DNA from: Dirofilaria immitis
Taxonomy: Eukaryota; Nematoda; Chromadorea; Rhabditida; Onchocercidae
DNA: 64,000 nt
NCBI GenBank assembly: GCA_024305405.1
Contig: JAKNDB010000103.1
Span: 3,534,001-3,598,000 of the forward strand
Direction of reading: 5' to 3'
Position 1 is the stretch's first letter. Each line of letters starts with the position of its first letter. Position numbers and translations under genes: made by a program. Shown piece by piece: positions 1 to 64,000 of this stretch. A model generated the notes under the pieces. It searched no databases. It saw nothing but the letters and a program-made list of their open reading frames with translations, and was not told where the DNA came from.

Positions 1-33
1 TTTTTGTCTCATCATTTATTTCATTTTCTTCAG

Positions 34-1464
34 AAATCCAGTTTTGCAGAAAGGTGGAGTTGAAACTTTTGGAAAAGTTGGTCGTTAGCGTAAGGAATTT
101 AATCGAGCGTGATTCACTTTGTTTTCCATTAATAGACGCTTTACGTTTTGAGAGTACCGATGCCACGAAGACACCACTTCCGGATCCTTGGGGTGACTTC
201 CATCAATATGCTATAAAGTAGGCCTGTTTGTTCAATGTGAATTCTAAATTTCAGTTAATTGGGTTTGAATTGTTTGATCTAAAACTTATCATCAGCGCTG
301 TTGAAAGAAGTCATTTTAGTCTTGTACTATTTAACAATTGCATTTAGTCTTATTTTTATATTTACAAAACTTTTTTTTATATGTTATCTTTCATGAATTT
401 AACAGGAATTTTATTGAAATTATATCTCACCAACTATCTTCCCAATTAATTATCATTTTATTTCTAATATTTCAGAATTCCAGAAAAGGTAATGAATGTA
501 ATTAAAGAAGAAAAGTCAAAAAGTAGAGAAGAAAAAGGCGTGATTCCAATAAAACGAATCAAAAAGAGGAAGATTCTGACGGTTTTTCTAGAACATTATT
601 TTGGTCATTTATTTACGATCATAACGGTAGTTCATGTTGATGGAGTGATTTTATGGAAATCAAATCTTTTTGATTTTAAAGAAAACTGGGAGAGCACGAC
701 GTACAAACTTTTAGGAAATTATTAATTTACCGCATTTTAGAACGCATTGCGGTGATATGCCAGGATGGTTCACGATTGGAACTATCACAAGAAGCATCGG
801 ATCAGCTTCGGCCATACAATTACAGGTAATAATTTATGAATATTTTAGTGGTGCATGGTATTTGCATTTATTTTATTTTCGATTTAACAGTAGGGAAATT
901 CTTTCTCAATGAATTTTCATATAAATACATTTCCCATGTCAAAGTTATCTGATTTCTTAATGAAAATATGATTTCAGATTTGATCCTGAATTTATCCCAA
1001 TATCAGATGATTGTACAGAAGTTCAAATATTTATCGAGAACGATATAGTAAGTTTGCCTGTCTTAAAATGTAACAGTGATTTCATTAATATTTTACTGGT
1101 CAATTTATCTCTTTTCTTGATTGTGAAAAGTCCCCGTATTGTAACAATTTGAGCTTTTTGGTACGTAATTCTCTGTTTTCTATTATAATTTCATTTCCTT
1201 GCCAATTTTTAGTTGTTAGTACCACCATTACGATTAGTGATACCTTTGAACTATCCGGAATCCAGAGCATCCATATGGCGTGATCGATGGTCGTATGGTG
1301 GTGTGAGCTTAGTCGATATTAATACACAATTCGACAAGCGTTTAAATATGGCTGTTAATTGTCGAACTATTACAGAAATTGTCAATGCTTGGAAGCTTGC
1401 TTCTTTGCACGTCTTAAAATTGGTAGTTCTAGTACAACCACATAACATCTTTGTTGCCTTCTGA
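34..1464 (+). CDS. mdt-15: Mediator complex subunit 15 (MED15/MDT-15), C-terminal half, 5' end outside window
   Basis: Tail-module subunit of the nuclear Mediator complex, which links activators to RNA polymerase II; in C. elegans MDT-15 controls lipid and stress genes. Exons by splice sites and phase: 34-217, 476 to about 603 (donor uncertain), 741-825, 978-1047, 1213-1464. The first exon begins IQFCRKVELKLLEKLVVSV. Exon 2 carries a basic KRIKKRK stretch, as the family has shortly before its conserved end. Exons 4-5 read FDPEFIPISDD, then VPPLRLVIPLNYPESRASIW and RDRWSYGG, and finish near TEIVNAWKLA. This matches the order of the vertebrate MED15 C-terminus (LDPKF, PPL..VP..YP, DRQW, LLNTW). 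The last exon ends with TGA at 1462-1464, a little past the usual end, so a short nematode-specific tail is possible. It converges on the endosulfine gene. The family call is firm; the exon 2/3 join is not. Confidence 0.8.
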
Positions 1465-3634
1465 ACATGGATATTGTTTTATTTGCAAGTATGATAGCAT
1501 TTGTCTTTTTGGTGATAGTATTGCTTCAGAAAGATTTCATTCGCTAGGAAGCAATATAACTTTATTGAAGAAAATTGGAAGTCTTCACAGTCATGAATAT
1601 TGACCGTCTTTTTAGTCTCTTATATTTCGCGGGAAGTATTACTTAGTAAAAGAAAGGCATTCTTTCTTTTCAAAGACTTCTCAAATATGGAATAAAAAAT
1701 GAAAATATTTTAAAGTAATCGCACTGAATAATATAGATTTATCATTCGATACGCTGTTAACTTGTTAAGTTATAGGCAGTAATTTAACAATTAATTTATT
1801 GAAAATAATTTATCTGAAGGAAAGACTACTGTTGAATTCTTCAAATTAATATTTGGAAAGCATATTGCAGGCCAATTCCTAATTTGTTTTTTTAGGGAGA
1901 AGTATTCTAGGTTTTCAAGTTTGCTATAGGTGAAGAAACAAATCTTAAATCGCAGAATTAAAAAAATTAACTATAGAGTTAAAATTGTGGCTAGATGTTA
2001 TGGCTAGTAATGTTTTTTGCTTTTGTTTCTGTATTTTCATATAACTTACACTAATTAGAGAAACGTATTTTCAAACTGGAACATCTTTAAAATTGCTAGC
2101 ATTTTCATACTTCAGAATAAAATCCCGAGAACTGTTTTATCATCACCGTGCAAGCCTGATTAGCTCATTTTATTGTTCAGTTTAATAGTTTGCTATTAAA
2201 TATCACATGTATGAGGATTATTACGAAATTAGAGCGCAAAAAAAGATAGAGGACCATTCACATATAAACGTGGACGGTCGTACATGAATATGCCAAGTAT
2301 TCTCTCAGATTCTTGGACAGTTTTGTATGAATACAGAAAAAAAAAAAAAAAGAAAAATGATCGATTCCCGTAGTACTATTATAATGTTATAGCTGAACAT
2401 TCAAGATCTCTAAATGATGCTATTGTTTACGCTTAGTTTTATTACTTTTTAATTAAATTTGTAGCTTTCGATTTGTGATTATCACTCTTGCAAGCGATAT
2501 TATTTTAAAAAAAACTTGCAACATTATAATGTGAGACATTACAGAAAAATTGTTATTTTATCGGCTAGTGATCAACTGGCTTCTTTATTTTATTAAACAT
2601 TGAAAAATAAGTATCCGTTTTACTGCAACATTATGAATTAAAGAAATCATTTACAATGATCTTTAGTTAGTACCATGTGACAACAACAATAAAGATCCAA
2701 AAATATATGAGAAAAAAAGAGAGAAATATATGCAATTGTGGCAGCAAAACTTTAAATTAAGATAGACTGGCATTTTTAATAAAGTGCACGCTTAAATAAG
2801 AATACACAATTTACGTATCCTTCGGGATGTTAGCGAAACATTTAAGCTTATGGAGCATAAACTATTTACAGATTTTCTGTCATGGGTTCATCATGAATAT
2901 TAATCAAAACTTGTAAACTACAGTATCCAATCCTAAAAATCGCTTAGCTTATACCAATATCGTGCTGTTTCTCGCTTTTCTATTAATCACAATCTCAGAC
3001 ATTCTTTTCCTCAGTCATATCTTTAGAAAATTATTTGTAAAAAATCTTATTCTTCGATCAAATTATGATAAAATTTAACACGGAAAATCCCCAACTGGAA
3101 AATGATTAAGATCTCCACTCTTATTTATAAACTTCGCATTGCTTCTTATCCCTTTGCAATGTAGCAAATTATACTATAGATGATAACTAAATGTTTTTAC
3201 ATAAAGTAAAAAGTAATCGTGCATGAATGAAGAACCTACGAAAGAATGGTAAAAACACGGATATCAATATAACATACAAGTATGTTTCAAATTTTCAAGG
3301 TATATCCAGCGAAGAACAAATTACATGAAGTGAAATTCCGGAAATCTGATCACCAGAGAAGTTTACAACTAATTTACAACAATACTCGAAAAGAAAATGT
3401 ATCTTCTGGTGATTTTCTTTGCATTTTCTTCAAACACAAGATTTCCGGAGATTCAGTCGAGATCTGAGATCGCTCCTGAATAATTTTTAAAGTAGCTAAT
3501 CTTTCTAGGCATCCAAGTAATTATTTTGAAAGACTTAAGTTTCCATAAAAGAATATCGTTTCATTATGGACGAAAGAATAGAGAAGCAAGTGTCTTAATA
3601 TCTGTAACACAAAAACATGGTAAAATGAAATTTT
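1465..3634. other. Intergenic region between convergent MED15 and endosulfine genes
   Basis: This stretch must hold both 3' UTRs. No coding exon is convincing on either strand; open frames at 3282-3467 and 3526-3723 (+) have no recognisable content, and the second is the shadow of the endosulfine last exon. A poly(A) run lies near 2338-2352. The nested inverted repeat at 3338-3448 is the only notable structure. Confidence 0.6.
3338..3448. repeat. Nested inverted repeat downstream of the endosulfine stop
   Basis: CCGGAAATCT (3338-3347) pairs with AGATTTCCGG (3439-3448), and just inside it ATCACCAGA (3349-3357) pairs with TCTGGTGAT (3405-3413). The two arm pairs nest in order, so a transcript could fold into a two-part stem with a loop of about 47 bases. 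It lies about 190 bases past the endosulfine stop, probably in its 3' UTR. Confidence 0.6.
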
Positions 3635-4875
3635 TTACGGCCCTGGAACAGAGTCGCCATCGTGCGCTGAATGATGAATATATGGCTGTGGGCTTAATTT
3701 ACTATGTACAGATGGGTAAATGATCGACGATTTGCGCTGTGGTACCGTATCTGGACGGGGAATCATTAATGATTCACTCCTTACATCAATTTTAAGTGGT
3801 ACATCCATTTCTCTCTGAAATATGCAAAAGAAATGACAAAAAGAATTTTTAGAAATAAAAAAGAATTTTTAGCAAAGAAGAAATATGAAATTTGAAATAC
3901 AGTAAACTGTATTTATGAAAAAACGAAGATTAAAATTTTTCCTTAATACTATTCATATTAAATTAGTAGTATTTACGCCTTATTTTAACAAGTAATATTA
4001 CTAAAGTTATAATATAATATGCACACTGGAAGACTGGCCATAGTTTTGAATACAGCCCTTCCTAGTAATATATACGGCGCTTAGTACTTATTTGCAATTT
4101 CATCAAGGAAAAATTTTATCCATTTACAATGTATATGACAAAATTACGCTGTGTATAAACTGAGAAAATATTGAAAGTTTCCTCTTACTAACTGCCTCTA
4201 AAAATGTTGAACTTCGAAATCAATAATAAATTTCAGTCTTCTCGGTAAATTTCACAAAATACCTGTGTAACTGAAGAAGCTGAAACTGATCTATGCGCAA
4301 CATTGTGCAAATTAGCAGCTGGTAGGTTCGCTGATGGATTATTCATATTCTGTTTATTCATTGCATAGTCACCAGAATCAAAAATTTCTGTAAAAAACAT
4401 ATCAAATTTAACAAGAGAAAACAAAAAATAATTTCAAAACGCTGTGAAAGCATAAAATGGAACCTCTCTAGTTAAGTGAGACTATTTTGCGGCAAACTTA
4501 CTCCAAGTTTTAAATAATTCAGTAGCAACAAATATTTTATTATTTCAATATTTTGATAGTATCAATTTTTTCTCTTTCGAATAAATAACAGAAATTTATA
4601 AGTACCAAAATAAAAGTAAAGTAAACGAGATGAGAAATAATCTGTTTAAAGATTCTAAAAATCACTAGTCTTTTCTAATATACATTTTTCATAGAAGTTA
4701 AACTTACTCTCTGCTGTTGCAATTTCCTTTGTAAAAAAGCACTTTGTGGTTTTGCTGGTAATCTGCCATTTGACGCAAGTTTACTCATCAAAAGATGCTC
4801 TTGCTCCTTCTCGAAAGTGAAGTCTTTGTCAGTTAGCTTTTCCGTTCCTTCCAAATTTTGAATACCACCAAGCAT
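3635..4875 (-). CDS. ensa-1: Endosulfine / ARPP19 family protein (inhibitor of PP2A-B55)
   Basis: Endosulfines, once phosphorylated by Greatwall kinase, inhibit PP2A-B55 and promote mitosis. Exons on the minus strand: 4875-4708 (ATG start, donor AGA/GTAAGT), 4387-4263 (acceptor TTTTTACAG, donor CAG/GTATTT), 3814-3635 (acceptor TATTTCAG, ends TAA). Exon 1 ends LPAKPQSAFLQRKLQQQR, exon 2 starts IFDSGDYAMNKQ, exon 3 contains DTVPQRKSSIIY. This is the family architecture: a (K/R)RLQ.. segment, the FDSGDY motif whose serine is the Greatwall site, and an RKSS PKA-type site. Exons 2 and 3 join in phase. Exons 1 and 2 do not: one base is missing exactly where R-K/Y-FDSGDY should be read, so an assembly indel, an unseen microexon or a real frameshift must be considered. 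The frame stays open upstream of the ATG to an acceptor near 4915, so a longer N-terminus is possible. Confidence 0.8.
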
Positions 4876-7306
4876 TGTATTTAGCAATTTTAAGTTCACA
4901 GAAAAAGTCCGAATTCTGAAAAATTTTCTGGAATAACAGAACTCTCAATACTTTTAATATTTTAACAATGAAATCAACAGTATCTTTAAAGCAAAGACAA
5001 ATGGAAGAATAAATCAAAAAGTGTTTCACAAAGTTTTCCGGAAAAAAAGTCACTCTTCAAAAACATAATATAAAACAAAGTTTCATAATATTACAATACA
5101 ATAAGAAGTTAATATCATTACAGCATCACTGTCAAAAATTAGGACTTTGAATTTCATAAAACAATTCTGAAGAACAGAGTGACAATAATGCTGTGGCTAC
5201 ACTAATGGCCTTTTCATCATTTCCGAGATCTCAATATTATTCTCTATTATGAACTTTGTGGTATAAAAACCATTTCTAGTATGATATTATATGTCAAACA
5301 ATTATAGGATACTAATAAGAACTATTTTCAATGAACATCGAGATCATCACTATATGAGTGATAAGCATACAAGAAATCAAGGAAGTTGGAAAATCAGCAC
5401 TACTTCGAAAAAGAATTCAAATTTCATGTTTTTCATCTCTCTTCTAAAATGACATTACAAAGATTGATATGAACGCTCAACTCTTGAAGTCACAAAGCAA
5501 TTTAACAAAAAAAAAGGAAAAGGAAATCCCTATTATACTTAAATCTGCAATCTCCACAATCAATGTTATATCCAATTTATCAGGCAAGCAGTGCATTGTA
5601 CTTTCACCAGTTCTAATACTGAAAAGAGAAAACAGAGTATGAGAATTCGGAATAAAGTATAAATTATGAAGGGATGAGATGACAGAAAAGAGAAAGTTAA
5701 TATTGAGATATTACCTGAACAGAAGCTCCATAGCCAGAGCTTATAATCTCTAACCAAACATTGAAAATTATAGAAAAAAATTGAAGCGGAAATGAATCGA
5801 AACAAGACTGAAACTTTTTATAAGCAGTGAAGTGCAAACGAAGATTAAGACAACAATCCACCCTGAATTTAATCTCGTTTGCTTTATCTCGTATCAGTTA
5901 TGTGCATATATATGCTATCTCGAAAGCAGCATAATGCTTAAAAATCTCATGAGCTATTTTCGTTAAAATAATGAGCAATTAATATTTTATCAATTCTTCC
6001 ATTTAACACTCTCATTCACTATAATTTGAAAAGAATGAAAACTGCTAAAAGCAGCGGAAGTAAGCTATTATGTTTTTATACGACGAGACGAGCAAATAAA
6101 TGATATGCTAGGTCATATGGATGACCTGCACAATATGATATCTAGGTTAAAATGTTTAGATATCTTTTCATAATTTTTATACTTCTTTTTAAACTTTACT
6201 ACGTGTGCTATTTGTTAGTTTTCAACAAAAGTTTTTTACTTCTATCACATACAAACACATGCAAACACAACCTATCAACACATATTCTAAGATAAGAAAC
6301 CTCTATCATTCACAGACTTTAACACATACCTTAAGACAAAAGACTTCTAGTCTGAATCTGAACATCGATTCATAGATTTTTTATAAATGTACACATATCG
6401 CTAATTATATGAATTGAATTCAGTGAATCATTTCTTACAGAAAACATTAATTACTTGATCAAAAATCAATCAACTAAAAATGTTATTTATTAATTGACAA
6501 TCTTATCTTTCTTCATAGAGCATAACAAAAAAATGAACGATTTTACAACAACCACATTCTGAAAGATTTGACAAAAAATGTGAAAATCGAATTTGATCTT
6601 AATAAATTAAATATAGCATTATACGTATTATAGTCTGCTACTATAATGATGATGAATTATATTCTATACTATTAACAGGTTAAATAATGATAGTTATTAA
6701 TATGAAAAATATTAAAACATCAATATATGAATGATTTTTACAATAATTACATTCCGAAATATTTAATAAAAAGTCAGAAATTTAAACATAACTTTTAGTA
6801 AATTAGATAAATTAAATTATCAACTGATAACTGATAAAAATTCATTCAAAGTTGAATGCTTAACTTTTCAGTATAAATATTAGATAATGCCCCAAACCCA
6901 TCCGAGACAAGACAAATTATCCGCCTCAATGACGTCAAGCATAAAAATCGTTTCCTATTTGTGGCACTACTTTTCACGCGGTCCCTATCGATCTTTGGCG
7001 GCCCTTTGTAGTTTTTTTTTACATTTTTGCGTGCAATGGTTATGAAATTTTCTTTTTATGTGGAATGATGTATTTGTTTGTACGGGAATTTCGGCGTATG
7101 TATTTACACGTGTCGTCCGTAACGGTAGTAAATCTTAAGCAGTTAAGGCGTTCTCTTCAAAAAATATAATTATTTTATGAAGTAATTCTTGTAGATGAAT
7201 TTGATTACCTGGTTGTAAATGCATGCTGTGCAATGTGAAAGTACAACGTTTTAGTTGACTGGAAACTTGAAAGCTCAATTCACAGTATTCTGTACGTTTG
7301 ACAACA
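4876..7306. other. Divergent intergenic region between endosulfine (-) and Tudor gene (+)
   Basis: No convincing exon on either strand. The open frame at 5566-5805 (-) is hydrophobic, lacks recognisable motifs and has no supporting splice context. Most of the stretch is plain AT-rich DNA; the last 400 bases contain a distinctly more GC-rich promoter-like island, annotated separately. Confidence 0.6.
6890..7010. promoter_or_regulatory. Promoter-like island with a perfect CRE palindrome
   Basis: In otherwise AT-rich DNA this island contains TGACGTCA (6930-6937), the full palindromic cAMP-response/ATF element, followed by GC-rich patches (CACGCGGTCCC, TTTGGCGGCCC). It lies about 2 kb upstream of the endosulfine ATG and 0.3-0.4 kb upstream of the Tudor gene ATG, so it could serve both divergent genes. 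The site is seen directly; its role is inference. Confidence 0.45.
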
Positions 7307-10300
7307 ATGGGTGACGTGCAGAAAGAGATTCAGAATCTTTGGCGTGAAATGGTTTCAGAAATGAACTATGCAGTAAGATTTTCAAATTTGGTTTTCCTAT
7401 GAAAAATGAATTCCATCACAGAAATAAGGAAGAAGTATTGATTCTGAATTCTTATTGTATAATTTTAGAATCTTGCGGAATGAATTCATAAATCCTACGT
7501 ATTGGCGGGACTATTAATAATTTAAATTTAAGAAATTATGAGTCAAATCAAAAAGCTAAATTACAGCTGTCAGATGACTGTATAAAGGAGTTACAAGCTC
7601 AAAATCTATTGGAAATACGATATCATAAACTCCGGTTATCGTTGCGAAGAACAATTGATGCTATCAAAGGTATAAAAATTCAGTTTTATGAGTTAAGACA
7701 TCTTGCACATTATTTGTCAAATTAATTTTTTTAAACCAGTATTTCAGAGTATGTTCTGTTTTTTGAATATCATTTGAGAGATTTCCTTAAAACTTCCCGC
7801 GGATATGAAAAGCCGATTAATGAATGACTTTTCAATAAAATTCAAAGATTTGTCATTTTCTTTTCACGGAATTTGTTATGAAAAATAAAATAGTACTTAC
7901 GGATTTTATTAATTTTATTGTAACTATTTTAATAGCCAGTTTTTTTAATGTGTCTCATTAATAAACTTCAAAATATTGTTTTAGAATTCACTAAAATAGG
8001 GCAGACGCTTGTGGAATTGCCTCCCAATCCATTTGATGGTAAGACTTGGGTTTTAATATTTATTGATTAACTCTGAAGTATTTGATTAGTAGCACAAGAG
8101 TAGTATCAATGGAAAATCATCTTGGAAATTTTTTTCCAGTGACGAAAATTATTAATTCTTGATAGTTACACGAAGCTACAGCGTAAGATACCGTGCCGCA
8201 TTTGACTGTCCTTATCAATATCAGAAAGCTTTCTTTATGCACACAGTAAAAGCTGAATCATTTACTAGGAAATTATGACTAAAAATTTAGTAGGCCTGAA
8301 GAAAAAATTGGAGGAATGTGGAAGTTTAATCAATTTCGAAATAAAAATTTATATTTAGGATTAAATATATAATTTTGTGATCAAAAGTTAAACTAATTGT
8401 AATACTACTTAAATGCGAATGTTTGAATCTAAAAATAGCATTAATCATTTCATTTAGTTGAAAATTTGCCACAAATTACATTGAACGAGCCAGCACTGCA
8501 GGCAACGTCAAAACTCCCTCAGCATTCCATTAAAAGTCCAATTAATTCAATACCCATACCAATGAATTATGAAAAGGTATATTCTTCAGCATATTTTTGA
8601 TGAGAATAGATTTATTGCATTTCAGAATTCCAGAGATCTCTTTCTTTCTAAAGATCTGAAGTTCCTTGTCACGTTATGGAAAGAAAAAGATTTTTGATAT
8701 AATAAAAGTAGAAATTTTAGTCCTTTGTTCCTTGAACTTGAAAATAAGGTCAGTAATAATGGGAAATTTTCAGAAGATTTTAAAAATTTTATAGTTGATT
8801 TGTGCTAGCAAATTGAATTACTTTAATTATGCTTCATTTTAGGGTAGTACTTTCTTCAATCAGAAAAATTGTTCGATTTCATTAGTGCCGAATAGCGATA
8901 GCTTTAATAGCCATAATCGGTAAGTTAGGATATTTATAATTTTTAAATTTCCAATCAGTTTTTCTTTCCACTATTTCAAAATTTTTAATGAAATCATTAA
9001 TGTTCAGCAATGAAGACAATAATGACATAGTCAAAATCAATTTTAATTGGTTAAGCAATTTATTAGTTAAACAAATAAGATATAAAATATTCTCTCGGAA
9101 TGAAAATGGATATTGCAGGAATCATAATAATGATAGAAGTTCCATAAGCGACGCTCCAAATACTCTTGTAGCTTCGAGAAACATTACAAGTGAGCTTTCT
9201 ATCTTTTGAACTTCCAATGATTTTACGGAACAAATTTTCACTGTTATAACCATGCTCTAGCACTGTTACATAACTGATTTTTCTCAGCCATCAGAAACAG
9301 CGTATTAGTTTTGATGGTCTTGATTTTGTGATTTTGTAACGTACAGTTGTGAGCGTTTTCTTGTCTTGTTTTTAGAATTGATGTTTCATTATGCTTCGAT
9401 TAAGGTATTGCAAATTGGAAAGGTTCTGTATCAAATTTACTGCACTATAAATTTCCACATAGCTGTGATTATTCCAATGAAGATATTAATAACTTGAACA
9501 TAGAGAAACTGAAGTGATGTGACTATGCATAATTTTATTTATGGAGACTACACAGGGAAGACCTGGTAAACAGATATGATGTGAATTGTTAATTGCTTTA
9601 GCTGTTATTGATTTCAGGCAAAGAAGAAACACAGTTCACTAATCCATTCAAATATAACAACAGGTTATATTGAAATTTTGGGAATCAAATCAATTTTATT
9701 TTTCAAAATTCTGTATTAGTTTAAATAAAGTGAGCAGTCATTGATGATTTAATTTACGAATAAATTAGACGATATATTTTAGAAGACTGGCATTTTAAAT
9801 CTCTTCCAAAAGAGAACAAATATTCTCAGTATGCATCATTGCTAGGGATATTTTTTGCGCTTAACATCATCGAGGAAATTCGAGAGATTAGTCGTTGTGT
9901 CCAAATAAAAGCATTACCTCCTAGAATTTTATGTTTAAGCAAAGTATTTGTTGCAGAAAGCCCGAGAAAGTGCCGCATGCGTTGCAAATTCTAGGTATAT
10001 TTTGTTAGAATTATCAGTTTTCTCAATTTTTATGTTTGTTATATATGAAATTTAATAAGCAGATTCGGCAAATAAAAATATCTGCTATGAATTTTCTAAA
10101 CTTTCAGGAAATAAGCAGCAAATGCATGATAATAAATATCAGTCGTATCTTCCTGAATCATCTACAAGGTTAGTTTTGAATGATTAAAAAATTATTTCAT
10201 GTTTCTCATGAATTTAAATTCTCAAACTGGATGCCAATTTCAATAGTCATACTTTGTTGATGGAGAAGACATTGTTTATCAGTGAAATTTAAAATCTAGA

Positions 10301-13300
10301 AATCCAAGGATTTTTGCTTCTGAAATTAAAGATGAACAATTTACCCAAAATTTTGCTTATTTTTAATCTAATCAGTTAAAGATTAATTTCTATAATTATT
10401 ACAGTTCCATTGTTTCTGCGCATGCCTTAACATATGCTTCCTTGTCTCCTCCTGCAGAATCTGAGGCAAGTGTTGTTTTTTCCAAATAAATTAGATCAGA
10501 ATCTCAAAATTAGTTATAAGGTCCATACCATCTAATAAAAAAATAATGTAGATTAAAATTTAAGCAAAACAATTTATGCACTTAACATCTGTATGAATTA
10601 TGCAATATAATTGTGACATGTTTTCGGACAATTCCTTTTTTCTTCATGCTTGTAGTAATGATTAAAGCATTATGTGGAAAAAATATTATGAAAGAAATGA
10701 ATAAGTGAAAATCAAATTCATGACAAAATTTTATAAGATTGAAATTAAGTAAGCATTCAAAAAATACCATTGTTTTGCAAACAAAAAGATCACGAAGTGG
10801 TCTATGTATATAAAAGTATATATGTATGACATATATGCAAATGATTTGAAGTTATATAGGTAACTATATTTAGAGTCTATGAATTCTGAAACTTGTTCAT
10901 TTTTTATTAGTATTTTTTTAGGATAATAATGATAGAAATTTTAAAAAGCAATCTGATGATTCTGATTTAAACCGACTCTCCACTATTTCTCAACGTTCTG
11001 ACCAGTTTCAGAAGAGAGCAAAAATGCTGTGCAATGGAAGTAAGCATTTTTATTTTTTGATTGAGAATGTTTGAAAATGAAAAGAAGTTATGAGAAGGTT
11101 AAAATTCTAATTTAATCTTGCTATATAAGCAGAATCATTACCTTACTTTGTTAGACATGCTAAATAGGAAGTGATATTATGAATTTTCTTCTAAAATTAT
11201 TAAAGATAGTAATTTTAATTTTAAGGTTTCTAAATGAAATAGTAGAGCAATTTGTTGCTAAACACTTTTATTGTTTCTTCAGCGATGGATAATGCAAAAA
11301 TCAATAAAGAACTTATGTTGTAAAAATTCAAAAGATATATATTCCTAGCAGGATACTGTTTTGATAATTTCGGGTCGTGTCTTTGTTTTCTTCGAAAAAT
11401 AATTGGAATTCACTAACTTTCATTGAAATGTATTAACTCGGTATTGGGTTGGAGGGGCGGGGGAGGGAGGGGTGGGGTGGATTTTTTTTCACTTGCATTT
11501 TGTTTGATTACGTAAAATTAGTTTCAGTTTTTAAACACATTTAAATTTTATAACGGCATAGAAGGGAAAAACGGCTTTATAAAAAAGAACTCTTTATTCG
11601 ATCCCGAAACTTAATTTTGAACCATTTTTTCTGTCATCATTGTTTATTTATTTAAATGCCGACCTAATACAGTTTTAAAGATTATTTTTCAATTTCTATT
11701 GATCTTCTTGGAGATTTATTTTAGAAAATTTTCTATCAAATAAAGCAGAAGAGGTAACATATCCAAATGAATCTCTTGAACAGCAAAGACATTCAGTTAT
11801 GTTAGTTTTAAATACATTGTACGTCATTTTGACCGTTAATATTTTTATGACTTTACTTTTGTGGATTCACTTTATTTTTACATCTTGAAAATTAATGTAT
11901 GCTTGTTTTTACACTTCACTAGTTATAGATATTTAGATCAGATTATCGCTGTGTGCCATCTATTTTCAAACATTTTATTGCTTAATTTTTTCATCTTTGT
12001 TCAGAATTGCAAAGCTTTATGAATTTTCCAGAGTGGTACCATCACCTGATATTTCTTGCAGTAGTTCTGATGATGAAGATGAAGTAGAACAAGAACGCTG
12101 TATGTTTTTCAGCAATTTGGTCTAAAATTTTCTAAAATATACCGCAATATTCTGTTATTGATAGTTTCTTATTTCCTTTGTACTCTTAGAAGTATATTAC
12201 TGTAAATCCAGTCAAATTTAAATCCTGAAAAATACAGAAATTAAAGATCACAATTTTGGAAAGATGAATTTATTTGTCGTGAATTTTACTTACAATATTC
12301 CACATAAAGTTAGTTTTTAATTTGATTTAGTTAGCAACATAACAAATAATCGTCGAGAAATGAAATCACTATCAATGATAAGATCAGATCCAAGGTTTGT
12401 AACAGATTTGATTTCATTTTTTTCACTCTTAGGTTTCGCTTTACACATCTGATTTTTGTTGGTGAGAAAGTTCAAATTTGTGCCAAGTTTTGCTGTAACA
12501 TTCAAATTCAAATAAAATGAAATTTGAACTCTTCCGGACCAGCATGCCAAAGATTGCTTGAGTGCATGGAATGATTTTTATATTATAGCGAGTACGCTGG
12601 TCAAATATAATCTTCTGAACTAATTCCTTTTTTTTTAACTAATTTCCTCGTTTTTTTAACCTTCTGAACTAATTCCTCGTTTTTTGCCTACCTCTTCCCT
12701 CACCTTTTACTCACGTCTTCAGGCTTCGTTAAGGAGATGCAATACTTTTTTAAAAAAAATGAAATATTAAATATTTTTTGATTAAATCTCTTAATTTCTT
12801 GTTGAAATGGATGAAAATGAAAGCCTCGAAATTTTTCGAAAATTGTATTTCAGTTGTATATATGCGAAAAGAAGTGATCTTATACGACACAAAGCTCCAT
12901 CTTCAAAGCAGTTGATAAATGTTAAGGTATGGTGAATATGCGTTAAGTAACTTCTCGTTTTCCTTGCTTGTCTATTCCTTCCTTCATTTTCTATTTGCTT
13001 TTTACAGGTTTCATTGAGTATATTTCTTTATCTTACCCATACAAATTTCAAAATCTCTAGAAATTTAGATTACATGGATTGCCTCACAACGTGATTTCTA
13101 CGTAACATTTGTAAATGAACAAAAGAAATATAATTTGTTGGAACGAGATATATATGAACAAAATTATGAATCTCTTATTGGTCGAAAGGTCAAAATCAAG
13201 TTTTTTTTGAAACTTTTTCAAAGTAATAAAAACATCAAGAATCTGATTGCCTATTGTAAAACATCTTTCAGTGGTTGTTTAATATTATCCCAGATATCAT

Positions 13301-14668
13301 TATAATTCTAATTGGGCTTACGACAAGACTTTGCTCTCATCACATATTTTAATTTTAAGACTAGGGTTTATATCGCTTGAACTTTGTAGTGAAAATTTTT
13401 TGATAATGTTGCAGTAATTATCAAAACTGATTCGTTTTTTCTTTTAATTATCAACTTTTTAGCTTGCAGTTTTCATCTATATTGTTAATTTCTTTTATAT
13501 TGCCATTTTAGGTTGAGGAAGGTGAACCATGTATGGTTTTTAAAAATGGTCAGTTTTATCGAGCACTGCTGGAATCTTCAATGAAGAATATGTGTCATGT
13601 GTTTCTAGTTGATTTCGGTGGTTATCTTATGATTTCGAATAGAGAAATTACGCCAATGCTTCAACAACATACGCAACTGCCAATGGCTGCAATTCATTGC
13701 GCTATTCTTGGTAAATATGCATTTGATCATTAGTTGTTTGAAATCTGATTGTTTGATTATCTGTACTGCTGCATGATCTTAATCGTTGGTTGGTAGCAGT
13801 GTTATATCGGTTATTTCAAAATCTTGACGGTATCAGTCTTTGCTACTCTATATTATAATAAGTTAAAGAGACTGAATCCAACTAGAAAAAAAAAGACTTT
13901 TTCTTTCTAAATCTTGAATTCTAGATATTATTATAATATTCTTTTTTTTTGATTAATATATCTGGTTCATTTATCTGAATCATCCTTAATATTGATCAAT
14001 TTTTTTCTATTCCTTTTAGGCGCTTTTCAAGTGAGATTAAAGGCTGAAGCTATTGATGCCTTCAAAAAAAGTTCCCAATTGGTTCTACTTTTAAACTTCT
14101 CGTAAGTGATTGAACTTAAATTTTCGGCATTCTTTAGGACTTGGCAAAATTCCATCTCATATTCCGGGAAATCATCTTCTTTTAAAAGGATTTTTTTAAT
14201 TTCTTATTAATAAAGATTTGTTCAGAAGTGCGTAAGATATATAACAATTATATGATAACTCTTTTATGATTTAAAAAAAAGTAATATGGAGTTCTGTTCA
14301 CCACATTTTGGAAAAGTTTTTAGCTTAAATATTCAGTTTTTTCATTCATTAATTCAATTGATCATTCGAATCACCTATTTTTTGCACGATTACTACCTAG
14401 TGTATACTATAATGATTTGAAATTATTAGCATAGCAATGATTCATCAAATTTTATAGTGAAGAAGAGAGAGGGAATTGATAGGAATGCAGAATTTTTAAT
14501 GACGACTCTTAAAAATGAAGTTTTAATCCAATTTAATAATCAGTCAAATTTAATATTTTGCAGTTTGTTCATAAATCAAAACACGATGATGTTTATGAAA
14601 CACAGCTTTATCTTCAAGAGAATATGCGACATGATGCATTTTTACCTTTGGAAGTCTATTGTAATTGA
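7307..14668 (+). CDS. Tudor-domain protein, about 19 exons
   Basis: Tudor domains bind methylated arginine or lysine and act in small-RNA and germ-granule proteins. In-phase exon chain: 7307-7372 (MGDVQKEIQNLWREMVSEMN), an exon ending 7669, 7985-8038, 8458-8576, 8843-8919, 9119-9189, 9618-9663, 9957-9994, 10108-10168, 10405-10465, 10922-11039, 11725-11800, 12005-12099, 12331-12394, 12854-12926, 13069-13188, 13512-13710, 14020-14101, then a terminal segment to TGA at 14668. The N-terminus has coiled-coil character (KELQAQNLLEIRYHKLRLSL), the middle is polar and disordered with an acidic SSSDDEDEVEQE patch, and the C-terminus is an extended Tudor domain: ITWIASQRDFYVTF, then GEPCMVFKNGQFYRALL, VFLVDFGGYLMI, then VRLKAEAIDAF. 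Intron 10466-10921 is GC-AG. Joins 1/2 and after 14101 are off by one base, so both ends are provisional. Best last segment reads HDDVYETQLYLQENMRHDAF. No one-to-one orthologue is claimed. Confidence 0.72.
11446..11480 (+). other. G-quadruplex-capable G tract in a Tudor-gene intron
   Basis: Seven runs of three or more G occur in 35 bases (GGGTT.GGGG.GGGGG.GGG.GGGG.GGGG), on the sense strand of intron 11040-11724. The spacing fits the usual G3+N1-7 quadruplex pattern. It stands out strongly from the AT-rich background. Function is inference. Confidence 0.6.
12609..12686. repeat. Short direct duplication in a Tudor-gene intron
   Basis: The unit CTTCTGAACTAATTCCT with its following T-rich and CTCGTTTTTT tail occurs twice in succession between about 12612 and 12686, inside intron 12395-12853. 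Copies differ by T-run length, as expected from slippage or a small tandem duplication. Confidence 0.5.
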
Positions 14669-17600
14669 ATTTTTTTCAAATTTTAATAAATACGAACCAT
14701 TAATAAATTGATTTTTAAACTGACATTTATTCTATCTGTTGTATATAGAAGGATTGTTTTGCGAATTTCTTTTTATCAAAATAAAGTGAATAATTAGTAA
14801 TGAGATGTTCTTGCTAATATGAAAATGATTCAAACGGTTGCTTAGGAACTCGTGAATATAAAGCGAAAGAACTTGCAAATTGTCAATAAATTTTGGTCGG
14901 ATTTATTTTATAAATTCCTGACTTTCATATGTTAATATGTTTATAACTCTTGTTTTATCTTATTCATCTTTCAATGTCTTATAAAATTATTTACTTTTCT
15001 CTCAAATTATCTTATTGTATTGCTAGTTCTATATTTTGATGTTTTGTTTGCTCTGAAATATTTTGAACGGGATAAGTCTTATTACATTGTAGTTGCTCTT
15101 CATTGTTTATTTGTTAATTTGCCTTTATCAATAAACGTTTTTTATATCAGTCAAAAAATGTTGAAATTTTTTAATCTTTGATTTTTGCTGCGTCCTGTCG
15201 CATTTATTATCAGTTAGTAGCTTTTTTAAAACTTTTTAAATCGGTATTACCGAAAGTTCATTTTGTCCTTGTACTGAGGACTACAATTTTTACAACGTTG
15301 CTTGGAATCCATATTACATATTAGGTAAATACTATTATTTTGATGATCAATTGGAAACTCAAAAGAAAAATTGAAAAATGTTTTCCTTCGTTAAACTAAA
15401 GTAGATTAAATCTTTGATTTGAGATGTAAATGTACTGTTAAAATAGTTGATGGAAGTAATTGAGATTATACTTTATCTATCCTATAACAGATAAGGTCAA
15501 ACAAAATTAAAATATGATCTTGATTAAAATAGTTTAGAAAATTATCGGCAGCAAAATCCATTAGTGTTACGGGATTTTGAAAGAGCTTGGAAACTATCTA
15601 TATCTCATTTAACAGTTACATTCTTTGATATAAATATTATAGGTGAATTTGCAATTTCATCGTAATCTTACTCCTACAATGCAATAAAGTAGTTACAAAT
15701 TCAAAGGAAAAAAAATGGGATAGGTAAGTTATTATGTCATTATAAGAGAGGCATAATTAGTTGATTCAGATTATCCATTCTTTTTTATTTTCTATGATTT
15801 TTTTGAAAAGTGTGAAAGTATTTTTTCCTTTGCTCTTACCGGAAAATGTAAACATTAGCGCTATATATATGTATATCATTTTCTCATAGGTGAAGAAAAA
15901 TTATTTGTGCTTTTGGAGAAAAAGACAGATTCATTTCTTAATTTTTGGCGATTCATCTCTTAATACTTATTGTCATATATCAACTTTTTTTTTCTTCTAG
16001 CTTTTTTTTTGATTCATACTTTTTAGATGGCATTTTTTTTTCAATAGCCGCTGTAAAAGATAAGATATTCCGTCTTTTCTTTTTCTTCTTTCTTTTTTTT
16101 TTTTTACAGCATTTATAAAAAAATGTTAAGTGAGATGATGATTCAGGAAGAATAAATTTTAGGCAAATAAGAAATCTCAGAAATAAATTTTTTTTAAGAA
16201 AAAGAAATGCAAAATTTAATTTATTCTTTCAAAAATTATTTTGATTATTGTATTTTTGATATGAATTAATGGATATTATTATGCTATAGAATTGGATAGA
16301 GTAATAGGTATTAAAACGATTTTTTTTTTCAGTTGAAAAACTTTTCTAGAGAGATAGGAAAATTAATAAATTCAATAGATTAATTAATTTTTAAACTGCT
16401 GCATTAAGTATTATTTTTAAAAATGCTTAATATGAATAAGCAAGAAATACTAATTGAGATCATAATATTTTATGACTTTTAACAAATGGTGTAAAAGGAG
16501 GAATGGAAAATTCTTGTCTAATTAGAAAATTTGAAATTGAATAATTGACGTTATTTTTTTCTATATTTTTATAAAATTCACTTAAATAATTTTATTTTTA
16601 TACAGCAATAAATTTAAGTTAAAAGTAAAATTAATGAAATTGAAGGAAATGCTTGAAATCAATTGAAATAAATTGCATTAATGTTATCTTTAAAGTGATT
16701 ACTTTTTCCTTTCTAGCTTGACTATTGAGAAGGATAAGAATAGCATTTAATTAATTTATTTATTTTCTCCTTTAAATGATTTATTTTTCTTTAGAATATA
16801 AGCGTTCAATTTAGCTACGATCAAAATAAATCATCGTGGATTGCACTCTCGAGCTATTTCAAAAATTTTTCACTTTTTCGAGCTTAGTTCAAATTGATTT
16901 CCTTTTCTTCTTCAAGATTAGTTTTTTGAATTTTTGGACCATCTGTTTCCTAAAATAGTTTTAAGTTTAATGATTTGCTGCAGTTTATTAAATTTATGCT
17001 CATTTTAGGTGATAATAATTAGAAATTCATTAACCTAAAATGCTCTATTTCTTCAGCAAACATAATAAATGGATGTAATGACAGGAAAAAAACTTAAATT
17101 GATCTTATATAATGCGAATTGAAGCAGTTAAATAAATTTAATGCTTAAATTTAATTTGGATATCACTGAAAATAATATGATTTACTACTAACACTAAGCG
17201 ATCCAATAGTTAATGCAAATATGCTAAATATAATATAAAAAAGGAAAATGGAATAGCTGATGTCCATATCTTTTTATAGATGATTTGCTTGCTAATTTAT
17301 CTTTAAAAGAGCACTATTTAAGGTAGTAAAAAATCATCTAATCAATATATTTTAAAATTGTCTAATTTTCAAATCGATATTGATTTCACACTTAAAATAT
17401 AACTTAATAAATTTTGCGTAATTTAGGCTCAATGCTATATTGATGAAGAAATATTGTAGTATATATTTATGTAAATTTTCTGTGCTTTTTATTTTTATTA
17501 TTTCTTACTATTTTTTTCCTCAAAGTTACAGTATTTCAGAGATTACTGATGCTCTTGAAATAATGTAATTAATAACATTTGATGCATACTATCTGAGATA

Positions 17601-18012
17601 TTGTTGTTTGTAAAATTTCAGTTCAATCAATAATTTAATCAATAGACAGGTTAAAATAAAATAATTTGAATACCTTATAAGCCTTTTTAAAAGTAAACTA
17701 ATATATGTTTATAAATATATGTTTATAAAAAATATTAAAACTGTAATATCAAGCATTTTAGCATAATGCTGTTATTCTGTTCAGTTGATAGAAGGTGAGA
17801 AAAATAATTTTGAAAAATTATATCCTTGGAATGGAATGTTTGAGGAGGACGAAAGAAAACAGAGGAAAATTGTTATTGAGAAATAAAATAAAATAAAAAA
17901 AATTATGTGTTTTTTTTTTTTTATGTATCTTGAAAAATATTTAGCCTTGATATCGTTGAATGGCACATTTATTCAGGAAGGTTTGTAAGGAAGAAATAAT
18001 GAATGATTGGTT

Positions 18013-18080
18013 TGCTCTCGTCGCTATCATCATCGTTGTCGTTATCGTTGTCGTTGTCGCTGTCGTTATGGTAGTAGTTT
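18013..18080 (+). repeat. Imperfect TCGTTG/TCGTTA/TCGCTG hexamer array
   Basis: About ten near-copies of a TCGYTR hexamer follow one another (GTCGCTATCATCATCGTTGTCG onward). In this AT-rich setting the CpG in every unit is notable. Simple-sequence origin is likeliest. Confidence 0.6.
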
Positions 18081-18212
18081 AACTTAGAGTTTTCTCGCAC
18101 TTACATCTAACTCCTGTCATCTTTTTCTCGTATCATCATCAATTACAGTTGATCGGAGTTACTGATTATATTTTATTACATATGTGTATATTACTACAAA
18201 TATGTATATATA

Positions 18213-18320
<108 letters not shown>

Positions 18321-19417
18321 AATATAGCTAGGCATATATTATTCTTATATTTTTGCAAATCTAATTAATTTATCAGTTTTTAAAAAAGATTTTTGAACCA
18401 AATTTTTGCTCAAATATTTTTTCTTGGAAAATTAGAGCTTTAAAAATTAGCATTTCTTTTCTTTTTCTTTTTTCTTAGTATGAACTTTCTTTATGACATG
18501 TTGCTTTTTATCAAGATTATAATATATGATAATGGGTGGTAATGACAATTTATTAACTAAAATATGTCACAGATTCATCTATTTCGGAACGTGCGCTAAT
18601 CTTTTATGCTTATTTTCGCTTAGTTATCAGTACTTTTTATTTTTGCAGATAAATTTCGAGTGACGCATTATTGGGTCACTTAAAGTAGTTGATTCAATAA
18701 TAATCTTCATACTGCTATAACAACAGAAAAACCAAATTTTCAAATATTTGCAGAAAGTGATTTTGAAATTCATCGATTTAGAACGACCTGAAATTGGTAA
18801 GATTAAAGAGTATTATGCAAGTTTAATTTATATTTTTAATATAAATTCTTCACCCTGTATTTTACCATTTTTCGGCTTCAGAAATAAGTAACTTACTAAA
18901 AGCAATTGAAGTAAAAGCATGCATATTTCTAAATATTCACTTCAGTATTCTATGCATAAGTGAAATTAATCTCTATTCAGAACTTTTCGATGACTCGATG
19001 TATCAATTGCAATTGATAATTCATTATACTAAATGAAATAAATAGGTTAATAGTGTTTTTCATTTTATTATTTAAAAACATTTATTTAAAAACATTGTAT
19101 AGATATTTTCTAAATAAAAAAACATTGAAGCTCCCATTATTTTATCGTATTTTACATTTATGTATGCTTACACTTTTTAAGTCATCGTTTTACTATTAAA
19201 TGATACTTCATTGAACTTTATGTTTTGCAGAAATAACTAAGAGAAGTAAATATTTATTTTACACATCTACTAACAGTTTGGAATAAAAAGCCTGAAGTCT
19301 TGACAGTGTTGCAAGCAAAAGTAAATATTCCAATAATCTTCAACAATTTCTTGTTTAGATAATGCTATTTTTTCAAAAGAAAATTATGATTAATCCTTTT
19401 AATTTTATTATTTTAGA

Positions 19418-22134
19418 ATGGAAATAGTGGTTTATTTGGCACTATTTGTGTTAGCTACTGTATTTTGTTTCTCATCATTCATTCTAATCATTATGTGTCG
19501 ACGACGTGTACTGGCAAGAGAACATTTACGTGCTGCGATGACATCATTACGTTTTACTAAAGTTAATAATGAGAATGTCGAAAGTGTGTTGCAACTTGGA
19601 CCTCTTATTGGTAATATTTACTTGATTCTTATATATGACAAAAATCTTGCATAAGTTTTTTCTCTTCGTCTTCAAATCGTACAATGGAAATGTAATTTGC
19701 GAATTTAATATTTTTTATAAAATTTGAAGACGCGTAGTATTATATTTAAAACATCGACAAAATTACTCATATTTCTATTATTGATCTCCATATGCTTAAC
19801 CTATCGATATTGGCTTAAGTAAAATATATTTGATTATGCATTATATGGGCTAAGGCTTACATATTACCTATTGTACTTCAACAGTGCCTGATCTTCCCGT
19901 CTAAATCGGATTATTTGATTGACCCGCGTAATTATGTAATTACGTATAGAAAGCTTAAGACTGATGAAATAAATTAGAAATTGAACTGATGGAAGACAAT
20001 TCTTCTCACTCTTATGAGTGCGAAATTATTTTCAAGGATCATTGAGTTACAAAAATTAAAATTAGTATTATTTTTCAGAAATCATTAGAGGCAATTGAAA
20101 ATTATTTATATTTGCAATTGTTAGGTTGCAGAAAGACAAAAATAATTGGGAAAACTTAACTTATTTTGGGAATTAGATAAGATTTATGCTGATCGAATAT
20201 TATGCTTAATAAATAGGACATATAAATAGGATATTTTAATTAAATGTTCCAATGATTTGATATAAATAGTGTTGCTAGTCAGGTGCAATCGACTTTTTAT
20301 TGATTCAATGTCTTTTTTCTCTTTAAAAAACTTGTTGCAGTTTCTTAATGTTAGTCAAATTCATACTTGACTGTACATTAATCAAATTCATATTTGACTG
20401 CACTGCGATTCAAAGGATTTTGGCTTTTCTGCATAAATCGTTAATTTCAAATTCTTTTTAATTCAAGTATCATTTGCTTATTTTAGCCCAAGCTCTGGAT
20501 AGCAATCAATGGATTTATGACGTTTCCGGAATGCTGCAGCACTGTGTTGTAATCCTGAAATTATGTCATGCTTTGACTGAAAAACTTTCTATTATTCAGC
20601 TTAATTCAATTGCACCAAAACTGAATGAGCAAGTGGTTACAACTACAGCACGAATTATGCCTCGTTTCGATGATCTGATACGAACAGTAGCTGCTAGTCA
20701 GGTGCAATCGATTTTTATTGATTGATCCAACTTTTTTTCTCTTGAATGTTCGAGGATATTCGGAATCCGTGAGAGCGAGAATAAGAACATAGTTTCTATC
20801 ACAAAATTTTCATAATATAATAGTTCTAACTATATCTGTCATAGTCTTGACTAATTCCTCATAAAACTTCATTCATATCAAATTAGTTGTAAGGGTTCAT
20901 TTCGTGAAAAATATATATGATATTTTGTTTTAATGAATAATAGTGTCGTGAAAATATTTTATCTTTATGAAGATGTGGAAATTATGGATAGAGTATTAGG
21001 TCGCATAACAAAATGGGTTACTTAATAAACTTTATTCGCGTTAATTATAACTTAATAAATATGATATATTGATAATATAGTTGAAGCGCAACAAAGAGAA
21101 AATTATCTTTGGTAAGAAAAGTAAAAATGCAGAATCGTTGCGATGTCGAATTTAAGTGTCATATTAGTCCAGACGAGGATACCTTTCGGCCATAACGTAC
21201 CTTTTCATAGTGGAGATATCAGACATGGGTGCGGTTAGTCGAATGATGTAAAGTGAATAAGAAAAGTCTATCAGTGTTGCTTGATCGGTTAACCACTGTA
21301 ACATGCAACTAATCACGAGAAACTCTTTCTGATATCGGTGATCCCTGGTCTTTTGCTATGAATGATAACTTACCACAAACTAGTTATACGAAGGATTTAA
21401 TTATCAGAAGGAGATAGACAATGTATAAACGCACACAAGCTTCGATCGTTCAATATTTCAAACAGTCAGCAAAAAGAAATATTGCATATAAGCTTTGTCA
21501 TAGGAAAAAAGAGGAGATTTAGATAAATGATTCTTTACATTAGATATCGTGACATTTGTTTGTATCGGATAATGAGTCATACAAAAAATAATTTGATTAT
21601 CGAAATATATATTATAAATTATTTTGGTTTTCCAATAAAATTAATTATTGAATAGAATTAACTGTAACAAACTGCTTTAGATAACTTAATGAATAGCAAT
21701 TTTAGGTAGACGTACGTCTATTGGAGGCTCGTGCTTCGTCACTTGTCAGTGCTTGTTGGGCGCTTGCATTTCCTTTTACAGTGATTAGTCCGAAACATAT
21801 GGATTCATTGGATGGAATCTTAAATGTAATTTTCTTTTAGAACTATTGTATTTGAAGGATTTTTTTTTGAAATTATTGCTTCGTATCACTTGGATTGCTT
21901 ATTTTACGTATGTTTTAGGAAATGGAAGATCATGTGGAGGCATTGCGTCTAATTGTCCGACACATGGAAGAAAATTTCATAATACAGGACAAAGATAATC
22001 GAAAATTGTCATCATCATTAGCAGTTGTTGAAGAGACACCGTTGATGGAACTTTCCACGAATAGAAATGATTCTAGAACCGATTCTCTGCATAGCGATGA
22101 AGCTCCAGCTGATCCTATGGCACCGACGAAATAA
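19418..22134 (+). CDS. TMEM98-like single-pass membrane protein
   Basis: Complete four-exon gene: 19418-19610, 20487-20701, 21706-21825, 21919-22134, all joins in phase, about 247 residues (vertebrate TMEM98 is 226). The ATG lies one base after a TATTTTAG acceptor, which suggests spliced-leader trans-splicing or a 5' UTR intron and supports this start. Residues 1-26 are a hydrophobic N-terminal segment (MEIVVYLALFVLATVFCFSS..ILIIMC) followed by basic CRRRVLAREH, as in TMEM98. Then comes the cytosolic helical-bundle region: SNQWIYDVSGMLQHCVVILK, LCHALTEKLS, ARIMPRFDDLIR, VDVRLLEARASSLVSACWAL, and MEDHVEALRLIV. This follows the TMEM98 order (EDWIEDASGLMSHCIAILKI, CHTLTEKL, RISPRVDDVV, DPKLLDAR, EEHLEVLRE). 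The acidic/serine-rich tail ends DPMAPTK. In vertebrates the protein restrains the myelin factor MYRF; nematodes have MYRF homologues, so a related partner is plausible but is inference. Confidence 0.82.
20270..20742 (+). repeat. Duplicated exon-2 donor region of the TMEM98-like gene
   Basis: About 56 bases at 20270-20325 (GTTGCTAGTCAGGTGCAATC onward) recur at 20687-20742, where they form the last codons and donor of exon 2 (AGTCAG/GTGCAATCG). The upstream copy lies in intron 1, so a decoy donor sits before the true acceptor. Copies differ by few substitutions. Confidence 0.75.
20354..20404 (+). repeat. Two-unit tandem repeat, about 27-bp unit
   Basis: TCAAATTCATACTTGACTGT at 20355 is repeated as TCAAATTCATATTTGACTGC from 20382, giving two near-identical adjacent units within intron 1 of the TMEM98-like gene. 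Confidence 0.75.
21164..21304 (-). other. Antisense 46-codon ORF in intron 3 of the TMEM98-like gene, unknown
   Basis: The minus strand reads ATG...TAA, beginning MLQWLTDQATLIDF and ending MKRYVMAERYPRLD; the frame stays open for about 20 more codons upstream without another ATG. It falls in an unusually GC-rich patch (about 21120-21460) of an otherwise AT-rich intron. No family is recognised. It may be a remnant of a mobile element, a structured RNA or a chance frame. Confidence 0.25.
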
Positions 22135-25116
22135 GTTTATTATCAAGCAATAGCTGGTATTTAATTTTATTTTGAATGTTACTTTACTTCCTGAGGATAC
22201 AAGAAATGTTTTCCTGGGATTAAACTTTATATGGAAATTTCGTAAACTGTAGGTAATTTAAAATAGGATTGATTTCGACTACCATTACTCACTCTTATAT
22301 ATATAGTAATCGTTTTTATTACAATAGTAGAGAAATTTAAATCAAATTTTCAGAAAATATACTTAGCCATTGCAAAAGTTGTTGAAATTTGTTGCGAAAA
22401 AAATTTGGAATTATTGTCATCAAAGTATTTTAGCACATCGTAGCGCTATTATCGCTTATAGTGTTATTTCTCTGTAATTGTAATATAAGAATTGGTTTAA
22501 GCTAGGCCAATCTGTTCTCTAATTAAAATCTAGTAGTAAAGACGCAGGCTAAAGTTTTCTTCAATATTAATAGTATAAAAAATTCTGAAGTAATAAATCT
22601 TTCTTAGATTGAATTATTCTATCGAAAATCACTATGAAGTTCAATTCTAGAATCATTATTAGGGATTATTTTAGATCGACAATTGAAAGTTATAAATCGA
22701 GGGCATCTGACTCTGTGCGATACTGGTTTCTACATATTTTGCACCTACGTTATTTGTTTTTGTTTTTCTTTACTCGTTTGTTTGAGAAATAAATATAGAT
22801 GTATATATAAATATTTTATCCCGTCTTTGACAATTCATATATTTTAGTCTCTTGGTCTTACTCATATTGTACTTCTTTATTCCGCAACGCTGGTTTTCTA
22901 ATATTTCTTTTATGACATTTTCTCTTTTTCTTCCTTTCAGTTAACCAACTTTTTTTATTGTTCGATAATTCTTTGTAAATATTTTACTCTCAGGCACTTT
23001 TCCTGTTTTTCTCTTTATAGTTAGAAATGGTTTTTTTGTTTGCCTTTCTTGCTTTATTTTGTTTCTTCTGTTTTCTGTGTTTTTTTCATTAATTTTTTAT
23101 TTTTGAACTACCTTTTTCGCTAAATAATATCAGTTCCTTTTTAGGTTTAAAAAATTATGGAATTGAATGGTTCTTCCATTTATTGCAAATGCATAGAGTA
23201 TTGATTAACAAGCAGTTATAATTTCATGCATTGTTATTATAGAAGAATTGCATCGAAAAAACATCCATCTTTTAAATTGAATATTCACGAAAAGTCGGTA
23301 CTTTTATCTCTGCTATTTATCATAAAATTAAATAAGTGTATTTTGCACTGGAAATACGCAAAATTTTAACTTTATTGACAAAAGTGTCTCAAGCGATATG
23401 CCATTATGTGTCCATTTAATGTTGGCATTTAAACTTTTACCTTTGTAAGATTTACATAGTTGAATTATAGTATATTTTGTACAGTTTCAGGGAAAGACAG
23501 GAAGTTTTGCTATTGTTGGAATCAGCTGAGATTTGATTGAAATTCAAAATCAAAGAACCTGTTTTGTATAATATATCTGAGCTAGTCAAATTTTTCTAAT
23601 TCAATGAAATGTTACAAAGTGGAATTAGGTAATTTATTTCTTTTACCTCACTTCTGTCTTTTCATTACCCTACCAAGCTGCAGTTTCCTTTCTGCTCACG
23701 GTTTCAAATTTTTGACTCCAAATTTTGAAATTATTCTATTTTATTGAAAAATTTGGTCTTGTTATTTTCCATCCCTTAATTTTCCATAATCTTCTTTCGT
23801 CTTACTATTTGATATTGTTTAATTCCTTACTTGTTGTCTATACCCAAATTTGGGTTCTTTTCAGGTTTATTTAGGCATAATCAATCACTTTGTGAAATTA
23901 TGAAGGATTAATGTCTTGATTTCTCCGCATTTCTCGAGATTTTTATTTAAAGTTGTATTTAGAATGAAGTGAAGCGAAATGCTTGGCTTGTATATTTAGC
24001 ATATTCGAATGTTTTGAAAGTGATTAGTTTAAAAATCTTAAAAATTGACGAAAAAAATAAACATTTTGCAAATAAAAATTCTAAGTGAAATCAATGAATT
24101 GATAAATTTAATTTTAAGTAAAATCAATGAATAGATAAATTTATTTGACAAGCATTAGCAGATTAGAAAATCTTCAAATTTTACCTTTAGCACATTTATT
24201 ATTACAAACAAATTATCCGTTATCTTATGAATAAACAGCTCGATATTACCTCACTTATCAAGCTATATCATATTTTATAAATGACAATACAATGAGTCAG
24301 CTGATTACATGCAATGCTTTTTGTTTCATGTCATACAAATAATTTTCGGGTGATACATCTTAACAAATGTTCCATTCTCATTTACATATTATTTTTTGTT
24401 TTGTAAATATTTCAATGTTTCTCTTCTCGTTTTCAAAAAATAATTATAGAAAATGCGATAATTTGATGATCCTTATTAGAAATATGGTATATATCATTTT
24501 TTTTTTGGATAACTATAACTGCAAATGTTGATCATCATCTTTCGGCAAAAAGAATTATGGAAATAATTCATGAATAATATCATAAAAACATTAAAATAGA
24601 ATGAAACTTTTTTCTTAGTTGCAAATTTCAGAGAATTGAAGTCTTTTCTTGAAGCTATTTGAATTCATTTCAAAATTATTGAAAATATTTAATTTGAAAG
24701 GGACTGATTCTTTCTATTTGCTGATCCAATTTTGTTGAAACTTATCATTTTTCGTGTAAATTAATTTTTACATATTTTACGTGTATGCAGCTTGCAGATT
24801 TGATTTTGCTTTGTTTTTTTGTTGTGTGCTTATTTTTACTCATGAATATACAATTTTGCAAAAATCAGGATATTGCTACCAAAATTCCATCTTTATCTTT
24901 CTTTTTCAGTTTGCTGAACTAATCATTTATCTTTGTTAATTGCCGATTGATAAACGTATGATATGTTTTGATATATATTTGTACGAATACAGATTTAAAA
25001 GTGTGAACACTTCGAGATTTATACTTAATATAACATTATGATTTCATGCAATAAAAAGTTGCAATATTGCTAATTAAAAATTGCTATAATAAAATTTTTA
25101 GAAATAAGAAATATCA
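22135..25116. other. 3' flank of the TMEM98-like gene and gene-free AT-rich DNA
   Basis: The TMEM98-like 3' UTR starts here; an AATAAA poly(A)-signal candidate occurs in GAGAAATAAATATAG near 22784. Beyond that I see only T-rich and A-rich sequence with no supported exon on either strand. Confidence 0.5.
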
Positions 25117-25230
25117 TGTCGAAGCAAGAAATTACTGAAAACAACTTAAATACTTATTTTGCTAGCTATACCAACAAAAGTTTAATGATTGTAGGTGATC
25201 TAGAAATGATTCGAAAATTAAAACATGGGT
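25117..25230 (+). CDS. Possible first exon of an unrecognised protein
   Basis: After an ATTTTTAG acceptor-like site, an ATG opens a frame MSKQEITENNLNTYFASYTN continuing KSLMIVGDLEMIRKLKHG, then a possible donor ATGG/GTACGC at about 25230 (phase 2). The amino-acid mix is unlike the low-complexity frames nearby, but no downstream partner exon was found and no family is recognised. It may be an isolated or dead exon at the edge of the repeat zone. Confidence 0.25.
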
Positions 25231-25404
25231 ACGCTGCTTTAATTTTTTTTTTAAATGAATAACATGATTAAAGAACTAAGAATAGTGATACTAGATGAAT
25301 GATTTTACATCATCGTAAAGATTCAGGAAATTAAAACCATGATGATTCTAGTTATTAAGAAATGGTTCACTCATGAGAATTTATGAAAGACGTTGGCTGA
25401 GAAA

Positions 25405-25626
25405 TTAATTCACTGGATATTTTTGAAAAATTTCCTCACTATATAATTGTATAAGCATTTTACTATTAAGCAGGTAAGCCAAAAAATGATAGAATGAAGA
25501 AATAAGGAAATAATCATCAGCACCTTGCTTAATAACATTATCAACATAAAATTGTTCTAAAAATGTATGTAATTTTTCTGTCGAGATTTCGCAGAAATTA
25601 TTTATTGAATTTGGAATTTGAAGCAT
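25405..25626 (-). CDS. Unrecognised 73-residue open frame
   Basis: ATG to stop on the minus strand: MLQIPNSINNFCEISTEKLH, then TFLEQFYVDNVIKQGADDYF, ending SEEIFQKYPVN. Composition is protein-like (balanced acidic, basic and aromatic residues), with no signal peptide or known motif. No strong acceptor precedes the ATG. It could be a small gene, a terminal exon or a fragment of the zinc-finger repeat family's flank. Confidence 0.25.
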   Translation of the reverse strand: MLQIPNSINNFCEISTEKLHTFLEQFYVDNVIKQGADDYFLISSFYHFLAYLLNSKMLIQLYSEEIFQKYPVN

Positions 25627-25991
25627 TCCAGGAAAAGCATTCGATTATATTGCTTGCTTTTGTCATTAATCAAAATCAAAATCTAAACTAAATTAAATAG
25701 TATAGTTAAAATGATAAGGAAAATGCATAGATTGAAACGATAACAGCCATAATGTTTATTTTATTCATTTATTTTTTCCTCCAATTCATAATCGTTATTA
25801 TCGTAATCATTTTCAATTCAAACATAATATCTATCAGTTTATAATCTCTATTATTATTATTATTATTATTTTGTTTTACTCTATTCTTTCTTCATGTCGA
25901 TTATTCCACAAAAGTTTCACATCCTTTTAAATGGTATTTAGTGAATAGTACGTTGATAAAATGCTTCATCCCTTGCTTAATAGCACAAACT

Positions 25992-26027
25992 GCCTAAACC
26001 TATGCCTAAGCCTAAGGCTAGCCCTGA
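25992..26027 (-). repeat. Interstitial telomere-type hexamers (TTAGGC family)
   Basis: In one register: GCCTAA ACCTAT GCCTAA GCCTAA GGCTAG CCCTGA. Three units are perfect complements of TTAGGC, the telomere repeat of C. elegans and many nematodes, and the rest are degenerate. It lies at the left border of the duplicated zinc-finger zone. Confidence 0.55.
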
Positions 26028-26727
26028 ACAAAAACTAAAAATCTAAACTGGAAATCATCTAATTAATTTTGTCTGTATTTTTTTTAAAGTATTTGTATTA
26101 CTCTAATTTAATATATTTTCATAAAACGCTTTGTATTTACTTTTATAATTAATAAGAAGCAACTAATCGCTCATTTAGAAGTGTTAATAATTTCTGCATA
26201 ATAATATGATCCTTTGAAATATAACCTACAAATCTTCAAATCGTGTAATTGGGAAAACGCATTTCCCGGTATTCCGCAGAATGGTTCTTTATCAGTGCGA
26301 GTTTATTGCAATTGGCAAAGTCTTTTTCTCCCAAACTATTTTTTTGTACGTCGTACGTCCAATAATCTGATTTAATAAAGCAAAACTCACGTGAATATTC
26401 TACATGCTATATGTGCTTGCGTATTCTGCATGCTTCGGTAGATGAGCATAGGCGTAATGCAAGGATTATGAAGTAAATCCGTAGGCAAACATAAGAGAGG
26501 AGATTTTATTAAATGAAAAGAAAAAATATCAGGTAACAAATGGATAACTTATAAGTAAGTAATAACAACAATAATATTAGAAAATTTATTATAAATGAAG
26601 TTAGAACAAAAATAAAGCACGAAAAATTGACTAAATAGTAAGAAATCAATTGATGAAATATATGCATAATTAACAATCTCAGTAACAGAAAATAAGTATA
26701 TTTCAGTTTCATATCTATTTATTTTCT

Positions 26728-26961
26728 TCAATATGAAAATTCTTTACGTGAAATTTTAAATTTTTTATTGGATTTAAAGCTAGCAGAAAAATTGAAAATG
26801 ATCCTCTCGTTGTATTGAGTTATTATATACTCTTTTAAATTACAACATTCTGAGCAGTATATTTCTTCCATCGGCATGAGCTCGCTTATGGTAATTTCAA
26901 TTGCGAGACTGTTAACAATTTGATAAATTTTCTTTATAAATAAGCAAATGGAGAAATTCAA
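26728..26961 (-). pseudogene. Degenerate C2H2 zinc-finger fragment
   Basis: The minus-strand frame contains YCSECCNLKEYIITQYNERI followed by IFNFSASFKSNKKFKISRKE. Its second half aligns by eye with the last finger of the copy at 38318-38656 (RIIFNCPVCNNSFKSNKSFK), but the paired cysteines and histidines are lost (NFSAS for NCPVCNNS, KISRKE for KFHMKKFH). It is therefore a relic, inverted relative to the copies at 36 and 38 kb. Confidence 0.6.
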
Positions 26962-27217
26962 TGAAAATCTTGTTCCATCAATGCAGAAATTCCTTATTTT
27001 TTATCATTAATAATAGCATTCCGCGATATAAAAGCTAAAATGCAAAGTGAATAAAAAATATGAAAGATACAAAGATAATAAAAGGTATTGTATGCAAGAA
27101 AGTATAAAATAAATTAAGAAAAGCATAAAAATAAGGTGATAATATAAATAAAACATATTTAAATAAATGGAGCAAAAAGTATGTTCAATTATTACAGTAT
27201 AATGTTATTGTTTTATA

Positions 27218-27421
27218 GGAATGGCTTCTCGACGTTATAAAATTAGCATAGTGCCTTTTTAAATTCATTTTTATAATTAAAATTTTTCTCACATTCCGGA
27301 CAATATAATTATAGAGCTTCACACCGTTTTCATAATCGTGAGAAACTTCTCCCATATTTCGAACACTGTAAGGCTTCCCACCTCTATGAATTCGCATACG
27401 GGCCTTCAAACTCATTAACAT
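27218..27421 (-). pseudogene. Degenerate C2H2 zinc-finger fragment with paralogous 3' flank
   Basis: The frame reads MLMSLKARMRIHRGGKPYSV..., which is the linker region H-R-G-G-K-P-Y of a C2H2 array, but the CxxC pairs have become NMG and NV. In an adjacent frame the end reads NVEKPFL-stop, matching NVEKPFV-stop of the copy at 36161. The following 200 bases (27180 down to 26980) match the 3' flank of that copy (36170-36360) in inverse orientation. So this is an inverted paralogue of the whole gene end. Confidence 0.6.
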
Positions 27422-27660
27422 TCCGGTACTTCTTGCTATACATTTCTGTACGTTAACATTGTTAATTTATTTGTGCCATTACTTAACAAAATAGTGAAGA
27501 GCGAAAGTTATATGTTTTATGCAATTCATTAAAAAATTTTTTTTAAATTTTGAATTGAGTTATGTTTGTTTCAATAAATGAAAAAAAAGAACCGTTACAG
27601 AAGTGAAATACTTCAAAGAATTGTAGAAAAAATATATATATATATTGCAGAAAGATTGGC

Positions 27661-27834
27661 GCGATATAGTATACGGGAAAAGATTTAGATTTTATTTGAA
27701 CTTTTTTGCATTTGCTCATCTAATGAAAAAAATTTGTCGATTCGTCAACATTATTTCTTATCGAAGAAAATGATTGTGGAATCAGAGCAAAAATGCTATT
27801 TTAATTTCTAAATCTTTTCCCATGTACTATATCG
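27661..27834. repeat. Inverted repeat with about 29-bp arms
   Basis: Arm 1 (27661-27689) GCGATATAGTATACGGGAAA onward is the near-perfect reverse complement of arm 2 (27807-27834) ending CCCATGTACTATATCGC. The intervening segment is shared with 36.38-36.50 kb, which lacks both arms. Confidence 0.7.
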
Positions 27835-27869
27835 CTCTCTTCACTATTTCAAATCTTGCAAGTTGGTTT

Positions 27870-28030
27870 GTTTGATGTGAATATTAGGATCAGGAACTAA
27901 TGCAATTACCACTTAGGATAAGCATATATGATTAACTTTATTATTTCCAATGCATTAATATTCAAATTAGCGACAAATGCTCCAATATCTGAGCTATACA
28001 CGTTGCGGTTGTTATATGCTGTTGGAACTG
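27870..28030. repeat. Repeat module shared with 36.49-36.64 kb
   Basis: From TTTGTTTGATGTGAATATTA to about GAGCTATACACG this segment matches 36497-36640 (TTTGTTTGATATTAATGCTA onward), in the same orientation, with scattered substitutions and small indels. No coding content is apparent. Confidence 0.6.
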
Positions 28031-28129
28031 TGACTTGCTTTTTGATCCATTGCAAATTTATCAGTTTAATTATGTTTAATTTTTATTCGCCCATCTTACA
28101 TACATATGCGCATCAAATTTGAAAATCAA

Positions 28130-28834
28130 GTTAAAATTTGAAAAAGAATTTGGAAATCCACAAGCAAAGACTATTTCGACATGAAACCATTCCGATATAT
28201 ATATAAATGTACATCAGACATAAAAGATTCATTAATACGATTGTCATCTCTCCATTATATGATCTCAATTAGAAGGAATGGAAATATTGAAATGCCGTTA
28301 TTTAAAATTGGATATATCAGTTGTAGTGTTTTTGATCTGCTTCATTGAAATTTTCAAAATCTAGATTCTGATTGATCTAACCAAACTGATTTACTTGATT
28401 TCTGATCTTTTCCTAGTTGTCTGAAATAATATCGTAATTTCGTTCATTTACGATCCATTCCACAAATTTAATCGGTATAAGTTACCAATCTTTCTAAGTG
28501 CTTTTTCAAATCGATCGAAATATTAAGCATATATTGATGCAATCAATTATTATAAAATTTGCATGATTTCAGTAACAAACTTATTAGTCATAGATGACGC
28601 TTTTTCATGTGAAATTTCAAATATCGATATTTTCAAACGTTTTCATCTCTTCATCTATCGCCAAAAATAAGTTAAAATTTGAAAAAGAATTTGGAAATCC
28701 ACAAGCAAAGACTATTTCGACATGAAACCATTCCGATATATATATAAATGTACATCAGATATAAAAGATTCATTAATACGATTGTCATCTCTCCATTATA
28801 TGATCTGAGTTAGGAGGAATGGAAATATTGAAAT
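28130..28834. repeat. Near-identical 164-bp direct repeat, 541 bp apart
   Basis: 28130-28293 and 28671-28834 start GTTAAAATTTGAAAAAGAAT and run in parallel to ATGGAAATATTGAAAT with only about four mismatches that I can count. A diverged third copy is at about 35345-35505. The high identity of the pair indicates a recent duplication or a gene-conversion tract. Confidence 0.85.
28298..28660. repeat. Repeat module shared with 34977-35345
   Basis: This segment (CGTTATTTAAAATTGGATAT onward) matches 34977-35345 in the same orientation, offset about 6.68 kb. On the minus strand both copies keep a short frame reading VxWIxNERNYDIxSDN-stop (ends at 28413 and 35095), with mostly silent differences, so the module once included a coding exon end. 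Confidence 0.7.
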
Positions 28835-28835
28835 A

Positions 28836-29150
28836 AAATGAAATTATGGCAAAAAAAAATGTATAACAGCTTCGCATAAATTATTTCAAACAATACAGTA
28901 ACAGAAATTCAAATATTTCCTTTGATATAAAAGATTAAATGGTGGCGTTAAACATTAACCGAATAATTTCTCCCCTTCATTATTACACGTGGATTGCTAC
29001 CTCCATTATATATAAATTGACACTCTTATCTGAACGAGCATTTATATGTACAGTTCTTGACGATTTATGCAATTGAAACTGATAGAAGTGACCAAGTTAT
29101 TCTTGCATCAATTCTCGACTAAAATTTCAGCCTCTTCAACTTTAAATTTT
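28836..29150. repeat. Repeat module R3 (four copies: 28.84, 35.50, 36.65 kb direct; 38.98 kb inverted)
   Basis: Shared landmarks are GTATAACAGCTTCGCATAAA, CAGTGGCGTTAAACATTGAC-like, TTATTACACGTGGATTGCT and TATTTATATGTACA. Copies: 28836-29150, 35500-35684 (cut short by the mnmE insert), 36650-36960, and reverse-complemented 38980-39250. The 36.65 and 38.98 kb copies face each other around the best-preserved zinc-finger block. Confidence 0.7.
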
Positions 29151-29319
29151 ATTTTATTTTATTTTTTCGGTTGATGACTATTGACTGCTTTTTCGAATTT
29201 CGTGAAAGAGATTTTGAAACTTCATCATAAGGGTGTAAATGAGTATTCATTTTTGAAATATAATTAATTAATGTCATGGCAATTTATCCCTTCCTGTAAT
29301 AATATTATTTCTTTGTTGT

Positions 29320-29580
29320 TATAAAAGTTCAAATTGCATAGCTTTGCTATACGATATCTAAAGCCAATCTCTAGTAGGAATAACTTATTATGCTTATGAT
29401 ATAAGTGAGAAATGCCATATTTTGCCAATATTGATTGCGATCTTTATTTTTCAGTGTTAATTTATTTAGAAAGACATTTGTTAGAAAAAATTTTCTCTCA
29501 AGATCGAACCTTTGTAGGACGCGCAATCAGATAATGCCATTTCTTCGATGTAATTGTGTCATATACTGTTAATTTTGAAT
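29320..29580. repeat. Repeat module R4 (also 37065-37290 and 37530-37790)
   Basis: All three copies share a string like CTCTAGTAGGAATAACTTAT, then ATATAAGTGA.AAATGCCATA, then GCGCAATCAGATAATGCCAT and TTCGATGTAATTGTGTC. The two 37-kb copies are tandem. The module lies directly upstream of the PLDLS-coding segments at 29.8 and 38.0 kb. Confidence 0.7.
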
Positions 29581-29694
29581 AATTTTTAGAAATCGCAAGA
29601 ATGTTAATCGACATGCATTTCATCTGTTCTTTCTTCTTCGTCTTTCAATTATGCAACATTCAAATAGCAGTAAGTTAATAAAAAAAATATATTA

Positions 29695-29935
29695 TATTTA
29701 ACATTGCATTATTTTCATGATTTCAAAATTTTAAGGGAATATGAAATGGATAATATCATATAATTTGAGAACAATAACAAATACCATTGGACTTATCAAT
29801 GATGGAAGTGAATGAGAAACAAACGGAACCGTTGGACTTATCAATGATGGAAATATATAAAGAACAACAGAAATGTTAAATTTATCTATTCCAAAAGCGA
29901 ATATAAAAGAAGCAATGGATCAATGTAACATAGCT
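29695..29935 (+). pseudogene. Broken copy of the PLDLS-repeat N-terminal region
   Basis: 29778-29879 reads QIPLDLSMMEVNEKQTEPLD then LSMMEIYKEQQKC-stop, with two perfect PLDLS motifs. A one-base shift later the frame continues EMLNLSIPKANIKEAMD, matching EMLNLSV of the copy at 38 kb. Upstream, LTLHYFHDFKILREYEMDNI matches MTLQYFKDFKILTEYEMANI there, including the same TAA. No finger block follows within 3 kb, so this copy is truncated as well as frameshifted. Confidence 0.6.
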
Positions 29936-30203
29936 ATTTGGAACGTATTAAAGTTTTCAATGCTTTGAAAATCGAATAAGAGCACAATTTATTTTAAAAA
30001 AGTCGGATTTGTGTGACGAAATATATAATTTTTTCATTTCGATATTTCACACCTTAATATAATACAATTTTAAATCTATTGGAAATGTCATGAATAAATT
30101 GTTGAAAGATTTCCATGATAAAAAAAAATACGAATCATCATGAAAATTGCGAAGAGAACATGAAAATCATAGAAATCAATGATTCCTCTGTGTTAGATCT
30201 CAC

Positions 30204-30407
30204 ATGAAAGGGTATATGTTGTATGTGCGTGCGCGTTTACTGTACAATGCAAGATGTAAGCTAAAAATTGTTTTATCTTTGTCTAAGAGCTGTAATTTAC
30301 ACTCTATAACAAAGTCCCCTTTATTCTTGCATTCACAACCATACCAGGGTCCAACACCAAACCACTATGAAGAATATGCTTCATCAAGGCAATTAGGCGT
30401 TATTTAA
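30204..30407 (+). other. Possible terminal exon (tail GPTPNHYEEYASSRQLGVI)
   Basis: A C-terminal-looking segment follows a possible acceptor (CCATACCAG): GGT CCA ACA ... GTT ATT TAA, reading GPTPNHYEEYASSRQLGVI. Composition and codon use look coding, but no upstream partner exon was found and the rest of the open frame looks non-coding. Unrecognised. Confidence 0.2.
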
Positions 30408-32866
30408 TTTTCCTTTAAGTAATGCTATCGTCATTAAACTTATTTTATTGAAATCATTGAATTTGGATATTAATCTAGTAATTCTACGGTTTCGTTGGTA
30501 TGTTATCTAAATCGTCGTAATAAATTACCCGTTTAATTGTCCAAGTTTAATATTGGTGCATTTGGAATTTGTTTTTGGTAACATTTGAACTTAAATGAAA
30601 AGAATCTCTGTGTACTTTGTTGCAACGTAAAAAAAAAAAGGAAGAATTTTTCACTACAGGAAGCACTACAGCTGATTCAGATTAAATTTTATTTAACAAA
30701 TGTTTCATCTATTAGTGATTTAAATGTAAAATTGTTTTCTAAATTAAATAAAGAAAATTTTCTTTATAAAAATGATCTTTAATGGCTTGAGGATTGAATA
30801 GGAATACGAGTTATTAAAGCATAGTGTTAATTATTACAAAGTTAATTACTTTTGATTATATAAATAATGCTACCGTTTTTTGTTTTCAAATAATCTAATA
30901 ATTCACAATCGGAATAATAAATTTTAATTAATCATAGTTAATTCATTTAAATACACTTTTGTGCAAATGAATTGATATTACTTCTAATCCACAAAAACGA
31001 TTTCTTCTAGCAATCCATTGCTTGAAACATGCATAAATTTCGTAAATCCTATAAATTTCATAAATATATTCTGCTTTTTTGATTTCTTCTATTCGATTGT
31101 TTAAGTGATTTTGTAAAATTAATTAAAAGAGAAAAAAACTGAGATTAACTTCTAATAGAACATCTTATCTTCCATTGAATAATTTATTTTATTCATACCT
31201 TGCAATTAAGACATAAATCGTTTTCCAAGTAATCTGAGGATTACTATTATAGATTATTTAAAATTCACTTTGTATTGACAGAAAGTGTGCATCATTTTCC
31301 AATATATGAGAGAGAGGATGCTTATAATATTATTCTGTTTAACTCTTATTTTGGCTGCCGATGTATTCTTACCTAAGTTGCGCAGTTTGGTTAGCATTTC
31401 GTTGTTAGAATTATATAAAATGCTTTTGTAACTACTGAAGAAAATAATTCATGCTTATTTATTAAAAAGAAAGTAATTTTGGTATGATAAATATGCATGA
31501 AAATGGATGCATATGAAACAATAAAACAAACAATAGTGGCAGAAATTTAAATACTTCATCGATTGCTATAATCTTATTGATATTCGTCCAATCTCATTCT
31601 CAGAAAGTTGGACAAAATTTTCGCAGTAAAAAACCTAATACTTATTTAAAAAAATACTAATAATGAAAATGTTTTTGATATTCAGGGCTTGCTTTACTTT
31701 GATGTATTTCATAAAATGTAAATAGTATATTAATGCGATGTTGATAATAATTTGATGAATAGTGATTAATGAGGTCTTTGTATTTGCAATTAAAATAACA
31801 TGATTATAAATGTGTAAGGGAAATATTTATCGTTTATGTTGCTCTATGATTTGTATTATTGAAGCATGATTAATTTCTCAAACAAAAAAAAATTGCAATA
31901 ATTAATAATAATCAAAATTTGGCGGAAATTTGATTAATAAAATTTTGCTAATGCTAAATCAAAAATAGAATGAGTAAACTTAGATGAATTTTCTTGAATG
32001 AAACTTTATGCAATATTTCAGTTTGCTATGTATGTGAAGCATGGAAAATGAATAAAATGTATTAATCCCAAATAGATTATTTCGAAACCGAAATAACTAT
32101 ACGAACAGGCGAGCGATAGTTTCATTACAACAGCATATTTTTATCAATTTCCAGAAAACAATTTTTCTATTCGTCGGAAAGAAAGGAATTAAATAATTTT
32201 ATTGTTAGTTACATCGAAGGTACAGAAGCAGTCATGACTTTTATTTGCATAAATTTGCATAAACTTATGATTTTTGATGAGACCATAAAAAATTTGTTAT
32301 TATTCCACAACATATTTATATTATTCAGATTAACAAGCCCTCATCTATTAAAAATTTTTTATTGTTTCTAAATTTTCGAATATCAAATTTATGAAACTGA
32401 AACTTGAAAAGTTAGCTCTCTGTTATAAAAAACTCAAGAAAAGTTTTTATTATGAATGATTGTTAAGCATAAAATTTGCCTTCTCAATCGTTGAAATTTT
32501 AGAATAATCTTTCCGTAATATATTAACGATAATCCATTAATGATTGTCATAATGGTACTATCAGCTTCATTCATGCCACATTTTCCTTTTCCTCGATTTT
32601 TTGTGGCGTACTTATCGTACACTAATCAATGATGTTTCCATTGATGCAATCGGTTTGTTGCCGAATTGCCTCTTACGTAATTCGAACATATGACGAACAT
32701 TCCCTAATATACACCTAAAAAACATAATATTATAAACTTTATTTTTACTTATAATCTGTTAAAATGTCAAAAATATAATATCAGGAATATGAAATTAAGA
32801 AACTTGTAAACGGTTCGATTTTTGGTCTCCCAGTTCAGAAAACTTTTAACTGTGCCACAGATCAAG
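30408..32866. other. AT-rich stretch with no supported gene
   Basis: Open frames here (for example 30585-30782 + and 32434-32622 -) have neither motifs nor convincing splice context. I see nothing else beyond short A/T runs. Confidence 0.5.
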
Positions 32867-32962
32867 ATGCGAACTACCGATGTATTAATATTTTACCCAT
32901 TAGAAGACTGTTTATCAGGCATTTATGTAGTTGAAGAACCAGGAACTTGGCTTCAGGATCCT
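32867..32962 (+). CDS. Probable first exon of an unrecognised protein
   Basis: ATG follows CCACAG and opens 32 codons, MRTTDVLIFYPLEDCLSGIY then VVEEPGTWLQDP, ending at a perfect donor CCT/GTAAGTTGAG (phase 0). The sequence is clearly protein-like and stands out from its surroundings. A possible later exon at about 34700-34764 reads CPINTNLETNATYPTENKRR after TTTATCAG, but needs a phase-1 entry, so at least one exon is unseen or they belong to different units. No family recognised. Confidence 0.4.
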
Positions 32963-34976
32963 GTAAGTTGAGATCTGTTCTGATTTCCAACAACATCTCA
33001 CGCCTTCATTTTGATCGTTTTATTATTTATTTCCACAATATCTCAGTAATTATCAGAGGGAATATTTATTTATTTGTTGGTAGTAAAAAGAACTGCATAA
33101 ATTTAAGCTGAGTTTCTGACTATAACGGTAGCACTTACCAATAGTACATAAGTAATTGCAAAACAGGGAGATATATATTTCATAAAAGTCTAACTTATCT
33201 GGATAAGATAGTTTTCTTCAATGATCAATAGAAATGAATCTTTCCGTTCCACTATTAATCTAGCCGATGGATTCTATTTTTGATATAGTATTTGATATTT
33301 GAACTTTATTTTCTTGAATTATTACATTCATATCTATTGTTTCCATAAATGCCTGATATTTATTAACGCTACCTATATTGGCTATAATCATTTATCAAAC
33401 TCTTTTGATAATCTTTATCACAATGATAGTTTCATTTTCAGGTTAGTAAATGCTGACTAATGATATGATATAATAATAAGAAATCTGAAAATTATAACTG
33501 AACGCAACAAATTTAATAACTCCAATGATATGTTTACATTTTTAACAAGCATCTCGGATTGTTGTTAATCATTTTCGCTAATTTGAGATAATTGCAACCA
33601 ATTCCATATATATCATATAATTATAGAGTATTATTAATATTCGAAAAACTGATTGACTGCATTAAGAGTAGTTAATTTATTGAAATTAGTTTATTCAATT
33701 TATCAAAATATGTCACGTTTATTTATAAGTTACGTATATGAAGTAATATATTTTTCAAATGAATTTAGATTTGTTGGATATTTTTGTAAAAATTTGAAAA
33801 TTTAATATTTAATTCATCATCCATCCTGATGAACTAAATAAAATTGTTGTCTTCAATGGATTCTTGTCAAAATTATATCAGCATTTATCAAACTGATAGT
33901 CAAATTTGGAGAAGCAGTAAATAAATGAATAAAGCTAAACTTTAATTGTCATTATAACATTACTCTATAGCAATTTATAAATATTAAATTCACATAAATT
34001 GGAGTAAATAAAATAAATAATTTAGCGTTAAACTGTGTACATTTTCCATTATCTATCCATCGGTATTAATTTTATCAAAATTACAAAAAAGGAATAAGTT
34101 AATTTCTTTCCTTTTCTCAATCTTTTCATAAATTAATAATTAAACTAAAATTGTTTATTTTGTTATAAGTTTTTATAATTGATCAGCTTATTATTAGAAT
34201 TAAGTTAAAATTGCTTATTTTATTATCAGTTTTTATCATTGATTAGCTAACAATGAAATAAGAATGTACATAGTGTAATTATCTAGAGTTTTTTTTTAAT
34301 AATATTATTGCTTATAAAAGAATATTGATAGATCTCGAAAAAAAGTCAAAAAATTGAAAGGACTTGAATAATAATTTTAAATAATTAAGAAATGGTTAAT
34401 TGCTAATTGATGATAGAGAAGATATTTAGGTGAAATATATAAAATTTTGTTTTAATTAAAACATATTATTGAAATAAGCAACGAGTAATTAATTAATCAA
34501 AATTATCATTTTTGAATTTTTATTTCTCGTCATTAATAAAATATAAAGTTTTCTAAAGGTAAATGTATGAAATTATTAAAATTTTTTATAGCCACATATG
34601 TGAATCAATACATTATTATTGTTAATTACAATAATTCTTTCCTGTATTTAAATGCAAATGTCTAATATAAAAATAATCATTTCAACGTCTTTATCAGCTT
34701 GTCCAATAAATACGAATCTTGAAACAAATGCAACATATCCTACAGAAAATAAAAGAAGATGCAAGTATTTAACCACATAATAACAGACATCAGATAAAAT
34801 CGAATAAGGAAATTCTTTATGAGAGAAAATTCCAAATTATCTATATTTTGAAGTGAAGCCATTTTTTTCAAAGGATGAAATGGGCTGTATTAAATTAATC
34901 TAATTATTATGAAAAACAAGATTGTTCGCTACAGTTATCATTTCTTCAGATCTAAATCGTGACATGAAATTATCTG
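32963..34976. other. AT-rich stretch, possible intron(s) of the preceding exon
   Basis: No supported exon other than the weak candidate near 34700-34764. An acceptor at about 33442 (TCATTTTCAG) would end the preceding exon's frame after VSKC, giving a 36-residue product; I do not favour this. Confidence 0.4.
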
Positions 34977-35684
34977 CCGTTATTTAAAATAGGATATATC
35001 AGTTGTGGTGCTTTTGATCTGCATCATTGAAAATTTCGAAATCTAGATTCTGATTGATCCAACCAAACTGATTTACTTGATTTCTGATTCTTTCCTAGTT
35101 GTCCGAAGTAATATCATAATTTCGTTCATTTATGATCCATCTTACAGTTTTATTGGTATATTCAGCTACTAATTTTTCTACTTGCTTATTTTTTTCTTCT
35201 AAAGTGATCGGTGGAATATTCGGTATATATTAATACAATCAACTATTACAAAAATTTGCGTTATTTTAGTAGCAAATTTATTAGATGCTTTTTTCATGTG
35301 AAATTTCAAATATCGATATTTTTAAACATTTTCAATCTCTAAAAATAAATTTGAATTTAATTAAAAATTTACAAATCCGAACAAAAACGTTGATGAAACC
35401 ATTTCGAATATATAAATATATATCAAACAAAAAGATTTATTAGTATGATTTTCGTTTCTCCGCTAATTTTGCCTCATTTAGAAGGTATGAAAATATTTAA
35501 ATGAAATGAAATTATAGGAGATAATGTATAACTGCTTTGCATAAATTATATCAAACAATATAATAACAGCAATTCAAACAAATTTTTTTGATATAAAGAA
35601 TTAAACAGTGGCGTTAAACATTGACCGAATAATCTCATCCCCCTCCCTCCTCGCCATACCTTCGTTATTACACGTGGATTGCTA
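34977..35684. repeat. Duplicated block cut off by the mnmE insert
   Basis: 34977-35345 matches 28298-28660, 35345-35505 is a diverged copy of the 164-bp repeat, and 35500-35684 is an R3 copy. The match to the other R3 copies stops just after CACGTGGATTGCTATTT, about 35 bases before the bacterial segment, which defines the left breakpoint. Confidence 0.65.
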
Positions 35685-35719
35685 TTTTTATAGGATTGAG
35701 AAAGAAAAAAAAAAAAAAG

Positions 35720-35986
35720 ACTTTCATGAATTCCAGCAGTGTCAGAAAGGATGATTGGATACCCACCAATGTCAATATGAGCTTCAAGCACGTCTCTTGT
35801 TGTGCCTGCATGTTCAGAGACAATAGCGATATCACGTTTGGCAAGGAAGTTAAATAGTGTTGATTTACCAACATTTGGTTTACCAGTTATTACAATATGT
35901 AAACCATCACGCAACCTTTCACCTTGTCTATTGTCATTTAGATGTGCTTGTATTGACTGCACAAGAGCTTGCACTTCATTATTGAA
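35720..35986 (-). pseudogene. mnmE: Fragment of bacterial tRNA-modification GTPase mnmE, Wolbachia-like nuclear insertion
   Basis: MnmE with MnmG modifies the wobble uridine of certain tRNAs in bacteria. The minus strand reads about 85 uninterrupted residues: [72 protein letters not shown]. This covers the end of the helical domain and the start of the G domain: G1 GKPNVGKS, G2 GTTRD, G3 DTAG. G4, the rest of the G domain, the N-terminal domain and the C-terminal Cys motif are missing, so it cannot be a working enzyme (full length about 450 residues). The 3' side runs into poly(T) (poly(A) on +, 35704-35718); the other side abuts a zinc-finger reading [12 protein letters not shown]. It is intronless and more GC-rich than its surroundings. 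A Rickettsiales/Wolbachia source is favoured; a native mitochondrial GTPBP3 fragment is the alternative. Confidence 0.8.
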
Positions 35987-36161
35987 GCCTTACGATTGTT
36001 CGGAATGTGGGAAAAGTTAATCCACGAACTTGAAAGTGCATATGTGAACATATAGCGGCAAGGAGCCCTACAACTGTCCGGAATGTGAAAGAAATTTTAA
36101 TCATAAAGCAAATTTAAAAAAGCATATGATAATTCATAATGTCGAGAAGCCATTTGTATAA
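35984..36161 (+). pseudogene. C2H2 zinc-finger gene end with two in-frame stops
   Basis: Reads [45 protein letters not shown] then NHKANLKKHMIIHNVEKPFV-stop. The second finger is intact (CPEC...H...H with HNVEKPF linker); the first has two stop codons. Its upstream half is replaced by the mnmE fragment, the junction falling at GAAG. Its 3' flank (36170-36360) is shared, inverted, with 26.98-27.18 kb. Confidence 0.7.
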
Positions 36162-36379
36162 TACTAATAGATGAATATACTTTATGCTCCATTTATTTAC
36201 ATATATTTTACTTGTATATTATCACCTCATTTTTTAAATTTATTTTATGCTTTTTTGCATACCATTTATTATGTTTGTATCTTTCATATCTTTTGTTCAC
36301 TTTACTTGTTAGCTCATGTATGGCTAAAATGTTGTTGATGATAAAAATAAGGAATTTTTATATTAATGAAACTAAATTT

Positions 36380-37880
36380 TGACTGAACTTTTATATTCGC
36401 TTATCTATTGAAGAAAACTTGTCGAATTGTTAAGAATATTTCTTATCGAAGAAAATGATTGTAGTAGAATTAGAGCAAAAATGTTATTTTAATTTTTGTT
36501 TGTTTGATATTAATGCTAGAATCAGAAAATAATGCAATTTCCATTTAGAACAAAATGTATGATCAGCTTTATTATTTCTGATGCATTATTACTCAAATTA
36601 GTAGCAAATGATCAAACACCTGAGCAATATACTCTTATAATTTTGAAAAAAAAATGAAATGGATTTGTGGGAAAAATGTATGGTTACTTTGTATAAATTA
36701 TTTTAAATAATGCAATGGAGTAATTCGAATAATTTTTTTTTTTTGATATAAAGGATTAAACAGTGGCATTAAATATTGACCGAATTATCCCTACTTTCGT
36801 TATTACACGTGGACTGTTAATTTCTGTTATGCACAGATTGACACTCCTACCTGAACGAATATTTATATGTACAATTATTGACGATTCTTACAATTGAGGC
36901 TGACAGAAACGATCAAGTTATTCTTATATTAAATTCTCTGCTACAAATTTTAATCTAATAAATTTCACTTTATTTACTTTATTAGAGAATATTTTGTTAT
37001 AAATATTCATATGATTTTGTAAAAACCTTATGACCTTCTTTCCTACAATATGATATTTTCCTTAGTTATATATGTTATATAAAATTCGCTGCATAATATC
37101 TTGAGTCGATCTCCAGTAGGAATAGCTTGTTTTGCTTATGATATAAGTGAGGAGGAATGCCATATTTTGCCAATATTAATTATAATACCTTAATTTTTTA
37201 ATGCTAATTTATTTAGAAAAACTTTATGGACACTCAATCAGATAATGCCATTTCTTCTATGCAATTGTGTCGTATACTGTTAAATTCGAATACATAGTGA
37301 CCAAGTTAATCTTGCTGTACTGAAACTTCAGCCTTTCCAACTTTAAATTTCATTTTATTTAATTCGTTTGAAGAATAGTAGGCGCTTTTTCGAATTTCGT
37401 GTCATGAAAGAGATTTTGAAATTTTATCATAAACGTGTAAATGAATGCCCTTTTATGAAAATATAGTTAATTTCTCATAAATTTCATGGAGATCTCTTCT
37501 TCCCTATTATAATATTATTTTTTCTTTTGCTATAAAATTTCAAATTGTATAACTTTGTTGTACGATATGTACAGTTAATCTTCAATAGGGATAACTTGTT
37601 ATTATGCTTATAATATAAATGAAACATATCATATTTTACTAATAATGGAATCTTTACTATTCAATACTAATTTATTTGGAAAAGTAAAAATTTCTTCTCA
37701 AAATCAAATCCTTTGTAAGATGCGCAATAGCAGAAAGCAGATAATGCCATCTCTTCGACGTAATTGTGTCCGCTAAATTTAAATATTTTTTCAGAAATTC
37801 CAAAAAGAATGCTTATCAACGTGTATGTTATCTATTCTTCCTTTTTGTCTTTCAATTATGGAACATTCAAACGGTAAACT
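36380..37880. repeat. Mosaic of family repeat modules
   Basis: Contains the module shared with 27.69-28.03 kb (36380-36640), an R3 copy (36650-36960), and two tandem R4 copies (37065-37290, 37530-37790) separated by a segment like 29.09-29.32 kb (TTTTTCGAATTTCGTG landmark at 37387). No coding content is evident; this looks like the 5' flank of the next zinc-finger copy. Confidence 0.6.
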
Positions 37881-37906
37881 AATTAAAATTTAAAGAAAAG
37901 AATAAC

Positions 37907-38656
37907 ATGACACTGCAATACTTTAAAGATTTCAAAATTTTAACGGAATATGAGATGGCTAATATCATATAATTTGAGGAAGCACATCCACAACTAACAA
38001 AGCTGCCCGATTTATCAAAACTGCGTGAGGAACAAGTTGAACCGTTGGATTTATCAGTGACGGGAGCGAATGAGAAAGAAACAGAAATGTTGAACTTATC
38101 AGTGAGATTGAATGAAGAACAAATAGAACTGTTAGACTTATCAGTTCCAACAGTGCACATTGAAGAAGCAGCGGATCACACATCAATTCAAAAAGAGAGA
38201 ATGAGCCAACGAAATTAAATAAAGTAATGAATGATGAACAGAGTGAGTCGTTAAATTTATCCATTCAAGAAACAGGTAAGGAAAAAACAGATAAGGAAAA
38301 AAGAGAAAAGGGATTAAAAAGAAATTGAATGTCCTTCATGCGGAAAAAAATTGCGAAGCAGTTTGGAAACTCATATGCGAACTCATACCAAGGAGACGCC
38401 ATACAGTTGCTTGGAATGTAAGAAAAATTTTACTCAACAAGCGTCTTTGATAAATCATATTCGAATTCATACCGGTGAGAAGCTATGGAAATGCTCTGTA
38501 TGTGAAAAAAGTTTTGGTCGAAAAGGTACTTTAAACGAGCATATAGAAACTCATTGCAAAGATAGGATCATCTTTAATTGTCCTGTATGCAATAATAGTT
38601 TTAAATCGAACAAAAGTTTTAAATTTCACATGAAGAAATTTCATAATCAAAAATGA
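37907..38656 (+). CDS. PLDLS-repeat / C2H2 zinc-finger protein, best-preserved copy, integrity uncertain
   Basis: Probably a nuclear DNA-binding repressor. Three segments: 37907-37972 MTLQYFKDFKILTEYEMANI-I-stop; 37973-38218 in the same frame, with EPLDLSV, EMLNLSV and ELLDLSV; and, one base out of frame, 38227-38275 MNDEQSESLNLSIQETG before a GTAAGG donor. PLDLS is the known docking motif for the corepressor CtBP. The finger block 38318-38656 has CPSCGKKLRSSLETHMRTH (two residues short between Cys and His), then three full C2H2 fingers: CLECKKNFTQQASLINHIRI-H, a TGEKLWK linker, CSVCEKSFGRKGTLNEHIET-H, and CPVCNNSFKSNKSFKFHMKK-FH. The donor at 38276 would join in phase to AAAAAG/AAATTG at 38320, a 45-base A-rich 'intron' without a pyrimidine tract. 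With an in-frame TAA and a frameshift, it is either wrongly modelled or a recent pseudogene with intact fingers. Confidence 0.55.
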
Positions 38657-38979
38657 AACAATTAAAAGATTTGAAAAAGTTGCTGTTTTACGATTATCTA
38701 TGCATTCCATCAATTGGATTCTTAATCTCTAGTCAATTTTTCATTATTTTTTTTTTTAATTTTTGCTTTATTTGTAATAATTTTTGCTGATATTGCTATT
38801 GTACTTACTTATATATTATTCGTTTGTTGTTTGACATTCGTTTCTTTTCCATTTTCTTTTATTTGTTTAATTCAATAAATGAAATTTCGTCCCTCATATT
38901 TTCAAGAGTCGCTTATTTACACGTTTATAGCAAAATATTCTTTAATGAAATAAATAATTAATAAATTTAAATTTATAGC
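38657..38979. other. 3' flank of the zinc-finger copy
   Basis: No coding content. An AATAAATGAAATTT sequence near 38874 could supply a poly(A) signal for the finger gene. The minus-strand frame at 38531-38713 is a shadow of the fingers. Confidence 0.4.
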
Positions 38980-39250
38980 AGAGAACTTAATGCAAGAATA
39001 ACTTAGTCATTTGTGTAGTCAGGTTCATTTATATGAATCGTCAACATATAAATACTCATTAAGGTAGGAGTATCAATCTATGTGTCAATCCATTATGTAA
39101 TAATGAAGAGAGAGAGTTAATGCCTAATGTCACTGTTCAATCCTTTATATAAAGAGAATTTATTTAAATTACGTTACTGTATTGTTCCAAATAATTTATG
39201 CAAAGCTGTTATACATTTTTTCCATAATTTCATTTTATTTCAATTTTTTC
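38980..39250 (-). repeat. Inverted copy of module R3
   Basis: Read on the minus strand this matches the R3 module (AATTATTTGGAACAATACAG, TTATATAAAGGATTGAACAG, ATTATTACATAATGGATTG, then AGTTATTCTTGCATTAAG). It faces the R3 copy at 36650-36960, so the zinc-finger block at 37.9-38.66 kb is bracketed by inverted copies about 2 kb apart. Confidence 0.65.
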
Positions 39251-41187
39251 ATACTTTTTAAATGAGAACATATTAGCGGAAAGAGAAAATTGCATTAATA
39301 TCTTATGTTTGATATATATTTACAATGTTTTTACTCGGATTTGCAAATTCTTAATTAACTTCAAACTTATTTTCAACTTATCTTATCTTAGGATTGAAAG
39401 ACTCATTTGCCTGCGATTGCACTAAATTAATTTGAATTAAACAGAATTATTCAGTTTGAATTATCCTTGAATCTGATTCAGCGAAGATTAACCACTTCTA
39501 ATGATTGCAGTTTTAGTTGTTTAATATAATGAATTCTCTCTATATTTCTAGTCTAAAGATTTATAAATTAATCGATAAGCTCAATATACTAGAAATAATT
39601 GCAACTTCTTTAATATTTATTGACAAAAGCTGTTTCCGATAAAGCCATGAAGATAATTTTTAACTTTCAGCTAATCAAGGAGGATGCATAATGAATCATT
39701 GTCAGATTAAAATTCGTAAAATTCGATGAATATTATTATTGGTATGAAAATGATGTTTTTTTTATAAATTGAGCTATGCTTATTTGCTGTTATCTAATTT
39801 CATTTATAGCGAAAAATTGGTTGCAAAAATAAGCTCATATTTTAGGTATAAGTAAAATTTTAAAAAAAAAAGTAAATAGATTTTGTTTACTTTATTGCTG
39901 TTTATTTTTTAACTTTTCGTCTTACTTTATTTGGCTCTTCTTCAAATAAGAAAATGATTTGCTGAGAATACGAAAAAATTTCCCTTTTTTTTTAGAAAAT
40001 TTACGCGCGTATCAAAAATTTAAAAACTTAAGAGATTACCTGATGTACTTTGACATTCATTAGAAAATGTCATTCAAAATTCATTTTCAAAGTAAATATG
40101 CAATTAGCAGAGGGAAAACGAGGGATAATTAAATAATATCCTTTTAAAAGATAAGTTTGCATTTTATCAATAGATGACAATATTTTCAGTTACATTTTAT
40201 TGATGATTAAATGAATAAACTTTAGTAATGATACCATACCTTCAGACAGAAGGAAGCTTTACGGCTATATTTTTTAAATTAAACAAATATAAGATATCGC
40301 TGATGAATAAAACTCTGTTAATGACAGCATATTTTCAAATAGATGAAAATTATGGTTGTAGGTTTTATTTTGAATTAAAGTGGATATAAATTATTGTCGA
40401 CGACTTAATTTTATTAATTTCTTCATGTTTTTTCAAATAGATAAAAAGTTGCGATTATAGATTTTACTGAATTAAAAGAATATAAGCTGTTCTTTCATAA
40501 TGTTTCAATCGAAAGTTAATCTAAACTAGATTTTATTGTTCAATTTTTGTAAGTAATCAATTGATGCTTGCAATGGAAATTATAAAGTTTAAATCTTTTT
40601 TTCTATGATAAGTTTTATTCCGAATTAATCTTTTCTTTTATAGTATAAAATTGATGAAATTACTTTAACGAAATGCTTAACATATGAATAATAGAGTTAT
40701 TAAAATTATTAAATTATCTTATTTAAAAAAATTGAAATTCATAATATAATTCATAAATTGAAGGTTTTGCATTAAAGTATGAGGAATAATTGAAATATAA
40801 ATGTGCATATAAAATTGATTTCAAAGAATAAATTTAATTTTCAAGCGCAAATGAACAAATTGTTTATAAGACAACTAATTGGTACTAATTGTAATTAGTT
40901 TAATATATTCATGTAATGAATTAACATCTTGGATGATATTACTTATGATAAAGAAATTTTGTTATAAAATTATTTCGGAAATTTTATAGCACAAACAATT
41001 GCAAACGCTTGTTTCACACTGAAAATTATTTATTAATTAATCGTTTTAGATCAAATTATCTGTAGAAGTTAGTATGCGAAGCATATGTGTGAATTAACTT
41101 TTTTTTTTCTTTTTTCTTTTTATAAAATAAATTTATCATTCTAGTTGTGAAATTAATAAGGAATGAATTTTTAAATGTAAATTTATT

Positions 41188-41217
41188 TATTCGTCTAATT
41201 GAGAAGTTAGACGAATA
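41188..41217. repeat. Perfect 11-bp hairpin
   Basis: TATTCGTCTAA (41188-41198), loop TTGAGAAG, TTAGACGAATA (41207-41217). Not followed by a strong T run, so no terminator reading is offered. Confidence 0.7.
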
Positions 41218-44200
41218 TTTATTTTTGTCATGATTTTTTATTTAGGGTAATTGATATTTGAAATGAATTATAGATAATAAATTTTCAATTTTCTCATACT
41301 GTCAAAATTTTAGAAAATTAAGAAGCTAATAGCATAATTGATATTATAATATCAGTTATGCTACATTTGTTTGTTATTATCTTACATGCAAATGTATAAG
41401 TTAATTCAATCTTCTATTACTACAAATAGTAATATTTGAAATAGCAATTTCAATAGAAAAAAAAGTTTTGAAATAGCAATTTTAAATGATTTGTTTTTGA
41501 ACATCATTTCAATATTTGTCATTTTTTAAAATTAATATTTTTAGAAGTTGTAGAAATTTGTTGTTGTTGCTGTTTGATGATTGAATGATATAATTAGAAG
41601 TATTTAAATTTTATTTCATATACCAGTACTTTTATCATTACACTTTAGAGAATATTAATATTAGGATGACTATTTTCTTGCAATCATAATAATTTCTCGT
41701 TGTCCTATACTTTTAATTAGTCTAGAAGTCGTTTTTCATACATAGAAATCTATTTAAGTGAAGGTTCAAATATTACTCATTAAAATTTATTTTGTAACAT
41801 CATGCAAATATTTCACTTTGTAACGGCATTATTTTGTAACATTGAGGAAAAAAGCAAAAAAATTTGTTTTAATATTGAAATATTAAATATCGTAATATTT
41901 AAGAAATTCTACCGTAGTCTTGAAGAAACACTGTGATATTTAAAAATGTTGCTGATCATATTGAGCAAATACTACAGATATTTTTTTTCTATTAGTATTT
42001 ATAATTATTATAAAGTTTACTATAATTACTGTAATTATAAAGTAAAGAGGTAAAAAAATTTTTCTTTGCCATTTAATTATTTTTCTATGACTCAAAGTAT
42101 AGGACAAAGAGAAAAAGTATTGGTAAAAGAACAAAAAAAATCCATTGAAAAATTTAATAAAAATATTTTAGCAAATTAAATGCGTTTATTTGTATCATGT
42201 ATAATAATTAGACAATTCTCGAAAGCAATATCGATATCGAAATTTTCTATTAAAAATTATCACAGAATAAAAAGAAGTGAAAAATTTTGGTCACATTGCT
42301 GTCACATCAAATTATGACATCTTTTTTACTACAAATTATTCATTGAAAAGTATTGGTTATAAAATTAACTGTTGTTGAATATTTTGATAAAACAGAAACT
42401 TTAATTTTATTTTTTAAAGAAAACTTCTATCTTCAATTTTAACCTTCACAAATAATTTGATTACTAGAGGATGCTATGCTTTTTTAAATGACCCATAAAA
42501 TGAGGTAATAAATTTATTTGTTTTAAAACCAATTTAAAAATTATGTTTTTATCATTTCGTCAGAAATCAGCGACGTGGAAGCGACAAAAATTTGATATTC
42601 GCAGCATTGAATTCAAATATGTTTGATGTTATTTATAAAACAAAATTGAATTAAATTGATTTTAAATATGAATTAAATAAATTTGCACATCCTCAGCAAT
42701 TATTAACTGATAATTTTTGTGTTCTTAAATCATGAACTAAAGGAAGAAGATGAAGTCATTTGAAACATTTGCCATTCTCGATGGTTTTTGAATTATAAAA
42801 TTTCAACAAATTAAGAAAGTCAAAGTTAGCTTATTCTGAAATTTTCCACACCAATTCATCGCTAACACAGTGATAATGGCAAAAGCATAAGCTTTTTAAA
42901 TCAAGATGAATCGCAGAAATTTCGAATGAAGTTGTTAAATAGTCTAATCGATGATGATTAAAAATGAGATCAGCGAAATTCTAATAATTCTTCAAAATGC
43001 GTATTTAATTTTTTTCCCAACTTATTAATAATAAGAGGATTCTATCGATAAATCTTAATCTCTATCTTGGTTAATCTGTATCACAACGACGATAACATAA
43101 TGATAACAGTATGTGCTTAGTTGATATTTTGAATGATAACGGTAGTTATCTATCATGTATTCATTATTGTTCAATATCATTGCCTTATAATTACATACTT
43201 TATATCTACTACATCTTTTTATCAGATACATTATTTATCACTCTAGCTTCAGTTATAAGTATTATGAAAGTTATCAACTGATTTAAGCTAGTTTAATGAT
43301 AAAGCTCGATAAGAGAGACACAGCGGTAGACTTGATAAGCTTCTGTTTACATCATACTTATCACATCCATCAGAATTTGAATTCACGCAATTAAATTTGA
43401 ACGACAATTGATAATTCATCAATTATTGGTTCTTCTATTTTATAATTTTTAAAAAAATCATCAATTGAAGTTAAATTATTACCGGTACTAAAAATCGCTT
43501 AAAAATATAGCTTTTCCCATTGATCATCCATTATTATTAAGATGATATTATCAGTTTTTAAAGTTTCTAGAATCTTTTCCAATCACTTATTAACATTTCA
43601 TCGATAAATTGCAAATCGGAAATTCAATTTGACATAATTTCAATCATAAGAGTTATAAATTTTATTTTTGCAAAGTATAAGATCTCTTGAAACAAATTAC
43701 ATTTACGAAAATGAGGCAATAATTTTCCAAATAATTTCATCGATTTTTTTTTATTTTTAAAACATTTTTCATGTTCGATTATCAATATTTTGTCGAATAA
43801 TTTTTTTAAAAATAGTTTAAATTCGAATAATTTACAATAAATATTTAGTATGTTTATAAATGCATAATTTCTTAAGAAAGAAAAATCAAATTAAACATTT
43901 TGTGACCAAATAAATAAGTTGATTAGAGATAATCAATCAATCTGTGTCAATGATAAAGTAACTGATAGCAAAAAGTTCGTGTTTATCAATTCTTTGAAAT
44001 AATTGTTATATTTGATAAATGATAAGTATTGAATATTCAGGATTTCAACGTTCATATTTTAATAAACATTAATGTATTTTGGAATTAATATTCTTTTTTA
44101 ATAAGAATTTTTTTCAAGTCTTTTTAAATGAACTTTTCTTTTTTTTTTAAAAAAAAGGACTATATGTGTTTGATTTAAATTTTTGTTTAACTTTTATCTT

Positions 44201-44485
44201 TCATTATACTTTCTTCTAACTGTGATTGTGGAAACTTTTATTGATTGCAATTATTTTCTTCATATCATTATATTTTGCTTGAATGATTAATTATTAATTA
44301 ATTAGAAAATGAATAAATCAGTTTTGATGATTATTTAATTAAGTATCATTTTTTTACATAGTTTGTATAATTTGTGTAATATATTTTTTAAATTGTATTT
44401 AATAAATAAGTTATTATTTAAACAAAATGATTGTAGTATTGTTGCATATAATTATTAAATAAAATTTTAAGTGCAATTTTTTCCT

Positions 44486-44526
44486 ATTATTTCATATTGA
44501 TAATATATATGTCAATATGAAATAAT
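44486..44526. repeat. Perfect 15-bp inverted repeat
   Basis: ATTATTTCATATTGA (44486-44500), 11-base AT spacer, TCAATATGAAATAAT (44512-44526). Confidence 0.75.
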
Positions 44527-45820
44527 CTTAAAATTGATTTATTGCAATTTAAAGTTTAAAAATTTATAAATTTTTTTTTTTGAATAAATTTCAAATAAAA
44601 TTTTCTATTTTATTCTTAAATTCTTTTTTCAATTAATAATATTTCAGATTAAAAAGATTATTAATGTAGATGTATATGTTATAATGGAGAGGAGAAATGA
44701 TTTTTGAAATATCGTATAAAAAAATTGGCATAAATAAATTTTTAATTATAATAAAGTAGCAATAATAATACAAAATACATCCCTAAAAATATAATTACTA
44801 TAAGGCAAAATTTTTATCAAAATTTAATGCTAAAGAAGTGGACGAAAAAGATGAAAGCATAAATGATAGTATTCTCTTTGCGCTTTTGAAGCCGACATGT
44901 TACTTTATGATCGGATCCGTCGATGAAGAATTTTCATCATTTTTGCTACAAAAGCATGCTTGAAACCAGTAGTATAAATTGCAAATTCCATTGATCTTAT
45001 CATTTATATATTATCATTGCATTAGATGATATTAATTTACATACCTCATCATCAATCAACTCAAACTGGAATTATTACTCACAAAATATTTGCTCCATTC
45101 AATTTTGCTAAAATTACAACCAGCCGAGATGATGAAAAAAGATGAGAATTATTATTATCATAATATAGAAAAAGAAAATTATTATTATTATTAAAGTAAT
45201 AACATTAGGAGAAGGAACAAATTATGGGAGCAAAATTATCGAGAAATATTAATAATTATAATATTATTATTTGGTAATATCAATATGCTATCAGAGAATA
45301 ATTATCAATGATAATTATGTGAGATTTAATTTGTTATCAGTTATTTTCGTTATTTTTGATAGGCATTTATGATATTAGAATAAGTTATTTGTTTTAATTT
45401 ATATGAATTGAAAATATTGTATTAACATTAATTTTATATTATATTTTTAGAAAGAATTATTTTAGAATTGTTTACATTTTGAAATATTTTCAATCATCTT
45501 TGATCATTAGCATAAATATATAAGAGTTGATCCTTTGTTTTCCATTCCTTCTTTTGTTCATAATTATTATTGAATATATTATTATAATTAATCATATTTA
45601 TCATTTATCTTTAATGATAAGAATAGAATAATAGAATTAAAAGATCTTTAAAGATAGATAATTTTACGAATGATTGTAATTGTGAGCTGATCCAAAACAA
45701 TCATAATAAACAATTGTTAAGGATGAAAACGAGAATTTTTCAAACAAATACGAATTAATTAATAACGATCGATGAACCGATTCGTATCAGACGATATAAG
45801 AAAGCCAACTTTTTCATTTT

Positions 45821-45880
45821 CTCTCTCTCTCTCTCTCTCTCTCTCTACCTATCCATCTATCTATCTATTTATCTTATCTA
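45821..45880 (+). repeat. (CT)13 followed by (CTAT)n
   Basis: A pure CT run at 45821-45846 is followed by CTAT-type tetranucleotide repeats to about 45880. Confidence 0.9.
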
Positions 45881-47949
45881 TATTGGTCATTTAAGAATAT
45901 AAAAGATGGTGAAAAGCCTGTTTTGATTTTATTCAAAATGATTATTAACATCGAATCACTACTACTATTACTATCTATAACTGATTGCATAACAACTTGT
46001 TTTCAAACAATTGTGCATCATTATTCGTTGATAAATGATTATATTTTATTATCGTCATATCATCGAAAGCATTGAAGAAAAGCATCAACGATGATATTTC
46101 TAAATATTATTTCTAATTTCAACATTTGTTACTACTATCAATGATAATCATTCACATTCATTTAACAATAAAATCAAAAAAAAAAAAAAAAGATATGATT
46201 TAAAAATGAAAAACAAAGAAAACCAAAAATAATAAAAAACAAAGACAAAAACAAAACGAAATGAAAAATTTTGAATGAAATTCGATTTCGAAAAAAAAAA
46301 AAGAGAAAATATTTTATCACAAAAGATACGAATGACTTTTTTTTCCTTTTTTTTTTTTTTTCTTAAGCTTCATTGTCCATTTATTTATCAAATAACGAGA
46401 TATAGGTTGTGAGAGATGAAAATATACAATTGAAAAAAGGCAATAATTGTTGATTTGTTATCAACAAAACTTGTTACTGCATCATCGTTATCCTACGGTT
46501 AAAGTTGTTGTTTAAATTTTGCGAGAAGAATTTATCCTAGCTGAAATAAAAGTTTTTGTTTATAAAAAAATAAAAAAATTAATTAAATAAAAAGAAAAGA
46601 AAATAGGAATGAATAGGAAAGATAGCAAATGCACTTATTAATTGAATAACGAAAAATTTTATATCGAATATTCGTATTTAGAAAAACCTAATTATTAAGT
46701 GATAAAAATTATTTTTAGAAAGAAATGATTCATTAAAATATGTAATTTGAAAAAATTTTTAAATGAAAAAAAAATGACAAATATTTCTAAAATAAATCGA
46801 AAATTTGCTAAAATAAAAATTGTAGCAAATTAATAATTTACATTTTTCAATTTTTAATTATCCAAATGGATGAAAGAAATTGTTGATTTATGAAAAATAT
46901 ATTCCATCGAAATCTTCTTTACAAAATATTATATCGATGAATATTGCTAAAAGTTGCTAATTTGCGTTTTAGCTTGAAATTAGCCATAATTATTTATCAA
47001 TGCTGCTAATGATGATGATAATGAATGATAGCAAAAATAGAGATTAATCGATTTTGCATAATTTTTCGTTAAAAATTAGATTTTAATCAAATTTTTTAAT
47101 TAATACAAAATTAAAATTTTAACATACATTCAATTTATATATGCATAAAAATCATTTCAAAAATGCACAATAAATTAAATTTATTTTTTTAAATTTAAAA
47201 TAAAAAAAAATTTCCTCTTCATTGTAGTTTTCTTTTCTTTTTTTTTTTTAAATGATATTATTAATGATAAAAATGTAAAAATATTTCCCATCGATTAATT
47301 TATCGAAGTTTTATTTTTGCATGAAATTTTGAAAGAATTAAAGAGACAATTAGTCGCCAAATTTAAGCAAACAATCTTTTATAAAATTTAAAATAAATTA
47401 AAGAAGTAATTAATCATTGTTAAAATTAGTCTAAACAATAAAATATACGTATATATATATATATGAATTGATAATTCAACATTTTATCTTTTATCATTTT
47501 CTATATATATATATAAGATAAGATTATTTCAAATATGAATGAATAAATCGATCTATGTGTTGTTATGTATGTGTATGTTGATATATTTTAATTTAGTCAA
47601 TAGATATTTGATCATTTATCAATATAGTTGTTATTTTCAATTTTTAGAGAAATACGATTGACCATGAATCTCTAGATGCAATGATGACGCAAGACAAGAA
47701 ATAAAAAAAAAAAAGAAAATCTCTTTTTTTTTTTTTTTTTGGGGTCAAATAACATCGTTGCTTATTATTCCAATTAAAAATTAAATCAAAAAAAAAAAAT
47801 TTTTGATTGAGTATGAGAAGATTTAGTAAAAATGATAAACGATAAAATGGATGATGTAAATTTGGTTCAGTTAACTTTTTAAATGCAATTTCACATATAT
47901 AAAATGATGGTATGGCAATAAATGTTAGATGTTGAAGAAAAGGATTCAG

Positions 47950-47987
47950 ATGATGATGATGATGATGATGATGATGATAATGATGAT
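47950..47987 (+). repeat. (GAT)n microsatellite
   Basis: About twelve GAT units with one AAT interruption near the right end. Confidence 0.9.
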
Positions 47988-48967
47988 CTAATTGAACGTA
48001 GTATTTGCTCTTATTTGAAAGAAAGAGAGAGAGAGAGAGGAAAAAACAAGAAATTTTTTTTCTTTTTAAATTTTAATCAGGTAGCTTTACGGGCTTAACA
48101 ATTCCGGTCAATCGTGACAATTTTCAAAGTATGACAATAAACGAGAGATAATACTTGGCGTTACACTTCAAAAAAAAAAGTTCAATGATCCGTGTTGTAA
48201 AATGTGAAAAATATATATGTTGAAATGATGCAATGAGTTGATTTTTGAAAGATAGTAAAAATGATATCTTTCCACTTAATGCTAATAGATGGTAGCTAAG
48301 AATTCGTCGAATTTTCGAGCATCAACTAATTTGATTGATTTGAAAGAAATGCAAATTTAGTTGAGATAAATTATTTGCAGAATGATTAATGCAAATAACA
48401 AAATTGTATCAAATTTGATCATATCATAAAGCTTAGAAATTAGTCCAAATGATAATTTCAATTCGATAATGTATCATTTTATTTTGATGATACAATAAAG
48501 CCTAGAATAGAAAGAAGAATAAGAGAGTTGTTCGATTTTTAGCATGAGCAATATAAATCAGTAATGATCATTATCATAGAAATGATTGCCGATTATTGAT
48601 AATTTCTTCTTAAATGCATATATATATATATATATATAATGCAATATGGATGATTATTGATAATGATTATCATTTCAAATCAATTTATCCATCGATCATT
48701 CATCATCATTTTAAATATATTAAAATTTATTTTTACAATGATTGTTTTATATTTCTTTATATTTATCCATATTTGCTTCACTTTACGTAATTTATTGTTC
48801 TAATTTTAAAATTAGGTATTAATTATGGGGAATTCGAAAGGGTATATGAAATTGGGTAGAAGAAGGGCAGATTGATTTGAAAAGAGAAGTATGGACAAAA
48901 ATTTGATAATTCGGTAAAGGTGGAGCACCTGTTGTCTCCTTACAAAAGCCCTGTTAACTAAGAAATT

Positions 48968-48987
48968 AGGTCATGGCCGATTGACCT
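48968..48987. promoter_or_regulatory. Inverted nuclear-receptor half-sites AGGTCA-N8-TGACCT
   Basis: Two perfect AGGTCA half-sites in inverted orientation, spaced by TGGCCGAT, in a small less AT-rich patch (48900-49030) of the gene desert. Nuclear hormone receptors bind this half-site; an eight-base spacing is not a classic arrangement, so binding is speculative. A simple hairpin is the alternative. Confidence 0.3.
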
Positions 48988-50664
48988 ATTTGTTGCTCTT
49001 ATATGGTACCAATACAACAATACACTTATCTAACAATTATCGGTAACCTTTCTCTCGATTATAAAATACAAATTGTATGATTGATAAAAAAAAAGAAAAA
49101 AAAGAAAAGAAAAAAAAGTTAAATTGAAAAGTTCAACTTAATTTAAAATGAATGAAAAAAAAGCGAAAAAAAGCCAAATGAAAGCTATCATTTTTTTTTT
49201 TTTTGTTATTTGTAAAAGATATGATGATCTAATTTTTTTAATTTATGACTTCGACCTTTTCCTTACGAAGAGTTTCTGATCTGGCGTAACTAAAATGATG
49301 CCATGTATTTCTTCAAATGGTACAATAATTCGATTGCATATATATTTTGGACTTAATAATTTTGATTAAATTGAATCTAATGATGTCATAAAGATAGGAT
49401 GGATATTCAATGCAATAGGTCACATATCATATTCTCATCTTTTAACAATTAATAGAAAGAAGATAATTGATAAGACAGTATATCGATAGAGTGTATTGTA
49501 TGTGTATGTGTAGATATCAATGATATCTATAAATATGTATGTATCTAATAATATAATAAGAAAATATTGTTATCAAAATTAAAAATGATAACAATATCAT
49601 TTCTCTAAATAATATTTAAATTACAATAATTTATTTAATAAATTTTTTATAATAATTGTAAATAAATTGTTTTATATTTTGATAATTTTTATTGAAATAT
49701 TTCAAAGATTTTGCCAAATTTAAAAAATTTTTGATTAAGCAAAAATAAATTTTTAGCTAAAAGAAAAAAAAAAACAAAAAAAGTTCGAATAATTTATTTA
49801 CAAAAATATGCTTAAAAAATAGTCAAATTTTATTGATTTTAAAAACTATTATAACAGTCGTTTTTTTTTCTTTTCTTTTTCGTGATAATTTAACTGATAT
49901 GATAATAAATGATGATGATGAATCAGAAAGTGAAAACAGATTACACAGTACATTATCATAATTAGGTATTTCCACTACTACTAATTTCTACACTCCCGTT
50001 CACTCTCCCCGCCCCATTCCAAAATTCTTCATATCATCCATCTAATAATTATTTCTTCTGTCTCCGTATTTCATTCAAAATTTTAATATTGATAAAGTTT
50101 GTTTTGTTATGTTAATTATAAATTAGAAAATATTCGTATAATAAAACTTAGCTAGATATATTGAAAATTTGAAGAATTCGATGATTTAAATATGTTATGA
50201 TGAAAAAAAAATTAAAATTAATTATAGAAATAAGAAATATGAAAAAAAAATTTTTTTTTTTTAAATTAGTTTAAACCAAATATTTTTCTCACTTTTTTTT
50301 CCTTTAATCAAAGATGTGTCGTTTTTTCTCTTTTTTTTCTCTTTTTTTTTTTTTTTAGAGAACTTTTCTTAAATATATTAATTTTTTCCCATTCCTTCTC
50401 GTTTATCAAGATTAACTAGAAATTGCTGAAGAATGACACCATTTTATATTGTGATCATTTCCGATACAATTATCATGATCATTCTGTACAAGTATATATA
50501 TTTATCTATCTAAATATAGTATTCAGGTAAAATACAGTCATCATCATTATCATCATTCATTCATTATTTCTTATCATCAATTATCATTTAGATAAAGAAA
50601 GTTTTGAAAAATGATTTCAGAAATGATTCAAAGTAACGCAATGCCCTTGATAAGTAGTGCTGAT

Positions 50665-50735
50665 ATAATAGTAATGATAGTAACAGTAATAGTAATGGTA
50701 ATGGTAATAGTAATAGTAACAGTTAGATGAAAAAT
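50665..50735 (+). repeat. GTAATA/GTAATG/GTAACA repeat array
   Basis: Imperfect hexamer and trinucleotide array; the minus strand reads Tyr/His-rich frames that are artefacts. Confidence 0.85.
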
Positions 50736-51612
50736 AGTAATGTATCAGCAATATAACAGCGAAGTACGAAAATGAGGTGAATGTCCTGTCTTTCGGGGAC
50801 ACCGGGAAATTTTCTTTTGTTTGCAAAATTTAAATAAGCCTATACCAAAAATAAAAAATTTTTTTTTTAATTTTTAAGCAAAGCAAAAATTTGTTAACGA
50901 AATAATTTCCAAATATTTCAAAATATTTTTTATCATTATGAAATAGTAATAAATTTTTCTATGCAAAAATTTAGACCGTATATCTGATTGTCTTTATTAA
51001 TGATTATCAGTAGTAAGCATTTCAAGATATTTTATCATTTAATGATGAAATTATATGAATCATTGAAAAATTCATATTAATATGTTTATAAAAGTTTTCG
51101 TAGAAAATAAATTTCATAATTTAAGATATTTTTAGCAATTAATGAATCATACAATAATTCAAATTCCTACTAAATAGTTTTTTATAAATATGATTAAAAA
51201 TTTGGAACTTTTTTTTTTTGAATAACAATAAATGAATTTATATTTTATATTTTATATTATAAAAGAAATTTATTCCTAAAATGAAATAATTAATCATTCA
51301 TATATTAGCTATTGTAAATGATAAGAATAACGTTGTTTATAATGATAATACATTTATTCGCATATATATCATAATATGAATATAATAGTATAATAATTTT
51401 GATTATATATGTCATCCTCGATAGTTAACAATTGAAATGGATCAATTTGGTAAACGGTTTGGATTTGGAATACAGCCAACTTTTTGCAATTTCATTTATT
51501 GCGAAGAACTTGAACTGATTTTAACGACGATTAGTAATAGGTCATTTCAAATTTTGAATCCTACGATGAAGTTTCTGAGCAATAAGAATGGATTGAAGAG
51601 AATGGGGACAAC

Positions 51613-51627
51613 ATGATGATGATGATA

Positions 51628-51659
<32 letters not shown>

Positions 51660-51780
51660 GGTGATGATGACGATGATAATGATAGTGATGAAGATAGTGA
51701 TGATGGTGATGATAGTGATGATGGTGATGGTGATGATTATTGTGATGATGATCATCATCATCACGATGATCATGATGACA
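51613..51780 (+). repeat. Imperfect (GATGATGGT/GATGAT)n array
   Basis: About 165 bases of ATG/GTG/GAT triplets. Met-rich (+) and His- or Ile-rich (-) open frames over it are translation artefacts. Confidence 0.9.
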
Positions 51781-51886
51781 GTACATTTTGCGCTATCATC
51801 TAGCCATGATTCTTTTCTTTCATCATCAATTAAATTGGACTTTGTTTTTGAATATATTTTTTTTATCTAACTTTATTTTGTATCTT

Positions 51887-51938
51887 AATAATAGTAATAA
51901 TAATAATGATAATAATAATAGTGATAATAATAATAATC

Positions 51939-51999
<61 letters not shown>

Positions 52000-52000
52000 A
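51887..52000 (+). repeat. (AAT)n microsatellite, about 38 units
   Basis: Mostly pure AAT with a few interrupted units on the left side; poly-Asn and poly-Ile frames across it are artefacts. Confidence 0.92.
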
Positions 52001-52903
52001 ACAATATTTGAAATTATGCTTTAACAAATATTGAAATGAATTTTTTCTCAAAATATTTTTCTAAATCTTCTTTTTTAGTTCATAATATTTTGGAAAAATT
52101 TTCGTTTCTTTTTTTTGCTTTTATTTGTTAAACAATATTAAAAAATATTTCCTAATACTACAAAAGGAAAGATAAAAAGAGTGATAAATAAATAAATAGT
52201 AGAAAATGAAATAGCTCAAGAGAATGATTAAAATGATTAGTGAAAGAATTAGTAGTATTATTCATCGATAATAGATATTTCTAAATTAATGAATGAAAAT
52301 TATATTCATAAATAAAAAAATATTTATCCATCGAATCATGAATATTTTTCATTTTTAGCAATGATAATTTTAAACGTTTCAAATTTTAAAATTATTCATA
52401 ACTAAAATATTATTCCTATTTTCCAATTCTTGTTAATATTTGATGTTTGAATTATGGTCGGAAAATTTCTTGTAATTTTGATAAAAATTGTTATACATCA
52501 AAATATCTGAAAATCAATTTGATAGGAAATATGTTCAAGGATTACATTCAAATGTCATAGATATAAAATGCCTTTTCATTTGATGAATGATATCAATAGA
52601 TGAATGATAACTTATCATTGTAGATCAAAATATCTTTCCAATGATTTCAACTTCTTTTCATTGCTTCTTTATTTATGTAATTAATGAATTTATACATGTT
52701 AGCTCAAATTTTTTCTATTTTATTATTTCCATTTTAATTGATATGAAATTACAGCTTTAAAATTTATTTTTTACAATGCTATTTCAGTAGCTTATGATAA
52801 AAATGAGGTTATTTATTGATAAGATAAATTATAATCTAAGAATAAAAATAATAATAATAAAACGAAATGCTTGTATCGATAAAAATACTTAAATATTTTA
52901 TCT

Positions 52904-52915
52904 TATATATATATA

Positions 52916-52950
<35 letters not shown>
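52904..52950. repeat. (AT)n tracts within an inverted repeat
   Basis: ATATATATATAATTTCATAT followed by a longer AT run and ATGAAAT; the flanking ATTTCATA/TATGAAAT pair makes the whole tract self-complementary. Confidence 0.8.
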
Positions 52951-52955
<5 letters not shown>

Positions 52956-53729
52956 TTATGCATTAATAAATATAAGAGAAAATTTTCTTTTCCAAAATTA
53001 AATTTAATTTTAGTTGGAAGAAAAATTTTCAGAATGAATTCAATTATTTTAGTATTAATTTAATTCAAAATATAGGAATTAAAAAAAAAGGGAAGAATTT
53101 GTTTGTTTGTTTTTTTCCCTTTATTATATATCAATTCAAAATTAGCCATAAAAATAATAATAATAATAATTTGATAGTCGGAAATTTTAACACTGCACAA
53201 AAATTGTTTTCTTCATTTCCTTTGCTAGAAAGACATAAATCACATTTGTTTAAAATTCTTATTGAACTAGGTCAAATTGTATTTTCATTTGACCTCAATA
53301 ATCATGATTATCAAAATGATAATGGGCGGGAGAAGGCAAGAATAGGGGATACGGGAGAAGTATATTGAAGAGTTTAAAAAAAAAAAAAAGAAGATGATAA
53401 GGCGGGGAGCGGGAGGAGGGAAAGTTTGATTTGATACAATATTCGAAAAATTTGTGCTCATCAATTGTTTTAAATTTCTTCTGTATGAATTTCGATTTCT
53501 TCTTCTTTTTTTTTTTTTTTTTAAATAAATCTTTTAAGATAAGAAGAAAATGATTGAGTAGAAAGAAGTGTGAAGAAAGACATTGGCAATGATAGCGGGG
53601 AATAAATGAAGTCAAAGAGAGTGAATTTTTCATGAAAAGAGATGAATGAATCTGAAAGGAAAGAGATTTATGCAATAATAATGAATGATAATAGTACATA
53701 TACTATTTTAACAATAGTAATCAGTTATG

Positions 53730-53765
53730 CAATAATGATAATAATAATAATAATAATAATAATAG
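53730..53765 (+). repeat. (AAT)n microsatellite
   Basis: About ten AAT/GATAAT units; further short AAT runs continue to about 53810. Confidence 0.85.
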
Positions 53766-54767
53766 CACAATATGAATATGATAATAATAGTTAAAAACAA
53801 AAGCAATAATAATGATAACAATATAAAAATAAATGATCATATTGATAATAATAAATGATTATATTGATATTAAATCCAGCAAAAAAAAACAAAAATAATA
53901 AAAGAAAAAATAAAAATAATAAGAAAATTAGGTATAATCATAATAATAATAGCAATAGGAATAAATAAATAAATAACAAAATGATTATAGCAAATGATAA
54001 AAATAATAATATAATAAAAATCAATCAATATCGATCATTTAAAATATTACTTTTATTTTATTTTTTTTTGGATATCAAATTTAACAGTACGAATCGATTG
54101 TGATAGAGATAATTTTACTTAAATTGATATGATAAAGGAATAGGAGAGGAAAAAAAAATGCTTATTCAGAATATAATATGTAATCCTGATTCTATTTAGA
54201 TCTTATTTAGAATCTCTTACTATTATATTATTAAAAATGGACTGAACAAAGATAAGATGAATTAAATAATAAAATTAAGAAATGGCAAAAATCAGAAATC
54301 AGAATAAGACGAGTACTTAAAGATAAACGATAGATGAAGTTGCTAGCATTAAAAATTATTATCAGAACAGTAGTAGTCCAATGCATAATCGTATGAGAAA
54401 TCGTAGCAATTTATCAGTTTTTTTTTTTATCATCGGATAGAGTAATTTCGAAATATAGAATTTCTGTTAAAGTTGTTAATGTTTTGAATACATATCAATA
54501 AAATATTAAAAATATTTTTTTTCTTTTTAAAAAAAAGAACAAATAGCCAAAAGAGAGATAGATCTTCGAGAAAAATTAGCAATAGCTTATTGTCCACTTT
54601 TTTTTTTCTTCACATAATCTATTCATTTAGGATAGATAGATAGTTAAAGGCAAGAAAACGTTTATTCATGTATATTTTTATAAAATTAACGGATGTTCAT
54701 GACCTCTTATTGTTTAGTTTATTTTTCCTGGATCATGCCACCATTATCATTAATAATACCACAATTA

Positions 54768-54950
54768 TCAATCATACCCTGTGGCATTCTCGATTTTCTG
54801 GATAGTATTTATTATTGAATGTGCTGGATGATCGAGATCAACCATGTATATTTCATTCCATACTGGAGCAAGAATTAAACAACAGGACAAATATACGTTT
54901 GAAAATTTTTGCAGCAAAAGGGGAAGGTCCGGATCGTTGACCTTTTCCTG
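54768..54950 (-). CDS. Possible terminal exon of an unrecognised protein
   Basis: Minus strand: acceptor TTTTATTCAG at about 54951, then GAA AAG GTC ... TGA, reading EKVNDPDLPLLLQKFSNVYL, SCCLILAPVWNEIYMVDLDH, PAHSIINTIQKIENATGYD. The strong acceptor, balanced composition and in-frame stop make it more exon-like than anything else in the 39-59 kb desert. No upstream partner exon is recognised on the minus strand and no family is recognised. Confidence 0.35.
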   Translation of the reverse strand, partial: QEKVNDPDLPLLLQKFSNVYLSCCLILAPVWNEIYMVDLDHPAHSIINTIQKIENATGYD

Positions 54951-55207
54951 AATAAAATTCAACCACAAAACAATCAAAACCGCTCTCTCCCCGCCCCGTC
55001 AATTGATGCCTTCATGGAATAAAGCATGGATAAGAGAGAGATTGTTGAAGAGATAAAGATGATAAAAGAGGGAAAGAAAGAAAAAAAGGGATATTTGTTC
55101 TGCCCTCCGGGGTTTTCGTACCTGCTCCTGCCCGGTCATTTCAAGAAAGCATTGCCCACCCCTCCTCTTCTGTCCCCTCAATGGTACATAACAAACACAA
55201 CTCATCG

Positions 55208-55272
55208 ATAGACACACCCGTACACACACTCGTACACACACCCGCACATACACATACATACACACATATAAT
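55208..55272 (+). repeat. (CA)n-rich tract with ACAC/CATA units
   Basis: Repeated CACACCCGTACACACACTCG-like units followed by CATACATACACACATA. Confidence 0.85.
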
Positions 55273-56261
55273 AGGGTCAGCCAGCGGTCAACTGGTAGTT
55301 AAATGCCAATGTCGACACATATCAAAAGTTGGTGGAAGGAAATGAATAATGGATTTGACAATTAAAAAAAAAAAAAAAGAAGAAAAAACGAAATTCATTT
55401 CATTCATTCTGGCATTGATGCTAATTTCTTCGAGAACTTTTAATAATTACTAAAGAAAATTTTTGAATTTGCTTAATTACCATCAAAATTATCATCCTCA
55501 TTATATATATTGTCCATTTATTCAAAAATTATTTTATCTCTCATTAATGACATAATTTTTATCGTAAAAAAAAGCTTCAGATGCTCGAAGTATTAATTAG
55601 TTTTTGTCCATGATTTGAATCAAGATTTGTGATAATTCTGAAAGTACAAATTGTTGTTAATTTGATTCATCAAATTTCAATTATCATTCCGAAGCAGCAT
55701 TATTTTCTGCTTTCCTTTTTTTTTTCTATTGTTCTTAAATCATTATTAAAGCATTTGGAAATAAATTAGCTAACTTACTAGCATACTTTTATTCTTGATC
55801 AAATAACAATCTTAAGCCAATCAAATAAAGTAATCCTAATCCAAATTACATAAATTGTTCTCATCTTTATCAATACCGTATCTCAAAGAATTTGTAATGA
55901 GTTGTACTGTCTAAAATATCGCTTTTTTTTTTAAGTTCCTTTCTATAATTTCTTTTCAACGATATGATTTTTGATTTTTTTTTCACTTATCAAGTGATAG
56001 TAAGCTTTTCGTTTTTTTTTATCTGTTTTTATTATGTTTTCAGATTGTTAAGAGATTGTAGTTCGTTCAATAATTTTTCAATTAAATTAAATCAAAAAAA
56101 AATTCGAGATCTCGAAAGAAATTCAAATTCATTATTTATTTCAATGATGTAACTTTTTTTTTATTTTTCATCCTAATAATTTTTGCATGTTTAATGAGAT
56201 TTCAATTAAGATCAAGAAATTAGAACTAAGGATAATCGGAAGGAAGCATTAGAAGAGAGAA

Positions 56262-56291
56262 GGGAGAGAGAGAGAGAGAGAAAGAGAGAGC
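56262..56291 (+). repeat. (GA)n tract
   Basis: GAGA repeat with one AAA interruption. Confidence 0.85.
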
Positions 56292-56308
56292 TATTTGATC
56301 CTATTTCT

Positions 56309-56424
56309 AACTACTACTACTATAACTACTATAACTACTACAACTACTACTACAACTACTACTACAACTACAACTACAATAACGATAACTACTATTACTA
56401 CTACTACTACTACTACAATAACTA
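56309..56424 (+). repeat. (ACT)n/(ACAACT)n trinucleotide array
   Basis: Imperfect ACTACTACA/ACTATA units over about 115 bases; the Ser-rich minus frame is an artefact. Confidence 0.9.
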
Positions 56425-56669
56425 CTTGCTGTTGACAGTTTCAAAAATATCATTATCGGAAAAGGTGGAGGTGGAGTCGGGCGGTCTTTTCCATCTCTGT
56501 TAAAATAATACGTATCAAGTGACATACAATTCGTACCAGGAGATTTGCTGACAAGAGAGAGGCAGTCAAAAATACAAAATTCACTTCATTTCATTCATTT
56601 CATTCATTCATTTCTTTCCAATCAGATTCAGCAACTTCGTGGAAAATTGGTGCTGTAACGGGGAGGGGA

Positions 56670-56800
56670 GTAGAAGGATAAGGATAAGGATACGAAGAAG
56701 GAGAAGGAGAAGGAGGAGGAGGAGGAGAAGAAAAAGGAGGAGGAGGAGGAGGTAGAGGAGGAGGAAGAAGAGGAGGAGGATAAGAAGGAGAAAAGAGCGG
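56670..56800 (+). repeat. (GGA)n/(AAG)n purine array
   Basis: About 130 bases of almost pure purine on the + strand, with long GGA runs. Such tracts can form triplexes or GGA-type quadruplexes. Confidence 0.9.
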
Positions 56801-57332
56801 AAGGGCGGGTAGTAACATTTACCCGACAAGAAGTGGAGAAGGGTTCCATGAACGGTTTCAACGGTGGGCTCATATATCGGGAGGGTTTTGTTGCCGTTGT
56901 TAATGCTCGGTGTTAATCGGTTGTTATATAGTAGTGAGTTGCTGTTTCAAAACAGATACTTGAATTCGGATCTTTTTAAATTAAGGAATGCGTGGAAGAT
57001 AGGAGTGAGAAATGGGAATATTATTAGTACTTTAGTAAATTTGCAATAGCAAAATAAAACTTTTAATAATTTTTGTTATTAATCGTAGTTTATTCTAATT
57101 GATATATTTATTTCATAATTCAAAACGTATACGAGGAATGAAAAAAATGATTGAAATGAAAATAATTTTTAAGAAAAAATATTTTCAAATTTAGTTAGAA
57201 AAGATATAGTCAAAGGGAAAAAAAAAAAAAAGATTTATAGGGGACATAACAGAATACTTCAAGTTTTCAAGGTAGGAAAAAAAAAAACGAAAGAAAAGAA
57301 AGAATGACAAAAATAAAGGCAGATTTTTTTTT

Positions 57333-57352
57333 CTCTCTCTCTCTCTCTCTTT
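57333..57352 (+). repeat. (TC)n tract
   Basis: A CT/TC run embedded in T-rich sequence. Confidence 0.85.
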
Positions 57353-57654
57353 CTTTTTTTTTTTTACTTCGTTTGGTCATTTCATATTTAGCTAAAGCAA
57401 AATACGAAATAATTTCTTTATTATTTTATCATCAACAATCTAAGCAATATCTATCTCTCACATTTTTTACCTCTCTTTCCCCATCCCTTTCTACCTTATA
57501 GCATTCAATAAAAATCATCCTAATTTAACTAATATTATTCTGCAACAAGAATCTTTGTCCACTACTACTACTTCTATCATTGTCTTCAATATGAAACTAG
57601 TTTTGTCCACATCTTCAACAAAACATGATTTATATAGATACATATATATATATA

Positions 57655-57739
57655 TTGCTGCTGCTACTACTGCTGATGCTACTACTGTTGCTACTACTGT
57701 TGCTACTACTACTACTGTTGCTGCTGCTGCTGTTGTTGC

Positions 57740-57825
<86 letters not shown>

Positions 57826-57826
57826 T
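57655..57826 (+). repeat. Compound (CTG)/(CTA)/(GTT) then (GAT)28 microsatellite
   Basis: From 57655 a mixed GCTGCT/ACTACT/GTTGCT segment leads into about 28 pure GAT units (57740-57825). Poly-Asp, poly-Met and poly-Ser frames across it are artefacts. Confidence 0.93.
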
Positions 57827-57937
57827 TTTAAATATTTTGTTGTATAAAAGCATTTTTTATCAAAAGGCTTTTTCATTTGCTTTAATTTATTTGCTAGTAA
57901 ATAATGTCCATTTTTTTCTATTACTACTAATAAAATA

Positions 57938-58004
57938 TATATATATATTTATTTATTTATGTTTATTTATTTGTTTATTTATTTATTTGTTTATTTATTT
58001 ATAT
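57938..58004 (+). repeat. (TTTA)n/(TTTG)n tetranucleotide array
   Basis: TTTATTTATTTATGTTTATT-type units after a short (AT)n run. Confidence 0.85.
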
Positions 58005-58095
58005 TATCTTATAAACTTATTTGAATTTTTCATTTTACCCACTTAAACAATTCAACAGATAGATTGAGTAATGTTTGATTTTTTTTTAAAAATAA

Positions 58096-58125
58096 TGATA
58101 ATGCATTTTTAAAAATACATTATCA
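58096..58125. repeat. Near-perfect 15-bp palindrome
   Basis: TGATAATGCATTTTT directly followed by AAAAATACATTATCA; one mismatch. Confidence 0.7.
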
Positions 58126-58788
58126 ATTTTATCCTTTGCATACACAATTTTTTGAATGAAATTTTTTTTCCTTTTATTTAATAAATTCTTATCATATTTG
58201 TAGCTAAAATTAAGTTAGAAAAATTAGATTTGATGAAAAGATATATGTATATATCAAAATTTATTTAAAAATATTCATATAAAAAATAAACATTGTAACT
58301 AACAAATTAATACAATTTTTTTTTTTTTTGCAACATACATATCCAAACAAGTATTATAAGCATTTTTATTTTTCCATCAAATCTTTTCAAATTAAATCAA
58401 ATATTTTTGCTAAAATTTTTATGATCAGCAATGTTGATTAGTAAATGAAAAAGTTGGAAAAGAAGTTAAAAATAAATTTACGGTAAGTTTATCTTTTTTT
58501 TTTTTTTTTAGGAAGAAAAACTTTTGAAACAATTAGAAAATTAATGGAATGAAAATCTGAAGAGAAAAATTTAAAGAAAAAAAAAACACTGAAAAATATT
58601 AAGCAAATGAATACCAAGAAAATTAATTTCTAATGCTTGAATTTTCAAAGAAATTTTAATTAAATCATATATGAAATGTAAATTTAATCATTTTTTATCC
58701 TAAACAAATTATTCTCTTTCAATTTGTGCAAAATTATATGGAACGAATTATGTATGAACTTTAGCGCATTTCGAATTTTTAATTTTGA

Positions 58789-58823
58789 ATTAAAAGTCAA
58801 AATCATAGATTTTGACTTTTAAT
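58789..58823. repeat. Perfect 16-bp hairpin with 3-base loop
   Basis: ATTAAAAGTCAAAATC (58789-58804), loop ATA, GATTTTGACTTTTAAT (58808-58823). The tightest hairpin seen in the window. Confidence 0.85.
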
Positions 58824-59036
58824 CCCTTATCAGATTGGAATCTATCATAAAATAGATATAATTTCATTATTTGCTTCTGATAACATATTTTATCACTTAT
58901 AATTAAATTTTAGTTACGATTGATTGATTCGTTTATGATTATTCTGAATTTTATAAGTTGAGATAGTACTGATTTGTTATTTAAGGAACCGCATGAGCGC
59001 TATATATAGTTAAATAAGATTATCGTCGGATAAAGT

Positions 59037-59215
59037 GCTAATCACTCACTTGAATAATCACTTGAAGTGATTAGCTCTTTATAATCTACTACTCATCCAA
59101 TTTATAAACCTGATATGTATCTTTTTATAATTTAATTACTTGAGTTTTTAGTTTGCTCTATTATTATTTAGCTAATAACAATATCGGTTTATATTCTACG
59201 AAATAATTCGTAGAA
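59037..59215. repeat. Two further perfect hairpins
   Basis: GCTAATCACT (59037-59046) pairs with AGTGATTAGC (59066-59075), and TTCTACGAA (59194-59202), loop ATAA, TTCGTAGAA (59207-59215). Confidence 0.7.
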
Positions 59216-59840
59216 GTTTTAGAAGTATCGTCAAAGAAAAAAAAATTAGTTTTCTTCAAATATTTTTCCATTTTAAAGCCGCGTGGATTATCTTTTGATA
59301 ATTAGAAATCATACATATATATATATGTAATCATATATCTTATCATTTCATGCTTCTTGATAACCTAATCTTTCTTGCATCAAAATGATTTATTTATTTA
59401 TAAATTTAATGTGAAAAATCAATTATTGGGCATTCAAAAATAATACATATGTTGGTTTTTCACCGATTAAAACCTATTTGTTGATAAAATAATTTATAAT
59501 AAAATACACCTTTGCATGATTATATTAAACTAAAAGTAAAGCTTTAAATAATCTTTAGATAAATGCTTAAAAAGTTAGCAAAATTTTGATAAAAATTTTA
59601 ACAATTTTTAAAAATTGATCGTTATGATTATTCATTATGCAAAAAAAAAAATGCTACATTAAAAATCATATTTTGCAGAAAACGAAGTATTTTATTTAAA
59701 TTAAGAAGCTGTTATTATCAATTTATTCATTCGCTCTCGAAACTTAAAAGCATACTTTGCTCTCGAACAAAAACAAAAAAAACGTTATTATTTTGATTCG
59801 AATTCAACAAATCTCAATCAATCCGCCAACATTCTACCAG

Positions 59841-62800
59841 AACCGCAAGCACCGCGAGTTGGACTCGCCTTATCCGATCTGCAAGCGCAAAATAACATCA
59901 GGTAAAAATAAAATTAATTTTGATTTAATTTTATATTTAATCTCTTCCAGAATACAATAATACATATATTAGCAAAAAAAAGAATAATTAATTCAATAAA
60001 TAAATTAATTAATGAAATATATAGGAATAGTATCGAAATATTCGATTACTTATTTATTTTTGTTTATATTATTTAATTAAAAATAATTTATAATAACTGA
60101 AATAGATTATTCATTTATTAAGTATCAAAATAGATTATTCATTTATTAAGTATCAAATTTTCCTCTTTTTTTTTTCATACTTTACTTTTGTCATTTACCA
60201 ATTTATTTATTTACTATCGCTATCTCTTTCATTGTCATCTTCGAATAAACTGTGATACGGTAATTGTTTTTATGTTATTTAAAAAAAAATGCTAATAATT
60301 TACAAGTTGCTACATTCAAAATGATAACTTTAAACGAATGAATATTTCCCTTTCTTTTTTTCTGCGAAATCAATAATTGAATAATTGAATTAATTAATGG
60401 AATAAAAACTTTTTTTTCTTTTCATTTTTTCTTATCAAAATTGATTAATTTTTGATAAAATATTAATAATTTCTAATTAATTTAATTTATTTTATATGAA
60501 ATAATTTATAATTTTTTGAATTGATTTCAAATTATAAAATTTGTATTTCTATGCAATCATTGGCAATTTAAGAAAAATTTCTTTTTTTATTTCGATAAAA
60601 TTAATTTCAAATTAAATTTTTCTAAAATTCTCGAATAAAACAATTTTCGTCTACCTAAAAATTCATACATTCGCTATTATTATTATTATTATTGTATTCA
60701 ATATTTTTTGAAATCTAATTTAAATGATATAAAAATTTTGGAAATTTTAAAATGATATGTGTATGTGTATGTGTATGTGTATGTACGTATGTTATTGTAT
60801 GTTGTATGTCTATCTATGCATGTACAGAAGATATATATATATTTGTCAATGATTATTCTTATGTCTGTCCTAATTTTTCTCATTTCATTTAGGCATTAAT
60901 CTTCTCACGCATACATACATACATAACTACATACATATACATATACACATACATACATACATATACATACATACATATATACGTAACAGGTCAAAATTGT
61001 GCAAATTAGGACCCGTCTAAATAATGATCTTCAAAATGCTGTTCCTCCTCCTCCTCCTCCTCCTCCTCCTCCTCCGCCTCCTCCTCCTCCTCCTCCTCTT
61101 CCTCCTCCTCCTCCTCCTTCTTCTCCTCCTCCCCTTCTTCTCATCATATCATCATCATCATCTTTAACATAAATATCATTCAAAATCGGAAATTTTGTGA
61201 AATTCAAATTTCCCACTCATATTGTCCTCCTTCTTTACAAACACATATATATCTTCACACATATACATACATACCTATATAAATACCTACATACATACCT
61301 ACATACATACCTACATACATACCTACATACATACATACATACATTTTTCATGAATGTATTTTACAAAATTTGTATAATTATGATAATTTAGCAAAATAAT
61401 TACAAAAATAATGGTACATTTATCATTAGCCTTATCTTTTGTATTATCTATATCGGAATCTCGAGATTCGGTTGATAATGAATAGCAATGATAAGTGATA
61501 AAAGATTCATTCGTCATCAAAATGCATTAAAATGAAATTCAAAATCTAAAATGAAATGAGAATTCGATTATACTTCGGAAGGATCATTGCTCAAAAATTT
61601 GATTAAAAAATTTTGACTAGCATAGTTGGATAAGAAAAAATAAATATTAGCCATCGGGAATATTTAGTATATTATATATACATATATTAATATGGTATAA
61701 TTGATTGATCGATCAATTCAATCGAAAATTTTCTCTGAGATCAAATGATCTATGTGTTTAAATTATCGTTATCATTAGATTATGTATATATATATATTAA
61801 AATTCAAGCTCTATTAAGGATAAATAAAAATGGTGAAAATAGCTGAGAAAAATTTTTAATAAAAAAATAAAACCTATTTTGGATTATTTTTAAAATTTAA
61901 TTTTATTCAATATTAAATTAAAATTAATAAAGTTTGTTTGCTTATTAAATTAATAATAAATGTTCAAATAAACAAATAAAATAAATAATAAAATAATTAA
62001 TACATAAATAATTTCAACAAAAATAAACAAATCGAATTATATTAATTATGCAAAATATTTTCCATTAGAATTTTACTTATATAATATATATTAATTAAAT
62101 TAAATATAAATGCAAAAATAATTTCAAATTTAAATTTCATATTTGTGCTTTTATTCTATTCTTCTGAAATGATTTTTAAAAAAAAAAATTCCATTAATTA
62201 ATTAATTGGGTAAGTGCATTTTATCTTTTTTTTTTTTTTTTAATATGAAATATCATATCAGATAAATTTTTATTCCTTATCAAATTTTTCAATATTATTT
62301 CTACATCTTATCAATCATCCTTTTTTTTCCAAATTAATTATTTCATAAAAAAAAAGAAAAATGTTGGAATAAAAATATTTGTTAAATTTCTTTTATTTTT
62401 TTATGATTTATACTTTTAAAGATTATTCGCATTTAAATGATAAATGATTATGGACAACGAAATTTTGAATATAAAATTACTAATTTATGATGGGATTGGG
62501 ATTGTAACATTTTTGTAACAGATATATGTATTTCATACATGATATAACATGCGATACTGATATTAGTTATGATTAAAACATATTAAATGGATCAATTAAC
62601 TGATAAAGTACGGATGATTGATCAATGATTGATCTAATATTTACAATACATGCATAATTAGATAAAATGTTATGTATATGTTTAATAAAATTATTTAATT
62701 TTATTACGTTTACATATATATAAATATTATTTCATATTATCATACATATATTATAAATACTTGATCAATCACTTCAATCAATGTAATCAATAACTGATCG

Positions 62801-63481
62801 ATAAAATTTTCAAGAAATATTTGTGATTAATCGAAAATCGAGCAAATAACAAATAGATATGAAAATATTTGATCTAATGATAATATAGTATCGAATAATG
62901 AATTAATGTTAGATATTGATAATTCAAAAATAATGCCTTAAAAATTTCTATTTATTCTGAAAATTTAAAAGATGAAACAATCGTAACGATATCGGAGGAA
63001 TTTATAAATATAATATGATAAAAATAATTGATTATATTTGATAATTTTTATGATTGTTAAATAAATTTAATGATTAGAATAATGTTGAAATTGAACTGTT
63101 AAATAAAGAAATAATCGAGAAATGATTGAATACTTTATTAAATTATACTTTATGCTTTCTTTTTTTTTTTTTTGTTCTACCTCAATTTATTATAGCGTAA
63201 GCAGTTACAGGATAGGCAGTGGTCCAGGTGGAAGTGGTAGCTGGTCAACGCGAGGTGTCGGTGGTATTAGCGGTGATTCCTATCATCAAGGCAACGGAAT
63301 TTTCGGCTCTCATCGTCAACAGGTTTTATTTTATAATTTTGCAAAACTTTAGTCTTGAAAAAAACAAAAGCTGAATTTTACTAAATTGAATAAATTTAAT
63401 GATTGCAGGAGAGATACGATTCCTATCCATCAGGTGGTGGACTTTTTGGCGGTGCAAGTTGTAGCTGCTCATCAGGATACG
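59841..63481 (+). CDS. Unrecognised Gly/Ser-rich protein, three linked exons, probably continuing past the window
   Basis: Phase-compatible exons: about 59841-59901 (acceptor TTCTACCAG, donor ATCAG/GTAAAA), 63196-63322 (acceptor TTTATTATAG, donor CAACAG/GTTTTA), 63409-63481 (acceptor GATTGCAG, donor TACG/GTGAGC). Joined, they read PQAPRVGLALSDLQAQNNI, then SVSSYRIGSGPGGSGSWSTR, GVGGISGDSYHQGNGIFGSH, RQQ, ERYDSYPSGGGLFGG, ASCSCSSGYG. The Gly/Ser/Tyr-rich composition suggests a disordered or structural segment. The exons are GC-richer than the surroundings. The first exon could also be read in another frame (QNRKHRELDSPYPICKRKIT), but only the chosen frame joins the next exon without a stop. 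Its frame stays open upstream of the acceptor, so it may begin earlier. The last donor implies exons beyond 64000. No family recognised. Confidence 0.5.
60101..60156 (+). repeat. Perfect 28-bp tandem duplication
   Basis: AATAGATTATTCATTTATTA plus AGTATCAA occurs twice without a gap (60101-60128, 60129-60156), within the long intron of the Gly/Ser-rich gene. Confidence 0.9.
60752..60795 (+). repeat. (ATGTGT)n hexamer array
   Basis: Five to six ATGTGT units, degenerating rightwards. Confidence 0.85.
60908..60982 (+). repeat. (CATA)n array
   Basis: CATACATACATA-type tetranucleotides with TATA interruptions. Confidence 0.88.
61043..61145 (+). repeat. (TCC)n array, purine (GGA)n on the minus strand
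   Basis: About 100 bases of CTC/TCC triplets; the Gly-rich minus frame is an artefact. It resembles the complement of the GGA array at 56.7 kb. Confidence 0.92.
61245..61345 (+). repeat. (CATA)n/(CATACCTA)n array
   Basis: Octamers ACCTACATAC repeated about six times, then pure CATA. Confidence 0.9.
61346..63195. other. AT-rich DNA in the last long intron, nothing supported
   Basis: No exon, RNA gene or notable repeat other than A/T homopolymers and short AT runs. Confidence 0.5.
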
Positions 63482-64000
63482 GTGAGCTATTTGTCAAGAA
63501 ATGATTTACAGGTTTCTTTTACTTCGTTATCATTTAATCAAAAGATTGGAAGTATTAGATTTAATAACAAATTTAATTTCTTATATATGACTTCTTACTT
63601 TCTAACGTTGTAGTTAAAATGTAATTAATTATCAATTGTTGTTATGCTGCTAATAATTTGTGATTAATTTGATTTTTGTTTGATTTGTTTTTGAAAAAAA
63701 AAAAAAGAAAACGAAAAAGAAAAAGAAATAAAAATGCATGTAATTTAATTCTTAAATAAAAATTAGTATTTAATTTTTAAATTAAATTAATTTAAATTTA
63801 ATTTACAACAAATAAAAATTATTCGAATTATGCATATTCAAACAAAAAAACAAAAAACAAAAGCATTAGAGCATTTATTTTGATGGCGTAATATTTACTA
63901 CGATTGATGATAATGATGATGATGATCAATTAATTGATAAAGGAAAAACCGGTTTAGAGCATTTCAAGATTTTCATTGTTTCAATAGCTTTCTTGTAAAA
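63482..64000. other. Downstream intron or flank, no supported exon
   Basis: The + frame at 63386-63613 follows exon 63409-63481 only in an alternative frame and then runs into intron-like sequence. A-rich runs near 63695-63735 and 63842-63862 and a short GAT run near 63907-63927 are present. Confidence 0.4.

Follow-up and report, generated by a model that had tools for sequence, protein, structure and literature searches.

A short fragment of Wolbachia mnmE within a zinc-finger repeat of the Dirofilaria immitis genome

The heartworm Dirofilaria immitis has a zinc-finger repeat, one copy of which harbours a 267-bp fragment of the mnmE gene of Wolbachia. With a probability of about 95%, it is a nuclear Wolbachia transfer (NUWT) captured during the end-joining repair of a break in the repeat. 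The fragment lies in the window analysed in this work, a stretch of 64,000 nucleotides (C63:3534001-3598000) of the 3.67-Mb contig JAKNDB010000103.1, hereafter C63; the assembly searched (GCA_024305405.1) includes 86,694,620 bp in 65 contigs. Inserts of this class are well known, in D. immitis itself, where 483 NUWTs have been catalogued, 85% of which are assigned to supergroup C and 12% to supergroup F (Vancaester et al. 2025, PMC12693587). The insert is likewise nuclear and of the short, scattered, mostly supergroup C kind, and represents an ordinary event among hundreds of such pieces. In contrast to that survey, as far as its available part goes, a single insertion is here tied to a strain and described along with its unoccupied counterparts and the letters of its joins; the present analysis adds the source strain, the empty sites, the anatomy of the junctions and a misleading gene model. 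Neither mnmE nor trmE is found in the main text of PMC12693587. Among open-licence papers that mention both D. immitis and NUWTs none with mnmE was found, and the sole match for filarial Wolbachia trmE in the open-licence literature is a paper dealing, in its accessible part, with small RNAs of Wolbachia. The main value of the locus is that of a clean NUWT example and of an annotation warning, a public worm protein having a bacterial middle.

The insert is part of a stop-to-stop ORF of 147 aa on the minus strand (35546-35989), the first 88-90 codons of which correspond to MnmE and carry the G1 (GKPNVGKS), G2 (GTTRD) and G3 (DTAG) motifs in the MnmE order. The ORF matches the NCBIfam MnmE profile NF003661 (E 6.3e-45, profile positions 190-277 of 448) with a score of 154 bits, below the whole-protein cut-off of 380 bits, as that of any fragment must be, and matches Pfam PF01926 (E 4.6e-18) at positions 1-58 of 113 only. 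The original prediction of about 85 stop-free codons with GTPase motifs of the MnmE type is thus borne out by the ORF and by both profiles, the frame being on the minus strand; on the plus strand, several stops occur in the first frame of the interval initially delimited (35720-35986). That interval was correct as to location, and incorrect as to its edges (Table 1). The left edge was set at 35717 by comparison with P0002, a MnmE protein of 455 residues read as that of wDi, the Wolbachia of Dirofilaria immitis: after the residues ES, P0002 has L279 and the insert reads CTT. The three bases of this codon were added to the insert from the protein comparison.

Truncation at both ends, also foreseen, is evident, since residues 191-279 of 455 remain, or 89 codons. 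In MnmE, a tRNA-modifying GTPase, G4, G5 and the C-terminal domain come after G1-G3. All the parts downstream of G3 are absent from the insert, as is the N-terminal domain. The PF10396 (N-terminal) and PF12631 (C-terminal) domains, both present in the listed full-length MnmE proteins, are gone, and the set of PF10396, a whole G domain and PF12631, by which a functional MnmE was recognized, is therefore not found in the insert. Neither a stop nor a frameshift occurs inside it, and it has no ATG of its own. Of the notion that the fragment is too short to function, the shortness is a matter of fact, and the loss of function is well supported by inference. The insert consists of half a GTPase domain devoid of a start codon, sits in an already broken exon, and most likely does nothing.

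Table 1. Features of the insertion locus (positions are those of the window)
Feature	Position	Strand	Remarks
Left host flank	35313..35702	+	385 matches, 4 mismatches and 1 gap relative to the empty C13 paralogue
Left GAA of the 3-bp overlap	35700..35702	.	Occurs once in the empty site GAGAAGCC; both flanks align with C13:484644-484646
A-rich 14-nt addition	35703..35716	.	Absent from the empty site (C13) and from wOo
Wolbachia mnmE fragment	35717..35983, possibly to 35985	-	Codons 191-279 of MnmE read as wDi; G1, G2, G3; intact frame; from blastn, protein identity and NF003661
Right GAA of the 3-bp overlap	35984..35986	.	From the C13 comparison
Right host flank	35984..39310	+	3299 matches, 19 mismatches and 9 gaps relative to the empty C13 paralogue
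Zinc-finger exon remnant	35984..36160	+	Stop at about 36020; same letters in the empty C13 paralogue; "finger" is our reading
Open C2H2 zinc-finger stretch, right flank	38318..38653	+	Pfam PF00096 (2e-18), PF13465 (1.6e-21)
Protein P0124, exon 1	36263..36287	-	Host sequence, as mapped here
Protein P0124, exon 2	35763..35988	-	Almost entirely Wolbachia sequence; bordered by two GT-AG introns
Protein P0124, exon 3	32612..32714	-	Host sequence, ends in a stop

At the DNA level, wOo, the Wolbachia of Onchocerca ochengi, is the best match (242/264 nt, 91.7%, E 1e-104 to 1e-106) among the Wolbachia loci compared, a set without wDi, and chance is far exceeded by this match and by those to the profiles; the ten next loci, among which two titled only "Rickettsiales bacterium" and retrieved by the same genus search, are 77-89% identical. 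In the genus-wide search the insert was matched in 38 of 41 genomes, with wOo ranking highest, and had no match in three. At the protein level, all 88 residues compared are shared with P0002 (positions 191-278), and the runner-up shares 82 of 88 among the best 120 of 1168 proteins retrieved with the wOo MnmE as query. At two positions of the translation, 15 and 60, the residue of the insert is shared with P0002 and with none of the 119 other proteins listed. Relative to wOo, 22 nucleotides differ; 14 changes are silent, the remaining eight fall in seven codons and alter the residue, and each of the seven yields the residue of P0002. In a nucleotide tree (built from 45 sequences, one of them the insert, of which 32 remained once duplicates had been removed; wDi not among them, L014 and L015 excluded as from other genera, L012 having no match), the insert is placed near wOo, G020 and a pair of older NUWTs with weak support (81/57), and is drawn open. 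The insert groups with Wolbachia genes and not with host genes at the protein level, its place within Wolbachia being weakly resolved by the nucleotide tree. The predicted Wolbachia-like character of the sequence is substantiated by the identity to P0002. With P0002 taken as wDi, origin from supergroup C, and specifically from the heartworm's own Wolbachia, is established at the protein level only. What distinguishes the insert from the protein of the symbiont is its reduced size, with both terminal domains missing.

The original prediction would have fallen had the closest match been the mitochondrial MnmE of the nematode itself, the nuclear-encoded GTPBP3. An exon of GTPBP3 could well display an open frame with MnmE motifs, and be included, as the insert is, in a deposited worm protein. 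The nematode does have its own MnmE-like exon (C16:1858650-1858775), and its open frame matches NF003661 (E 2.2e-14); yet this separate exon is only 55% identical to the insert over 42 residues. Because P0002 is identical over 88 of 88 residues, the insert is not the worm's GTPBP3, and the identities leave this reading practically no chance.

The fragment is located in a nuclear contig and has host DNA on either side. Left and right flank alike are part of a repeat family of the host genome, for which at least 63 matches, the query locus included, were obtained with a 1.7-kb query (best 40 of 105 candidates scored), and C2H2 fingers are encoded in the right flank. This agrees with the assignment of the flanks, made from the letters alone, to a nematode repeat and zinc-finger family. 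A paralogue on contig C13 is empty: there the two flanks are contiguous and share three bases, and 23 of 3707 aligned bases differ (0.6%; ~99% identity). A 122-base flank-to-flank probe, searched against loci L097-L132, aligns through the join with all of its bases at C13 (98.4% identity), and with 65-67 bases across the join at four places on C25, where identity is 89-93%. The homologous site is thus uninterrupted at five places, in keeping with the proposed insertion into nematode DNA. Because all five junction-spanning matches are uninterrupted, the uninterrupted site is the shared state; of the copies examined, that on C63 alone carries the insertion. The insertion did not break the finger-like exon at this site, because the C13 copy shows the same letters, stop included.

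Blastn identity to C13 was 93% for the left side of the insert and 98% for the right side, which hinted at a switch in divergence, and hence at a recombination breakpoint at the insert. The notion was dismissed, as the left-hand drop in identity is situated near 35313, at a distance from the insert, and both sides adjoining the insert are ~99% identical. The possibility that the zinc-finger repeat is an insertion hot spot was also considered and set aside. A copy of the repeat on C25 hosts a thrS fragment, but none of 11 other NUWT loci, inspected with ~1.5-kb flanks, matches the repeat. The thrS fragment (L128:4640-4870, C25:239640-239870) is a piece of a bacterial-type threonyl-tRNA synthetase (TIGR00418, E 1.6e-23, positions 361-437 of 565). 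It occupies the interval between two stretches that match the repeat, and is probably another NUWT. The segment L124:3-5069 (C13:475003-480069), which lies within a few kb of the empty site, contains long ORFs, which we take to resemble the polyprotein of an LTR retroelement. Dirofilaria NUWTs are enriched with Pao elements, according to PMC12693587.

The letters at the junctions are informative as to the mechanism. The empty site reads ...TATAGG-TTGAGAAGCCTTACG, the filled site ...TATAGGATTGAGAA + AGAAAAAAAAAAAA + AAGACTTTCATG (Wolbachia) ... CATTATT + GAAGCCTTACG. GAA borders the insert on both sides, and the empty site has a single copy of it. On the right, wOo diverges from the first base on, and other strains match for two more bases; microhomology at the right join would accordingly amount to 0-2 bp, depending on the sequence of wDi. 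A plausible scenario is that a double-strand break occurred in one copy of the zinc-finger repeat of Dirofilaria immitis, and was sealed by non-homologous end joining (NHEJ), which would have captured a stray 267-bp piece of the chromosome of the resident symbiont. The 3-bp GAA overlap and the A-rich addition of 14 nt would have been left behind at the joins. We infer end joining because of the overlap and of the added nucleotides, and numt joins are similar. Numts insert by NHEJ with microhomology or nucleotide additions, and 54% of the examined events occurred without deletion (Hazkani-Covo and Covo 2008, PMC2567098). Like the organellar DNA of those numts, the Wolbachia piece would have been captured where the chromosome broke, and microhomology or extra nucleotides would mark the joins; the difference lies in the partners, an intracellular bacterium as donor and a nematode as host. 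The passages of PMC5429809 at hand mention "junction" once, in relation to PCR validation, and do not contain microhomology, poly-A or non-homologous.

The same letters weigh on two other explanations. The Wolbachia piece could have been falsely joined into the worm contig as an assembly or library chimera, as its residues are indistinguishable from those of the protein of the live symbiont, as read here. We consider this quite unlikely because of the structure of the junctions and because of the other Wolbachia matches in the assembly. The piece spans only 267 bp, beyond which the host sequence continues from the base predicted by the empty paralogue, and the joins show both the 3-bp overlap and the A-rich stretch; moreover, the same assembly has 21 other matches, 71-89% identical, to one 10.3-kb stretch of wOo. 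Alternatively, the run of A residues at one edge could mean that a host reverse transcriptase retroposed a Wolbachia RNA. On the mnmE sense strand, however, the run is a poly-T located at the 3' end, so that its polarity is the opposite of that left by a polyadenylated sense copy, and the target overlap is just 3 bp. To our knowledge, Wolbachia mRNA would moreover be expected to lack a host tail. Retroposition is extremely unlikely.

Capture by end joining would be recent, in relative terms. A recent event had been suggested by the undamaged frame, and the suggestion finds backing in the absence of stops and frameshifts, in the lack of any residue change relative to the MnmE read as wDi, and in the small divergence of the flanks from the empty paralogue. 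About 202 nonsynonymous sites show no change; neutral drift of 1.5% per site would yield such a record in ~5% of cases. Because C13 is empty and the flanks diverge by 0.6%, the insertion is younger than the last common sequence of the C63 and C13 flanks, unless the sequences on either side of the insert were subsequently made alike by gene conversion. That the piece derives from an older, larger nuclear insertion, rather than straight from the bacterium, is very unlikely. NUWTs can duplicate within host genomes, as stated in PMC12693587, and a pair of mnmE pieces on C63 is such a duplicate; yet the next-best copy of the region in the genome is only 79-80% identical to the insert, and the insert has accumulated no amino acid change from the MnmE read as wDi. 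The locus suggests that DNA has moved from the present symbiont to the worm nucleus in recent evolutionary time, and copies of the empty site persist elsewhere in the genome.

The insert has entered the public record as part of a worm protein. P0124, a protein of 117 aa named "tRNA modification GTPase MnmE [Dirofilaria immitis]", maps to three exons in the window, separated by GT-AG introns of 274 and 3048 bp (Table 1). Cuts of the second intron shifted by one or two bases yield the same protein, and just one of them is GT-AG. Exon 2 stops short of G3, and the acceptor of the first intron, ATCGTAAG, lacks in our judgement the usual pyrimidine run. P0124 is likely an annotation error, an artefact of gene finding. 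It is improbable that the insert has been exonised, and acts as the middle exon of a real, spliced heartworm transcript of three predicted exons, in which a P-loop segment of Wolbachia would be combined with host exons; if so, a chimeric gene in the making would be at hand. P0124 ought not to be taken for a tRNA-modifying enzyme of the host, for a horizontal gain of function, or for a drug target.

Other pieces of Wolbachia DNA are scattered in the assembly. The 10.3-kb neighbourhood of mnmE in wOo has 22 matches in the host genome, the insert included, of 58-264 bases and 71-92% identity, the shortest of which may be due to chance; by position, eight of the 22, the insert again included, fall in mnmE itself. 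An older mnmE NUWT, interrupted by stops, is found in two copies in opposite orientation (C63:1502053-1502255 and C63:1704399-1704601), which are about 200 kb apart and 92% alike over 1 kb. Within the window, no further convincing NUWT was found at 30001-40000, compared with 11 Wolbachia genomes, or at 10001-30000 and 40001-60000, compared with four. Short matches at 51614-51703 and 57771-57823 were taken as false, as they fall in simple repeats of the GAT type (51614-51703 and 57740-57825), and the remaining short matches in the scanned parts are 45 bp or less. Matches to the COX1 family were considered as candidate mitochondrial insertions, and dropped. One of them, on C26 (C26:1610144-1611361), is a Pfam COX1 match lying 0.9 kb from a piece that matches another wOo gene, and its protein presumably reads like Wolbachia CoxA; at the C26 locus, symbiont genes that are not neighbours may have been combined into one mosaic insertion. 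The assignment of the host to D. immitis is backed by the ITS2 primers of this species (PMC9009037): at three places, each next to a 5.8S match, the forward primer matches exactly and the reverse primer with 1-2 mismatches, and the spans of 290, 300 and 297 bp compare with 302 bp in that paper. Matches to 5.8S rRNA occur at 14 places on many contigs, 11 above the cut-off and with unequal scores, a pattern which suggests dispersed rDNA copies or pseudogenes.
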